A DNA stretch of 39,917 nucleotides from a virus: positions 1 through 39,917 of the IMG/VR virus record IMGVR_UViG_3300036399_000385; one strand, given 5' to 3'. Below the pieces are notes generated by a model. It saw nothing but the letters and a program-made list of their open reading frames with translations, had not been told where the DNA came from and ran no database searches. The translations under genes were made by a program, and so were the position numbers. The first letter of the stretch is position 1. The number at the start of each line of letters is the position of its first letter. Positions 1 through 39,917 of the stretch are shown here, in pieces.

Positions 1-580
1 CATCGGTTGTTACTGAATCAAAATCTATATATGTATCGTTTAATGTAATCACTACATCATTTTCAATTTCTTTTATTGTAAAATCACCTGGTATGTGTAA
101 TCCAAATACCAATATTTCAAAATTATCAACACTTGCTCCCTCAGTTCCATAATCCAATGATACATTATAAATTGTTAATGTATTTGTAATATTATCAAAT
201 ATATCTATTTTTCTACTAACATTTCTTGCGCTATGTCCTAAAATTTCTTCATAAAAATTAGATATTTTTGTTTTATTATTTACTAATTTTATTGGGTTTG
301 GGTTAGGTTTTGTATGTGAATTAAATTTTGTTACAATTGAAGTATCAAATGATGTATTATAATTGTATCTTATTGATGCACTTAATTCCAATTTAGCTTG
401 TTCAATCGGCAATGGATTACCATTTATATCTCTACCATCAAATGAAGATGATAAAGATGTCTGTGTTTTATAATCTTCCAATAAATTATCCAAATACCCA
501 GAACCACTCAAATTATTTAAATTAATTTGTTTAATTGCTCTATTTAGTTTTTTGGTATTTGATGAAAATTGTTTAAGCAT
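1..580 (-). CDS. Unknown phage protein, C-terminus cut off by window edge
   Basis: From an ATG at 580 the minus-strand frame stays open for 193 codons to the left edge, so the end of the protein is missing. The N-terminus (MLKQFSSNTKKLNRAIKQ) is basic; the rest is polar with beta-type alternation, and I see no signal peptide or known motif. Its start overlaps the stop of the preceding gene by 8 bases, which implies co-translation with the neck and tail-completion genes. By position it is probably a tail or baseplate-proximal virion protein, but that rests only on its neighbours. Confidence 0.75.
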   Translation of the reverse strand, partial: MLKQFSSNTKKLNRAIKQINLNNLSGSGYLDNLLEDYKTQTSLSSSFDGRDINGNPLPIEQAKLELSASIRYNYNTSFDTSIVTKFNSHTKPNPNPIKLVNNKTKISNFYEEILGHSARNVSRKIDIFDNITNTLTIYNVSLDYGTEGASVDNFEILVFGLHIPGDFTIKEIENDVVITLNDTYIDFDSVTTD

Positions 581-902
581 ATTTTTCTATATCTCCTTTT
601 ATTTCTATGTAATCTCCTGAATCTAAATTGTATTCAAAATTAGATTTTATAAATTTAAATAATAATCCAGTAGTTCCTTCTTCTATTAAATAATCTCTGG
701 CTGTAACACTTTGAGTATTTATTCTAAGGTTTATTCTATCTTGTGTGGTTCTTAATTCTACTTCTCTTAAAATAGATTTAAATCTCCATCCCTTTGCTTC
801 AAAAATCCAATAAGTTGAATCATTTAAATTGTAAGGAGTTAATACCGTACTTTTTGGATTTCTACTTATAGTTTGTGTTATGTCTAAAAGGCTTCGTTTC
901 AT
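573..902 (-). CDS. Small unknown protein in the neck/tail cluster
   Basis: A 109-residue protein whose start codon touches the stop of the gp15-like gene and whose end overlaps the next gene, so it sits inside a translationally coupled run. It has no cysteine and no membrane segment. The sequence alternates hydrophobic and charged residues (WRFKSILREVELRTTQDRI) and looks like a small beta-rich fold. I do not recognise the family. Its place directly after the tail-terminator homologue makes a small tail or tail-completion component the simplest inference. Confidence 0.7.
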   Translation of the reverse strand: MKRSLLDITQTISRNPKSTVLTPYNLNDSTYWIFEAKGWRFKSILREVELRTTQDRINLRINTQSVTARDYLIEEGTTGLLFKFIKSNFEYNLDSGDYIEIKGDIEKYA

Positions 903-2017
903 TATTCAATATCAATAAATTTACCTATTATAGTAATTTCATCATTACTATCAACCGGCTGCCCAAATATTCCTGGAACAAAATTTATAGTTATACTCGT
1001 TAATGTAATAGAAACTGTAAAATGTGTAGTTTGGTAATATCTAACACCATTTATATAAACTTTTACATCATAAGATTTATCTGCTACCACAATACCCGCA
1101 GTTACAACCGATGCCAATTGTGCAGGAGCTTGTATTAATTTTATTCCAGAAAATGTTATTGTATTATTTGAAACAGGATTCTGAGCTTTACTATTATTTA
1201 AAGATAAAAAATCAATTAAATCTTTATTATCGTAATATGGTGATGGTGTTGTAAGCATCCCTTCTAATCTACCATTTGCAGTTACATCCGTTTCAGTAGA
1301 AACAACAACTCTTTTTGTAGAAAACGATTTTTTAATTGTAGTTTCTCCATCAAATTTTTCTGGAAGTAAATATGCTTTTACAGTTAAACTAAATTCAATT
1401 CTATTAATTCTTTCAGTACCTTCACCTACTTCATTTACAACATTAAAATCACCTACACTGGTTCTAAATTTAAATTTATCTTTATCTCCCCAATAAGTTC
1501 CTGTATATTGTAAATGTTCTATTACTGTATTTAAATGCTCTGTATATGATGTCCAAACCATGCAATCATAGTTTAATTCAACATATTCTGGCATTTGTAT
1601 TTTATAAATTTCATATTTAGGTTGTACATTTTTACCTAATAATGTAAATCTATCGTATCTATTATCTTTTGAATATTTTGTAATACCCTGATATGAAACA
1701 TGCCGATTGTTCATTGGCATTTGGTCATCTTTTGCAATAGATGTCCTACGAATCATCATTAAAGGTAATTGAATTTTACCCTTATTATCTCTATATACTC
1801 CTTGTCTTCTTGAACCATTCCATCTTTCAGAATTTCCGTAAATTACAGGTATTTTTAATGCTTTCCCATTATCATCTAAAGTTGGTAATGCAGTATCTTC
1901 TAAATAAGACATCATTGCATAATCTATATCAAATAAAGATATACTTTGTTTTAAATCTTCTTTTGTAGATTTTGATTGCAGAATCCTATCGGATTTTTTT
2001 AATGGGTTAGTAGACAT
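902..2017 (-). CDS. 15: gp15-like tail terminator / sheath stabiliser
   Basis: A 371-residue protein that resembles T4 gp15, which caps the tail tube and sheath and joins tail to neck. Shared features are an early segment K-I-P-V-I-Y-G-N-S-E-R-W (T4 has a comparable V-P-I-T-Y stretch), a central block YEIYKIQMPEYVELNYDCMV followed by a tyrosine-rich amphipathic helix, and R-I-N-R-I-E-F-S-L-T-V-K-A-Y-L-L-P, which parallels T4's R-R-I-E-W-S-L-T-F motif. It is about 100 residues longer than T4 gp15, with a beta-rich C-terminal extension. It follows the gp14-like gene with a one-base gap, the same order 13-14-15 as in T4. The assignment is by motif and order; no search was run. Confidence 0.72.
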   Translation of the reverse strand: MSTNPLKKSDRILQSKSTKEDLKQSISLFDIDYAMMSYLEDTALPTLDDNGKALKIPVIYGNSERWNGSRRQGVYRDNKGKIQLPLMMIRRTSIAKDDQMPMNNRHVSYQGITKYSKDNRYDRFTLLGKNVQPKYEIYKIQMPEYVELNYDCMVWTSYTEHLNTVIEHLQYTGTYWGDKDKFKFRTSVGDFNVVNEVGEGTERINRIEFSLTVKAYLLPEKFDGETTIKKSFSTKRVVVSTETDVTANGRLEGMLTTPSPYYDNKDLIDFLSLNNSKAQNPVSNNTITFSGIKLIQAPAQLASVVTAGIVVADKSYDVKVYINGVRYYQTTHFTVSITLTSITINFVPGIFGQPVDSNDEITIIGKFIDIE

Positions 2018-2018
2018 A

Positions 2019-2474
2019 TTAATCTATTCTTTTTTCTATGTTTAGATTTGATTTACTTACTTCAAATGCGGATATTACAATACTCCAATTATTATCAGGA
2101 GAACCTGCTACAAACTGAATTTCATTTGTATTATCAATTTCATAGTAAGAATCATCGTAATATATAACATCACCAATTTCAGGATACGCATTTCTTTCTT
2201 CACATAGTTGTCTATCAACTTTGAAAGTCATAGTTTGAGTTGCGTCAGAACCAAACCCCTCATATAAAACTCCCTCCGGGTCTTTATCTGCTAAACCATA
2301 TAGTTCAACCCCAGGATGCCAAGTTTTATTCAATGCTTCTCCATAAATGTTTACTTTTGTAGCATTTAAATCTATTTTAAATAAAACAAAAGTATTTTCT
2401 ATTACAGTATCTACCAATTCTCTGGCAATACTATGAAAAAAATCTAAATCTCTACCTAATGAAAACTTTGGCAT
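2019..2474 (-). CDS. 14: gp14-like neck protein
   Basis: A 151-residue protein in the position of T4 gene 14, whose product helps form the neck where the finished tail joins the DNA-filled head. The segment Y-P-E-I-G-D-V-I-Y-Y-D-D-S-Y-Y-E-I (about residues 96-112) is the G-D-x-I-Y...-x-E-I signature seen in gp14-type and other head-completion proteins. It is shorter than T4 gp14 (256 residues). It lies one base after the gp13-like gene and one base before the gp15-like gene, so the three are presumably translated together. Confidence comes mainly from order plus this motif. Confidence 0.68.
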   Translation of the reverse strand: MPKFSLGRDLDFFHSIARELVDTVIENTFVLFKIDLNATKVNIYGEALNKTWHPGVELYGLADKDPEGVLYEGFGSDATQTMTFKVDRQLCEERNAYPEIGDVIYYDDSYYEIDNTNEIQFVAGSPDNNWSIVISAFEVSKSNLNIEKRID

Positions 2475-2475
2475 A

Positions 2476-3672
2476 TTATCCTACATATAATCTTAAAGGA
2501 ACTTTTCTTAACATTTCTTGATGGTGAGTTGATTCATGTGCTTTATTTTCCATCACATTCTTTCTACTCATCTCATCCAAATTTTCTCTCAATTGAGTAA
2601 TCAACATATCCTTTTCAACTTGAGCTTCTGCTCTCAATGCTGCCCCATCTAAAGAGATTTCTGCATCAGGTATAGGAATGGATGAATACTTCTCTCTTAT
2701 TGCCCCTAACAACTCCTTAGAGAGTGCTAATGTATATTTTCTAATCCATTGAACTCCAACATCATTTATATTTGAATACTGAATAAAATCGTAAGGAATG
2801 TCTGAATAATCCGAAAGTGAATCCGATTGAATAGTTTGCGAATCATGCTCAAATTCATCTCTACTTATATACTCAAAGTATATTCTTTCTGGATGATTTA
2901 TAGCAGGAACAGGAAATATTTCTAATTTATTATCTACAATATTAAATGAGTGTGCCGATTTACGAATGTGGTCATTAAACTCAATATGTTGCATTCTCAA
3001 TACATCTTCGTAAAGAGGCATCATTAAGAATTGTGCCGCAGGTGAGTAATTACCAAATCCCAACTCACTCATTAAATTTAATGTACCTTGTGCTCCAACC
3101 GAATATGGGTCAAAGAAACGAGTGATTGCTGGAACTGCTTCGTGATAAACTCTTGTTACATCAACAGTTGATGAACCACTAAATATTGAATCAAATGAAC
3201 GACCTGTTTCGGCATCGGTTGCACTTGTCATTAAATCATATACTTGAACCGATGAAGTTAATGTTACATATGCTTTTTTAATTCCAGTTGCACCACCAAC
3301 ACCGGCTAATGTACCGTATTGTTGTGCCATACGAACTGCAGTTGGTAAAAATGAACCGTCTACAAGAGTTTGAGAAAAGTTTGCAACTCTTCCTTTAGGT
3401 TGCCCTCTTAAAATATCAAGGTTGTTACGAAGATTAAATTGATTTACTTGTGCCGAATATTCTGAAACAGATTCTTCAAAACAAGCAAAAATTTGGTCAT
3501 TATCTAATTCAATATTAACAATTGGCCAACCCAATCTTTTTGCAACCCATGTTGCAGTTTTAGGTGCATCGTTTCTAAACGCAACATCCGAATCATAAAT
3601 TCCAAAAGGAGTAGATGAACCCGATATAAATGAGCCAGATACTGAACCTGACCAGTATGTGTTTACAGACAT
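2476..3672 (-). CDS. 13: gp13-like neck protein
   Basis: A 398-residue structural protein. The N-terminus is Gly/Ser rich (SGSVSGSFISGSSTPFGIYD), followed by a conserved block F-G-I-Y-D-S-D-V-A-F and W-V-A-K-R-L-G-W-P-I-V-N-I-E-L. I recognise that block from neck proteins of aquatic T4-like phages. A hydrophobic core with F-D-P and L-M-M-P-L-Y-E-D follows, and the C-terminus is a long charged helix. The gene order whisker-like, this gene, gp14-like, gp15-like matches T4 wac-13-14-15. Its start at 3672 lies 24 bases after a copy of the recurrent TATATTTATA element, so it may begin a transcript. The function (neck assembly) is inferred from family and order. Confidence 0.72.
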   Translation of the reverse strand: MSVNTYWSGSVSGSFISGSSTPFGIYDSDVAFRNDAPKTATWVAKRLGWPIVNIELDNDQIFACFEESVSEYSAQVNQFNLRNNLDILRGQPKGRVANFSQTLVDGSFLPTAVRMAQQYGTLAGVGGATGIKKAYVTLTSSVQVYDLMTSATDAETGRSFDSIFSGSSTVDVTRVYHEAVPAITRFFDPYSVGAQGTLNLMSELGFGNYSPAAQFLMMPLYEDVLRMQHIEFNDHIRKSAHSFNIVDNKLEIFPVPAINHPERIYFEYISRDEFEHDSQTIQSDSLSDYSDIPYDFIQYSNINDVGVQWIRKYTLALSKELLGAIREKYSSIPIPDAEISLDGAALRAEAQVEKDMLITQLRENLDEMSRKNVMENKAHESTHHQEMLRKVPLRLYVG

Positions 3673-3696
3673 AATGAAAATTTATAGTTTTACACC

Positions 3697-3706
3697 TATA
3701 AATATA
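3697..3706 (-). promoter_or_regulatory. Recurrent TATATTTATA element before the neck genes
   Basis: The minus strand reads TATATTTATA, an exact copy of a ten-base element found in other gaps of this window. It ends 24 bases before the start of the gp13-like gene and looks like a promoter core related to the Bacteroidota TAnnTTTG box. Confidence 0.5.
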
Positions 3707-3724
3707 AGAAATAAAAAAGAAGTG

Positions 3725-4822
3725 TTATCCTACTTGTGTTAAAGTTGCTATCACCGATGGAACTGATGGTCTAGATGGATTTGATTGGGGTGGCAATGCG
3801 TTTAATTCACCAGTTGCACCATTACAACTCCACATTAATTGAACATAATCATTTGCTTTGATTGGTAACATAAAATTCCAAGCTGCAACTGTTCTACCTA
3901 ATTGTCCTGCCGATTTGTTTACATCAATTTGAGTGTTTGTGTTTGCAACATTACTACCCGTATATGCCAACCATATATCAAATGTAATGTTTGTATTTGC
4001 CGTATTTGCCAATTGAGTTGAAAATTGTAAATTATATATTCCAGTATTATCTACTTTGATTTTAGTGCCATCTATAATTGAAACATTATGTGCAAAATCC
4101 GTTGTGTTTAATTTTTTTGCATATGCAGTATTTGCCGAACCACTTTGTATAGTTGTATCACTAAATTGTCCATAATTGAATAATTTATTACCATTTAAAT
4201 AAAATTCTGAACCATTTGATAAATTTAAATTACCATTTATGTCCATTGAACCAGTAATAGTTTGTGAACCACTTGTGTACATTGAACCCGTCATTGTAAT
4301 TGTGTGGTTTGAAAAATTAGTTGAACCACTTACAAATAACATACCTTTTATAGTAGTATTTCCTTCTATACGAGTAGAACCACTAATACCAATACTACCA
4401 CTTAAAATACTGTTACCCAATAAAGTATTGTTACCAATTTGTGTAGTTGAACCACTAACTAAAAATGAACCAGTAATAGTTGAATTTCCTAATGTGTTTA
4501 ATGAACCTGTAATTCTAACCGAACCCGTGAATGTATGTGTATCACCACTATCTATTCCAAAATTAGTAGATGCAGTAAAATGATTTACGGATGATGTTGT
4601 TACTAAAAATTCATTTGCATAAATATCGCCCGCAATTGTAATATTACCCATTACAATTTGACCTCCTACAAATATATTTGAACCAGTAGTTGCCAATTGT
4701 CCTGCCGAAATATATCCCAAATAACCATCTTCTTGTTTTACTATAAATTCATCAGTTGGTTCTAACGTATATACTTTGGTATATTCTTTGGCTTTTTCAA
4801 AAGCACTATATCCGTTTGACAT
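3725..4822 (-). CDS. Fibre protein in the whisker (fibritin) position
   Basis: A 365-residue fibrous virion protein. Residues 1-45 form an N-terminal anchor. Residues about 95-205 are a run of short strands punctuated by G-S turns (ITGS, VSGS, ISGS, MTGS), as in beta-solenoid or triple-stranded fibre shafts. Residues about 225-365 form a beta-rich knob with a C1q/TNF-like feel (N-T-G-I-Y-N-L-Q-F-S, then I-K-A-N-D-Y-V-Q-L-M-W). It lies between the capsid gene and the gp13-like gene, just upstream of 13-14-15, where T4 has wac (fibritin whiskers). It has its own TATATTTATA element after the capsid terminator. It could be a whisker, a head fibre or a decoration protein; there is no sequence evidence of homology to fibritin. 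Confidence 0.65.
   Translation of the reverse strand: MSNGYSAFEKAKEYTKVYTLEPTDEFIVKQEDGYLGYISAGQLATTGSNIFVGGQIVMGNITIAGDIYANEFLVTTSSVNHFTASTNFGIDSGDTHTFTGSVRITGSLNTLGNSTITGSFLVSGSTTQIGNNTLLGNSILSGSIGISGSTRIEGNTTIKGMLFVSGSTNFSNHTITMTGSMYTSGSQTITGSMDINGNLNLSNGSEFYLNGNKLFNYGQFSDTTIQSGSANTAYAKKLNTTDFAHNVSIIDGTKIKVDNTGIYNLQFSTQLANTANTNITFDIWLAYTGSNVANTNTQIDVNKSAGQLGRTVAAWNFMLPIKANDYVQLMWSCNGATGELNALPPQSNPSRPSVPSVIATLTQVG
4211..4531 (-). repeat. Gly-Ser-turn strand repeats in the fibre shaft
   Basis: Residues about 98-204 of the fibre protein repeat a short unit of hydrophobic strand plus S/T-G-S (FTGS, ITGS, VSGS, LSGS, ISGS, VSGS, MTGS, TSGS, ITGS). At DNA level this appears as repeated GAACCA(G/C)T-type words on the plus strand. 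Unit length varies, so it is a protein-level structural repeat, not a DNA satellite. Confidence 0.75.
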
Positions 4823-4842
4823 AATTGTGATAGTTTATTTAC

Positions 4843-4852
4843 TATAAATATA
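4843..4852 (-). promoter_or_regulatory. Recurrent TATATTTATA element after the capsid terminator
   Basis: An exact minus-strand copy of TATATTTATA, 20 bases before the fibre-protein start and about 20 bases downstream of the capsid-gene terminator. The order terminator, element, start codon is what a promoter would show. Confidence 0.55.
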
Positions 4853-4871
4853 AAAATAACATATTAGACAT

Positions 4872-4904
4872 AAAAAAAGGGAAAGTATTTCTACCTTCCC
4901 TTTT
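4872..4904 (-). terminator. Intrinsic terminator after the major capsid gene
   Basis: AAAAGGGAA (4875-4883) pairs with TTCCCTTTT (4896-4904), a 9-bp stem with a 12-base loop. Read on the minus strand the hairpin is followed by a run of seven T. It lies 20 bases past the capsid stop codon. The flanking A and T runs could let it work in both directions, but there is no plus-strand gene nearby. Confidence 0.8.
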
Positions 4905-4924
4905 AATAAATCAATTAATTGAGA

Positions 4925-6562
4925 TTAAAGAGTCTCTAAACCATCAATTACGATTTTACCGTAGAATTCTGGTCTTACGATTTTCTTAGCGTAACGAGTC
5001 ATAACTCCTCTTCTTGGAGTGAAGTTAGTTGGGTCGTACACTAATGGAGTCATAATCAACGGAACGTATGGAGCGTAAACCGCACCTGTCTCGAAGAAGT
5101 TAGAACCTTTAAATCCTAATAAGATAACGTTCTCAGTCATATAAGGGTTTTTGTAAACATCGTATCTGTTTGAGATTTGTCCGATGTTAGTTACACCCGC
5201 TGCGAAAGTTAATGCATCTTTACCAGGGTTTGCAGAGAATCCGTTCATTGATTCTAAGATTGTAGCTACGTTAGGAGAAACAACAACGAAGTTTGCTCCA
5301 CCTCTCATAGTCAATTGGTGAATCTTGTTAGAGATTTTCTGTAATTTGATTCCTAAAGTCTGGAACCAAGTTGATTTTGTGTATGCTGAAGCTGCTGCTG
5401 CATTTGAATCAATTGTGAAAGCAGAACCATTCCAATCATATCCAACTCTTGCTGACCAATATTCAGAAGAGAATGCGTTTTGCTGCAACATCTCTAAGAT
5501 TTCTAAGTCAATCTCTAATGAGATATACTCAGATAACATTTGAGTTAATTCAGCTTCTGCATCTACAGAGTGGTAAGCGTTTAAGTCTTGCGCTAATTCT
5601 GGAGTCCAAATTGCTTTCAACTTACGAGTCTTAGCAACGATAGGCTCAGATTTCAATTCTAATTCGATTTCTGGGATTGCTAAAGCAGTTGGGTTATTAT
5701 AATCTGTACTTCTATCTTCGAAATCACCTCTTGAAATATCAGTTGGTTGTACGTGGTATGCTAATTCACCACCTACAGAAGTTGCACCTGCATAAGTACC
5801 AGCCGCATCAACTGCTGCTATAAATACTACGTTAGTACCATTTTTTACAGTAAATTGAGGATATAATGTATATCCAGAACCACTTTGTGCAAAATCAAAT
5901 GCTCTTACACCATTGAAATCAGCATCTGCTGGCAATGCTACAGTTAATTTTTTAACTTTACCTGCTGCGTAAGATGCAGAAACAGTTGAGTTAGATAAAT
6001 CAAATGAAATATCTGCTAAAGATGCAGATGCTAAAGTAGCTGCAGTTGCAACTGCAGTATCATTGATTGTGTATCCAAAACGACCTGCACCATACAAACC
6101 ACCTTCAGTAGCTTGAGTTGAACCTAATTTGTTTCCTGATGGAGATTGTGAATCTTTACCAAAAGTACCACCGTTACCAAACATAGAAGAACCAGAAGCT
6201 GGTCTATTTGCATCGTTAGCAGTACCATATTTAAAGTCCATATAGAAAATAAGACCTGATGGTAAGTTCATTGGTTGAACCGAAACGAATTCTTTCGCTG
6301 CGATAGAACCGAAGATACGACGTACCAATGGAAGAGCAACACCTGCCCACTCTTCTGAACCAGAAGAAGTACCTGTACGAGTTGCCTCGTCCAATAATTG
6401 CTTAGCTTGGTTTTCTAACATTACTGCCATACCATGCTTAGTTGTTTCAGAACCTACTCCTTCAAGTAATCCTGTTTTTTCCCACTTGCCTTTCAAACCT
6501 CTAGTTTGCTCAAGCATTACGCTCTGTGGGTTAGCACCTGTCATTAATTTTTTTAAGTTCAT
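4925..6562 (-). CDS. 23: Major capsid protein (T4 gp23-like)
   Basis: A 545-residue capsid subunit with clear gp23 hallmarks: M-L-E-N-Q near residue 48, V-Q-P-M-N-L-P-S-G-L-I-F (95-106), R-K-L-K-A-I-W-T-P-E-L-A-Q-D-L (313-327), and near the end Y-A-P-Y-V-P-L, F-T-P-R-R-G-V-M-T-R-Y and the closing V-I-D-G-L. In T4 the prohead protease removes about 65 N-terminal residues at an L/I-x-E site; here L-D-E|A at residues 57-60 sits at the matching place. Residues about 160-280 are an Ala/Gly/Ser-rich insertion-type domain. The leader (TTTAATTCAAAATG) has no Shine-Dalgarno sequence. It is co-oriented with the scaffold gene 20 bases upstream and is followed by a strong terminator. Confidence 0.95.
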   Translation of the reverse strand: MNLKKLMTGANPQSVMLEQTRGLKGKWEKTGLLEGVGSETTKHGMAVMLENQAKQLLDEATRTGTSSGSEEWAGVALPLVRRIFGSIAAKEFVSVQPMNLPSGLIFYMDFKYGTANDANRPASGSSMFGNGGTFGKDSQSPSGNKLGSTQATEGGLYGAGRFGYTINDTAVATAATLASASLADISFDLSNSTVSASYAAGKVKKLTVALPADADFNGVRAFDFAQSGSGYTLYPQFTVKNGTNVVFIAAVDAAGTYAGATSVGGELAYHVQPTDISRGDFEDRSTDYNNPTALAIPEIELELKSEPIVAKTRKLKAIWTPELAQDLNAYHSVDAEAELTQMLSEYISLEIDLEILEMLQQNAFSSEYWSARVGYDWNGSAFTIDSNAAAASAYTKSTWFQTLGIKLQKISNKIHQLTMRGGANFVVVSPNVATILESMNGFSANPGKDALTFAAGVTNIGQISNRYDVYKNPYMTENVILLGFKGSNFFETGAVYAPYVPLIMTPLVYDPTNFTPRRGVMTRYAKKIVRPEFYGKIVIDGLETL

Positions 6563-6582
6563 TTTGAATTAAATTGTTTTTA

Positions 6583-7902
6583 TTATTTAATAATACCAGC
6601 TAATTTTTTAAATCTGTTAGCTACTGCTACAGATTCAGAAATTACTTGCTTTTGAACCGATGGTTTTGTAGATTTAACTACTTTACTTGCGATTCCTTCT
6701 GCAATTGATTTCTTAGCAATTCTGTTTGATGAAGTGTATTTGAAATTCTCTGCTAATGTAGAGTAAACCAATTTAACTTCTCTTACTGATTTTGTTCTAT
6801 CCAAAGTTTCGATAACTTTAACTTTTTGTTCGTTAGTCATATTGTGAGCTCTGAACAATTTGTTAGCGAATAATAATTTTGCGTTTAACAAATTAACTTC
6901 GTTGATAGTTGATTGTAATGATTTGATAGTTTTGTAAGCTTCTTGTAAATCTGCTTTTAATTCTTCAGCATCTTCTTCTTCACCTTCTTCAACTTTATCT
7001 TTCAAATCATCTTCCATTTCACGAAGAATTTCTTCTAAGTCGATTACTTTCTCACCATCTGGGTCAGTACCAGCTTCAGCTCCGTCAGTATAATCTTCTT
7101 TCAATCTTCTACGTGATTCTCTTAATTTTTTAGATTCAGTTTTTGGTTCTTCTTCAGCCGGAGCTTCTTCATCACCTTCTAATTCAGCTAATTGTCTTCT
7201 TAATTCTGCAATTTGTGCTGCGTTAGGGTCTTCTTCTGCTGGAGCTTCTTCTTCAGAACCTTCTTCTTCACCTAATTGTGCTTCCAATTCTCTGATGATA
7301 GCTTCTAATCCCATTTCACCTTCTTCTTCATCTGCATATGGGTTTTCTTCTTCTTCGAAAGGATTTTCTTCTTCTTCACTACCTGTATTTGAGAATGGGT
7401 TTTCTTCTTCAGTAGCTGCAAAAGGATTTTCTTCTTCTTCACCACCTTCTCCTTCTAATTCTGCCAATCTAGCTCTTAATTCAGCTATTTCTCCAGCGTT
7501 AGGGTCTTCTTCTTCTTCACCACCGAAGTCATAATCATCTTCTTCGTTGATGTCTGCTACTTTTTCGTAGTCAGTTCCCGATTGTTCTGGTTTGCCACCA
7601 TCTTTAGTTACACCAACTGATAAATCAGTCATTGCAGTTAAAGTTGGTTGAGAACCCGGTGTCTCTGCTGCATCAGTTCCAACTTTAGAACCAATACCAG
7701 TAGAATCCAATTCTTCATTTGTAGCTTCTTGGTCATCATCCGCTTCCATTTCTTCAGCTTCTGCTCTCATCTTTTGAGATAAGATAGATTGTAATCTTGG
7801 AGTGAATGCTTCTTCAAGTGCTAACTTTGCGTTTGCTAATGCAGTTTCCTTTACGGCTTTAGCATCGGCGATTGCTTCTTTTAACAATTTTGAGTTTGCC
7901 AT
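6583..7902 (-). CDS. 22: Prohead scaffold / core protein (gp22-like)
   Basis: A 439-residue, very acidic, helical protein directly upstream of the capsid gene, the place of T4 gene 22. gp22 forms the assembly core and is degraded by the prohead protease. The N-terminal helix (1-50) and C-terminal segment (about 310-439, with N-L-L-N-A-K-L-L-F-A-N-K-L-F-R) look like the folded, capsid-contacting parts. Between them lies a low-complexity Glu-rich tract with two coiled-coil repeats and four E-N-P-F/Y motifs. L-K-E|A (7-10) and L-E-E|A near residue 30 fit the protease consensus. It is longer than T4 gp22 (269 residues), mainly because of the acidic tract. Confidence 0.85.
   Translation of the reverse strand: MANSKLLKEAIADAKAVKETALANAKLALEEAFTPRLQSILSQKMRAEAEEMEADDDQEATNEELDSTGIGSKVGTDAAETPGSQPTLTAMTDLSVGVTKDGGKPEQSGTDYEKVADINEEDDYDFGGEEEEDPNAGEIAELRARLAELEGEGGEEEENPFAATEEENPFSNTGSEEEENPFEEEENPYADEEEGEMGLEAIIRELEAQLGEEEGSEEEAPAEEDPNAAQIAELRRQLAELEGDEEAPAEEEPKTESKKLRESRRRLKEDYTDGAEAGTDPDGEKVIDLEEILREMEDDLKDKVEEGEEEDAEELKADLQEAYKTIKSLQSTINEVNLLNAKLLFANKLFRAHNMTNEQKVKVIETLDRTKSVREVKLVYSTLAENFKYTSSNRIAKKSIAEGIASKVVKSTKPSVQKQVISESVAVANRFKKLAGIIK
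7174..7506 (-). repeat. Coiled-coil duplication and ENPF repeats in the scaffold
   Basis: Two 19-residue copies start with DPNA and contain I-A-E-L-R-x-x-L-A-E-L-E-G (residues 133-151, bases 7450-7506; residues 225-243, bases 7174-7230). Between them four E-N-P-F/Y motifs occur at residues 158, 167, 179 and 186 (bases 7333-7434), separated by acidic spacers. This is a recent internal duplication or expansion in a disordered region. Confidence 0.8.
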
Positions 7903-8016
7903 TTATTTTTTTATGATTTACTTGTGAAGTTATTGAATACAACTCCAATGATATTCTGCTGATTGTTCGGTCACGCCTTATAAGGAAGGGTATTCATTAA
8001 TCAACTATAAAAAGTA
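7903..8016 (-). promoter_or_regulatory. Leader and presumed promoter region of scaffold-capsid genes
   Basis: This is the longest non-coding stretch (7903-8127 including two hairpins). Between the second hairpin and the scaffold start, the minus strand holds about 110 bases that are clearly less AT-rich than the other gaps, including a perfect CCTTATAAGG palindrome (7976-7985). The scaffold and capsid genes need high expression, so their promoter probably lies here, but I see no exact TATATTTATA copy. No tRNA fold was evident. Confidence 0.4.
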
Positions 8017-8035
8017 ATCCCATAATGAATGGGAT
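8009..8035 (-). terminator. Second hairpin of a tandem terminator
   Basis: ATCCCAT (8017-8023) pairs with ATGGGAT (8029-8035) around a five-base loop. On the minus strand a run of five T follows after three bases. It lies 39 bases beyond the stronger hairpin at 8077-8098, so it may be a back-up terminator. Confidence 0.5.
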
Positions 8036-8073
8036 ATTTGATAATAAGTATATAACTTTTTAGAAAACTAAAG

Positions 8074-8098
8074 AAAAATCCCAAATTTCTTTGGGATT
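8074..8098 (-). terminator. Intrinsic terminator after the Dps-like gene
   Basis: AATCCCAAA (8077-8085) pairs with TTTGGGATT (8090-8098), a 9-bp perfect stem with a 4-base loop. On the minus strand the stem runs into TTTTTC. It lies 30 bases past the stop codon of the Dps-like gene and separates it from the scaffold gene. Confidence 0.75.
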
Positions 8099-8121
8099 AT
8101 CAATATTTTTTTGTATATTTG
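8090..8121 (+). promoter_or_regulatory. Possible antisense promoter of Bacteroidota type
   Basis: On the plus strand TTTG (8090-8093), a 20-base spacer and TATATTTG (8114-8121) fit the Bacteroidota TTTG / TAnnTTTG promoter layout. No plus-strand gene follows; transcription would run antisense into the Dps-like gene. The TTTG box also forms part of the terminator stem, so this may be chance in AT-rich DNA. Confidence 0.25.
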
Positions 8122-8127
8122 TAGATT

Positions 8128-8499
8128 TTATTGGTGATTTACCAATTTGTATTTAGTTTTATATAATAAAGATACAACCGTATCAATATCATTTTGTATC
8201 CAACTATCTTGTAATTTAGGATTTGTTCTTAGTTTTGCAACTAAATTACATAAAGTTTCAAAATAATTAATTATATTTTTAATATCATTATTTTTATCTA
8301 ATGTTCCAATTCCTGAAATTTGTATTAAACCCTCTTTACCTTGATATGCTTCAACTATTCCATCTATTAAACCACCAATAGAATCATAGTATTCACCCAA
8401 TGCAACGTGTGCAGAGTGCGAACCTATACCTTTAACTCCCCAATGAAAAGAATGTGCTTGAGTTCTACTTTGTAATAATAATGATGCTAACTCTTCCAT
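8128..8499 (-). CDS. Dps-like mini-ferritin
   Basis: A 123-residue four-helix ferritin-like protein. H19 (in F-H-W), H31, D46 and E50 have spacings of 12, 15 and 4 residues, exactly those of the Dps ferroxidase ligands (H51, H63, D78, E82 in E. coli Dps), and the F-H-W-x-V-K-G context is typical of Dps. It is shorter than cellular Dps (about 160 residues), with a clipped first helix and no basic DNA-binding tail. Family knowledge suggests iron or peroxide chemistry and possibly DNA protection; I infer either a virion protein or a protectant made late in infection. It lies inside the head-gene block behind its own promoter-like element and is followed by tandem terminators. Related phage proteins are often annotated only as domains of unknown function. 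Confidence 0.8.
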   Translation of the reverse strand: MEELASLLLQSRTQAHSFHWGVKGIGSHSAHVALGEYYDSIGGLIDGIVEAYQGKEGLIQISGIGTLDKNNDIKNIINYFETLCNLVAKLRTNPKLQDSWIQNDIDTVVSLLYKTKYKLVNHQ

Positions 8500-8513
8500 T
8501 TATTTTGTTATTT

Positions 8514-9842
8514 CTAATAAATATAGAAAAAGTTAAAAAACTTATCAGATATTAACTTTTGACGAATTCTTTCCTTTGAACAATTGAAATATTTAGATGC
8601 TTCACTTAATGAATAAAATTGCAAACCATCGCATTCTATTATTGGTAAAGTAATACGAATTGTATTATTCCACATTTGTTCCATCTCATCATATGTAATA
8701 TCTACATTAGATATTTTTTTCCAATGTCTGTATAATGGGTTAGTTGAATTTAGATATTGTCTGGCTTCAGATTCTGTAATTTCCCCTTTTAGAACTTCTG
8801 AAATTTGTTTTGGTGATTCAAAATAGACACCATCAACTTCGTATTTAATATTTGGATTTGTTTCTTCTCCAATTATTTGCCATTCTTTATATTTTGATTT
8901 AGTTGAACAACACATTCTCTGAACATCACTTGCTACCAATTCACTTGGATTAATTGAAATTGCAGCTTCTCTAAATGATTTGTATTTTTTCCCATCCACT
9001 ATACATTTGTAAGTACCATCCCATTCAATATCTTCCGTTGCTAAATCAGGATTTCCTTTTACAAATACCAATATGTTTTGATGAACGGATGCCACCTTAC
9101 GATTACGATTAAAATATGTATCTACAATTCTAGACGCAGTATGTTGTGAATTAAATAAAATCATATCGTTATAAAAATTTAATCCATTTTTTTCACATAT
9201 ATCAATCGTTTTGTGAACCAATCCTTTATATTTTCCAATTTTATAATTTCTGGTTTTAGATTGCTCTCTTACTTCAGATACAACTATTGCGAAAAATCTA
9301 TTGTTTTTTAACTTTTTTGCAGCTTTACTTAATATACTGAAATACTTTTCATCAAAAGCATCATCTTCCATAGTCGATATATCCAACGGATTATCACTAT
9401 AAACTTCTAAGTCATAATAAGGTGGGCAAGTAAATACAAAATCATATTGTTCATCGTTAAGTGAGTTTAATACAACATCACTATCACCTATCATCCAAAT
9501 TGGTTTAGTTGATTGTAATCTATTTGCTTTAACTTGTTCCTCTGATAAATCTATTCCATTGTATTGAAATCCCATTTCGGTTGCTACAATACCTCTAACA
9601 CTTCCACCTGCAAACGGGTCTAATATCTTACCTTCCTTTGGAGTAAACCATTTGTACATATATTCACAAAGGGTTGCATCAAATATTGAGACATTCGTTT
9701 CTTCTATATCCCAAAATTTACTTTTTGAAATAGTACCTTCTCTACCTAATTCTGATTTAATTTTGTAAGTATTTGTCCACCATCGTTTACGGTCTTGCCA
9801 CTCTTTGGTACGAGTATCTAAAATTGAAAATGGTTTTATCAT
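8514..9842 (-). CDS. DNA methyltransferase with three homing-nuclease-type DNA-binding modules
   Basis: 442 residues. The SAM-binding motif D-P-F-A-G-G-S lies at 75-81 and the catalytic motif T-C-P-P-Y-Y-D at 138-144, as in amino-methyltransferases (N6-adenine or N4-cytosine). After the catalytic domain come three degenerate repeats (about 278-325, 333-378, 402-440) with the pattern V/C-D-G-x-x-x-x-S-x-x-x-A/I ... R-x-x-x-x-S ... W/F. They resemble the NUMOD/IENR helix-turn-helix modules of homing endonucleases, so they may set target choice. I start it at the ATG at 9842; an earlier in-frame ATG at 9881 lies inside a terminator hairpin. No partner restriction enzyme is nearby. It is probably an orphan modification gene that moved into the head block. 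Confidence 0.85.
   Translation of the reverse strand: MIKPFSILDTRTKEWQDRKRWWTNTYKIKSELGREGTISKSKFWDIEETNVSIFDATLCEYMYKWFTPKEGKILDPFAGGSVRGIVATEMGFQYNGIDLSEEQVKANRLQSTKPIWMIGDSDVVLNSLNDEQYDFVFTCPPYYDLEVYSDNPLDISTMEDDAFDEKYFSILSKAAKKLKNNRFFAIVVSEVREQSKTRNYKIGKYKGLVHKTIDICEKNGLNFYNDMILFNSQHTASRIVDTYFNRNRKVASVHQNILVFVKGNPDLATEDIEWDGTYKCIVDGKKYKSFREAAISINPSELVASDVQRMCCSTKSKYKEWQIIGEETNPNIKYEVDGVYFESPKQISEVLKGEITESEARQYLNSTNPLYRHWKKISNVDITYDEMEQMWNNTIRITLPIIECDGLQFYSLSEASKYFNCSKERIRQKLISDKFFNFFYIY
8516..8525 (-). promoter_or_regulatory. Variant of the recurrent element before the Dps-like gene
   Basis: The minus strand reads TATATTTATT, one base off the consensus, 16 bases before the Dps-like start. 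It overlaps the stop codon of the methyltransferase gene. Confidence 0.4.
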
Positions 9843-9848
9843 AGTAAC

Positions 9849-9858
9849 CGTAAATATA
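9849..9858 (-). promoter_or_regulatory. Variant of the recurrent element before the methyltransferase
   Basis: The minus strand reads TATATTTACG, directly behind the terminator at 9861-9887 and six bases before the chosen methyltransferase start. The layout is the same as at the fibre gene: terminator, element, start. Confidence 0.45.
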
Positions 9859-9860
9859 CA

Positions 9861-9887
9861 AAAAAAGCTTGGAATTACCAAGCTTTT
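9861..9887 (-). terminator. Intrinsic terminator after the 240-residue gene
   Basis: AAAAGCTTGG (9863-9872) and CCAAGCTTTT (9878-9887) form a perfect 10-bp stem with a five-base loop. T runs flank it on both strands, so it may be bidirectional. It ends the transcript of the gene at 9911-10633. Confidence 0.85.
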
Positions 9888-9910
9888 CTTTAATTATATT
9901 TTATTTGATT

Positions 9911-10633
9911 TTATGAAAAGTTAGGGTCTAACTCATCATCTTTACCCATATTAGAATAGTATCTTTCTTCCATATCTAACATACTAAGTAAGTTTTTTTG
10001 TTGGGATGTGATTTGTGATGTTATTGCTTGAATTGGTTTTAACATTTCTTCTTTCTTTTTAGGGTCAGTTTCCGCATTAAATTTTCTAGCATAATCTCCA
10101 CCATATTTAGATTTTCTTTCATCAGTTAATTCTTTTATTTTCTTTTTAACTGCTTCAATTTTTAAATAAAGTTTTGGAACTCTACTACCTACTTCCATTA
10201 TAGGAGTTTTGCAAGTTTTACATTCTCTCAATCCCAGTCTACTTTTCATTACATCTTCTGATACATCTGCGATTTCAAAGTATCTTCCTAAAACGTGCCC
10301 CATATCTTCATATAGAGATTCTAGTCTTTGTTCTTGTGCCTTCGCTTCCAATGATTCTTTTTCGAATGCAGATTGTAATTTTTTCAATTCACTCATATTA
10401 CGTTTAATAGTAACTCTATCAAACCAATCACCACCTTCTCTCAAAGTATATTCTTGTGCTGCATCTGCAATACCACCCAAAGTTTCAGCAACTTGTCTGA
10501 TGTCAGATTTTCTAGTCATTCCTTCTCTATGTTGTCCATAGGTAGAAATAATTTCTAAAAAGTGTCTTTTTAATTCAGTTGGGAGTTGTTGAAACTCTTC
10601 TGATTCTTTTAGTAAATCTTTTAAACGTATCAT
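9911..10633 (-). CDS. Helical head-core candidate with a targeting-type N-terminus
   Basis: A 240-residue, largely helical, charged protein of unknown family. The N-terminus (M-I-R-L-K-D-L-L-K-E|S) looks like the short capsid-targeting peptides of T4 internal proteins, with L-K-E as a possible prohead-protease site. Near residue 137 a C-K-T-C motif occurs; with no second pair it is not a clear zinc finger. Coiled-coil-like stretches lie at about 75-115 and 150-220. It is the last gene of its transcript and lies two bases after an 86-residue helical gene. I infer an internal or core head protein from the leader and location only. Confidence 0.7.
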   Translation of the reverse strand: MIRLKDLLKESEEFQQLPTELKRHFLEIISTYGQHREGMTRKSDIRQVAETLGGIADAAQEYTLREGGDWFDRVTIKRNMSELKKLQSAFEKESLEAKAQEQRLESLYEDMGHVLGRYFEIADVSEDVMKSRLGLRECKTCKTPIMEVGSRVPKLYLKIEAVKKKIKELTDERKSKYGGDYARKFNAETDPKKKEEMLKPIQAITSQITSQQKNLLSMLDMEERYYSNMGKDDELDPNFS

Positions 10634-10635
10634 AA

Positions 10636-10896
10636 TTATTTTGCTAAAATATCGTTTTTCTTAATCTTTTGAATGTATCTCATTAATTCTTGCTTATCCA
10701 TTCCCATAGCTTCAATTACTTTTGCTAATACAAGCATTTCTTTTTTACGAGAAAGACTCATTCCTTTAATTTGAGCTACCATTTTATCTAAATAACGTTC
10801 TACTGATACCGGTAAATTGGTATCCAAATCTTCTAAAGATTCTTTAACTACTTTATTGTTGATAGCTTTTCCAGGTACTAAGTTTACTAGTTTCAT
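10636..10896 (-). CDS. Small helical protein in the head block
   Basis: An 86-residue protein of unknown family. After an N-terminal segment M-K-L-V-N-L-V-P-G-K and V-V-K-E|S (a relaxed version of the protease site), the rest is predicted-looking amphipathic helix rich in Lys and Met (E-R-Y-L-D-K-M-V-A-Q-I-K-G). It has no cysteine and no membrane segment. It is packed between the display protein and the 240-residue gene, with gaps of 18 and 2 bases. It could be a small core component like T4 gp67/gp68, but only position supports this. Confidence 0.65.
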   Translation of the reverse strand: MKLVNLVPGKAINNKVVKESLEDLDTNLPVSVERYLDKMVAQIKGMSLSRKKEMLVLAKVIEAMGMDKQELMRYIQKIKKNDILAK

Positions 10897-10914
10897 ATTT
10901 TTATTTTAATTTAA

Positions 10915-12609
10915 TTATATATTTCCCATTTGCAATGAACCAGGTGTTGCTGGGAATGGATTAAGTTCTGAATAAGTTGCTCCTTCATTCGTAGCGTTAT
11001 GGTTATTTCCACTATTATCAGTTAATTGTGCGTTTAAATTATTTCCTTGGAATATTAACAATACTGTATCTGCTAAATCTGTTAATGAAGCATTTGGTTT
11101 GGTAAATCCTTCTGTTGGATATAATGCCGCATCTGTCCATCTAAAGTTACTCATCTTACCATTGAATCCAGAGTTATTTTCATTACCATATCCAATTGTT
11201 AATGGTAAATTTTGGCTAGAGATAGAACCTCCGTAAGCAGCTGATGCTATTTGATTACCATCTACAAACATATAAACATTAGAACCAGAACCCATAACTG
11301 CTATGTGATTCCAGTTACCTATTGTTGGAGCAAAGTTACCACCCATAACGTTTTGGTTATTTGCCCAGAAATACAATGTACCTGCTTCTAATGAGATTGC
11401 GTTAGCCGCAGGATATGTTCCGAAACTATAAGGTCTTGGGAATCCATCGGTATTAGCCATATTTACGAACATCTCAATTGTAAAGTCTCCTACTATATCA
11501 AAATCCGTACTTGCTGCTATTCCAACTCTAGCAGGAGGAGCTTGATTTACATAAACAGTCCAGTCTTTACTTACTAAAGAAGTTTTAGCAGTTGCTCCAA
11601 TACCTGTTGGTACGGCTGATGTGCCATCTTGTAAATTTACATATCCACCTTCTACACCACTACCATCTAACCATTGTAAAATATTATTTACAGCAGTTTC
11701 CGTAAGAGCTGCACCATTAATATTAACATTATCTAAATATCCTTCAGGTAAAATTACAGATGTTATACCTGAGTTGGATGATAAATCAACATTTATTAAT
11801 GCGGATGATACGTTACTTAAATCTATTTCACCAGTTAATCCACATCCATCTAAATCAAGATAAGTTAAACTAGTAAGTCCATTAAGGTTAGGTAATCCTG
11901 CAGAGAAATCACTATCATCTAATTCAAGTCTTTCTAATGAGGTACACCCTGCCACATTAACAGAAGTTAGAGATTTTTCTCCTTCTGTGTTAGGTATGAC
12001 ACAATCACTCACATCTATATCTATAAGACTTGTCATTCCTGATACATCAAGAGAGGTAAGTGCGTTATTATCTATTTCTAAATGTGTAAGATTTATAAGG
12101 TTTTGTAAGCCTCTTGCTTCTGTTACATTTGCACTATTATTACTTACAAAAATTCTAGTTACTAAACTTATATCACTAAAAGTAAGCCTAACTATATAAG
12201 GTTCTTCTCTATCTGTAAATGAATGGGAAAATCCATCATCACTTGCAATCTCATAAGTATCGGTAGTTTCATCACCCCAATCAACATCAATTGTAGTAAG
12301 AGCCGATACAATAATATCACCAAAACCAAATGTAGTACCATCTCCCGTTGATACTACTAATTCAATAGCGTTTGATGGTAAATCACTTTGTTGTTGCTGG
12401 ATAATCCCACCTCCACCACCGTTTGATGCTGCAACTGCCATAGCTTCGGCTTGTGTCATAGCTATTTGTTCTTGCATCAAATGAATTGCAATTCTTTGTT
12501 CTACAATTTCATTTAAATATATTCTGTATTGTCTTTCTACTTCATGTTGTGGAACTTTATTCATTCCAGGTAAAGTAGAAAACTGATACCAACTCATTTC
12601 ATCAACCAT
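10915..12609 (-). CDS. PKD / leucine-rich repeat / LamG display protein
   Basis: A 564-residue mosaic protein. Residues 1-62 form a helical anchor, followed by a linker with five Gly and four Gln (64-74). A PKD/BspA-type beta domain follows at about 80-150 (I-D-V-D-W-G-D-E), then leucine-rich repeats at about 165-350 (L-T-H-L-E-I-D-N-N-A-L-T-S-L-D-V and similar units), and a LamG/concanavalin-like jelly roll at about 365-545 (D-F-T-I-E-M-F-V-N; G-N-W-N-H-I-A-V; V-Y-M-F-V-D-G). Such domains bind sugars or proteins on surfaces. There is no signal peptide. Its place between protease and core genes suggests display on the virion head, as T4 Hoc displays Ig-like domains, to hold the phage to glycans or cells. 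The role is inferred. Confidence 0.8.
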   Translation of the reverse strand: MVDEMSWYQFSTLPGMNKVPQHEVERQYRIYLNEIVEQRIAIHLMQEQIAMTQAEAMAVAASNGGGGGIIQQQQSDLPSNAIELVVSTGDGTTFGFGDIIVSALTTIDVDWGDETTDTYEIASDDGFSHSFTDREEPYIVRLTFSDISLVTRIFVSNNSANVTEARGLQNLINLTHLEIDNNALTSLDVSGMTSLIDIDVSDCVIPNTEGEKSLTSVNVAGCTSLERLELDDSDFSAGLPNLNGLTSLTYLDLDGCGLTGEIDLSNVSSALINVDLSSNSGITSVILPEGYLDNVNINGAALTETAVNNILQWLDGSGVEGGYVNLQDGTSAVPTGIGATAKTSLVSKDWTVYVNQAPPARVGIAASTDFDIVGDFTIEMFVNMANTDGFPRPYSFGTYPAANAISLEAGTLYFWANNQNVMGGNFAPTIGNWNHIAVMGSGSNVYMFVDGNQIASAAYGGSISSQNLPLTIGYGNENNSGFNGKMSNFRWTDAALYPTEGFTKPNASLTDLADTVLLIFQGNNLNAQLTDNSGNNHNATNEGATYSELNPFPATPGSLQMGNI

Positions 12610-12618
12610 GCCACTATA

Positions 12619-13209
12619 TTAGTTTAATTCTATTAATATTTCTCTCATTAAATCTTGTGCTTTACACCATTTACCACACTCATCTGCAATCTTCTTCCAT
12701 TGTTTGGATTCGTTTACAGGTGCCATAAATGCTCCATGTGTAGATGGGTTTGAAACAAAATCCCAACCTACTAATTCAAAATCTTCCTGAACCATTACCG
12801 TACCATCTCTTAATTCTTTTACAGAACCCAATCCTCTTGATGAAATACCTAAACGGATATTGTTTTTTAATAATTCTTTTAAGATGTTACCCGATGGTGT
12901 AGAGAGGATTTCAACAGTTCCACAAACATCATCACCTTCCCAATAGATTTCTCTAACGTTGTGTGATACATTCTTTAAGTTGATAACCGGAGAATCTGGA
13001 TGGTCTAATTCACCTAATGCTCTTCTTTCGTTAATAAGTTGTTGGTATTTTTTACACTCTCTTTCAAGAATTTCTCTTGGGTATCTTCTACCATTTTGGT
13101 TTTCAGCACCTGCTCTTTGCAAAACACCTTTAACAAGTAAAGTACCGTTAGATTCTTCTTGTATTTTTGCTTCAAACAAATGAGTTTCTATCAATAATCC
13201 TTTGCTCAT
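12619..13209 (-). CDS. 21: Prohead maturation protease (gp21-like)
   Basis: A 196-residue serine protease of the T4 gp21/herpesvirus-assemblin type, which cleaves scaffold, capsid and internal proteins after (I/L)-x-E during head maturation. The N-G-R-R-Y-P motif (39-44), catalytic H70 in G-E-L-D-H-P and catalytic S123 or S124 in G-I-S-S-R-G-L-G-S are all present, and W-D-F-V-S-N-P-S-T (149-157) matches the family's C-terminal block. V-N-E|S at 165-168 could be a self-cleavage site. It overlaps the upstream core gene by one base (TAATG). Unlike T4, the scaffold gene does not follow directly; five genes intervene. Confidence 0.93.
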   Translation of the reverse strand: MSKGLLIETHLFEAKIQEESNGTLLVKGVLQRAGAENQNGRRYPREILERECKKYQQLINERRALGELDHPDSPVINLKNVSHNVREIYWEGDDVCGTVEILSTPSGNILKELLKNNIRLGISSRGLGSVKELRDGTVMVQEDFELVGWDFVSNPSTHGAFMAPVNESKQWKKIADECGKWCKAQDLMREILIELN

Positions 13210-13823
13210 TACTTTAATTTTAAACTACGTTGTGCGTTAGTTAATCCATCAATGATTGATTGTAACCCACCCTTAACACCATTTACATCTCTATCCTTAA
13301 CTCTTTTATCTAAAATCTTTGTATTCATTTTTAGAAAATTAATGATTGCGTTTTCTGTTGCATTCCAATTAATTTCTTCTTCGTTTACCGATTCTCCTTT
13401 ATTTATTGATTTAGCTGCTTTAACTGCGTCTTTATGTGCATCCGAATTACCATGTGCAGGTTTTTCACCTCTATCTTGCTTAGCTCTTATATTTGCCCAT
13501 AGACCAGGGTTTTCTTCTTTTAATGATTCGTTTTTACTAGCTCTTAATTTTGCTAAATCTGAACCTTCAATCTCACCATCACCATCTACATCAATTTTCT
13601 TTTGTCCCGCAGTTAGTTCTGCTTCGTTGTATCCTGTTAGTCTACCTTCTGATTTTGCTTTGTATGCCGTATCTACTGCATTAAAGAATTTTTTCTTTTC
13701 ATCATCAGACATATCAGTAATTGATTTACCAACTTTATCTAACATATGTTTAAAAAGTTGCTGATAGTCTTGTTCCTCTCTTACAACTTGTTTAACGAAT
13801 TCTCTTAATTGATTTAATTTCAT
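13209..13823 (-). CDS. Core protein candidate with an EF-hand-like loop
   Basis: 204 residues. The N-terminus M-K-L-N-Q-L-R-E|F-V-K-Q-V-V-R-E|E looks like a capsid-targeting helix with possible protease sites. In the middle, K-K-I-D-V-D-G-D-G-E-I-E-G-S-D-L has the D-x-D-x-D-G-x-I-x-x-x-D spacing of an EF-hand or dockerin calcium loop. A segment with G-L-W-A-N-I-R-A-K follows that I recognise from small proteins of aquatic T4-like phages, and then a helical C-terminus. It overlaps its neighbours on both sides by a base. It is probably a prohead core or internal protein, an inference from leader and position between portal and protease. Confidence 0.72.
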   Translation of the reverse strand: MKLNQLREFVKQVVREEQDYQQLFKHMLDKVGKSITDMSDDEKKKFFNAVDTAYKAKSEGRLTGYNEAELTAGQKKIDVDGDGEIEGSDLAKLRASKNESLKEENPGLWANIRAKQDRGEKPAHGNSDAHKDAVKAAKSINKGESVNEEEINWNATENAIINFLKMNTKILDKRVKDRDVNGVKGGLQSIIDGLTNAQRSLKLK

Positions 13824-14410
13824 TATTCAGATATTTTACGAATTTGTTGGTCTAATTTTAACAACCTCTCTTTTATATTATAAATATGAGAATTTGTTCT
13901 TTTCCAAAAGTTTTTGTTAGAAACCCCGTTTTCATTTTTAATTTTACCGTACCAACTTAAAAATTGTTCCATTTCTTTAAGTTGCTTATGTATGTTTGAA
14001 ATACCTCTACCTATCTTTTGAGTTGGTGTTGAATCTTCTTTTTTTAATGCTACCCAACGATTTTCTTTAACTACTGAGTATCCAGTTAAATCGGCTTGTC
14101 TTTTACCTTTAGATTTTTCATCTTCTTTATTACCAAATGCAAATGGAGTACCATATCCATCAACATTACCGGTAACATTCATTTCATCAATTGTAGAGTT
14201 TTTCATAGCTTCTCTAACCATTTGACGAATTATTTCTTTAAGTTTTTCAGGTAAACCATCGTGCTTTGTTGATGCAAAATCTTTGGCATCTGTATCAGAC
14301 ATTGAATCAGCTGCTTTTTCAACTTCAGGAGATGGATTTTGCATATCTCCTTTTTGAGTAGCATGAACCATTCCCATAAATCTTTGTTGTGCTTTTGATT
14401 GTGCTGGCAT
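13823..14410 (-). CDS. Small head-cluster protein with a DUF3008-type N-terminus
   Basis: 195 residues. The first 55 residues (S-K-A-Q-Q-R-F-M-G-M-V-H-A, then A-K-D-F-A-S-T-K-H-D-G-L-P) match my memory of the DUF3008 family of small phage proteins. A segment E-K-L-K-E|I-I-R-Q-M-V-R-E|A resembles the targeting/protease-site helices of neighbouring proteins. The C-terminal 80 residues (Q-K-I-G-R-G-I-S-N-I-H-K-Q-L) form a helical bundle-like region. The function is unknown; a core or internal head role is inferred from context. Confidence 0.75.
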   Translation of the reverse strand: MPAQSKAQQRFMGMVHATQKGDMQNPSPEVEKAADSMSDTDAKDFASTKHDGLPEKLKEIIRQMVREAMKNSTIDEMNVTGNVDGYGTPFAFGNKEDEKSKGKRQADLTGYSVVKENRWVALKKEDSTPTQKIGRGISNIHKQLKEMEQFLSWYGKIKNENGVSNKNFWKRTNSHIYNIKERLLKLDQQIRKISE

Positions 14411-14421
14411 TTGTTATAATT

Positions 14422-14667
14422 TTAAGCTAATACATAAACAGAACCACCATTGGTAACTGTTATTTCTCTAACGTAGCATGGAAACGGTTGTCCTGCCGTT
14501 AAATGTTGTAATGCGATTGTTGAACGTACTGTACTTCCTGTCCCAAATCCTTCCAATGTAATTGTACCAGTTACACCACTAACAGGTAATACTCCCCAGG
14601 CTCTTTCTACTAATTCAGATGAACCGGATGTTACCAATTTGGTATTAAATGCTCTGTAATTTACCAT
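14422..14667 (-). CDS. Small beta-rich protein, possible decoration protein
   Basis: An 81-residue protein of short beta strands and Gly/Thr turns (V-S-G-V-T-G-T-I-T-L-E-G-F-G-T-G-S), with no charged helix, signal or cysteine pair. It lies three bases after the 290-residue gene and 11 bases before the next. Size and composition recall phage head-decoration or small adaptor proteins, but I do not recognise a family, so the function is open. Confidence 0.65.
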   Translation of the reverse strand: MVNYRAFNTKLVTSGSSELVERAWGVLPVSGVTGTITLEGFGTGSTVRSTIALQHLTAGQPFPCYVREITVTNGGSVYVLA

Positions 14668-14670
14668 TTT

Positions 14671-15543
14671 TTATTTATTTAAACTATTTTTTAATTCACC
14701 TAATAATTCATAAGTCATCATCATTGCCGAAAGATGTTCTTCTTTAACTCTTTTTGCAGATTTAATCTTTCTAATGTTAGAGATAGTTTCTGCTAATTTA
14801 ATCTTAGTTACTTTATCTGTAATTTTAGAACCAACTTCTTTTAATCCACCAACTAATTTAGATATTTCTTCAGAAACATATGCATTTAACTTACCTGTAT
14901 TATTGATGTTATTAATATATTCTCTTAATAATCCTTTTTGGTCGGATGTTAAATTCTTATACTTTTTATTAAAGTTTTCTACTAAAAATTTATATGAAAT
15001 TGCTCTTAAATCTTCATCTTGCTTTTTGTATTCTTCTAATACTGCATTTTTGATTTTAGAATCTTTGTTTTGAATAGATGTATTGATAATATTTTCCGCA
15101 ATAGTAAAACGGGAACTAACAATATCCGTTGGGTCATATTGTTCTTCGGTACTACTTACTTCAAATATTTTATAAATAGAAGCAAGTGTTTTATAATTTG
15201 ATACTGGTGATTTTATAAACTCATCAATATCATAAGTTTCTTTTAATTGTTTAATTAGATTATACTTTTCTTTTATAAGTTTTTTTTCATCTAATCTTTT
15301 TCTTGCTTCGCAAATTGTATTAATAAATTGTTCTGCTTTAGATTCTGAATTATATTTTTCGTTTATAAGATATTGATATAATTTTAATTCTCTCGAAAGT
15401 TCTTTCTTTGAATTAAAATTTTCTTTTAAAATCTTCTCTGCTACCGAATTATCTGAAGACATAATTTCCGAAGTAATTTGTCTTACTAATAGTTCAAATA
15501 TAAATCCAGTATTTTTAAATTTCGAATGTTTAATTTTTTTCAT
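14671..15543 (-). CDS. Conserved helical protein next to the portal
   Basis: 290 residues from the ATG at 15543; an upstream in-frame TTG at 15555 is less likely, because the ATG gives the conserved-looking start M-K-K-I-K-H-S-K-F-K-N-T-G-F-I-F-E-L-L-V-R. I recall this N-terminal signature from unannotated proteins beside the portal gene in aquatic T4-like phages. The remainder is lysine-rich helix. T4 has the small core proteins gp67 and gp68 at this place. A portal-associated core or structural protein is my inference; no catalytic motif is visible. Confidence 0.75.
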   Translation of the reverse strand: MKKIKHSKFKNTGFIFELLVRQITSEIMSSDNSVAEKILKENFNSKKELSRELKLYQYLINEKYNSESKAEQFINTICEARKRLDEKKLIKEKYNLIKQLKETYDIDEFIKSPVSNYKTLASIYKIFEVSSTEEQYDPTDIVSSRFTIAENIINTSIQNKDSKIKNAVLEEYKKQDEDLRAISYKFLVENFNKKYKNLTSDQKGLLREYINNINNTGKLNAYVSEEISKLVGGLKEVGSKITDKVTKIKLAETISNIRKIKSAKRVKEEHLSAMMMTYELLGELKNSLNK

Positions 15544-15564
15544 TAATTTCTGCAATTTGTCAGA

Positions 15565-15574
15565 TATAAATATA
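15565..15574 (-). promoter_or_regulatory. Recurrent TATATTTATA element after the portal gene
   Basis: An exact minus-strand copy, 21 bases before the ATG at 15543 in the 47-base gap after the portal gene. Confidence 0.5.
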
Positions 15575-15590
15575 GTATAATATTAGTTTA

Positions 15591-17342
15591 TTACTCTTTT
15601 GTTAAATCTTCTGTTAAAATAGTTTTTTTATTACCATCCATATCCTTAAATATTTCCTGGTATGAGTTTCTTGGCTTGTACTTTACAGAACCTTCTTTTG
15701 TTTTAAGAGTTTTAATTCCTAATGGGTCTCTACCTGTTGGATGGTCATCGTGTCCGTATCTAACAGGGTCTTTTGGTCTACCAACTGAGTTTGTTGTTAA
15801 TTCAGATTTTAATCTATCTAATTCTTCTTCTACATTTGTAGTTTCCCCACCTTCTACACCGGTTGGTTTAGCAGGGTCTGTTCCCTGAGTTTCAATAGAT
15901 GTTAAACGGAACATTTGTTTTGTATCTTCTAATACCTGCAATGTTAATTCATCTTGCTCATCTTTTGCCATCTTCATTACGGATTCATACATCCATTCTT
16001 TAGAAAACATCTTTGTTTGTTGCATTTGTTGGATTAAAGCTACCTTTGAAGTGTATAATTCAACTTGCTCTTGTTCGTATATTTTAGATGGAACGGTTAA
16101 TTCCAATGTAAAATTAGTTAAACGGTCATCATTTATACCTTGCGCGTATAAGTGAACGATTGCAATTTTAGTTAATTCTGAAATTAATACTCTTTGAACT
16201 CTTTCAATTGTTTTAGCAAAACGAATATCCATAGATGCCAATGTTGCTTTACCATTAGTATCTTCCTCATATCCTAAATATGCTTTTGGAATTTTTAGAG
16301 ATGCCATTAACTTATTCTTTAAATAGTTAATATCATCAATCATATTGTATTCTAAACCTTTTAAGGTATCGATAGATGTACCATTATCATTACCACGAAC
16401 TGGCATATAATAATCTTCAATAAGGTTTTGAACGTTGTATTTTAAATTGTATTCACCAGTTCTTTCATCAACAAATGGAACTTTTTTAGAGTTGTTGATA
16501 ATTTTCTGCATATAATTATCTACCTCATTTGGTGGAATATTACCTACATCAATTTTAAAGATTCTCTTTTCAGGTGCTCTCATTACTCTGTGGATTAACA
16601 TTGCATCTTCCATCAACATTAATTGTTTCCACACTCTTCTACCACCTTCAATTACTGATTTACCATATGGTAAAAAGTTTGAATCTGAATTCAATCTCAT
16701 ATGGCACATTTCGTAGTTTTCAAATTCTTTTTTTGGACTCATACCAAATGCTCCGTATGGATTTTGATATGGTGCATATACAAATTTAACTCTTTGTGGA
16801 TTATTTTCATCAAACCCCTCCATTCTACTAACTTCATATGCAGATAAAGGCATTACATTTATAATACCAATACCTTCTTCTTCTGCTATTTCTAAATGTA
16901 AAAAGAAATCTCCGTATTTAACCAAATTTCTTGTCCAAGGCCAAAGATTGAATTCAACATTTAAAATATCATAAAACAAATTTTCCAATATTTGTTTGAT
17001 ATTATCATCTTCATGATGTATCTTTAGAACATTACCTTGTTCATTTTTTGCAGTACATTCATCTGCGTAAATATCTAATGCCGATGAAAGAATCGGGTCT
17101 TGGTCCATTGAATCGTAATCTCTGAATAAATCTATACGAACTTGTTGATAAGCCATAGATGATTCCATTTGACCAGTTCCATAATTAGTTACCTTTAACT
17201 TCATGAATCTGTCAACTAGATTCGTGGTCATATTTTGCCACTCATCTGTGTCAATTACCTTTGTTCCAGTTTCCGTTTTACGAACAATGGTGTTTGTTGA
17301 AAATAATTTTTGTAACCTACCTAATACTGATTTATCTGCCAT
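15591..17342 (-). CDS. 20: Portal vertex protein (gp20-like)
   Basis: A 583-residue portal subunit; twelve copies would form the DNA entry channel and start head assembly. It is close to T4 gp20 in size (524). Recognisable blocks are D-P-I-L-S-S-A-L-D-I-Y-A-D-E (82-95), Y-G-D-F-F-L-H-L (143-150), R-V-M-R-A-P-E-K-R-I-F-K-I-D-V-G-N (252-268), and the wing/stem region with L-K-I-P-K-A-Y-L-G. The last about 90 residues are polar with a run of charged repeats, as in other T4-like portals. It follows the 165-residue gene with a 59-base gap holding a variant of the recurrent element. Confidence 0.94.
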   Translation of the reverse strand: MADKSVLGRLQKLFSTNTIVRKTETGTKVIDTDEWQNMTTNLVDRFMKLKVTNYGTGQMESSMAYQQVRIDLFRDYDSMDQDPILSSALDIYADECTAKNEQGNVLKIHHEDDNIKQILENLFYDILNVEFNLWPWTRNLVKYGDFFLHLEIAEEEGIGIINVMPLSAYEVSRMEGFDENNPQRVKFVYAPYQNPYGAFGMSPKKEFENYEMCHMRLNSDSNFLPYGKSVIEGGRRVWKQLMLMEDAMLIHRVMRAPEKRIFKIDVGNIPPNEVDNYMQKIINNSKKVPFVDERTGEYNLKYNVQNLIEDYYMPVRGNDNGTSIDTLKGLEYNMIDDINYLKNKLMASLKIPKAYLGYEEDTNGKATLASMDIRFAKTIERVQRVLISELTKIAIVHLYAQGINDDRLTNFTLELTVPSKIYEQEQVELYTSKVALIQQMQQTKMFSKEWMYESVMKMAKDEQDELTLQVLEDTKQMFRLTSIETQGTDPAKPTGVEGGETTNVEEELDRLKSELTTNSVGRPKDPVRYGHDDHPTGRDPLGIKTLKTKEGSVKYKPRNSYQEIFKDMDGNKKTILTEDLTKE

Positions 17343-17362
17343 TTTTTAATTTGTAAAGTATC

Positions 17363-17372
17363 TATAAAGATA
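17363..17372 (-). promoter_or_regulatory. Variant of the recurrent element before the portal gene
   Basis: The minus strand reads TATCTTTATA, one base off the consensus, 20 bases before the portal start. Confidence 0.4.
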
Positions 17373-17401
17373 ATAATTTTTTTTGTAATTTCCAAATATT
17401 A

Positions 17402-17899
17402 TTACCACTTTCTACAAGACCAATACCTTGCTTTATGTCTCGGTCCTGGTTGTTCACAATTATGTCTTGCTCTAAAACTTCTTCTTCTATCTGGATTATT
17501 CTTTTTAATTTTAACTCCTTTTTGACCAAAGTTTACTTTTACAATATTACCTTGTGGATTTTTAACATATACTTTGAATTTTTTAACATCACCTGCCATT
17601 GGTTTACCCAATTTAACTTGTCTGCCTTGATATTCTGCTTCTCTTAAACATTGACAACCTTCATTTAGGTTTTTATCATATCCTCTCATAAAAGCAATGA
17701 AATCTTCCATATCCTCATCTTCAACATCGTATTCTTCTGGTTCTACTAAACCATAGTTTACATCTGCATCCGAATCAATATCTTCTTTTACAGGAACACA
17801 GTTTGGGACTTCTCTACCATCCTTATCTTTCATTCCAACCATTTCGTATCCTTTCCAACAAGGATTTTCTAATTCTTTTATGATTTTACTTAAATTCAT
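17402..17899 (-). CDS. Two-part small head protein with likely protease sites
   Basis: 165 residues between terminase and portal. The N-terminus (M-N-L-S-K-I-I-K-E|L) resembles a targeting peptide. Next comes N-P-C-W-K-G-Y-E-M-V-G-M-K ... P-N-C-V-P (12-36), a motif I know from unannotated aquatic-phage proteins, then an acidic linker (40-68). Two possible prohead-protease sites follow: L-N-E|G (78-81) and L-R-E|A (85-88). The C-terminal domain (88-165) is basic and ends S-F-R-A-R-H-N-C ... K-A-R-Y-W-S-C-R-K-W, another conserved phage module, perhaps nucleic-acid binding given its charge. The function is unknown; processing in the capsid is inferred. Confidence 0.78.
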   Translation of the reverse strand: MNLSKIIKELENPCWKGYEMVGMKDKDGREVPNCVPVKEDIDSDADVNYGLVEPEEYDVEDEDMEDFIAFMRGYDKNLNEGCQCLREAEYQGRQVKLGKPMAGDVKKFKVYVKNPQGNIVKVNFGQKGVKIKKNNPDRRRSFRARHNCEQPGPRHKARYWSCRKW

Positions 17900-17923
17900 T
17901 TTAAAAATATTTTGTATCCAACA

Positions 17924-17933
17924 TATAAATATA
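17924..17933 (-). promoter_or_regulatory. Recurrent TATATTTATA element after the terminase gene
   Basis: An exact minus-strand copy, 24 bases before the start of the 165-residue gene, in the 40-base gap after the terminase stop. Confidence 0.5.
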
Positions 17934-17939
17934 AAAAAA

Positions 17940-19547
17940 TTACTGAAGTAACCAAGTTAAGTTTTCTATTTCTTTATTACCCACTTCCATCTCATATGGA
18001 TTTCTACTTAAATGACCAGTAGATACAAATCCGTCGTATTTAGCTATATGTGATGAATTCAACATATTTTTTGTTAAATCTATTCCCTCTTGTCTTAAAC
18101 GAAGTGCAGTATTACGAACCCATAACCCAATTGCCAATGCCATAATTAAGTCGTCATTGTATCCCTTCATTGCTTCTGCTCTACCACTTTGCCAAATAAA
18201 TGTAAACATTTCATCAATTAATCTACCACTACGAATAAGAATATCTTTCTCACTCATATAAGTATCTAGCGCTGAAATGATAAGAGGACGAGTTTTAGAT
18301 GTTGTAGAGAAACCTGCAACCATTTGTTTTTCATCTCTGTAAAATCTGTTGCTCATTTGTCTTTCAACATCGATATATTTTAAATCATTACTCATATAGA
18401 ATAGATTTTGGTATCCCCTATCTATAATTTGTTGGATACATGCCCAACCTACGTTTGAGTTTTCTACTACTAATAATGCGTTGTTGTATTCAGTTGCTAA
18501 TGAAGTGAGGAAGTTTCCAAAATCTTTGGTATCAATCATTCCTCTATATTCGGCAACTTGTGAACAATCTTCAATATCCAAAACTTGAGCAGTTGAATAA
18601 TCGGCAGCATCTCCTCTTGCAACGTCAGCTACAACCATATATTGTTTGTTGTAGTTTGGATATTCCCATTTCCATAGGTTTCTATCAAATCCTGCTTTTT
18701 CAACAGGTTCCATTACATATGTGTTCTTATACCAAGTTAATAATTCAGGGTCTATTACTGTATCTCCAGAACCAACAAAGTCACAATCACATTCTTGTGC
18801 TGCTCCTTTTGCTCCCAAAATACGAGTTTGTTCATCTCTCCATTGTTGGTTTCTTTCAGGGTGAACTGTCCAATGTAGATTTATACAATTGAAACCATTT
18901 GCACCATTTTCTCCCTCTACCCACATTTTGTGAAACCAGTTACCAATACCATTTGGTGTAGATAATACAATTGCCGAACCACCGGTTGATAAAGTGGATT
19001 GTGCAGATAACCAAATCTCATCAATATCTCTAATAAATGCCGCTTCATCTACTACTAATAGGGATAGAGCTTCCGAACGTCCTGCATCAGGTGAGGATGC
19101 GATTGCTTTAACCTGAGAACCGTTCTTTAGTTTAAGTGATAGTTTGTTATCTTCAACCGAAGAGTTGCCACCATCTCTTAACCAGATAGGTAATAAATCG
19201 TGCATTACCCGTACCTTTTCAACTAAGTTTTTTGCAACCGTTACTTTAGTTGCAATAACCAATGCATTAAAATCTTCGTTGAATAACATCTTCCAAAGAA
19301 TAAATCCCGCAGAAAGGGTTGATAAACCTAACTGACGAGATTTAAGAATAATATTAAAACGGTCTTCTTTAAAATCTGTTAAACAATTCTCCTGAAATGG
19401 ATATAAGTGAAAAGGTATTTTACCTCTCGTTGGGTGTTGAATAACACAATATTTTTTCATAAAGTAAATTGGGTCTTGCCCGCATTTACGATATTCTTCT
19501 GCAATTATCTCTTTGAGAGATTTTTTAGGTTGCCCTTGAACTGCCAT
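17940..19547 (-). CDS. 17: Terminase large subunit (gp17-like)
   Basis: A 535-residue DNA-packaging motor. The ATPase domain has S-R-Q-L-G-L-S-T (70-77, Walker A variant), V-V-D-E-A-A (165-170, Walker B with catalytic Glu) and S-T-P-N-G (196-200, coupling motif). The nuclease domain has V-V-A-D-V-A-R-G-D (305-313), V-V-E-N-S-N-V-G and Y-N-D-D-L-I-M-A-L-A, the acidic RNase-H-fold triad. The length is slightly below T4 gp17 (610). In T4, sheath and tube genes separate it from the portal gene; here only the 165-residue gene does. It starts one base after the spanin-like gene. Confidence 0.96.
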   Translation of the reverse strand: MAVQGQPKKSLKEIIAEEYRKCGQDPIYFMKKYCVIQHPTRGKIPFHLYPFQENCLTDFKEDRFNIILKSRQLGLSTLSAGFILWKMLFNEDFNALVIATKVTVAKNLVEKVRVMHDLLPIWLRDGGNSSVEDNKLSLKLKNGSQVKAIASSPDAGRSEALSLLVVDEAAFIRDIDEIWLSAQSTLSTGGSAIVLSTPNGIGNWFHKMWVEGENGANGFNCINLHWTVHPERNQQWRDEQTRILGAKGAAQECDCDFVGSGDTVIDPELLTWYKNTYVMEPVEKAGFDRNLWKWEYPNYNKQYMVVADVARGDAADYSTAQVLDIEDCSQVAEYRGMIDTKDFGNFLTSLATEYNNALLVVENSNVGWACIQQIIDRGYQNLFYMSNDLKYIDVERQMSNRFYRDEKQMVAGFSTTSKTRPLIISALDTYMSEKDILIRSGRLIDEMFTFIWQSGRAEAMKGYNDDLIMALAIGLWVRNTALRLRQEGIDLTKNMLNSSHIAKYDGFVSTGHLSRNPYEMEVGNKEIENLTWLLQ

Positions 19548-19548
19548 A

Positions 19549-20175
19549 TTATTTTTTCAATCTAATCTTCCAACCAACAGATACACCAAAATACTTATTT
19601 CCGTTACCGTCTATAAGTAAACTCGTTCCGTATAAATTATCTTTTTTAGTTTTAAGAGTAAGTTGTGGTCCTACTAATGCAGTTGAATTACCTGCTAAAC
19701 CTTGTACTCCTACATAAACTTGGTTTTTTGGAAGTTCTTTTACAATTTTTGTATCGGTAATAGTCCTTTCATTAATTTGAGCATTCCATTTTCTACCGAT
19801 AATTTTATTTCTACTAATGGTATCAGTTATTTCTACAATACCCAATCCATCGTTTAATACTAATCTATCTTTATACAAAACTTTTGTATGATATTCTTTT
19901 AGTATTCTTTCAGTATCTGCTTTTATATAAACAGGTACTTCTACTTTCTTTTCCTTTTCTACAATTGTTTCGTGGTAAATATCTTGTCCTTTTTTGTATT
20001 TTATCTGAGTATGCTCAACAACAAAGGTATCTATTTTATGCTTTAACAATTCGTATTTTTTACCATCAACATTAATAGTTTCAATAGATTTATCCTCACT
20101 ACTACATTGTTTAAATACAATAAATGCAACTAAACCAATTATTAAAATATTTGTGAATGAGAATATCTTTTCCAT
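19549..20175 (-). CDS. Membrane-anchored periplasmic protein, spanin-like
   Basis: 208 residues. A hydrophobic N-terminal segment (about 8-23) ends in K-Q-C-S-S-E-D. Cys24 does not sit in a good lipobox, so this is more likely a signal anchor than a lipoprotein. A charged, coiled-coil-like periplasmic stretch follows (E-T-I-V-E-K-E-K-K-V-E-V-P-V). The end consists of alternating strands (Q-V-Y-V-G-V-Q-G-L-A-G; Y-F-G-V-S-V-G-W-K-I), like one or two outer-membrane hairpins. That layout would let one protein bridge both membranes, as a unimolecular spanin does in lysis. It could instead be a structural or unknown envelope protein; no holin or endolysin is nearby. Confidence 0.55.
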   Translation of the reverse strand: MEKIFSFTNILIIGLVAFIVFKQCSSEDKSIETINVDGKKYELLKHKIDTFVVEHTQIKYKKGQDIYHETIVEKEKKVEVPVYIKADTERILKEYHTKVLYKDRLVLNDGLGIVEITDTISRNKIIGRKWNAQINERTITDTKIVKELPKNQVYVGVQGLAGNSTALVGPQLTLKTKKDNLYGTSLLIDGNGNKYFGVSVGWKIRLKK

Positions 20176-20178
20176 AAT

Positions 20179-20847
20179 CTATTGTTTTACAAGTTCAGGG
20201 TGGTTTAATTCCACCAATTTTTCTTCTAATGCTAATTTTCTTTCTAAAAGTGCTTCGATTGCATCGTATGCACCGTTTATATCGGTTCTAATATCTTCTT
20301 TTACTTTTTCAATATCAATATCCCATTGCCAATTTGAAATAGTACCATTTTCATTTACCATTTCAACCTGTTGTTTAACACCTTCTAATGCTTCTTCGTA
20401 TTGAGCTTTTAAATCTCTAACATAACCCAATTTATTCAATGTTATTTTATAATCTTCATAAAAAGGATACGTTCCATCTGCTCTTAATACTGTTTCTTGT
20501 TTTGCCAAACAATCTAAACAAAGGGTAGTTTTGACAATTGCCTTTTTATCAGAGGTACTATATTTTATTGTTTTACATTCCGATGAAGCACACTTACTAA
20601 TTTTTTGTAAGTATTCTCTCACCTTATCCATTTTAGTTAGGTTTGTTCTAAACCCATCTTTTTGTTCCCACTCTACACCCTCACTATCAACCCATTTTTC
20701 ACCAATTTCTCTTTTTTTGTCAGATTCTTTTTCATAACCAAATGTTGTTTGATTATCATCCGTTCTTCCAAAAACAGTATCTATAACTAATTGACGTGAT
20801 TTGTGAATGTGTTTGTTTTTTTCTTCAAAGGATTTTCTCTTTGCCAT
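20179..20847 (-). CDS. Zinc-ribbon phage protein upstream of the terminase
   Basis: 222 residues. A segment E-K-W-V-D-S-E-G-V-E-W-E-Q-K-D-G (about 50-65) followed by C-A-S-S-E-C ... C-L-D-C (about 86-117) suggests a zinc ribbon. The C-terminal half is coiled-coil helix (Y-E-E-A-L-E-G-V; L-L-E-R-K-L-A-L-E-E-K-L). I recall related unannotated genes upstream of terminase genes in marine T4-like phages. T4 has small terminase gp16 at this place, and the coiled coil would suit an oligomer, but no helix-turn-helix is visible, so a gp16 role is only a possibility. Confidence 0.65.
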   Translation of the reverse strand: MAKRKSFEEKNKHIHKSRQLVIDTVFGRTDDNQTTFGYEKESDKKREIGEKWVDSEGVEWEQKDGFRTNLTKMDKVREYLQKISKCASSECKTIKYSTSDKKAIVKTTLCLDCLAKQETVLRADGTYPFYEDYKITLNKLGYVRDLKAQYEEALEGVKQQVEMVNENGTISNWQWDIDIEKVKEDIRTDINGAYDAIEALLERKLALEEKLVELNHPELVKQ

Positions 20848-20894
20848 AATTCTATATTATTGTAACTAATTGATTTATTATATATATCAAACTA

Positions 20895-23800
20895 TTAGTA
20901 AAAAATACCTAAAATCTGATTTAATGGTGCAAAAGTTCCTGTAAGTTTATAAGTGTTTCCTTTATAAATGAATACAATACCCTCATTTGGAACAATTTTT
21001 TCTAATCCACCAATTGATTGTAATCTTGCTAATTCTTGTTTTAATTTGGCAATTTTAGTTATATCTCCACTACCTCTTACTTTATCAGCAGTATCTTTTA
21101 ATCTTTGTTTCATACTAGCAACTGCTGCATTTGGATTTGCAGTTAATACCGAATCCATAAATGATAATACATCTGCTCCAACTCCTAAGAATATCTCCTC
21201 AAATGGTCTGATATTATCTTTTTGTTGTTTTGCCACATTTACTTTATCATTATCTATTGCCCACTTTTGAGCGTCTTTATCAGTAATGGTATTTAAACGG
21301 AATGATTTATCACCAAATGCCCATCTGTTAATCAAAGCATCTCTTTCTAACTTTTGTAATTTAACTTTACTCTTATCTATAAAATTTGCCCACCAAGCTT
21401 GATGATATTCAGCAACACCATCCTTATTACTTAATTGAAATTCAAATTGTAATTTTTGTAATTGTGTTAAATATTTAGTTTGTTTAGAACCTAATTCTTC
21501 ATTTTTGGGTAATTGAGTTACTGGTGGTCCTTGAATTGTATATTTAGATTGAACATCTGCATTTACTTGCTTAATCATCCCTGCTAACATAGTTGCTGCT
21601 CCTTGATTTGAACCAACCGCAACACCATTTTCACCATAACAAGTTGTGTTGTGGAATACCAATAATGGTTGTCCATAAGGTATTACATTTACCGATGTAG
21701 GCCAGATAACTTCCAAGTTCATAAAACATTTACCCTCATCGAAAATCTTCTTTCTCTGTGGTTCTGATAATCCACTAATTGCCGCAGTTAAATCTCTCAT
21801 AGCAAAGTTATAAGCATCGGTTAATCCACCTCTACCACCAAACTTTGATGCAACATCTTCAATACCCATTGCGTTTGCTCCTGCATTTGCCAAATGTCCT
21901 TTGTTTCTTGCTGCAATTAATCTACCATTTTTCCAACTAATTGCGAGAGCTTGTCCATCGGTTTTTTCTCTTGTCAATTCTAAATTACCAGTTAATGCTC
22001 CTGTAATAATATTCTTTAAATCACCAAAAGTTAAATCCATATCATCAAACGGGTGAGACATATGTCCGTATGCACCACCCTCTGATATTACAGATTTGTT
22101 TACCGATTCATTTATAACTTGCCCACCATTGTTGTTGATAAAGTTTTCAATATCAGCCTCATTCTTTGCAACTTCTACATTTTTGTATTTTTGCTTTACT
22201 TGGTTTATTTGTTTTTCGGTATCTTCGGCATCATCTCTATCAAATGTCCAACTTCCAATTTGCGTTTTGGTTTTTACAAGTGATGGAATAACTAAAATCT
22301 TTTCAATTTTTATATTAGTAAGAACTACTTCATTCCAATCCGATTCATAATATAATGTGTTAGCATTTGAATATCTATCCACAAATTCTTTTTTCTTACT
22401 CAACATAAATTTTTCAGCTGCTTCAAAATATTTTTTTATGAATTCAGCTTTTTCTGCATTTGAAGTTGTTCCATCAAAATATTCTTTCTGATATTTTTCT
22501 TTGTATGGTTTTAATTCAGGTGCAAAATTATAAACTTGGTCTCTTTCTCTATTTGGATTTCCAAACATAGCACCTGGCTCAATCCATCTTCTACCTTGCT
22601 TATCAGGATAAGTCCACAAATCGTGAATACTTTGTGCTAATACAGTTCCTGTCATTGATACAATCACACCACCCTTTGTCCACAATCCTTTACCTTGTGC
22701 AATTTTGCCAGTTTTTGTAGTTTTATTGAATGTGGAAATTGATTTTTTAGTTCCTTCTAATGCTGCTACTTTTGATAAATTATCAATATCTGTTATATGC
22801 AATGATTTTGCAACTATTGGGTCTACCAATTTTTTAACGATATTTAATGATAATGGAACTTCACCATGCAAACATTTATCAAACACTTCACTTTCCCATT
22901 TAAGTCCTTCGTTTAAAGATTCTTTTAAACTTCTTTTTTTAAGAATTATTTGTTGAATTTGTGAAAATATAGATTGTATATCTTTATCCAATTGCTTTTC
23001 ATCTGCACTCATTGGTGATTCAATATCAACATTAGAGTATAGTTTTTTCTTTTTAGCAATTAAAACATCTACCTTTTTAATTAAGTCGTTTCTTACTTTA
23101 TCCAAATCTTTTATGATTTCAGATGGAGTTTCTTCGTTTACGATTGTAGGAGATGTTGTTTGAAAATTACCTTTTCTCATTACAGTTTTAGCAATAACTT
23201 TATTTGCCATTTTTACAAATGGAATGTTGATATTACTTCTATCGTCTTTAACTACGATTTGATTGTACTTTTCTAAAAAATCTAAAAATTGTTTTTTATG
23301 ACGTGTTAATCTTTTAAAAAAACCAGTTAGTTCTGGTTCTGATATTTCTTTACCATTACGAGTATCATTTACTCTATCAAAAAAATGATTACTAAATTCA
23401 ATATCAGCAGGTTCTAATTCTCTATCTGCATATCTTTCAACACTATCTAAATTAGATTGTGTTAATTTTTCATTTAACTTTTTTTTTTCAATATATTCAG
23501 ATAATCTCAATTTATCGGTAATATCAGTTACCTCTTCATAATCGGTATCTCTTAATTGAACTACTATATCTCTTCTACTAGCATTTGGGTCATTGCAAAC
23601 TGCTACTCCAATTTTCTTTTTACCAAATGAATTAGATTTATCGTACAACTTCATAATTGCTTTAAAATGCCAATCGTTTGTTGTTACTTCTTTTAAACCT
23701 AAATCATCACCTACATCTGTTATATCTCTATATCCAAAATTTCTTAATTCTTTTGCAATATCGTTTCTATCTGCATTTGGGTCTTTACAAACAGCTGCTC

Positions 23801-26525
23801 CAATTTTCTTTTTGCCAAATGAACTTGCATTATCCCACATTTTCATAATTGCTTTGAAACGCCAATCATTTGAGCCGACTTCATTAAATACCGATTGTGG
23901 ATTTGGTTTTTCTTCTTCTCCTCTTGGTATTCTAAATGTAGCTGCTTTTTTACCATTAATTGTTGGCATCCCATGGTCATCAGTTCCAATATCTTTAACA
24001 GTAGTTCTTTTGTTTTTAAACTTACCCATTAAAACGGTATCACCTTTATCAACATCTATAGTAATTACTTCGTTATAAATTGTTTTGTTTAATTTACCGT
24101 ATTCTCTTAATAAGATTGCTGCTATTGAATTTGCTTTGTTTTCAACTTCCGAACCAGTTGCCCCATCTTTTACTGAATCACCAATCAATCCCATTTCATC
24201 TTGCTTTCTATGAACCATTTCATGAGCAATAGTTCTTAAAATATCAGCAGTTAATCTACCTTCAGTTGCTACAAATATTTCTTTAGAATCAACATTATAT
24301 CCACCTAATGAATGGTTTTGTCTTGAAAACTCAGGGTCTTCTACCAATGTAATTTTAGGAGTTTCTTTTAAATTTAATCTTTTGGTTGCATATTCTACAA
24401 AATGATTTACGTTTTCTCTTTTTGATGGAGAAACTGCTTCATTCATTGAACCAACTATTTTATTTAAACTATTTTTTTGTTTGGTTTCTGCATATGATTT
24501 TAACATTTCCAAATATTGTTTTGGATTTGGTTCAAATGTTTGCATTTTTTCCAAAGTTTGTTTTAACAATTCAGTAAATGCACTTGCGTTTTGATTGGTA
24601 TCATTTTCTTCATATAAATTTTCTCCAACAAGTCCTGCACCTAATGCCAAATTTCCCGCTTGTTTATGTCCAGAACCTGCTGCCATAAATACGGATTCTT
24701 TAAAACAATGTTTTCCAAAATCAACTGCCATATGATGTAAAAACCCAAGTGCACCCTCCCCAAATGTAGATGCTGCACCTTTTACAACTTCACCACCTGC
24801 TCCACTTACTCCTTTACCCGCTAAATATGCACTTTTACCTGCCGTAAATGCTCCCGTTAATACAACTGCCGCTGCGGTTATTGCAATATCTTTACCAGTA
24901 GCCCAAAATGCCTTTTTTTGTCTTACTCTTTCACTTTCACTTTGTTTCCATGTTCCATCCCTATCTTTAAACCATCCAAATTCAGGTTTACCACCATTCA
25001 TTGTAGATAATGCTAATGATTTAACACCTCTAACAGTATTTTTTACTTGATGAACTTTTTGTTTTGCAACTTTTAAAGCATAATTTGCTATATTTGCTGG
25101 CATTTTTGCTATAAAATCAGTAGCAGTTTCTGTCCAATTTTTTCTAATTTTAGAATTAGGGTCATGCCCTTCATTGGCAGCTTCTACCTCATCATCATCT
25201 AAAAATGTATTAATAGTATTTCCAATTTCTTTAATTTCTTCTTTAAATTTATCTCCCCATTTTGCAAAGATACCGTTATTATTACCATCATTTTTCTTTT
25301 CAGCTGATGATTTTAATTCATCTCCACTTAACGTTTGTGAAACTTCTGGTTCTGCTCCTTGTGATGGGGATGTTGTAGATTGCCCTTTGGTTGCATCTAC
25401 TTTTCCTTGTTGTGTTTGCCCTTGCTTAACTGGTTGTCCAGGTTCAGATGGTTTTGCCGATTGAGTTGCCGCTTTTCCTTGTTGTGGTAATTTTTTAGGT
25501 TCGTTTGCCGGTGCATCTGCTGGTCCTTTTGCCATTGTAGATGATTTATCAGTACCAACCATTTTAGAAGCTTGAACGTGTGCAGGATGGTCTTTTGCCA
25601 ATCTTAAAGCACTCTTAACTTTAATTTTCTTCTTACTTCCATCTGCCGCAGTATAATCAAACTCTTTATCCATTATAGGATTAGGAGCTTCATTAAAATA
25701 TTTTTTAGTAAATTCATTAAAAACTTCTTCTGCAACAAATCTATCTATTATATGTCCAATTGGGTCATATAAACTTTCATTCTTATACCAATCTGGTTCG
25801 TCCGATGGATGTTCTATTTGGTGTCTTGTTGGCTTTGGTTCAGGTCTTAATGCAGAAGATGGTTCTGTGTTATTTGATTCGTTTGCAGAACCTGTTGGTG
25901 CTCCATTAATATATCCACCTGGAAGATTCAATCCTGTTCCGATTCCTCCTGGAAAACCATCTTCGTTTAATTTGTTTGTTATCATTTTAAAAATATCTGC
26001 ATTGAACTTTGGATATGCTTTTAAGAATCCTTTCTTTTTAGATTCATCATCTCCACTACCTAACCAATTACGAACATCCGTTCCACTAATTGGGTTTGAT
26101 TCGGCAGGAACTGCATATGTATATCCTATCTCATCATATCCATATCCAGTTTTACCTTTATATGGTTTAAAGTATTTACCACTTAATCTACTTTCATCTT
26201 TTTCCCCAACTGCTGCAATATAAGCAGTAGTTTTTCCATCAAAACTTTGTAATATTTCTTTGGGAGCATATGGATTTGATACTTGTATAAACTTATCAGA
26301 TGGAACATTAAACATTTTGGTTGCTATTTCCTTCTTTTCTTTAAAATCAAATGGAGATTTTGGACCAGATGTACTATTAGATGTTGCAATATATACATTA
26401 TCCTTACCAAACTTTTTAGCAAGTTTTAGATAGGATACATAGTGTCCAGCATGAAATGGTTGGAAACGTCCTGAATATACTACAACTAAATCCGTTACTT
26501 CCGGCTTATCTACTTCTAATTTCAT
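20895..26525 (-). CDS. Giant multi-enzyme virion polyprotein candidate
   Basis: 1876 residues, the largest gene here. In order: HxGH nucleotidyltransferase of the NMN-adenylyltransferase type (about 10-175; H25-A-G-H28, I-S-G-T-D-V-R 146-152); a phage module near 240-325; a Gln/Pro/Thr-rich linker (340-400); a glycine-rich, partly hydrophobic region (540-640); a zinc metalloprotease-like domain (H-E-M-V-H, 768-772); a 64-residue tandem repeat (883-1010); a module near 1040-1125 (F-S-N-H-F-F-D-R-V-N-D) known from other phages; an unassigned domain (1207-1465); and a ligase-type nucleotidyltransferase (K1521-T-D-G, E1605, E-G-I-V 1848-1851, K1860). Sites ending N-E, K-E or S-E after a hydrophobic residue mark most borders (188, 271, 279, 696, 819, 882, 946, 1019, 1131, 1206, 1473, 1482). 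This suggests cleavage by the prohead protease and ejection with DNA. That role is inference. Confidence 0.8.
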   Translation of the reverse strand: MKLEVDKPEVTDLVVVYSGRFQPFHAGHYVSYLKLAKKFGKDNVYIATSNSTSGPKSPFDFKEKKEIATKMFNVPSDKFIQVSNPYAPKEILQSFDGKTTAYIAAVGEKDESRLSGKYFKPYKGKTGYGYDEIGYTYAVPAESNPISGTDVRNWLGSGDDESKKKGFLKAYPKFNADIFKMITNKLNEDGFPGGIGTGLNLPGGYINGAPTGSANESNNTEPSSALRPEPKPTRHQIEHPSDEPDWYKNESLYDPIGHIIDRFVAEEVFNEFTKKYFNEAPNPIMDKEFDYTAADGSKKKIKVKSALRLAKDHPAHVQASKMVGTDKSSTMAKGPADAPANEPKKLPQQGKAATQSAKPSEPGQPVKQGQTQQGKVDATKGQSTTSPSQGAEPEVSQTLSGDELKSSAEKKNDGNNNGIFAKWGDKFKEEIKEIGNTINTFLDDDEVEAANEGHDPNSKIRKNWTETATDFIAKMPANIANYALKVAKQKVHQVKNTVRGVKSLALSTMNGGKPEFGWFKDRDGTWKQSESERVRQKKAFWATGKDIAITAAAVVLTGAFTAGKSAYLAGKGVSGAGGEVVKGAASTFGEGALGFLHHMAVDFGKHCFKESVFMAAGSGHKQAGNLALGAGLVGENLYEENDTNQNASAFTELLKQTLEKMQTFEPNPKQYLEMLKSYAETKQKNSLNKIVGSMNEAVSPSKRENVNHFVEYATKRLNLKETPKITLVEDPEFSRQNHSLGGYNVDSKEIFVATEGRLTADILRTIAHEMVHRKQDEMGLIGDSVKDGATGSEVENKANSIAAILLREYGKLNKTIYNEVITIDVDKGDTVLMGKFKNKRTTVKDIGTDDHGMPTINGKKAATFRIPRGEEEKPNPQSVFNEVGSNDWRFKAIMKMWDNASSFGKKKIGAAVCKDPNADRNDIAKELRNFGYRDITDVGDDLGLKEVTTNDWHFKAIMKLYDKSNSFGKKKIGVAVCNDPNASRRDIVVQLRDTDYEEVTDITDKLRLSEYIEKKKLNEKLTQSNLDSVERYADRELEPADIEFSNHFFDRVNDTRNGKEISEPELTGFFKRLTRHKKQFLDFLEKYNQIVVKDDRSNINIPFVKMANKVIAKTVMRKGNFQTTSPTIVNEETPSEIIKDLDKVRNDLIKKVDVLIAKKKKLYSNVDIESPMSADEKQLDKDIQSIFSQIQQIILKKRSLKESLNEGLKWESEVFDKCLHGEVPLSLNIVKKLVDPIVAKSLHITDIDNLSKVAALEGTKKSISTFNKTTKTGKIAQGKGLWTKGGVIVSMTGTVLAQSIHDLWTYPDKQGRRWIEPGAMFGNPNRERDQVYNFAPELKPYKEKYQKEYFDGTTSNAEKAEFIKKYFEAAEKFMLSKKKEFVDRYSNANTLYYESDWNEVVLTNIKIEKILVIPSLVKTKTQIGSWTFDRDDAEDTEKQINQVKQKYKNVEVAKNEADIENFINNNGGQVINESVNKSVISEGGAYGHMSHPFDDMDLTFGDLKNIITGALTGNLELTREKTDGQALAISWKNGRLIAARNKGHLANAGANAMGIEDVASKFGGRGGLTDAYNFAMRDLTAAISGLSEPQRKKIFDEGKCFMNLEVIWPTSVNVIPYGQPLLVFHNTTCYGENGVAVGSNQGAATMLAGMIKQVNADVQSKYTIQGPPVTQLPKNEELGSKQTKYLTQLQKLQFEFQLSNKDGVAEYHQAWWANFIDKSKVKLQKLERDALINRWAFGDKSFRLNTITDKDAQKWAIDNDKVNVAKQQKDNIRPFEEIFLGVGADVLSFMDSVLTANPNAAVASMKQRLKDTADKVRGSGDITKIAKLKQELARLQSIGGLEKIVPNEGIVFIYKGNTYKLTGTFAPLNQILGIFY
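23496..23879 (-). repeat. Tandem 64-residue repeat inside the giant protein
   Basis: Residues 883-946 and 947-1010 are two copies with a constant 64-residue period (W888 and W952 align). Each contains N-D-W-x-F-K-A-I-M-K, S-F-G-K-K-K-I-G and D-P-N-A, and each is preceded by a hydrophobic-x-E|V site (F-N-E|V, L-K-E|V). DNA copies are diverged, so the duplication is old. No known family was recognised. Confidence 0.85.
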
Positions 26526-26528
26526 ATG

Positions 26529-26538
26529 TATAAATATC
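26529..26538 (-). promoter_or_regulatory. Variant of the recurrent element before the giant gene
   Basis: The minus strand reads GATATTTATA, one base off the consensus, only three bases before the giant gene's start. If it is a -7 box the transcript would be leaderless or start inside the gene, so function here is doubtful. Confidence 0.3.
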
Positions 26539-26551
26539 TCAAAATTTAAGA

Positions 26552-26677
26552 TTAGAAAGATTTATATACAAAAGGGTCTCTTTTTTTAAGTTCTTCTAAT
26601 TTTTTCTTAAATCTTTTCTTTCTTTGATAATCTTCGTATAATTTTACGAAAAATGAAATTATAGGTAAATTTTTCAT
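26552..26677 (-). CDS. 41-residue basic small protein
   Basis: From an ATG at 26677 the minus strand encodes 41 residues ending at a TAA at 26552-26554. It begins M-K-N-L-P-I-I-S-F-F-V-K-L-Y-E-D-Y, then a Lys/Arg/Glu helix (R-K-K-R-F-K-K-K-L-E-E-L-K-K-R), and closes D-P-F-V-Y-K-S-F. The ending K-K-R-D-P-F is one I associate with tiny conserved phage proteins. A perfect TATATTTATA element lies 15 bases upstream, and the giant gene starts 26 bases downstream. The function is unknown; size and basic helix could suit a DNA-binding or adaptor peptide. Confidence 0.6.
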   Translation of the reverse strand: MKNLPIISFFVKLYEDYQRKKRFKKKLEELKKRDPFVYKSF

Positions 26678-26692
26678 AATTGTTTGTTTCTG

Positions 26693-26702
26693 TATAAATA
26701 TA
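26693..26702 (-). promoter_or_regulatory. Recurrent TATATTTATA element in the divergent gap
   Basis: An exact minus-strand copy, 15 bases before the 41-residue gene. The same ten bases read TATAAATATA on the plus strand, containing a T4 late-promoter-type TATAAATA 40 bases before the plus-strand operon, so it could serve both directions. The gap 26678-26741 is the only divergent one in the window. Confidence 0.5.
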
Positions 26703-26741
26703 AAAATATTTGATATATATAACTATATAAGTTACATAAAA

Positions 26742-27713
26742 ATGAAGATATTAATTACAGGTGGAGCCGGATATTTAGGTTCTGTTATAGTTGGTAGAAT
26801 GTTACAAGAAGGACATTCCGTTATAGTTTTAGATAAACTACTATTCAATCAAACTTCTTTATTACAATACACTCATCATTCTGAGTTTAAATTTATCTAC
26901 GGAGATGTTCGTAATGAAAAACTATTGGAAAGACTCTGTAATCAAGCAGATGTGATTATTCCATTAGCAGCAATTGTAGGATTTCCCGCTTGTGATGCCG
27001 AACCTCAATTGGCAAAAGAATTAAATTTAATTCAAATTCAAAACATAGTAAAATTTACAAAAGATAAAGGTAAAAAGATTTTATATCCAAACACAAATAG
27101 TGGATATGGAATTGCAGAAGGTGAAACAGAATGTACTGAAAAATCCCCATTAAATCCAATATCTATTTATGGTTCTACTAAAGTTGAAGCAGAAAACTTC
27201 TTAAAAGAACACACAGATGCAATTATTTTTAGATTAGCAACTGTATTTGGAGTATCACCTCGTATGAGAACTGATTTATTGGTAAATGATTTTACTTATA
27301 AAGCAATTACTGATAAATACATTGTAGTATTTGAGAAAAACTTTAAAAGAAACTTTATTCATATAGAAGATGTAGCAAATGCTTTCTTATTTATGTTACA
27401 CAACTACGATGCATACAAAGGTGAAGTATTTAATGTTGGTTTAAGTGATTCGAATTTAAATAAACAACAATTATTGGAAAAAATAAAATTACAAGTTCCA
27501 AAATTCGCAATAGTTTATGATGATTATTACGAAGACCCCGATAAAAGAGATTACATAGTTTCTAATGCCAAAATTGAAGCAACAGGTTGGAAACCAACTT
27601 GGAGTTTGGATGATGGTATTGAACAACTTATAGAAGCATATCAAATGATAGTTCCAAGAATGGGAGCAGAATTTAGAAACGGATTCCCATTAGGTTACGC
27701 AAACAATACATAA
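26742..27713 (+). CDS. NAD-dependent sugar epimerase/dehydratase
   Basis: A 323-residue extended short-chain dehydrogenase acting on nucleotide sugars. G-G-A-G-Y-L-G (7-13) binds the dinucleotide, N-S-G-Y-G (119-123) is the serine region, and Y143-G-S-T-K147 is the catalytic Y-x-x-x-K. Substrate-side blocks include F-R-L-A-T-V-F-G-V-S-P-R-M-R and N-F-I-H-I-E-D-V-A. It is the first gene of the plus-strand operon, with an A/T-rich leader and no Shine-Dalgarno sequence. The overall pattern fits NDP-sugar 4-epimerases or dehydratases; the exact substrate cannot be read. It overall resembles the other two such enzymes here only distantly. Confidence 0.88.
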   Translation: MKILITGGAGYLGSVIVGRMLQEGHSVIVLDKLLFNQTSLLQYTHHSEFKFIYGDVRNEKLLERLCNQADVIIPLAAIVGFPACDAEPQLAKELNLIQIQNIVKFTKDKGKKILYPNTNSGYGIAEGETECTEKSPLNPISIYGSTKVEAENFLKEHTDAIIFRLATVFGVSPRMRTDLLVNDFTYKAITDKYIVVFEKNFKRNFIHIEDVANAFLFMLHNYDAYKGEVFNVGLSDSNLNKQQLLEKIKLQVPKFAIVYDDYYEDPDKRDYIVSNAKIEATGWKPTWSLDDGIEQLIEAYQMIVPRMGAEFRNGFPLGYANNT

Positions 27714-27714
27714 T

Positions 27715-28251
27715 ATGAGTTCAAATTGGAAAGAGTTCGAAGTAACTCCATCAAAAAAATTCGGAAACGAAGTAGAAATATACACTCCATCTATTTACAG
27801 AGAATATAGAGGAGAAATATTTACAACATTTCATTCAGAGGAACATCCTGTAATGTTAAAACTTACACCATATGTTTCAGTACATGGTAGATTTTCAAAA
27901 TCATACAAAGGTGTATTAAGAGGATTACATTACGATACTAAAACTTGGAAATTAGTTCAAGCAGCAGTCGGTGATATATACCTCATTGTTTTGGATGTAA
28001 GAGAAGATTCTCCTACCTATGGAGATTGGGAATCATTCATTATATCTGAACGTAACAGACAACAAGTATTAGTTCCTCCTGGGTTTGCAAATGGTCACTA
28101 TGCACTTACTGATTGTATGTTTCATTATAATTTATTTTATGATGGTCAATATGTAGATGCAAATGAGCAAGGTGTTGTTAAATGGAATGACCCGGAATTT
28201 CAAATGGAATGGCCAACAGATAAACCAATATTACAAAAAAGAGACAGATGA
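27715..28251 (+). CDS. rfbC: dTDP-sugar 3,5-epimerase (RmlC-type)
   Basis: A 178-residue cupin epimerase of the RmlC family, which inverts C3 and C5 of dTDP-4-keto-6-deoxyglucose on the way to rhamnose and related deoxysugars. V-L-R-G-L-H72-Y carries the catalytic His; V-G-D-I-Y-L-I-V-L-D-V-R, V-P-P-G-F-A-N-G-H and V-K-W-N-D-P (Asp159) are the other family blocks. The length is normal. It follows the epimerase gene by one base, and its TGA overlaps the next ATG (ATGA). No RmlA or RmlB is visible, so the substrate may come from the host or from genes outside the window. Confidence 0.85.
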   Translation: MSSNWKEFEVTPSKKFGNEVEIYTPSIYREYRGEIFTTFHSEEHPVMLKLTPYVSVHGRFSKSYKGVLRGLHYDTKTWKLVQAAVGDIYLIVLDVREDSPTYGDWESFIISERNRQQVLVPPGFANGHYALTDCMFHYNLFYDGQYVDANEQGVVKWNDPEFQMEWPTDKPILQKRDR

Positions 28252-28877
28252 TAAAAAACATAGAAAATTTCCCAATTGTTAAGGAATCATTGTGGGATAA
28301 AGATGGATTGATTGATTTTGAAAGAAGAATAGCAGATGCATGGGAAGGTGGTAACATAAGAGGTCCAATACATTTAAGTGGTGGAAATGAAGAACAAATT
28401 ATTGAAATAGGAAAAAGAATTAAATCAACCGATTGGGTATTTAGTACATGGCGTTCTCATTATCACGCATTAGTTAAAGGTGTTGATTCGAAATGGTTAG
28501 AAGATGAAATTCTTGCTGGTAGAAGTATCACTATTGTAAATAAAGAAGAAAAGTTTTATTCATCTGCAATCGTTGGTGGAACAATCTCAATTGCAATGGG
28601 TGTTGCTATGGCAAATAAAAGAAATGGTTCTACAGATAAAGTTTGGTGTTTTGTAGGAGATATGGCATTTGAAACAGGTGCTTTTATGGAAAATTACAAA
28701 TATGCAAAAAACTTTGATTTACCAATTACATTTGTTGTAGAAGATAATGGTGTTTCAACTTATACGCCAACAGTTGAAACTTGGAATGTTAAAAGTGAAA
28801 TTCCAAATGATGTTATTTGGTATGAATACGAAAAAGTTTGGCCTCACTATGGTACTGGAAAATGGGTGGTATTTTAA
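28248..28877 (+). CDS. Thiamine-diphosphate enzyme, alpha (E1-alpha-like) half
   Basis: A 209-residue protein like the alpha subunit of 2-oxoacid dehydrogenase E1 or the N-terminal half of transketolase. R-S-H-Y-H-A-L-V-K-G (69-78) matches the family's substrate-channel His block. G137-D-M-A ... E-D-N167 is the thiamine-diphosphate/Mg motif (G-D-x ... N about 30 residues apart). It is shorter than cellular E1-alpha (about 330-370), so it is a minimal form. The matching beta half is at 33995-34543, five kilobases downstream after four other genes. With sugar enzymes around, it may transfer a two-carbon unit in sugar synthesis; that is inferred. Confidence 0.85.
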   Translation: MIKNIENFPIVKESLWDKDGLIDFERRIADAWEGGNIRGPIHLSGGNEEQIIEIGKRIKSTDWVFSTWRSHYHALVKGVDSKWLEDEILAGRSITIVNKEEKFYSSAIVGGTISIAMGVAMANKRNGSTDKVWCFVGDMAFETGAFMENYKYAKNFDLPITFVVEDNGVSTYTPTVETWNVKSEIPNDVIWYEYEKVWPHYGTGKWVVF

Positions 28878-30118
28878 ATTTAGTTTTTGATAAATGGGAT
28901 ACCGATGGTAAACCGATGGCTAATTTATCAGAGATAAATGAACACATTGGGGGAGAATATATTATTGATTTGCATTTATTATTAAATTTACCGAATCCTT
29001 TAATTTCAATTAATAAATGTAATTTATCAGATGTACAGTTGGGTGAAAACTATTATTATATGATTTCACACAGATGTTCGTTTGAAAGTATGTTCAATTC
29101 GGATGGTTGGGCAATAAATAAAGATGTTGAAGAATGTATTAAAAACAAAAATTTAAAAATTGTATTTTTAAGTGAGCATGAAAGTTATAAAGATTTAAAA
29201 AAATCATTAACAAATCTTATTACATTATTAGATAAAAAACAATTAAATCATAATCAATTTTATATTGTAAATAATAACTCATTATTATATGATTTAAAAA
29301 AAGAATTAAATACAGATATAAATGTTTATAAAATAAATTTTTTATTAGAATCGGTTAGTGATTCTATAACAATAAAAACTGGACAATCTCAAATTGAAAC
29401 TAATAAAAAATTTATATTTTTATGTCAAAATAGAAGACCAAAAAACCATAGATTGGCATTATTAACATTATTAAAAAATAAAAATTTATTAAAAGATGAT
29501 ATTATAGATTGGTCACTAACATATGGTTCAATGAATCAACCTATGTCAGAACTTACAAAATATCAATTTTATATTGATTTTAATAATTTACAATTATTCA
29601 ATGATTACAAAGAAATTTGCTCAAACACAAAATTAAGTTTATATGAAAAAGATGTAGATTGGTGGGAGTCTGAAAATAAATATCATCCTTGGAATCATTT
29701 AGATTTACAAACATTTAACCAAAGTTATATAAATATTACAACGGAATCTCACTTTGATATTGAAGATATACACATAACTGAAAAAACATTTAAACCGTTT
29801 TATTATTTTCAGATGCCTTTATTTTTAGCATCACATCATCATATTAATAAATTAAAGCAAGAACATGATTTATATCTATTTGATGATTTAATAGACCATT
29901 CATATGATAATCAAAAAAATGATAAAGTTAGAATGAATATGGTTGTAGATGAAGTAAATAGATTATCCAATATGAGAAATGATATTGAAAAGTACTATAA
30001 ATCAAACATTGATAAATTAATTCATAATCACAAATATATTAGAGATTTTTATTTAAAAAATGAAACTAATTTATATTTTTTAAATTTAACAAAAACACAA
30101 TCTTTAAATTTAATATGA
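28862..30118 (+). CDS. Glycosyltransferase-like protein with a TEK-type motif
   Basis: 418 residues from the ATG at 28862, which overlaps the upstream gene by 16 bases; an ATG at 28838 in the same frame is less likely. The C-terminal third has I-T-T-E-S-H-F-D and then H-I-T-E-K-T-F-K-P (T306 onward), followed by a hydrophobic strand and D-L-Y-L-F-D-D-L-I-D-H-S-Y-D. This pattern (T-E-S ... T-E-K ... K-P) recalls the nucleotide-sugar domain of GT10 and exostosin-type transferases and recurs in two other genes of this window. F-L-C-Q-N-R-R-P-K-N-H-R marks the start of the fold. Base composition is markedly more AT-rich than the preceding genes. The function as a glycosyltransferase is likely, the substrate unknown. 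Confidence 0.72.
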   Translation: MGGILNLVFDKWDTDGKPMANLSEINEHIGGEYIIDLHLLLNLPNPLISINKCNLSDVQLGENYYYMISHRCSFESMFNSDGWAINKDVEECIKNKNLKIVFLSEHESYKDLKKSLTNLITLLDKKQLNHNQFYIVNNNSLLYDLKKELNTDINVYKINFLLESVSDSITIKTGQSQIETNKKFIFLCQNRRPKNHRLALLTLLKNKNLLKDDIIDWSLTYGSMNQPMSELTKYQFYIDFNNLQLFNDYKEICSNTKLSLYEKDVDWWESENKYHPWNHLDLQTFNQSYINITTESHFDIEDIHITEKTFKPFYYFQMPLFLASHHHINKLKQEHDLYLFDDLIDHSYDNQKNDKVRMNMVVDEVNRLSNMRNDIEKYYKSNIDKLIHNHKYIRDFYLKNETNLYFLNLTKTQSLNLI

Positions 30119-32247
30119 AGTTTTATTACGAAAATATAAATTATAAAGAAGTTCCAAACGGGTTGAATGGTTTATGTCGAATTTCTGAATTTGATTATAA
30201 TTTTGGTTTTAATAATCCTATATTTGAACTGTCCGATTATAAAGAAATAATATGGAATTTTACACCAAATAATGCAGAATTGAATACTGCATTTTTTTTA
30301 AATAATTTAGATTATTTTAAAAGTGTTTTTTTAAAAATACAAAATAAACCAAATGTTAAATTAATGTTTTCTAGTTTACATGAAGGTGCAGATATTTCAA
30401 AGTTTATAGAATTATTAATAAATTTTAAAAATGAATTTAAATTAAATAAAAACCAAATAATACTTGTTACTATAAATTTTATATCAAACCAATATGAAAA
30501 TGATATAAGAGTAATATGTAAACCATTTTTATTAGCTGATATTTCTAACAAATACAAAAAAATATTAGATAATCCGGATGAAAAAAATGGTATTGGAATT
30601 TTGTCTACATATGAATATTTAAAAACACCAAAAGATAAGTTCTTTTTAACTTATAATAAAAATGTTACAAGAATACATAGATTAAAATTTATGCTATGGC
30701 TTGTAAAAAATAATTTAATAAATGATTCATTATATTCACTATTAATTAAAAATAATAAATCCGATTATAGCATTTTTACATTTTTATCAAACGTAGAATA
30801 TACTGAATTAAAAGGTCTTTGGGGTTATTTTGATAAATTGGAAGAGTTGGGATTGAATAAATTAGATTGGAATTATGGTAATGAACACGATGATTCTATA
30901 TATTCCAATGTTATGAATACAACAAAACACCATTATTCAAAAACATTATTTAATATAGTAACAGAAACAACTTGTGCAGATGATAGTTGCTCAATAACAG
31001 AAAAATCATTTAAACCATTGGCAAATTGTCATCCATTTATAATAGTAGGTGATAGGTTTGTACATAATAAATTAAAAGAACTTGGGTTTGAATTGTATGA
31101 TGATTTAATAGATTATTCATTTGATATGATTTATGATTCTACAAAACGATTTGATTCAGTTTTAAAAGAAATAAAAAGAATACATAGTTTAGGAAAAGAT
31201 TATATTTTAGAATGGTATAGAAAAAATATTGATAAAATAAAAAGAAATCAAAAAGTATTTTTTTCATATTCTGATAGATATATGATAAGAGAAGTTATAA
31301 AAGAATTAAAAATGAAAAAAGTATTAATTACAGGAGCCAATGGATTAGTTGGCACACATTTAGTTAGAAAATGTATTGATGCAGGTTATGATGTTATTGG
31401 AGTAGATAAATCCAAACAAACTATAGAATACGATTCATACAACTATAAGTTTTATGAAATGGATTTAACAAATGAAGAAAATATAAAAAATATATTTGAA
31501 TTTGAAAAACCAGATGTAGTATTTAATTGTTTTGGTGTAAAAGGTTCTCCAATTAGAGCAAAAGAAAAACCCGTAGATTTCTTATATCCATCATTTAAAA
31601 TAAATACAGAAATAATTAACCAATGTGCCAAAAATGATATATGGTTAGTTTTTGTAAGTTCCGTTGGCGTATATTCCCCCGCAGAAAAGTTTATTGAATC
31701 TGATGTTTGGAAATCGTTACCAAGTGAATCAGATTGGTTTCCATCTTGGAGCAAAAGAATGGGTGAAATTTTATTAGAAGCATACAAAGTTCAATATGGT
31801 TATAATAATTGGAGTATTATAAGACCTGCTAATATATTTGGTGAATATGATGATTTTAGTGGAAATGGTACGGTAATTTCATCTACAATTAAAAAAGTAT
31901 ATGAAGCAACAGATTCAATTGAAGCGTGGGGTGATGGTTCTCCAATAAGAGATTTTGTATATGCTGGTGATGTTGCCGATGCTATTTTAAAGTTATATAC
32001 CGATAAAATAAATACCATAACAAACTTTGGAGCAGGAGAAGAAATCACTATAAAACAAATGATTGAAACTTTAATAAAAATAAGTAAAAAACCAATATCT
32101 ATAAATTGGGATAGTAGTAAACCAAATGGAGATTTAAGAAGACAAATGGATATTACTAAACAAACCGAAATAGGATTACTTCCGGTTCTTGGATTTGAAA
32201 AAGCATTAGAAATTACATATAATCATTATATAAATAAGTTATTATGA
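30115..32247 (+). CDS. Fusion of glycosyltransferase-like domain and sugar epimerase/reductase
   Basis: 710 residues in one open frame. Residues 1-399 are a glycosyltransferase-like domain with I-V-T-E-T-T ... S-I-T-E-K-S-F-K-P (T295 onward) and G-F-E-L-Y-D-D-L-I-D-Y-S-F-D. Residue 400 is a Met that starts a complete short-chain dehydrogenase: K-K-V-L-I-T-G-A-N-G-L-V-G (401-413), V-S-S-V-G-V-Y-S-P, I-R-P-A-N-I-F-G. It resembles GDP-fucose synthase, but the Tyr of Y-x-x-x-K is replaced by Pro (P-S-W-S-K-R-M-G-E). Either the two activities are fused or an internal start at 31312 yields a separate enzyme. Its start overlaps the upstream stop by ATGA. Confidence 0.78.
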   Translation: MKFYYENINYKEVPNGLNGLCRISEFDYNFGFNNPIFELSDYKEIIWNFTPNNAELNTAFFLNNLDYFKSVFLKIQNKPNVKLMFSSLHEGADISKFIELLINFKNEFKLNKNQIILVTINFISNQYENDIRVICKPFLLADISNKYKKILDNPDEKNGIGILSTYEYLKTPKDKFFLTYNKNVTRIHRLKFMLWLVKNNLINDSLYSLLIKNNKSDYSIFTFLSNVEYTELKGLWGYFDKLEELGLNKLDWNYGNEHDDSIYSNVMNTTKHHYSKTLFNIVTETTCADDSCSITEKSFKPLANCHPFIIVGDRFVHNKLKELGFELYDDLIDYSFDMIYDSTKRFDSVLKEIKRIHSLGKDYILEWYRKNIDKIKRNQKVFFSYSDRYMIREVIKELKMKKVLITGANGLVGTHLVRKCIDAGYDVIGVDKSKQTIEYDSYNYKFYEMDLTNEENIKNIFEFEKPDVVFNCFGVKGSPIRAKEKPVDFLYPSFKINTEIINQCAKNDIWLVFVSSVGVYSPAEKFIESDVWKSLPSESDWFPSWSKRMGEILLEAYKVQYGYNNWSIIRPANIFGEYDDFSGNGTVISSTIKKVYEATDSIEAWGDGSPIRDFVYAGDVADAILKLYTDKINTITNFGAGEEITIKQMIETLIKISKKPISINWDSSKPNGDLRRQMDITKQTEIGLLPVLGFEKALEITYNHYINKLL

Positions 32248-33017
32248 TGTTACACGCTTATGGTGATAGTTGGACGGAAGGACAGGGATGTAATAGAATA
32301 GTTGAAGATTTATTATCTAAAGAAGAAAGACCGGCATATCGTAAAGAAAATAGTTGGGTTAAATTTTTAGCAGACAAATTGAATATCCCTTTTATAAATA
32401 ATGGAGTTAGTGGAAATGCTAATAACAAAATATTCAATCAAATTGTTTCTGATATTCAATCTGAAAAAATAAAAAGTGATGATTTTGTTACCATAATGTG
32501 GAGCTCTTCTTTAAGAGATTATGTTCCTTTTTTACCAGATGGTGAATGGGTCACTTGGTCTGTTAAACATTTAATTGAAGAACCACATAAATTTATAAAT
32601 TCTTATAATAGTACCAATACGTTATACGATTCTTTTTTTACTGAATATAAAGAATTTTTTATAGGAGAAATGTTTAATCAGAATTATTATAATATAGTAA
32701 ATCAAAATTACATAATTTTTATCCAAAAACTATTTAAGCATTATAATATAAATTATATAATGTGTGATAGTTTTGAAAGTATGTTAATTAATTTGGATAA
32801 AAAGGATAATATTACACATTTAATAGATAATTCAAAATATTGGGAATTTAATAAACAAACATTCAGAGATTATTTAAATAAAGAAAAAAGATTAGATATT
32901 TGGGAAAATCAAGATGAACAATTTGAAACAAGAGCATCACAACATCCAAATTTAGAAGGTTATAAATTAATAAGTAAAGAGTTATACGGTTACATAAAAA
33001 ACAATAAAATATTATGA
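32244..33017 (+). CDS. SGNH/GDSL-type hydrolase
   Basis: 257 residues. Block I is Y-G7-D-S9-W-T-E-G, with the nucleophile Ser; the block II/III region is N-G-V-S-G-N-A-N-N (53-61); block V is S-Q-H-P-N-L-E-G-Y near residue 233, with the catalytic His. Such enzymes remove or transfer acyl groups on sugars and other esters. No signal peptide is present, so it acts in the cytoplasm or in the virion. It is coupled by ATGA overlaps to the fusion gene before it and the epimerase after it, consistent with glycan acyl modification. Three diverged relatives lie at 35359-39366. Confidence 0.78.
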   Translation: MMLHAYGDSWTEGQGCNRIVEDLLSKEERPAYRKENSWVKFLADKLNIPFINNGVSGNANNKIFNQIVSDIQSEKIKSDDFVTIMWSSSLRDYVPFLPDGEWVTWSVKHLIEEPHKFINSYNSTNTLYDSFFTEYKEFFIGEMFNQNYYNIVNQNYIIFIQKLFKHYNINYIMCDSFESMLINLDKKDNITHLIDNSKYWEFNKQTFRDYLNKEKRLDIWENQDEQFETRASQHPNLEGYKLISKELYGYIKNNKIL

Positions 33018-33991
33018 TAAATAAAAATTCAAAAATCCTTATCACAGGTGGTTCTGGTTTAGTTGGTCAAAATCTAACAAATAGATTAGTAAAAGAAGGT
33101 TATACAAATATTAGAGTTAATCTTCATAAAAGGGGTGTAAGAAACCGTCTTAATGGTGTAGAATATTCACACCACGATTTACAAACATATCAAGGATGTA
33201 GAGAAGCAACAGAAAATATTGAATTTGTATTTCATTGTGCAGCAACTACATCAAATGCAGTTGATACAGTAGATGACCCACTAGCACACGTTACACCAAA
33301 TGTTGCAATGAATAATTTTTTAATCGATGCAGCATGGAGAAACTTTGTTAAACATTATATTTTCATTTCTTCAAATACTGTATATCCACCAAAGGGAGAT
33401 GAAGCAGTTATTGAAACTGATTTCTTATTTGATGAACCATACCCAGTTTATTTTCCAGTTGGTTGGATGAAAAGATACGCAGAAGTTCAATGTGAGTTAT
33501 ATGCAAAGTATCTACCTCGTACTATGAAAACAACTGTAATAAGACCTGCTAATTTATACGGTCCTCACGACAAATATGATTTTAATAAATGCCACGTTAC
33601 TCCTGCAACTATTAGAAAAGTTGCAGATGAAATGAATCCTATTCCTGTTTGGGGTGATGGTTCTGAGTTAAGAGATTTACTTTATATTGAAGATTTTGTT
33701 GAAGCATTGCAAGTTGTTTTAGAAAAAGAAATTGAAGATGGATTTGAAGTTTATAATGTTGGTTCTAATTCTGTATATTCTGTATTAGAAGTATTGGATG
33801 TTATGAAAGAAGTTGCAAACTATGATGCACCAACGGAATTTATTAGTGGAAAACCATCAATGATACCAACTCGTAAAATTGATTCATTTAAGATTTTTGA
33901 TAAATTAGGATGGAAAGCAACTACATCATTAAAAGATGGATTGAAACTTGCTTATGATTGGTATTTAGAACACAAAAACGAATTTAAATAA
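33014..33991 (+). CDS. Nucleotide-sugar epimerase/reductase (GDP-fucose synthase-like)
   Basis: A 325-residue extended short-chain dehydrogenase. T-G-G-S-G-L-V-G (11-18) is the dinucleotide loop, F-I-S-S-N-T-V-Y-P (117-125) the serine block, I-R-P-A-N-L-Y-G-P-H-D-K-Y (substrate pocket) and W-G-D-G-S-E-L-R-D (sugar-binding end) are close to GDP-fucose synthases. The usual catalytic Tyr is replaced: V149-G-W-M-K153-R. The fusion gene's enzyme has a similar W-S/M-K-R context with Pro in that place. Composition returns to the level of the operon's first genes, unlike the very AT-rich genes between. The start overlaps the SGNH stop by four bases. Confidence 0.86.
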   Translation: MINKNSKILITGGSGLVGQNLTNRLVKEGYTNIRVNLHKRGVRNRLNGVEYSHHDLQTYQGCREATENIEFVFHCAATTSNAVDTVDDPLAHVTPNVAMNNFLIDAAWRNFVKHYIFISSNTVYPPKGDEAVIETDFLFDEPYPVYFPVGWMKRYAEVQCELYAKYLPRTMKTTVIRPANLYGPHDKYDFNKCHVTPATIRKVADEMNPIPVWGDGSELRDLLYIEDFVEALQVVLEKEIEDGFEVYNVGSNSVYSVLEVLDVMKEVANYDAPTEFISGKPSMIPTRKIDSFKIFDKLGWKATTSLKDGLKLAYDWYLEHKNEFK

Positions 33992-33994
33992 TAT

Positions 33995-34543
33995 ATGGCA
34001 CAACCAGAATATACACCATACAAAGATGCACTTACAAATTCAATGAAATTTTTAGGTGAGCAATCTAATACTACATTTATAGGACAACAAGTTCTATGGG
34101 CAGGTAATCCTATGAGTACAACATTAGGAGAAGTTCCTAAAGAAAAAATGATTGAAGTTCCAGTAATGGAAGAATCACAAATGGGAATGAGTTTAGGATT
34201 AGCAATGGCAAATGAATTTGTTATTACGTTTTATCCTCGTTGGGATTTTATTATATGTGCCGCAAATCAACTTATAAACCACGTTGATAAATTAGAATTA
34301 ATGAGTGGTGGTGAGTGGAAAGCAAATATGATTATTAGATTAGGTAAAGGTAGTGATAAACCATTAGACCCCGGTCATCAACATAAAGGAAACTATTTTG
34401 AGCAATTCAAATCTATGTGTAGTAATATAAATTTTGTTGATTTAACTAAATGGGAAGATATTGAACCTGCTTATAAAAATGCTTATACAAAAGGGGGTAT
34501 TCATTGTTTAGTTGAATACCCCGAATTGTATTATATTAATTAA
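33995..34543 (+). CDS. Thiamine-diphosphate enzyme, beta (E1-beta-like) half
   Basis: A 182-residue protein matching the pyrimidine-binding domain of transketolase/E1-beta: G-E-V-P-K-E-K-M-I-E-V-P-V-M-E-E-S-Q-M-G-M-S-L-G includes the Glu that activates thiamine diphosphate, followed by T-F-Y-P-R-W-D-F-I and Q-L-I-N-H. It lacks the C-terminal transketolase domain of full E1-beta (about 325 residues). It is presumably the partner of the alpha half at 28248-28877. It is the last gene of the operon; its TAA overlaps the stop of the convergent dioxygenase gene, with no terminator between. Confidence 0.82.
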   Translation: MAQPEYTPYKDALTNSMKFLGEQSNTTFIGQQVLWAGNPMSTTLGEVPKEKMIEVPVMEESQMGMSLGLAMANEFVITFYPRWDFIICAANQLINHVDKLELMSGGEWKANMIIRLGKGSDKPLDPGHQHKGNYFEQFKSMCSNINFVDLTKWEDIEPAYKNAYTKGGIHCLVEYPELYYIN

Positions 34544-35316
34544 AATCCCCAATGTTTTTCACGTAATTCGTAAATGTTAATTGGTTCTCTTTTCATATGA
34601 CTACCTTGATTAAAATATGCTCCTTGTTTTAAGTATCCACACAAAAAGTTTCTTCTAAATCTATTTGAGTTATTTGCTTCAGAACCATGTACAACGTGTG
34701 AATGAAGTAATGCAACTTGTCCTTTTTTTAAGTAACCTTCTGCTTTGCGGAAATCGTGTCCTGTTGGCATAATACAAGGTTTACCTCTTTCGTTTCTCCA
34801 AAAAGATGGATTTGTTTTAGTTCTTTCATTATCAACCTCGATTGGTAAAGTTGGTAATCTATGAGAACCTTCGTAGTTCCATACTGCACCATTTTCAGGG
34901 TCATGATTGTCTAATGCTAACGCAGTATTGACAATTTCATTATGTCCACAACCCGTATAAAATGCATTTTGATGCATATCTCTTCCCAATTGTCCAGGTG
35001 GTTTAAAATAACTCCATGTTTGCATTCCATCTATTTTATCTCCCATTAAAAATTCACACGCTTCTACCAATTTAGGGTGTACAAATAATTTTTCTAATTT
35101 TGGAGATAGTTTGTGTGGGTATGCAAATGGGTCGTAATCTCCCCAAGGTTTACCATCATCTGTTGTAGTACCGATTCGTGCTATTCTTAATGCATCCAAT
35201 TCTGCATTTATTTCATCACATTCATCTTCGGTTAATAATTCTAATACTGTAAATCCTCTGTATCTCCAATCAAATGTCATTTGTTGGATTTCAATATCCG
35301 TAAGGTGTTTTATCAT
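34540..35316 (-). CDS. PhyH-type Fe(II)/2-oxoglutarate dioxygenase
   Basis: A 258-residue phytanoyl-CoA-hydroxylase-like oxygenase. The fold signature is present: R-G-F-T-V-L-E-L-L (20-28), the metal region M-H115-Q-N117-A-F-Y, the distal H210-G-S-E-A-N-N-S and R222 for 2-oxoglutarate. The family's H-x-D is here H-x-N, which may weaken iron binding or alter the reaction. Phage PhyH proteins are thought to hydroxylate small molecules or sugars; beside glycan genes, modification of a sugar or lipid is plausible. Convergent with the plus-strand operon, with overlapping stops. Confidence 0.85.
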   Translation of the reverse strand: MIKHLTDIEIQQMTFDWRYRGFTVLELLTEDECDEINAELDALRIARIGTTTDDGKPWGDYDPFAYPHKLSPKLEKLFVHPKLVEACEFLMGDKIDGMQTWSYFKPPGQLGRDMHQNAFYTGCGHNEIVNTALALDNHDPENGAVWNYEGSHRLPTLPIEVDNERTKTNPSFWRNERGKPCIMPTGHDFRKAEGYLKKGQVALLHSHVVHGSEANNSNRFRRNFLCGYLKQGAYFNQGSHMKREPINIYELREKHWGF

Positions 35317-35358
35317 AACTTGTTTTGTTTATAATTAAATATTATAATTTATAATTTA

Positions 35359-36432
35359 TTAAAAACTTTTATTTAACTTTTCTAGTTTATTTTTAATATA
35401 CCCAATATCTTCTATTTTATTCTGATATACAAAATGTTTCATAGTTTCAGAAATAATAGTTTCATCTGAATGTGTTGCGTTAGGTAATAATGAAAATTTT
35501 AAATATTCCATTTTAAAAATATTATTTAATAAATTTTTTAAATGACTATCTAATTCAATATCTTCCAATATTCCCTGACTTATAAACCATTTTTTTATAA
35601 TTTCAGTATAAAAAACATAATACGCATGTGTACTTGGGTGTGGGTCAAATATTAAATTATACCTATGACCAAAATCTAATTTAGTTCTGATATATTCCGT
35701 TAATCCTCCAAATTCATCACCGTATTGTAAATACAATTTACTTTTACCAAATGAAAAAAAATCTTTTATAGATACAGGTTTTTTACCGTTACAATAAATT
35801 TCAACTTCATCATAAGTTGTTTCATATTTATAAAAATTAACTATTTTTTTAAGTCTTTCAACTCTATTTTTGTTAAGTAATAGTCTATCAACATCATTGC
35901 TAAAAATATTTGCCCATCCAAAAAACATATATTTTTCAACATCATGTTCTTCACAAAATTTATTTAAATTTTCTATGTTTTCAAAATGTTTTTCAAATAT
36001 TGTTTTTTCCATTTCATAATCAATATATTCTATATTTTTTAAATAATCATATGGATAATCATCAACGTTTTCATCAAAATTATTACCACCAACAAATCCT
36101 TGTCTAACCAATGCACTAAATTGAATTATTCCATATATTTTTGCGTTTGGATTTGCTTCTTTTATTTCCAATACTTTCTTTTTAAATCTATTAGAAATTA
36201 CATGATTTCCAAAAGACCCACGTGCGATAGTATGTATTTTTATAGTGTATTTATTTTGCTTCAATAAATCAAACGCAAATAATTGATGTGTTTTTATTGT
36301 ATTTGGTAAACCTAATTTTATATAATCTAATTCTTTAATATTTGTATATTTGTAATTAAAAATATTATTACCACTACCATCATCAGAAAATGAATCTCCT
36401 GAAAATATTATATTAATTTCTTGTTTTTCCAT
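35359..36432 (-). CDS. SGNH-like hydrolase, diverged
   Basis: 357 residues. I-I-F-S-G12-D-S14-F-S-D-D-G is block I; A-R-G-S-F-G-N-H (about 70-77) resembles block II; and D-P-H-P-S-T-H-A-Y-Y (about 275-284) supplies the His block. The middle is enlarged compared with minimal SGNH enzymes. It overlaps the next upstream glycosyltransferase-like gene by 25 bases, which suggests coupling. A sugar or glycan esterase/acyltransferase role is inferred from family and neighbours. The sequence is very AT-rich. Confidence 0.68.
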   Translation of the reverse strand: MEKQEINIIFSGDSFSDDGSGNNIFNYKYTNIKELDYIKLGLPNTIKTHQLFAFDLLKQNKYTIKIHTIARGSFGNHVISNRFKKKVLEIKEANPNAKIYGIIQFSALVRQGFVGGNNFDENVDDYPYDYLKNIEYIDYEMEKTIFEKHFENIENLNKFCEEHDVEKYMFFGWANIFSNDVDRLLLNKNRVERLKKIVNFYKYETTYDEVEIYCNGKKPVSIKDFFSFGKSKLYLQYGDEFGGLTEYIRTKLDFGHRYNLIFDPHPSTHAYYVFYTEIIKKWFISQGILEDIELDSHLKNLLNNIFKMEYLKFSLLPNATHSDETIISETMKHFVYQNKIEDIGYIKNKLEKLNKSF

Positions 36433-37553
36433 TTTTCAAATATTTTTTCATTTTTTCCATTAAATATATCTAAAATATAATTTTTATGATTAGTATAATA
36501 CTCAAAAAAAATATCACAATTTTTTCGATATTCATCTGCATATTTAAAATATATTTCATGTAGTTCATCTATACTTTTTATTGATTGTAGTGTAACGTGC
36601 GCCAATCCTAAATTAACACTATCTTCGTTATTACAGTCATAAAACCCATATAAAGGTGATTCAAATGTCATTCCTATTTTTTCTAAGCATTTTTTTAAAT
36701 TACCAGAACCAAAATGTATAAATGGCAAACAACCCGCAATTGGTTTTACTATTTTTTCAGTAACAGGACAATGGTTATCAACATCTTTTATATCTTTAAA
36801 AAAATACGACTCCGTTACTATTTCAAAGTATGCTAAAAACTGTGAAAAATATGTATGTTTTAAAACAATTGTTTTTTCAGAATAACTATCATATGAGTGT
36901 GGTATTAAATTTTCATTATCTTTTAAAAATTTAGATAAATTATGTTTTTCAGCTGAATAATATACCATACTTACTGAGAATGACCAAATGTTATTTTTTA
37001 AATTATCGGTTGCTTTTAATATATTAAAAATATCAATTCTAGTAGGATTTATATGATTTGAATAAAATATTAATTTATGAGGTTTTCGTAATTCATAATA
37101 AGCATGATTCATATTTTGTAAAAATTTCTTGCCATTCATAAAATCCGCATCAATTAATTGACCTATCTGCGAATACATTGATAATGGTAAAAATAACTTT
37201 CTAACATCATCGGATGGCATCATATCATATGTAGCGTACACACATGGTAAATCAATTGCTTTTTCAAGAGAATCAACTGCATCAGGATTAACTATTACCT
37301 CGTTAAAAATCATTATTATTTGTTTTACACCAGGATAGTTAAGTCTATATTCGTTTATTTTCTGAATTAATAATTCTAAATTATTTAATTCGTTAAATGT
37401 GTATCCAAACGATTCTGTAAATTCTATAAATAAACTGTTACTAAAAACTAAATCCGGTTCATTTCTATTTGCGTTTTTATCAAAATGATATAAATCAATA
37501 TCGTTTACCAATTCAATAATTTCTCCATCATTTTTATATTTGATTCCTTTCAT
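36408..37553 (-). CDS. Third glycosyltransferase-like protein with a TEK-type motif
   Basis: 381 residues. The C-terminal part carries E-I-V-T-E-S-Y-F ... C-P-V-T-E-K-I-V-K-P-I-A-G-C-L-P-F-I, matching the T-E-S/T ... T-E-K ... K-P pattern of the two plus-strand genes, with P-F-I typical after it. The N-terminal half is diverged. It lies one base after the SGNH-like gene upstream. By resemblance to GT10/exostosin-type nucleotide-sugar domains it is probably a glycosyltransferase with an unknown donor. Confidence 0.68.
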   Translation of the reverse strand: MKGIKYKNDGEIIELVNDIDLYHFDKNANRNEPDLVFSNSLFIEFTESFGYTFNELNNLELLIQKINEYRLNYPGVKQIIMIFNEVIVNPDAVDSLEKAIDLPCVYATYDMMPSDDVRKLFLPLSMYSQIGQLIDADFMNGKKFLQNMNHAYYELRKPHKLIFYSNHINPTRIDIFNILKATDNLKNNIWSFSVSMVYYSAEKHNLSKFLKDNENLIPHSYDSYSEKTIVLKHTYFSQFLAYFEIVTESYFFKDIKDVDNHCPVTEKIVKPIAGCLPFIHFGSGNLKKCLEKIGMTFESPLYGFYDCNNEDSVNLGLAHVTLQSIKSIDELHEIYFKYADEYRKNCDIFFEYYTNHKNYILDIFNGKNEKIFEKWKNKKLI

Positions 37554-38345
37554 TTATATAAGTTTATTGGTTTTAAATTTATTATATTTGTTTATATGGT
37601 TTATAATTATTTTTGATAAAATTTCATGACCAGATACACCTGGGTGTGAATCTTTTATTCCATCGTTTAATTCATGGCCAATACTAATGTTTTCATAAAA
37701 ACACATATCTTCTATAAGTTTATAATTTTTATTTAACATCGATTCGGTTTCTAATTTAATTATATCACATTCTTCTATAGTACCGTTAAATATATTTTCA
37801 TATCTTTCAATTTTATTTAATAAATCATATGGTTGTAAAAAATATATCTGTGCTTTCATATTTTTAATATACATTATTAAAGACATTAATTTAATATATT
37901 CCTCTTTATCAAATAATTCAAAATTATGAAAATTATAGTAATTATCAATAACATCTTTTCTTATAGAATCCCATTCGTTTCCTTTTTCGGTTTTATCTGT
38001 TGGGTTTGATAATAATCCACCCGTTATATTAAAATATTTTTCAAATTTAGAAGAATAAATTTCATCTCTAAACCCATTTGGAATTTCTAATAAAAAAATA
38101 GTATTATGTATTAAACTTTTTTGTTTTATAATATAATCCCAAGTCATTCTTGTTATTCTATTTATAGAACCACCATATCTAGATTCATCTGTTAAATTAA
38201 AATTTAATTGTTTTGAAACCAATGTTGGGTATGAATAATCTCTACCAATTCCATTTAATTTTAAATGAGATATAACTCCTTTCCCATCTAAAACATCTCC
38301 ATCGGTCCAACTACATCCATTAACATATAAATTTATCTTATTCAT
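37554..38345 (-). CDS. SGNH-like hydrolase with Cys in the GDS motif
   Basis: 263 residues. Block I reads V-N-G10-C11-S12-W-T-D-G, with Cys in place of Asp, while the nucleophile Ser is kept. Y-G-G-S-I-N-R-I-T-R is the block II/III region and D-S-H-P-G-V-S-G-H-E the Asp-His block. It overlaps its upstream neighbour by eight bases. G-C-S variants occur in phage SGNH proteins that I have seen unannotated. The role is probably esterase or acyltransferase acting on a glycan, inferred from family and neighbours. Confidence 0.7.
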   Translation of the reverse strand: MNKINLYVNGCSWTDGDVLDGKGVISHLKLNGIGRDYSYPTLVSKQLNFNLTDESRYGGSINRITRMTWDYIIKQKSLIHNTIFLLEIPNGFRDEIYSSKFEKYFNITGGLLSNPTDKTEKGNEWDSIRKDVIDNYYNFHNFELFDKEEYIKLMSLIMYIKNMKAQIYFLQPYDLLNKIERYENIFNGTIEECDIIKLETESMLNKNYKLIEDMCFYENISIGHELNDGIKDSHPGVSGHEILSKIIINHINKYNKFKTNKLI

Positions 38346-39366
38346 TAAACATATCCCATTTTAAAATTACATCTTCTGTAAACTTTTTGTAGTTTTCACT
38401 ACCAACATGCCCCCATGCAGATGCATATCCGTCTATAATTGCTTGTTCAGTTGCAGTTTGAGAACCATACTGAAAATATTCTTGATATAACGGATTGAAA
38501 TTCTCATCAGTACTAGGTAATTGATTTCTAATTGCCCATTCTAATACTCCTCCGTTTTTATGCAAATTTTCTTCTTCAAAAAACCAACAATATTTTTTCC
38601 AATCAATTTCTCTATACAAATGTTCCGCCCATGGGAATCTTTTAGTAATTTCATCGGATGGTTCGTTCCAAGTATTGTGAATATGTTTATCAATAAATAA
38701 ACCTTTTAACATTTCATTTCCATCCCTATAATGATATGGCAACATACCATATTTATATGCAGATGAAAACGGGTTGTGCATAAAAAAAGATTTTAATTTA
38801 ATACCATTTAATTCACAAAATGCTATTAAATAATCAAAATATTCTAACCATTCTATAAATCTTTCTTCATCATTATATAATGTATTTAAATAATTTTGAT
38901 TAAATTCATACATTTGTGGATTTAATTTTACAAAAGAAGATTTATCCATATCTGGACACGCCATAGTTAGCCAATATCCTTTTTGTCCAGGATATTCCTT
39001 TTCATTTATAAAATCATTAGCATAATCTTCATGTGTACTAATGGGTGCTTTTTCTTTTATTTCGTTTGAAACAAAATAACTTTTTCTATGAAAATTAGAC
39101 CATTCTACTATAATTGAAATATCATTTCCATTAACTCCAGAATTTAATAATTGTTTTGCTTTATAAATTGCTGACCTAGTAATTAATAAATTTCCACTAC
39201 CAGGACTACCCATATTATAAACATCTAATTCTGGTTTTAATGTTTTTAACCAATGAGTATAATACCAAAATTGTTTATGTTCATCTAAAAAATCTTGTTC
39301 TTGTCTTTGTAAATTTACTCTACTATGTGATGTAAAAGAACATCCTGCAGTTATTAAGTGTTTCAT
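38338..39366 (-). CDS. SGNH-like protein with a GCSF motif
   Basis: 342 residues. It begins M-K-H-L-I-T-A-G8-C9-S10-F-T-S-H, then Y-N-M-G-S-P-G-S-G-N-L-L-I (about 50-62), matching blocks I and II of SGNH hydrolases. The third block is unclear: a possible His lies in W-G-H-V-G-S-E-N-Y near the C-terminus. The insert between is large and aromatic-rich. It may be an active esterase or a non-catalytic relative. Next to another SGNH-like gene with an eight-base overlap, it suggests local duplication followed by strong divergence. Confidence 0.62.
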   Translation of the reverse strand: MKHLITAGCSFTSHSRVNLQRQEQDFLDEHKQFWYYTHWLKTLKPELDVYNMGSPGSGNLLITRSAIYKAKQLLNSGVNGNDISIIVEWSNFHRKSYFVSNEIKEKAPISTHEDYANDFINEKEYPGQKGYWLTMACPDMDKSSFVKLNPQMYEFNQNYLNTLYNDEERFIEWLEYFDYLIAFCELNGIKLKSFFMHNPFSSAYKYGMLPYHYRDGNEMLKGLFIDKHIHNTWNEPSDEITKRFPWAEHLYREIDWKKYCWFFEEENLHKNGGVLEWAIRNQLPSTDENFNPLYQEYFQYGSQTATEQAIIDGYASAWGHVGSENYKKFTEDVILKWDMFNE

Positions 39367-39370
39367 ATTA

Positions 39371-39917
39371 TTATTTATTGTCGTTTATTCCTTCTCCTGA
39401 ACATTTGTTACATATTAATTTACATACATTCATCTGTGTGCCATTTACTAAATCATCGTAAACAAAATCATGAAGTATTCCTGTATTAAATAATTTTCTC
39501 AATGTAGTATTTTTTAAATTAAATCTATCAAACCCAATTTTAACCATTTTATTAAGAATTTCTTTTTGATAAGAACTTTCGTTATCGCTAGAATGGGTCA
39601 TTCTATTAGAAACATATGGTGGTATATAACAACACGGCATTAATAATCCGTTATGTGTTATATAAATATTATGCGCGTTTCCATTTAAATCAGATGGGTC
39701 TTTTGTATTTTTGGATGAACAAGTTTGTTCATTTCTATTTTTTAGTTTATTTACTAATTTTTCTTCAAATTCAAATTCAGAATATTTGTACTCTTTTTCT
39801 GGATAGTATTCTTTTTCATATGTAGTAAAACTACCTGGCTGCAAAATTCCAGATTTTACATTTAAATTTATAATATCTTGTTTTATATTTTCTAATTGTT
39901 CAAATTCCCAAGTAGTA
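39371..39917 (-). CDS. C-terminal part of a radical SAM/SPASM-like protein (partial)
   Basis: The frame is open from the right window edge to a stop at 39371, so the N-terminus is missing (about 182 codons are present; a TTG at 39844 is not needed as a start). The visible part has H-N-G-L-L-M-P-C-C-Y-I-P-P followed about 85 residues later by C-K-L-I-C-N-K-C. This cysteine arrangement is typical of the SPASM iron-sulfur domain at the end of radical SAM enzymes. If so, the missing part should carry C-x-x-x-C-x-x-C. Such proteins occur in phage glycan islands; the reaction is unknown. Confidence 0.6.
   Translation of the reverse strand, partial: TTWEFEQLENIKQDIINLNVKSGILQPGSFTTYEKEYYPEKEYKYSEFEFEEKLVNKLKNRNEQTCSSKNTKDPSDLNGNAHNIYITHNGLLMPCCYIPPYVSNRMTHSSDNESSYQKEILNKMVKIGFDRFNLKNTTLRKLFNTGILHDFVYDDLVNGTQMNVCKLICNKCSGEGINDNK

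Follow-up and report, generated by a model that had tools for sequence, protein, structure and literature searches.

A Dps-like member of the phage DUF5856 family encoded in the head gene block of a T4-like freshwater phage

Introduction

Phages that carry their own Dps or ferritin proteins are already known from 'Gratiaviridae' and other groups (PMC8008677), and Dps is encoded by Lactobacillus phages (PMC6669764) and by a Campylobacter phage (PMC2853527). In freshwater phages, ferritin has been listed among the genes for defence against reactive oxygen species (PMC6802176). These classical Dps proteins, together with those of Streptomyces phages, are phage-borne like the protein described in this work. 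The Streptomyces phage Dps that we tested have a ligand set equal to that of our protein, but they are recognised by Pfam Ferritin and are closer to bacterial Dps than the family studied here, DUF5856, is; one of them matches Ferritin strongly and DUF5856 weakly. Phage YerA41 was considered as a further case of a phage Dps and set aside, since the match is to the dps of its host and not to a phage gene.

DUF5856, which corresponds to phrog_858, is annotated either as a family of unknown function or as a transcriptional regulator. Its members T4 rI.-1, RB49 rI.-1, Kuttervirus CBA120 orf108 and LIMEstone1 ORF78 are similar in length to our protein and share with it the same four ligands. Our literature search found no paper joining DUF5856 or T4 rI.-1 with Dps, with ferritin or with a complete ligand set. 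Here, we describe a member of this family from a T4-like freshwater phage. The window, as we call the whole stretch of DNA analysed, is a virus record of 39,917 bases in which a major head protein, a head maturation protease, a portal and a large terminase can be recognised. A sequence-only reading of this DNA had proposed a Dps-like protein with a complete set of metal ligands, made together with the capsid and perhaps acting in the virion.

Results

The Dps-like ORF at 8128-8499 is confirmed as a genuine gene, which starts with ATG and is translated into 123 residues (Table 1). Its place in the head block is as previously proposed, flanked to one side by the scaffold and major capsid genes and to the other by those for protease, portal and terminase. 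The downstream neighbour was assigned as a gp22-like scaffold from its position and composition, and a PHROG search with it gave no confident match. Between the Dps-like gene and this scaffold gene stand two terminator-like hairpins, followed by a structured leader RNA. A strict terminator scan recovered a hairpin comparable to the one directly 3' of the gene in just 16 of 79 relatives, and no argument for the whole lineage can be built on it. A T4-type late promoter (TATAAATA) was looked for upstream of the Dps-like gene and was not found. The methyltransferase encoded upstream has an extra C-terminal part made of repeated homing-endonuclease-like units (NUMOD-like, by eye), and it is confined to the window, a near-identical contig and a few relatives. 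Elsewhere in the window, a block of nucleotide-sugar epimerase/dehydratase-like genes and related sugar genes adjoins the structural genes at 26742-34543 on the plus strand (translations read by eye), and an ORF of 1876 aa at 20895-26525 on the minus strand has an N-terminus that reads as nucleotidyltransferase-like; the part of it that was tested matched PHROG only weakly.

Table 1. Features of the Dps-like gene, of its surroundings in the window and of the ferritin replacement in related loci.
Feature	Positions or loci	Strand	Basis or remark
DUF5856/phrog_858 Dps-like protein, 123 aa	8128..8499	-	ORF, profile matches, AlphaFold2 model
H19 codon, matches H51 of E. coli Dps	8443..8445	-	structure and profile alignment
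H31 codon, matches H63 of E. coli Dps	8407..8409	-	structure and profile alignment
D46 codon, matches D78 of E. coli Dps	8362..8364	-	structure and profile alignment
E50 codon, matches E82 of E. coli Dps	8350..8352	-	structure and profile alignment
Terminator-like hairpin, directly 3' of Dps-like gene	8077..8098	-	hairpin scan
Second terminator-like hairpin	8017..8035	-	hairpin scan
Conserved structured leader RNA of scaffold gene; marks slot boundary	7900..8016	-	covariation analysis
gp22-like prohead scaffold/core gene, downstream neighbour	6583..7902	-	position and acidic composition
Major head protein	4925..6562	-	phrog_138
DNA methyltransferase gene, in slot upstream of Dps-like gene	8514..9881	-	rare among relatives
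Conserved head-block gene of unknown function; upstream slot border	9911..10633	-	synteny in relatives
Head maturation protease	12619..13209	-	phrog_207
FtnA-type ferritin in place of Dps-like gene	L223, L234, L247-L258		slot comparison; L257 keeps both

The leader RNA is present in the window and in the loci L001-L393, 58-73 nt upstream of the start codon of the gp22-like scaffold gene. It has three helices, with changes on both sides in 10 of 21 pairs and 98.7% of cells paired, and none of 500 shuffles and none of the slid controls reached its pairing, both-side changes or covariation score. Where the downstream sequence could be read in a scan of viral contigs, nearly all copies stood ahead of the scaffold gene. 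A search against Rfam gave no match, and the element has the appearance of a cis-regulatory head-gene leader not described before.

Against the profile of DUF5856 (PF19174) the window protein scored 49.5 bits, above the cut-off of 34.6, and it matched phrog_858 at 3.5e-16; against Pfam Ferritin (PF00210) it scored 14.7 bits, below the cut-off of 24.5. The relatives behaved alike, with 53 of 53 matching DUF5856 and only 4 of 53 matching Pfam Ferritin at E<=1, and an NCBIfam search with the window protein gave no meaningful match. In sequence searches of the PDB, Dps and HP-NAP chains ranked first (phmmer E 3e-4, profile E 1e-4). Comparison by hhalign with a profile of six Dps, the phage letters being taken from records, aligned residues 1-54 with a probability of 85% and an E-value of 7e-6. 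Both this alignment and the structure match described below, at an offset of 32, place H19, H31, D46 and E50 on the E. coli Dps ferroxidase ligands H51, H63, D78 and E82. The site of the 24-mer ferritins FtnA and Bfr (E..ExxH..E..Q/E) was also looked for, and the 123 residues contain no ExxH, unlike the ferritins that we found in the same genomic slot of related phages.

AlphaFold2, run with 53 relatives, predicted a four-helix bundle (residues 2-21, 27-56, 73-91 and 99-121) with a pLDDT of 96.5 and a pTM of 0.89, and the modelled fold is a ferritin-like bundle of Dps topology. The top solved matches in Foldseek were almost all Dps, reaching a TM of 0.79 on the query with a best E-value of only 6e-3, and VIA superposed the model on E. 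coli Dps (6gcm) with a Z of 13.5 and an rmsd of 2.3 A over 121 residues, model residue 1 falling on chain residue 33. Helical bundles match easily and a Z near 13 may arise among them by chance, so the fold match was weighed jointly with the sequence and the ligands. The claim of a Dps-like fold with a complete ligand set was supported. A further fold search returned three viral BFVD entries named 'Prohead protease' (A0A6J7WPK9, A0A6J7XDU5 and A0A6J7WIS1; 333-763 aa) with a Dps-like part, which may be fusions joining a Dps domain to a head protease.

The likeness to Dps and HP-NAP lies in the predicted fold and in four ligands at equal places and with equal spacing. However, the window protein has 123 residues against about 142-175 in the solved matches, it has no DNA-binding tail, and the additional Dps ligand D67 of E. 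coli is replaced by G35. No BC helix was seen in loop 57-72 of the AlphaFold2 monomer, which is a model and not a structure. In Dps, the BC helix sits at the two-fold interface, and the lack of one in the modelled monomer means that the oligomer interface may differ from that of Dps. We file the protein under DUF5856 and not under Dps, as a short, phage-borne branch of the ferritin superfamily that probably functions like Dps; it is placed outside Dps because the model has no BC helix and the Pfam Ferritin cut-off was missed.

The spacing of 12-15-4 between H19, H31, D46 and E50 is present as first read from the sequence, and the pattern H-x11-H-x14-D-x3-E occurs only in this ORF among the 116 six-frame segments of at least 60 aa in the window. 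Loss of the ligands in relatives, which the sequence-only reading had named as the observation that would speak against it, was looked for and none was seen. The four ligands never vary in 81 close loci, and they are invariant in 34 representatives below 60% identity and in 131 distinct relatives, a set in which H31 is not independent evidence because many of its proteins were fetched with a pattern that contains H31. In 19 diverged members, 22-37% identical to the window protein and chosen largely by tblastn from T4, RB49, Kuttervirus, Limestonevirus, jumbo phages, podoviruses and Caulobacter phages, the only five invariant columns are H19, H31, D46, E50 and L119; the chance of four named columns falling among five of 123 is about 5e-7. 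When a set included both T4 rI.-1 and a classical Streptomyces phage Dps, the invariant columns were the four ligands only. The median dN/dS among 78 close relatives was about 0.07, with synonymous changes dominating. As far as these alignments tell, the ligands are what selection retains. A chance motif was ruled out by the invariance in the 131 relatives and the 19 diverged members, and a degenerate gene was considered and rejected. Among the 131 distinct proteins, N103 and D106 are also nearly invariant, and our guess is that these two positions might border a pore for iron entry, where Dps has acidic residues.

The conservation of the ligands bears on the possibility that the family has a ferritin fold without iron chemistry or acts, as its database name says, in the regulation of transcription. 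It is true that phrog_858 and many RefSeq phage records are named 'starvation-inducible transcriptional regulator', but exactly the four ferroxidase ligands are invariant where nearly everything else varies, no DNA-binding domain was found, and the window protein has a pI of about 6.2 and no basic N-terminal tail. A transcription regulator was rejected on account of the missing DNA-binding domain and the invariant ligands, the name itself looks like a garbled Dps annotation, and we consider this whole explanation very improbable.

The Dps-like reading also draws on the position of the gene in related phages. In close relatives with enough sequence, the gene is always flanked by the conserved head-block gene and the scaffold gene. 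A second, independent sample was fetched via the protease gene, and the Dps-like gene occupied this slot at 36 of its 40 loci, a count that, like the others given here, does not represent independent lineages, since several IMG/VR loci are near-identical or come from one contig fetched twice. Two of the four loci without it (L223 and L234) hold a ferritin of 177 aa in the slot, and the other two (L210 and L242) have no iron protein there. This ferritin is of the FtnA type (PF00210, 3.8e-17; H. pylori-type ferritin in the PDB, 4.5e-11), and a search with it found 12 loci of the lineage with a ferritin in the slot, with L257 having the Dps-like gene and the ferritin adjacent to each other. Residues E34, E67, H70, E110 and Q142, which correspond to the ligands of the A/B iron site, are kept in 46 of 47 slot ferritins, the remaining row being gapped. 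The slot ferritins differ from the window protein in length, family and their intra-subunit ferroxidase site, and there is no position-for-position homology between the two.

A third sample, fetched via the leader RNA (n=69), contained 51 Dps-like loci and 3 ferritin loci, and 4 of 15 loci without a Dps-like gene in the slot carry one elsewhere on the contig. In other loci the slot also takes unrelated genes, coding for bS21 or a methyltransferase. A small bS21-like gene stands directly before the scaffold leader RNA in L242, L295, L314, L332, L356, L360, L362, L372 and L384, the L242 copy being called by PF01165 (6e-14) and the others by eye. Judging from how often Dps-like, ferritin, bS21 and methyltransferase genes occupy it, the slot is accessory, with a strong preference for iron-storage proteins. 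Because both occupy this one slot, the ferritin and the Dps-like gene probably serve the same need.

Beyond this lineage, T4 rI.-1 as a query matched 1,403 phage records and the Kuttervirus protein matched 1,438 of 50,697. With one sequence pattern we retrieved at least 567 relatives from IMG/VR but only 5 from a GTDB set of 84,980 prokaryote species with one genome each, and DUF5856 is therefore largely phage-borne. Its neighbours in other phages include rI/tk, primase, endolysin and portal genes; members of the window lineage lie in the head block, whereas those of T4 phages lie beside rI. T4 rI.-1 (mobD.6; L406, T4 58819-59205), an accessory lysis-inhibition gene that also bears the RefSeq name 'starvation-inducible transcriptional regulator', matches PF19174 with 114.5 bits (5e-33), has all four ligands and shares an operon with rI, which raises the question of whether the main job of the family is the timing of lysis, the protein modulating lysis inhibition and its metal site serving as a redox or iron sensor. 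According to PMC6832632, a review that covers Golec et al. (2010), overexpression of rI.-1 prolonged lysis inhibition, and the members of Caulobacter phages adjoin an endolysin gene. However, the effect relayed there is slight and comes from overexpression, RaK2 has an rI.-1 homologue without rI, rIII or t (PMC3622015), and no lysis gene adjoins the Dps-like gene in the window lineage. A role mainly in lysis timing is, in our view, improbable.

Whether the protein is carried in the virion was addressed with published proteomes. LIMEstone1 ORF78 was found in purified virions with 3 peptides and 28% coverage and was listed as a 'confirmed structural protein' (PMC3296691), and Sajous1 gp217 gave 10 spectra in CsCl-purified particles and was called 'Ferritin' by Phyre2 (PMC10892097). 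Our searches identified both of these Ackermannviridae proteins as DUF5856 members with all four ligands, ORF78 (L411) having 117 aa and 13,149 Da (13.15 kDa) and gp217 being L409. The gene product could then be mainly a virion protein, made late and enclosed in or attached to the particle, where it would protect packaged DNA or, along with the genome, deliver iron or the ability to oxidise it. Consistent with this, a late promoter is annotated just upstream of LIMEstone1 ORF78, the gene of the window lineage stays beside the scaffold and capsid genes, and members in other phages abut portal or terminase-portal genes. On the other hand, the authors of the Sajous1 study noted that low spectral counts may reflect cell debris, and they found no dependence on host tonB or feoB (PMC10892097). 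The members of T4, RB49 and Caulobacter phages lie near lysis, tk or endolysin genes, hairpins and the leader RNA part the window gene from the scaffold gene, and the slot accepts non-structural genes. As an account of the main role of the protein, we regard this as possible but on the unlikely side.

The two remaining claims of the earlier reading fared unevenly. That the product is made with the capsid agrees with the stable place of the gene in the head block, but the hairpins and leader RNA, the accessory nature of the slot and the different contexts elsewhere weigh against it. A virion role has support in the detection of relatives from Ackermannviridae and not beyond them. The window protein may plausibly be carried in the virion, although the slot also takes bS21 and methyltransferase genes and hairpins separate the gene from the scaffold gene. 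More broadly, that DUF5856 as a whole is a phage-specific mini-ferritin family, carried inside virions or on their surface and either loaded with iron or able to oxidise it, is a tentative and rather doubtful suggestion; if true, the ferritin swap in the slot would make iron handling a regular element of particle assembly or of early infection.

Discussion

Our results indicate that the gene quite probably encodes a short phage protein of the ferritin superfamily, belonging to DUF5856 and Dps-like in action, which would oxidise Fe(II) and shield phage DNA. This reading builds on what we document here, namely the predicted fold, the positions and invariance of the ligands, the purifying selection, the head-block synteny and the replacement by ferritin. 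We infer an oligomer in which at least two subunits would join, so that H19 and H31 of one chain and D46 and E50 of another form a di-iron site. Such a site would oxidise Fe(II), most likely using H2O2, and the oxidised iron could be stored if a cage forms. The physiological benefit would be that free iron and peroxide are kept from phage DNA, and thus from Fenton damage, late in the infected cell and possibly inside the particle.

Several observations stand against the Dps-like reading. The Foldseek E-values are modest for a fold class that matches easily, and the score against Pfam Ferritin is below the cut-off. The position of D67 is a glycine, the modelled loop has no BC helix, and two loci have no iron protein in the slot. 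The exchange of a Dps-like gene for a ferritin gene in one slot argues, independently and on genetic grounds, that iron handling is what selection favours.

The idea of a 'Ferrojan horse', in which iron is carried in phage particles, has been proposed mainly for tail fibres. Our analysis proposes a concrete function for a widespread phage family, which is present in about 1,440 phage records and has T4 rI.-1 among its members, and it puts DUF5856 forward as a candidate iron protein in phages that are well established in the laboratory. It also ties to this family relatives that published virion proteomes had left as 'unknown structural protein' or hypothetical. With these proteins at hand, it becomes possible to test directly whether iron chemistry plays a part in phage infection and perhaps in virions.

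Follow-up and report, generated by a model that had tools for sequence, protein, structure and literature searches.

A phage methyltransferase fused in frame to three related I-TevI/IENR1-type modules that probably serve in target recognition

We describe a phage gene in which a methyltransferase core is followed in frame by three tandem modules of the I-TevI / IENR1-NUMOD type, and whose product is probably a solitary, mobile DNA amino-methyltransferase that uses the modules as its target-recognition part and marks phage DNA. The gene lies in the IMG/VR virus record IMGVR_UViG_3300036399_000385, the whole of which (positions 1 to 39,917, 39,917 bases) was analyzed and is referred to here as the window. 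Solitary phage methyltransferases are usually proposed to protect from host restriction, and this is the most likely role of the present enzyme as well, in that phage DNA would be marked so that nucleases of the host (or of a competitor) spare it.

The methyltransferase gene and its surroundings

The open reading frame at 8514-9842 on the minus strand has exactly the limits given in a preliminary description of this DNA. The start was placed at the ATG at 9842, and the N-terminus MIKPFSILDTR is kept in most relatives; an in-frame extension reaching a TTG, up to 9881, is likewise open upstream of this ATG. A T4-like head module surrounds the gene, with the following features.

4925-6562, major head protein, part of the head module
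6583-7902, acidic scaffold-like gene, called by position and composition
8128..8499, minus strand, DUF5856 / Dps-like (Dps/ferritin-like) gene, downstream of the methyltransferase and outside the insert (profile matches, relatives)
8514..9842, minus strand, methyltransferase gene, 442 aa, catalytic core plus three modules (ORF, Pfam and phrog matches, relatives)
9911..10633, minus strand, gene upstream of the methyltransferase, function not recognised, last 98 aa inside the insert
12619-13209, prohead protease, part of the head module

By head protein and protease the nearest named phages are a Microcystis phage record (Mel-JY01) and Flavobacterium phage immuto, and the viruses that carry the methyltransferase-module family probably have Bacteroidota bacteria as hosts. 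An Rfam scan of 7800-10700 gave no match.

The catalytic core

The N-terminal part had been taken for a normal amino-methyltransferase, an assignment borne out by matches to PF01555 (N6_N4_Mtase; E 5.2e-11, 43.4 bits against a cut-off of 26.7) and to two phrog profiles. The methyltransferase-core profile phrog_12517 (316 aa) matches residues 2-272 over most of its length with E 1e-75 and stops at the end of the core, leaving the modules unmatched, while phrog_498 matches residues 47-272 (E 2e-61).

9027..9842, minus strand, catalytic domain, aa 1-272, motif I before motif IV (PF01555, phrog_12517/498, permuted 2zie match, predicted class I methyltransferase fold)
9600..9620, minus strand, motif I, DPFAGGS, aa 75-81 (alignment of 31 sequences)
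9417..9431, minus strand, motif IV, TCPPY, aa 138-142 (alignments with relatives)

Residues D75, P76, F77, G79, G80 and S81 of motif I were invariant in the 31 aligned sequences. Motif IV has the form [ST]CPPY, a departure from the classical [DNS]PPY which we counted against the reading as a DNA amino-methyltransferase; it is TCPPY, SCPPY or ACPPY in the ParB-bearing relatives described below. Because motif I precedes motif IV and the two halves of the core align to 2zie in circularly permuted order, the core has an alpha/gamma-type motif order. In gamma-class methyltransferases the target-recognition domain is at the C-terminus, and the motif order found here would leave the C-terminus free for target recognition. 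The predicted fold of the core is that of a class I methyltransferase (Z up to 17 in a structure search), with the tRNA methyltransferases TrmN and Trm11 ranking at the top, a ranking that we read as reflecting the fold only. The full-length model has low confidence at about 225-254 and 266-328, and it therefore does not fix how core and modules are placed relative to each other. No nuclease domain (GIY-YIG, HNH, EDxHD, PD-(D/E)XK) was matched within the 442 residues, the non-module part being methyltransferase. On these grounds the N-terminal 272 residues would bind SAM and move a methyl group to an exocyclic amino group, either adenine N6 or cytosine N4.

Three C-terminal modules

Structure searches with the full-length protein were swamped by class I methyltransferases, and for this reason the C-terminal half was predicted separately, with 35 diverse relatives as input. 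The resulting model (mean pLDDT 91.4, pTM 0.76) contains the order strand, strand, helix, helix, strand (beta-beta-alpha-alpha-beta) three times.

8868..9017, minus strand, module R1, aa 276-325 (predicted fold with pLDDT about 90; hhalign to R2)
8709..8852, minus strand, module R2, aa 331-378 (fold as in R1; hhalign comparisons with R1, R3 and I-TevI; Pfam matches to I-TevI_DNA-bd in relatives)
8517..8651, minus strand, module R3, aa 398-442, I-TevI-type helix-turn-helix (Pfam PF20987, PDB 1i3j)

The assignment is firmest for R3. Pfam I-TevI_DNA-bd (PF20987) matches it at residues 402-440 just under the cut-off of 27 bits when the whole protein is scanned (E 1e-5, 25.8 bits) and above the cut-off when the C-terminal half is scanned (E 1.2e-6, 28.7 bits); the same model matches R3 in 16 of 16 relatives (best E 2.5e-8) and reaches 42.5 bits among relatives. 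NUMOD1 matches weakly, just below its cut-off. In a profile search of all PDB sequences the only significant match was I-TevI (1i3j, E 1.3e-6), at R3. Foldseek placed I-TevI first for the C-terminal half against the PDB (E 0.019, probability 0.97), as did VIA, in which R3 and I-TevI superposed with Z 7.5 over 43 residues (1.9 A, 35% identity), the fold of R3 being a beta-hairpin plus helix-turn-helix as in I-TevI 202-244. A Z of 7.5 is middling by itself but agrees with the independent sequence evidence for R3, which on sequence and predicted structure is a homologue of the I-TevI helix-turn-helix. The second PDB match of the C-terminal half in VIA was I-HmuI (Z 4.5); I-TevI and I-HmuI are both homing endonucleases. 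Homing-endonuclease and other helix-turn-helix matches lead the structure search of this half, and no methyltransferase target-recognition domain was among the matches listed.

The model I-TevI_DNA-bd also matched R2 separately in several relatives, while R1 alone had no Pfam match. Because a Pfam scan of R1 and R2 alone gave no accepted family, a one-shot domain scan is insufficient for the claim on R1, and the repeats were compared profile to profile (hhalign) with 60 column-shuffled controls for each comparison. Scores were 25.9 over 43 columns for R1-R2 (shuffles max 14.3), 32.1 for R2-R3 (max 15.6) and 19.9 for R1-R3, a narrow excess over a shuffled maximum of 17.6. Against the I-TevI profile R3 scored 48.8 (max 14.2) and R2 19.3 (max 16.4), and R1 compared directly did not rise above its shuffles. 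Since the scores among the repeats exceed those of the column-shuffled controls, we regard the three as related repeats, with R1 joined through R2. The preliminary description had proposed three NUMOD/IENR-like repeats at about 278-325, 333-378 and 402-440, and both the repeats and their boundaries hold by predicted fold and profile comparison.

The arrangement resembles that of I-TevI and of the GIY-YIG/HNH homing endonucleases with NUMOD1/IENR1 in that a catalytic domain with DNA as its substrate is followed C-terminally by tandem modules, DNA being the probable substrate of the present enzyme. It differs in that three copies of one module type are present, that no zinc finger or elongated segment was recognised, and that the catalytic domain is a methyltransferase and not a nuclease. 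The three tandem helix-turn-helix modules would recognise the target and lay the enzyme along an extended stretch of DNA.

Distribution and relatives of the fusion

Searches of IMG/VR gave 43 loci with the whole protein and 80 with the modules alone. The methyltransferase stood in frame ahead of the modules in all of the module loci scored (79/79), the few partial module loci being explained by contig ends. Neighbourhoods vary; many copies have protease and scaffold on either side, and others are found beside unrelated genes in contigs of up to 289 kb. Module identity drops to about 48%, with the second helices of R1 and R3 remaining strongly conserved, which suggests a constant target. Values of dN/dS were 0.01-0.13 for the core and mostly 0.0-0.4 for the modules (highest 0.52), indicating purifying selection on all parts of the fusion. 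A pattern scan of bacterial genome contigs, with tight patterns and therefore not exhaustive, returned one relative, of the core only, in a Thiotrichaceae MAG.

Relatives in other phages (25-52% identity) are confined to the core. Proteins from Listeria, Enterococcus, Haloarcula and Croceibacter entries, read at full length, bear a ParB-type domain before the core and end soon after it. The ParB-methyltransferase fusions of this kind (Listeria phage B054/LP041, Enterococcus phiFL3A gp36, HCTV-2 ORF11; phrog_498) share with the present protein the catalytic core at about 36-51% identity, the same motifs and the status of a solitary phage gene; they differ in their N-terminal ParB, in ending shortly after the core and in lacking the C-terminal modules, which are absent from the ParB-bearing core relatives in other phages. 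Because these full-length relatives carry ParB N-terminally and terminate after the core, C-terminal modules are joined to the core in this family alone within the set of sequences seen, and DNA-binding parts appear to have been swapped on one methyltransferase core. This pair, N-terminal ParB in one case and three C-terminal modules in the other, allows the role of each part to be asked.

We found no description of a methyltransferase with NUMOD, IENR1 or I-TevI-type modules in the open-access literature; the enzyme is known, the module is known and the combination is apparently undescribed. Modules for reading DNA that are familiar chiefly from selfish homing nucleases would thus be reused within a DNA-modifying enzyme, to place methyl marks and not cuts. 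In the ShiLan element, too, a homing nuclease is linked with a phage DNA methylase, but there a homing HNH gene sits out of frame within the methylase gene (PMC11855218), whereas the present gene has an in-frame fusion of the DNA-binding modules alone, with no nuclease. A fusion known from Lactobacillales likewise joins an N-methyltransferase to a domain of a superfamily that includes homing enzymes, but the fused part is an Slx1-like nuclease domain and not NUMOD modules (PMC1564403).

Recognition of the target

Most solitary phage methyltransferases act on short motifs, and the alternative that survives best, which we consider rather doubtful, starts from this. The protein would be an ordinary anti-restriction methyltransferase whose catalytic domain reads a short common motif, the modules being only a DNA tether of low specificity. 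The ParB-bearing relatives manage without modules, so that the core may recognise its target itself, and homing enzymes with such modules, the phage enzyme I-TevI among them, contact up to 30 bp yet are described as less specific (PMC3943268). Alignment with the ParB-bearing relatives, however, revealed no extra domain in the core after motif IV, so that only the modules are left as a separate recognition domain, and the strong conservation of the second helices of R1 and R3 would be needless in a mere tether. We therefore prefer target recognition by the modules.

A more specific form of the preferred reading is put forward tentatively, as a possibility more than an expectation, namely that the three homing modules guide methylation to an extended site of 15 bp or longer, making this a natural long-site methyltransferase encoded by a mobile gene among T4-like Bacteroidota phages. 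Such an enzyme would be a natural counterpart of engineered TALE- and zinc-finger-targeted methylases. If the modules do set the site, it would provide a compact and modular long-site methyltransferase, useful both as a tool and for testing how modular phage DNA recognition is.

Expression signals

The preliminary description gave the gene its own promoter-like box behind a terminator. Both elements were recovered, the hairpin as the top-listed terminator-like site in the first 20 kb, and both are conserved in relatives.

9860..9890, minus strand, intrinsic-terminator-like hairpin AAGAAAAGCTTGG-TAATT-CCAAGCTTTTTTT between the upstream gene and the methyltransferase (terminator scan, covarying arms)
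9851..9881, minus strand, promoter-like box overlapping the terminator: TTG (9881-9879), 20-nt spacer, TATATTTA (9858-9851) (conservation in 18 loci)

The hairpin, read from 9890 to 9860, has 13 pairs and is followed by GTATATTTA. Its arms covary in relatives (AGCTTGG/CCAAGCT, AGTTTGG/CCAAACT, GGTTTGG/CCAAACC), and across 18 loci they change together, with TTGG, CCAA, the T-run and GTAT.TTT constant. A TAT[AC]TTT[AG] box is conserved alongside the hairpin, and the invariance of GTAT.TTT in the 18 loci extends to other genomic positions, the hairpin/box element also preceding the methyltransferase in L093 and L109, in which the gene has another genomic position. The element was not seen before the methyltransferase in L058 or L126. 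The series TTG, 20 bases, TATATTTG fits the general Bacteroidota promoter pattern, and by this analogy the box may drive the methyltransferase as a promoter of that type. The upstream terminator would then insulate a mobile cassette from late head-gene transcripts, and a host-type promoter of its own would allow the methyltransferase to be made independently of the late genes.

These signals bear on a second alternative, which we judge unlikely, that the protein is a regulator whose modules bind one or a few fixed phage or host sites (for example the palindrome of its own terminator/promoter) and which controls transcription by binding or by methylation. Most loci do have a palindrome with invariant TTGG/CCAA 20-50 nt ahead of the methyltransferase start, and this palindrome accompanies the gene; the I-TevI DNA-binding domain also represses its own late promoter as an autorepressor (PMC3943268). 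A terminator, however, explains the oligo-T run and the covarying arms, and the hairpin is different or missing at L043/L128, L126 and L058.

Elsewhere in the window, at 8106-8121 on the plus strand, the TTTTTTTGTATATTTG box found before the methyltransferase recurs between the scaffold and DUF5856 genes, on the opposite strand, adjoined by a terminator-like hairpin at 8098-8077 on the minus strand; this box could drive an antisense or small RNA.

Insertion between head genes

That the gene had been inserted between head genes, as first proposed from the sequence, is upheld by empty sites in close relatives. Homology to the related contigs L167 and L170 runs from 10925 to 10207, stops there and resumes at 8513, from which the inserted piece was taken to be 8514-10206, with one boundary coinciding exactly with the methyltransferase stop codon.

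8514..10206, minus strand, insert, a segment missing from close relatives: 98-codon extension of the upstream gene, terminator/promoter and methyltransferase (homology breaks against L167/L170)

Empty sites were counted in the 80 closest relatives by protease, 52 of which had enough flank. The methyltransferase was absent in 49 of these 52, some with a 97-99% identical protease, and present in three; one of the three is a record identical to the studied window, and in another a contig end leaves a fragment of 35 residues, located beyond DUF5856. Phage immuto has no methyltransferase at the corresponding site. The upstream gene (9911-10633, minus strand) is 98 aa longer than in methyltransferase-free relatives, and this extension matches, at 71%, the 3' end of a different gene that precedes the methyltransferase in L034. 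The insert may be called a moron, the term for a mobile gene that joins a phage operon and brings its own signals.

In contig L185 (about 9.3-10.2 kb) a methyltransferase start fragment follows the DUF5856 gene instead of preceding it, which means that close phages do not all share one insertion point. A LamG-like structural protein gene (564 aa, 10915-12609, minus strand) lies between the protease and g10636; it looks like a second recent insert because in most close relatives g10636/g9911 follow the protease almost directly.

The precise insertion between conserved genes, the patchy presence and the homing-enzyme type of the modules would also be expected of a former homing endonuclease in which the nuclease was replaced by a methyltransferase, maintaining itself as a cassette of no benefit to the phage. 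We regard this as improbable: a methyltransferase supplies no cutting to drive homing, and purifying selection in all parts together with a stable position in many lineages points to a useful function.

Search for module-bearing nucleases

In 18 large related contigs, which are incomplete and were scanned with limited sensitivity, I-TevI_DNA-bd matched solely inside the methyltransferase and NUMOD4 not at all; GIY-YIG gave nothing over the cut-off in the 13 large related contigs scanned for it. The IMG/VR module search returned methyltransferase fusions alone and no nuclease with the modules. A tblastn search of 50,697 phage records with the C-terminal 172 aa gave no homologue of the triple module at E 0.01. 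In several neighbourhoods no restriction-type nuclease was recognised beside the methyltransferase by similarity and inspection, with family-library scans covering some of the neighbours.

With neither a restriction nuclease beside the gene nor a module nuclease in the 18 contigs, the earlier suggestion that the enzyme protects against the homing nuclease of a rival phage is unsupported rather than refuted. Its full form, in which the methyltransferase methylates the site of a rival nuclease with the same three modules and so makes the phage immune to invasion, is the least probable reading, for the common ancestry of the modules and I-TevI and the differing presence of the gene among very close phages are set against the negative searches of the 18 contigs, IMG/VR and the 50,697 phage records.

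Besides the methyltransferase, NUMOD1 weakly matched 124-aa ORFs and HNH-like proteins of about 190-200 aa with a helix-turn-helix in the large related contigs, all below the cut-off; neither group represents a module fusion. The large related phages repeatedly encode proteins of about 190 aa that combine a helix-turn-helix with cysteines in an HNH-like pattern (L137 1144-1707, L142 1345-1917).

The T4 thymidylate synthase gene is the homing target of I-TevI. In L128 (5185-6519, 8563-9726) a thymidylate-synthase-like gene is located about 2 kb downstream of the methyltransferase, which is probably a coincidence.

Follow-up and report, generated by a model that had tools for sequence, protein, structure and literature searches.

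Bacteriophage T4 packs the enzyme Alt and the internal proteins IPI-IPIII into its head by means of capsid targeting sequences, trims them there with the protease gp21, which cleaves after L/I-X-E, and ejects them (PMC9026906). Many packed proteins of phiKZ and SPN3US are cut after a short x-E motif, which is A-X-E in SPN3US (PMC5694885, PMC9026906). A third described group, the polyvalent proteins, comprises large chains that combine unrelated activities, including zincin domains, and for which entry into the host together with the DNA is predicted; in the consulted parts of Iyer et al. 2017, processing by embedded peptidases is proposed for them, and T4-type ADP-ribosyltransferases are placed outside the genuine polyvalent proteins (PMC5512222). 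Thus, gp21 processing, injected T4 proteins and polyvalent proteins are all known components. In contrast, a literature search of limited coverage returned no DNA-phage polyprotein with exchangeable cassettes that are each bounded by prohead-protease sites.

Here we analysed a viral DNA stretch of 39,917 nucleotides (the window; IMG/VR virus record IMGVR_UViG_3300036399_000385, positions 1 to 39,917), which carries a gene for an 1876-residue multidomain protein. With a probability of roughly 0.78, this gene encodes a head polyprotein that would be cut by a gp21-type protease into enzymes, which would be kept in the head and injected with the DNA. Compared with the described systems, T4 trims terminal propeptides off single enzymes and phiKZ and SPN3US mainly remove propeptides rather than release many domains, whereas up to about ten domains share one chain here. 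Like the polyvalent proteins, the chain joins several domains with disparate activities, and its relatives carry GNAT- and ParB-like domains. It differs from them in that cutting is probably the task of a separate prohead protease of the gp21 type, whose site is present at nearly every joint, and the parts of Iyer et al. 2017 consulted do not mention a frame of NMN adenylyltransferase and RNA ligase (PMC5512222).

The gene (20895..26525, minus strand) runs from an ATG at 26525 to 20895. The giant open reading frame picked out in an earlier sequence-only reading is real: a full-length relative (L005) is 74% identical, a search of viral contigs with the 1876-aa protein returned 53 relatives, several of them full length, and further scans brought the family to 111 full-length members of 644-2108 aa with 49 domain orders. 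All 111 begin with an NMN-adenylyltransferase-like domain (A) and end with an RNA-ligase-like domain (I), and the cassettes in between are permuted, duplicated, lost and gained across the family. At the same genomic place, the isolated Microcystis phage Mel-JY01 encodes a relative of just two domains (WWT39297.1, 639 aa) with a single joint between them; its candidate sites end at E11 (MGKLINILLSE/) and E238 (NNNIIAE/G239). A genome scan queried with the ligase gave six matches, all in metagenome-assembled contigs, so that no cellular source was seen. In the relatives L003, L136, L050, L164 and L181 or their neighbours, ParB-like (DGHHR), GNAT, DUF5661 and PolyA_pol RNA-binding domains were present, several of which are on the polyvalent-protein list.

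The same reading had described unrelated domain types in series, and NMN-adenylyltransferase-like, zincin-like, RegB-like and RNA-ligase-like domains, among others, were indeed found along the chain (all minus strand). Domain A (residues 8-186; 25968..26504) matched Pfam CTP_transf_like with 23.2 bits (cut-off 21) and PHROG 395 (E 1.6e-9), and its best-fitting fold was that of NadM (Z 12.6). Its GRFQPFHxGH and SGTxxR motifs are invariant columns in the alignment, so that the (H/T)xGH and SxTxxR signatures and the fold of NMN/phosphopantetheine adenylyltransferases are all present. A linker region with modules B1 and B2 follows (residues 189-690; 24456..25961), which is partly disordered and otherwise helical or hydrophobic. 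Domain C (residues 699-818; 24072..24431) is a zincin-like metallopeptidase according to its alignment, in which HE[ML]xH and a downstream E are invariant; 10 of 12 members gave a weak match to Pfam DUF6782 (putative metallopeptidase). C corresponds to the zincin-like metallopeptidase that forms the common hub of polyvalent proteins, and is present in 68 of the 111 full-length members and absent in 43. Family comparison delimited a small conserved module D (residues 820-876; 23898..24068) and, together with an AlphaFold model, two tandem helical repeats E (residues 883-946 and 947-1010; 23496..23879) and a coiled-coil module G (residues 1133-1201; 22923..23129). Elsewhere, E is also fused to small core-like proteins, and small proteins encoded next to gp21 terminate in it.

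Between E and G lies a RegB-like domain (F, residues 1021-1130; 23136..23465). Its match to Pfam REGB_T4 (E 5.5e-4, 20.5 bits) stays below the cut-off of 27 and AlphaFold modelled it poorly, but it aligns with T4 RegB over the segment that holds two invariant histidines, which we take to be the RegB catalytic pair. In contrast to T4 RegB, F occurs either as a module or on its own, then with an N-terminus that looks like a leader; it stands alone in Methylophilales phage Melnitz and lies within larger proteins of phiM12 and immuto. Domain H (residues 1208-1468; 22122..22904) is defined by the invariant pattern H...SxS[T]F...NEV, which to the eye resembles that of ADP-ribosyltransferases. Sequence profile searches of Pfam and PDB and tblastn against isolated phages gave no match for H, and Foldseek over viral models returned relatives and RNA ligases only.

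The C-terminal domain I (residues 1484-1876; 20898..22076) could not be matched by sequence to a Pfam or PDB ligase and was assigned via its predicted fold, which resembled the Naegleria RNA ligase (Z 8.9) and T4 Rnl1 and Rnl2 (Z 7.6-8.3). It shares with these enzymes the KxDG, EGxxF and YKLT motifs (here KTDG, EGIVF and YKLTG, with K-D-G invariant in the alignment), and thus combines KxDG with the ligase fold expected of an RNA ligase nucleotidyltransferase, but differs from them by a long extra helical region. In L010 (7200-9000), L035 (1550-3400) and L009, a split intein is inserted exactly at K/TDG, which marks this motif as the active site. It consists of an N-half (CIAGDT...), a separate endonuclease-like open reading frame and a C-half ending in ...ILVHN, and resembles the 'fractured gene' split inteins. 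An intron was also considered for the split ligase genes of L010; an Rfam search found none, and the insert is the split intein. From the domain types, the enzymes of the chain may serve NAD supply, RNA repair, RNA decay and peptide cleavage.

We re-read the hydrophobic-x-E sites that had been proposed to mark the domain borders. All 14 listed sites have this form in the translation: LNE188, FNE271, FNE279, MNE696, YNE819, FNE882, LKE946, LSE1010, LNE1019, VNE1131, LKE1202, LNE1206, INE1473 and ISE1482. The list was incomplete for the strict motif, as seven more [IL]xE are present (433, 639, 721, 729, 808, 1063 and 1588). The majority of the listed sites are located at domain ends or where the pLDDT is under 50, with 946 and 1202/1206 as exceptions. 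LNE188 (25962..25964; all minus strand) ends the last helix of A, with pLDDT <50 from residue 189 on, and site 279 lies in a stretch of pLDDT <50 in two AlphaFold models. The same low confidence surrounds the sites at the borders B2/C (MNE696, 24438..24440), C/D (YNE819, 24069..24071), D/E1 (FNE882, 23880..23882), F/G (VNE1131, 23133..23135) and H/I (INE1473, 22107..22109), as well as ISE1482/G directly before the ligase (22080..22082). At the border E2/F there are two sites, LSE1010 (23496..23498) and LNE1019 (23469..23471), the latter with pLDDT <50. LKE946 (23688..23690) sits in a loop between the E repeats, and LKE1202 and LNE1206 (22908..22922) lie at a predicted helix end at the border G/H (pLDDT about 57). 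The unlisted sites 433 and 639 are in low-confidence stretches, while 721, 729 and 808 (zincin), 1063 and 1588 (ligase) lie inside domains, where they are presumably shielded if they remain uncut; the I/L-x-E motif alone therefore does not define cutting. Shuffles gave 2.4 ± 1.5 occurrences of [ILVMFY]-N-E, compared to 10 in the actual chain. For plain [IL]xE there is no enrichment over the 1876 residues (15 versus 16.3), because its concentration in linkers and its depletion in domains are opposite effects.

To compare site placement across relatives, we collected 305 distinct linkers of 68 junction types. [ILVMFY]xE was found in 278 and [IL]xE in 201 of them, whereas random in-domain windows of the same length predicted 60 ± 7 and 18 ± 4, respectively. 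Domain limits had initially been drawn near the sites of the earlier reading; when borders were instead taken from raw BLAST alignment ends, a noisy test owing to divergence and indels inside B1 and B2, the signal pointed in the same direction but was weaker (19% versus 9% within 5 aa). The ligase border was positioned from the conserved start of the ligase itself. Its 111 distinct 10-mers all have L (79) or I (32) at P3; 108 have E at P1, G occupies P1', and almost any residue occurs at P2. Of 182 relatives, 179 have I/L-x-E directly ahead of the ligase. Two exceptions, L131 and L181, arise from an HNH-type insert placed right on the site; L003, which is only distantly related, remains as the one real exception. 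The HNH-endonuclease-like inserts of L131 (4006-7206) and L181 (3101-5614) sit exactly at the I/L-x-E/G border, and the end of L181 additionally matches Pfam Hint, as one half of a Hint/intein. Thirteen different domain types occur upstream of this border, with several codons at P3, P2 and P1. Since P2 and the codons vary and P3 and P1 are fixed, selection acts on the protein rather than on the DNA.

Inside domains, the strict motif is avoided. In non-redundant domain interiors, 187 [IL]xE were observed compared to 364 expected (0.51), whereas the controls [VMFY]xE (1.21), [IL]xD (0.91) and [IL]xK (1.33) and [IL]xE in 290 other open reading frames of the same contigs (1.23) were near or above expectation. 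The motif was below expectation in A, C, E, F, H, I and Y, and B2 was the sole module without depletion (69 versus 53 expected). Within-class shuffles ranked [IL]xE as the motif with the greatest depletion in domains, at z -7.0, and showed its strong enrichment in linkers, at z +12.9; as relatives are not independent, these z-scores overstate significance, and we put weight on the avoidance repeating across unrelated domains. F/V/M/Y-N-E was enriched in linkers as well, but not depleted in domains. Hence, the proposal that hydrophobic-x-E marks the borders holds on both counts for I/L at P3 and by linker enrichment alone for F/V/M/Y-x-E, and cutting at the latter sites is uncertain because they are not avoided in domains. 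Had the sites fallen inside domains of homologues without conservation, the sequence-only reading would have failed; the alignments gave the opposite result, as the sites stay at the borders even though domains are permuted, lost and gained.

Sites are also found at protein starts. Most relatives have a short N-terminal leader that ends in I/L-x-E (MNLNE/, MNLxE/ or MKGLAKFLVETILGE/) and is similar to the T4 capsid targeting sequences, whereas the 1876-aa protein starts with MKLEVDK and has no such leader. Stand-alone copies of the ligase are preceded by leaders such as MIRLHKILNE/VLLKE/G and MKFLKSYEEFLNE/NLILE/G. A short leader with I/L-x-E at its end, as in these stand-alone ligases and at most N-termini of the family, is the arrangement of Alt and the T4 internal proteins. 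The earlier suggestion to look for the domains as separate genes was thus borne out for both the ligase and the RegB-like domain.

The genomic surroundings are those of head genes. Downstream of the polyprotein gene and on the same strand are two small genes, the terminase, portal, gp21-like protease, scaffold-like protein and capsid protein. The next gene (20179-20847, minus strand) has its homologue next in 98/98 relatives where it was found, and the large terminase (17940..19547, minus) is downstream on the same strand in 80/80, the portal protein (15591..17342, minus) on the same strand in 53/53 and the gp21-like prohead protease (12619..13209, minus), the proposed cutter, on the same strand in 4/4 such relatives. 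The latter had been recognised before as a gp21 homologue, which PHROG 207 (E 5e-54) and 34% identity to T4 gp21 bear out; the GELxHP and SSRGLGS stretches are kept in the alignment. A scaffold-like acidic protein (6583-7902, minus) and the major capsid protein (4925..6562, minus) follow. The capsid protein aligns at the gp23-type cut site, QLLDE59/A60 (codon 6386-6388), with QLISE/A of Mel-JY01 and FLTE65/A66 of T4 gp23. The phage therefore has both a gp21 homologue and L/I-X-E at its proposed processing points, and the pattern at the ligase border (L/I at P3, E at P1, P2 free) is the rule of T4 gp21.

Other genes of the window lie nearby. Between terminase and gp21, the small proteins at 13209-13823, 17402-17899 and 13823-14410 look like short, modular core proteins that share the hydrophobic-x-E joints; relatives of the first (L051-L057) end in the E module of the polyprotein, and in L052 (9345-10175) a module X is joined to the NPCWKGYEM module of the second. 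A DNA-methyltransferase-like gene (8514-9881, minus; PHROG 12517/498) lies in the head block between protease and capsid protein, and a 564-aa protein beside gp21 (10915-12609, minus) has leucine-rich-repeat-like text and a C-terminal part that matches phage structural proteins (PHROG 3545, 701). On the opposite strand, a nucleotide-sugar epimerase-like cluster (26742-34543, plus; PHROG 540 three times, dTDP-4-dehydrorhamnose epimerase-like) is probably involved in surface-sugar modification.

These data bear on which protease acts. The invariant HExxH...E of C, its presence in 68 of 111 full-length members and the processing that Iyer et al. propose for polyvalent proteins (PMC5512222, in the parts consulted) would fit a chain that processes itself through the embedded zincin, before packaging or in the host, with the x-E sites as those of C. 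We consider this improbable. Of the 43 full-length members that have neither C nor any HExxH, 41 retain I/L-x-E immediately ahead of the ligase; in this group, 53 of 60 linkers carry a site and the motif is still avoided inside A and I (85 versus 174 ± 12). Because members without zincin or HExxH retain both site and in-domain avoidance, we assign the cuts to the prohead protease, whose motif is the one observed and agrees with the site of the capsid protein. A gp21-type protease, and not self-cleavage, is therefore the likely cutter.

Whether cutting takes place at all is itself a sequence-based inference, and N, E and K are abundant in the linkers. It is thus conceivable but unlikely, if by a hair the least unlikely of the alternatives, that the chain acts in the virion without being cut, like the N4 virion RNA polymerase, and that the x-E motifs reflect flexible-linker composition or recombination seams. 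I/L-x-E stands out from composition in within-class shuffles and next to control motifs, P2 and codons vary with P3 and P1 fixed, and seams would not predict in-domain avoidance. NMN adenylyltransferases and RNA ligases are also ordinary cytoplasmic phage enzymes, but a multidomain cytoplasmic enzyme of late infection that is never packaged is the most remote explanation, given the gene's fixed place in the head gene block, the prohead-protease motif at the joints and the leader-like N-termini of relatives and stand-alone ligases.

We therefore return to the head polyprotein. Domain order and shuffling, motif placement, in-domain avoidance, synteny, the protease and the capsid-protein site can be read directly at the level of sequence; packaging, cleavage and injection we infer from gene place and motif, and enzyme roles from the domain types. 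The polyprotein would be synthesised late together with the head proteins and enter the prohead core, where the gp21-type protease would cut after (I/L)-x-E in flexible linkers and probably also at some F/V/M/Y-N-E linker sites. Products would be the NMN-adenylyltransferase-like enzyme, the zincin, small helical modules, the RegB-like RNase, domain H and the RNA-ligase-like enzyme, which would remain in the mature head, enter the host with the DNA and form a kit that acts early to control NAD and RNA. Cassettes would be swapped between phages along with their cut sites. From a fixed frame with site-bounded cassettes it would follow that one gene loads customised, equimolar separate enzymes into every capsid. 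It is likely, at a somewhat lower confidence than for the window's own gene, that a true polyprotein system of a DNA phage exists in the T4-like aquatic phages, with a fixed NMN adenylyltransferase to RNA ligase frame, interchangeable enzyme cassettes bounded by prohead-protease sites, a customised equimolar enzyme set per capsid, and a protease specificity that shapes all cargo sequence.

RNA viruses release sets of proteins from one chain. The capsid-protease cut site at nearly every joint of the giant protein indicates that its series of exchangeable enzymes is probably packed, chopped and delivered with the DNA, and viral metagenomes contain relatives of this phage group by the hundreds. 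If true, head maturation would be widened from propeptide trimming to the freeing of a whole early-enzyme set from one chain, and packed cargo and cut sites would become readable from sequence. The enzymes for NAD supply and RNA repair and the RNase would be candidates for counter-defence, and the arrangement suggests a modular route for loading proteins into phage heads.
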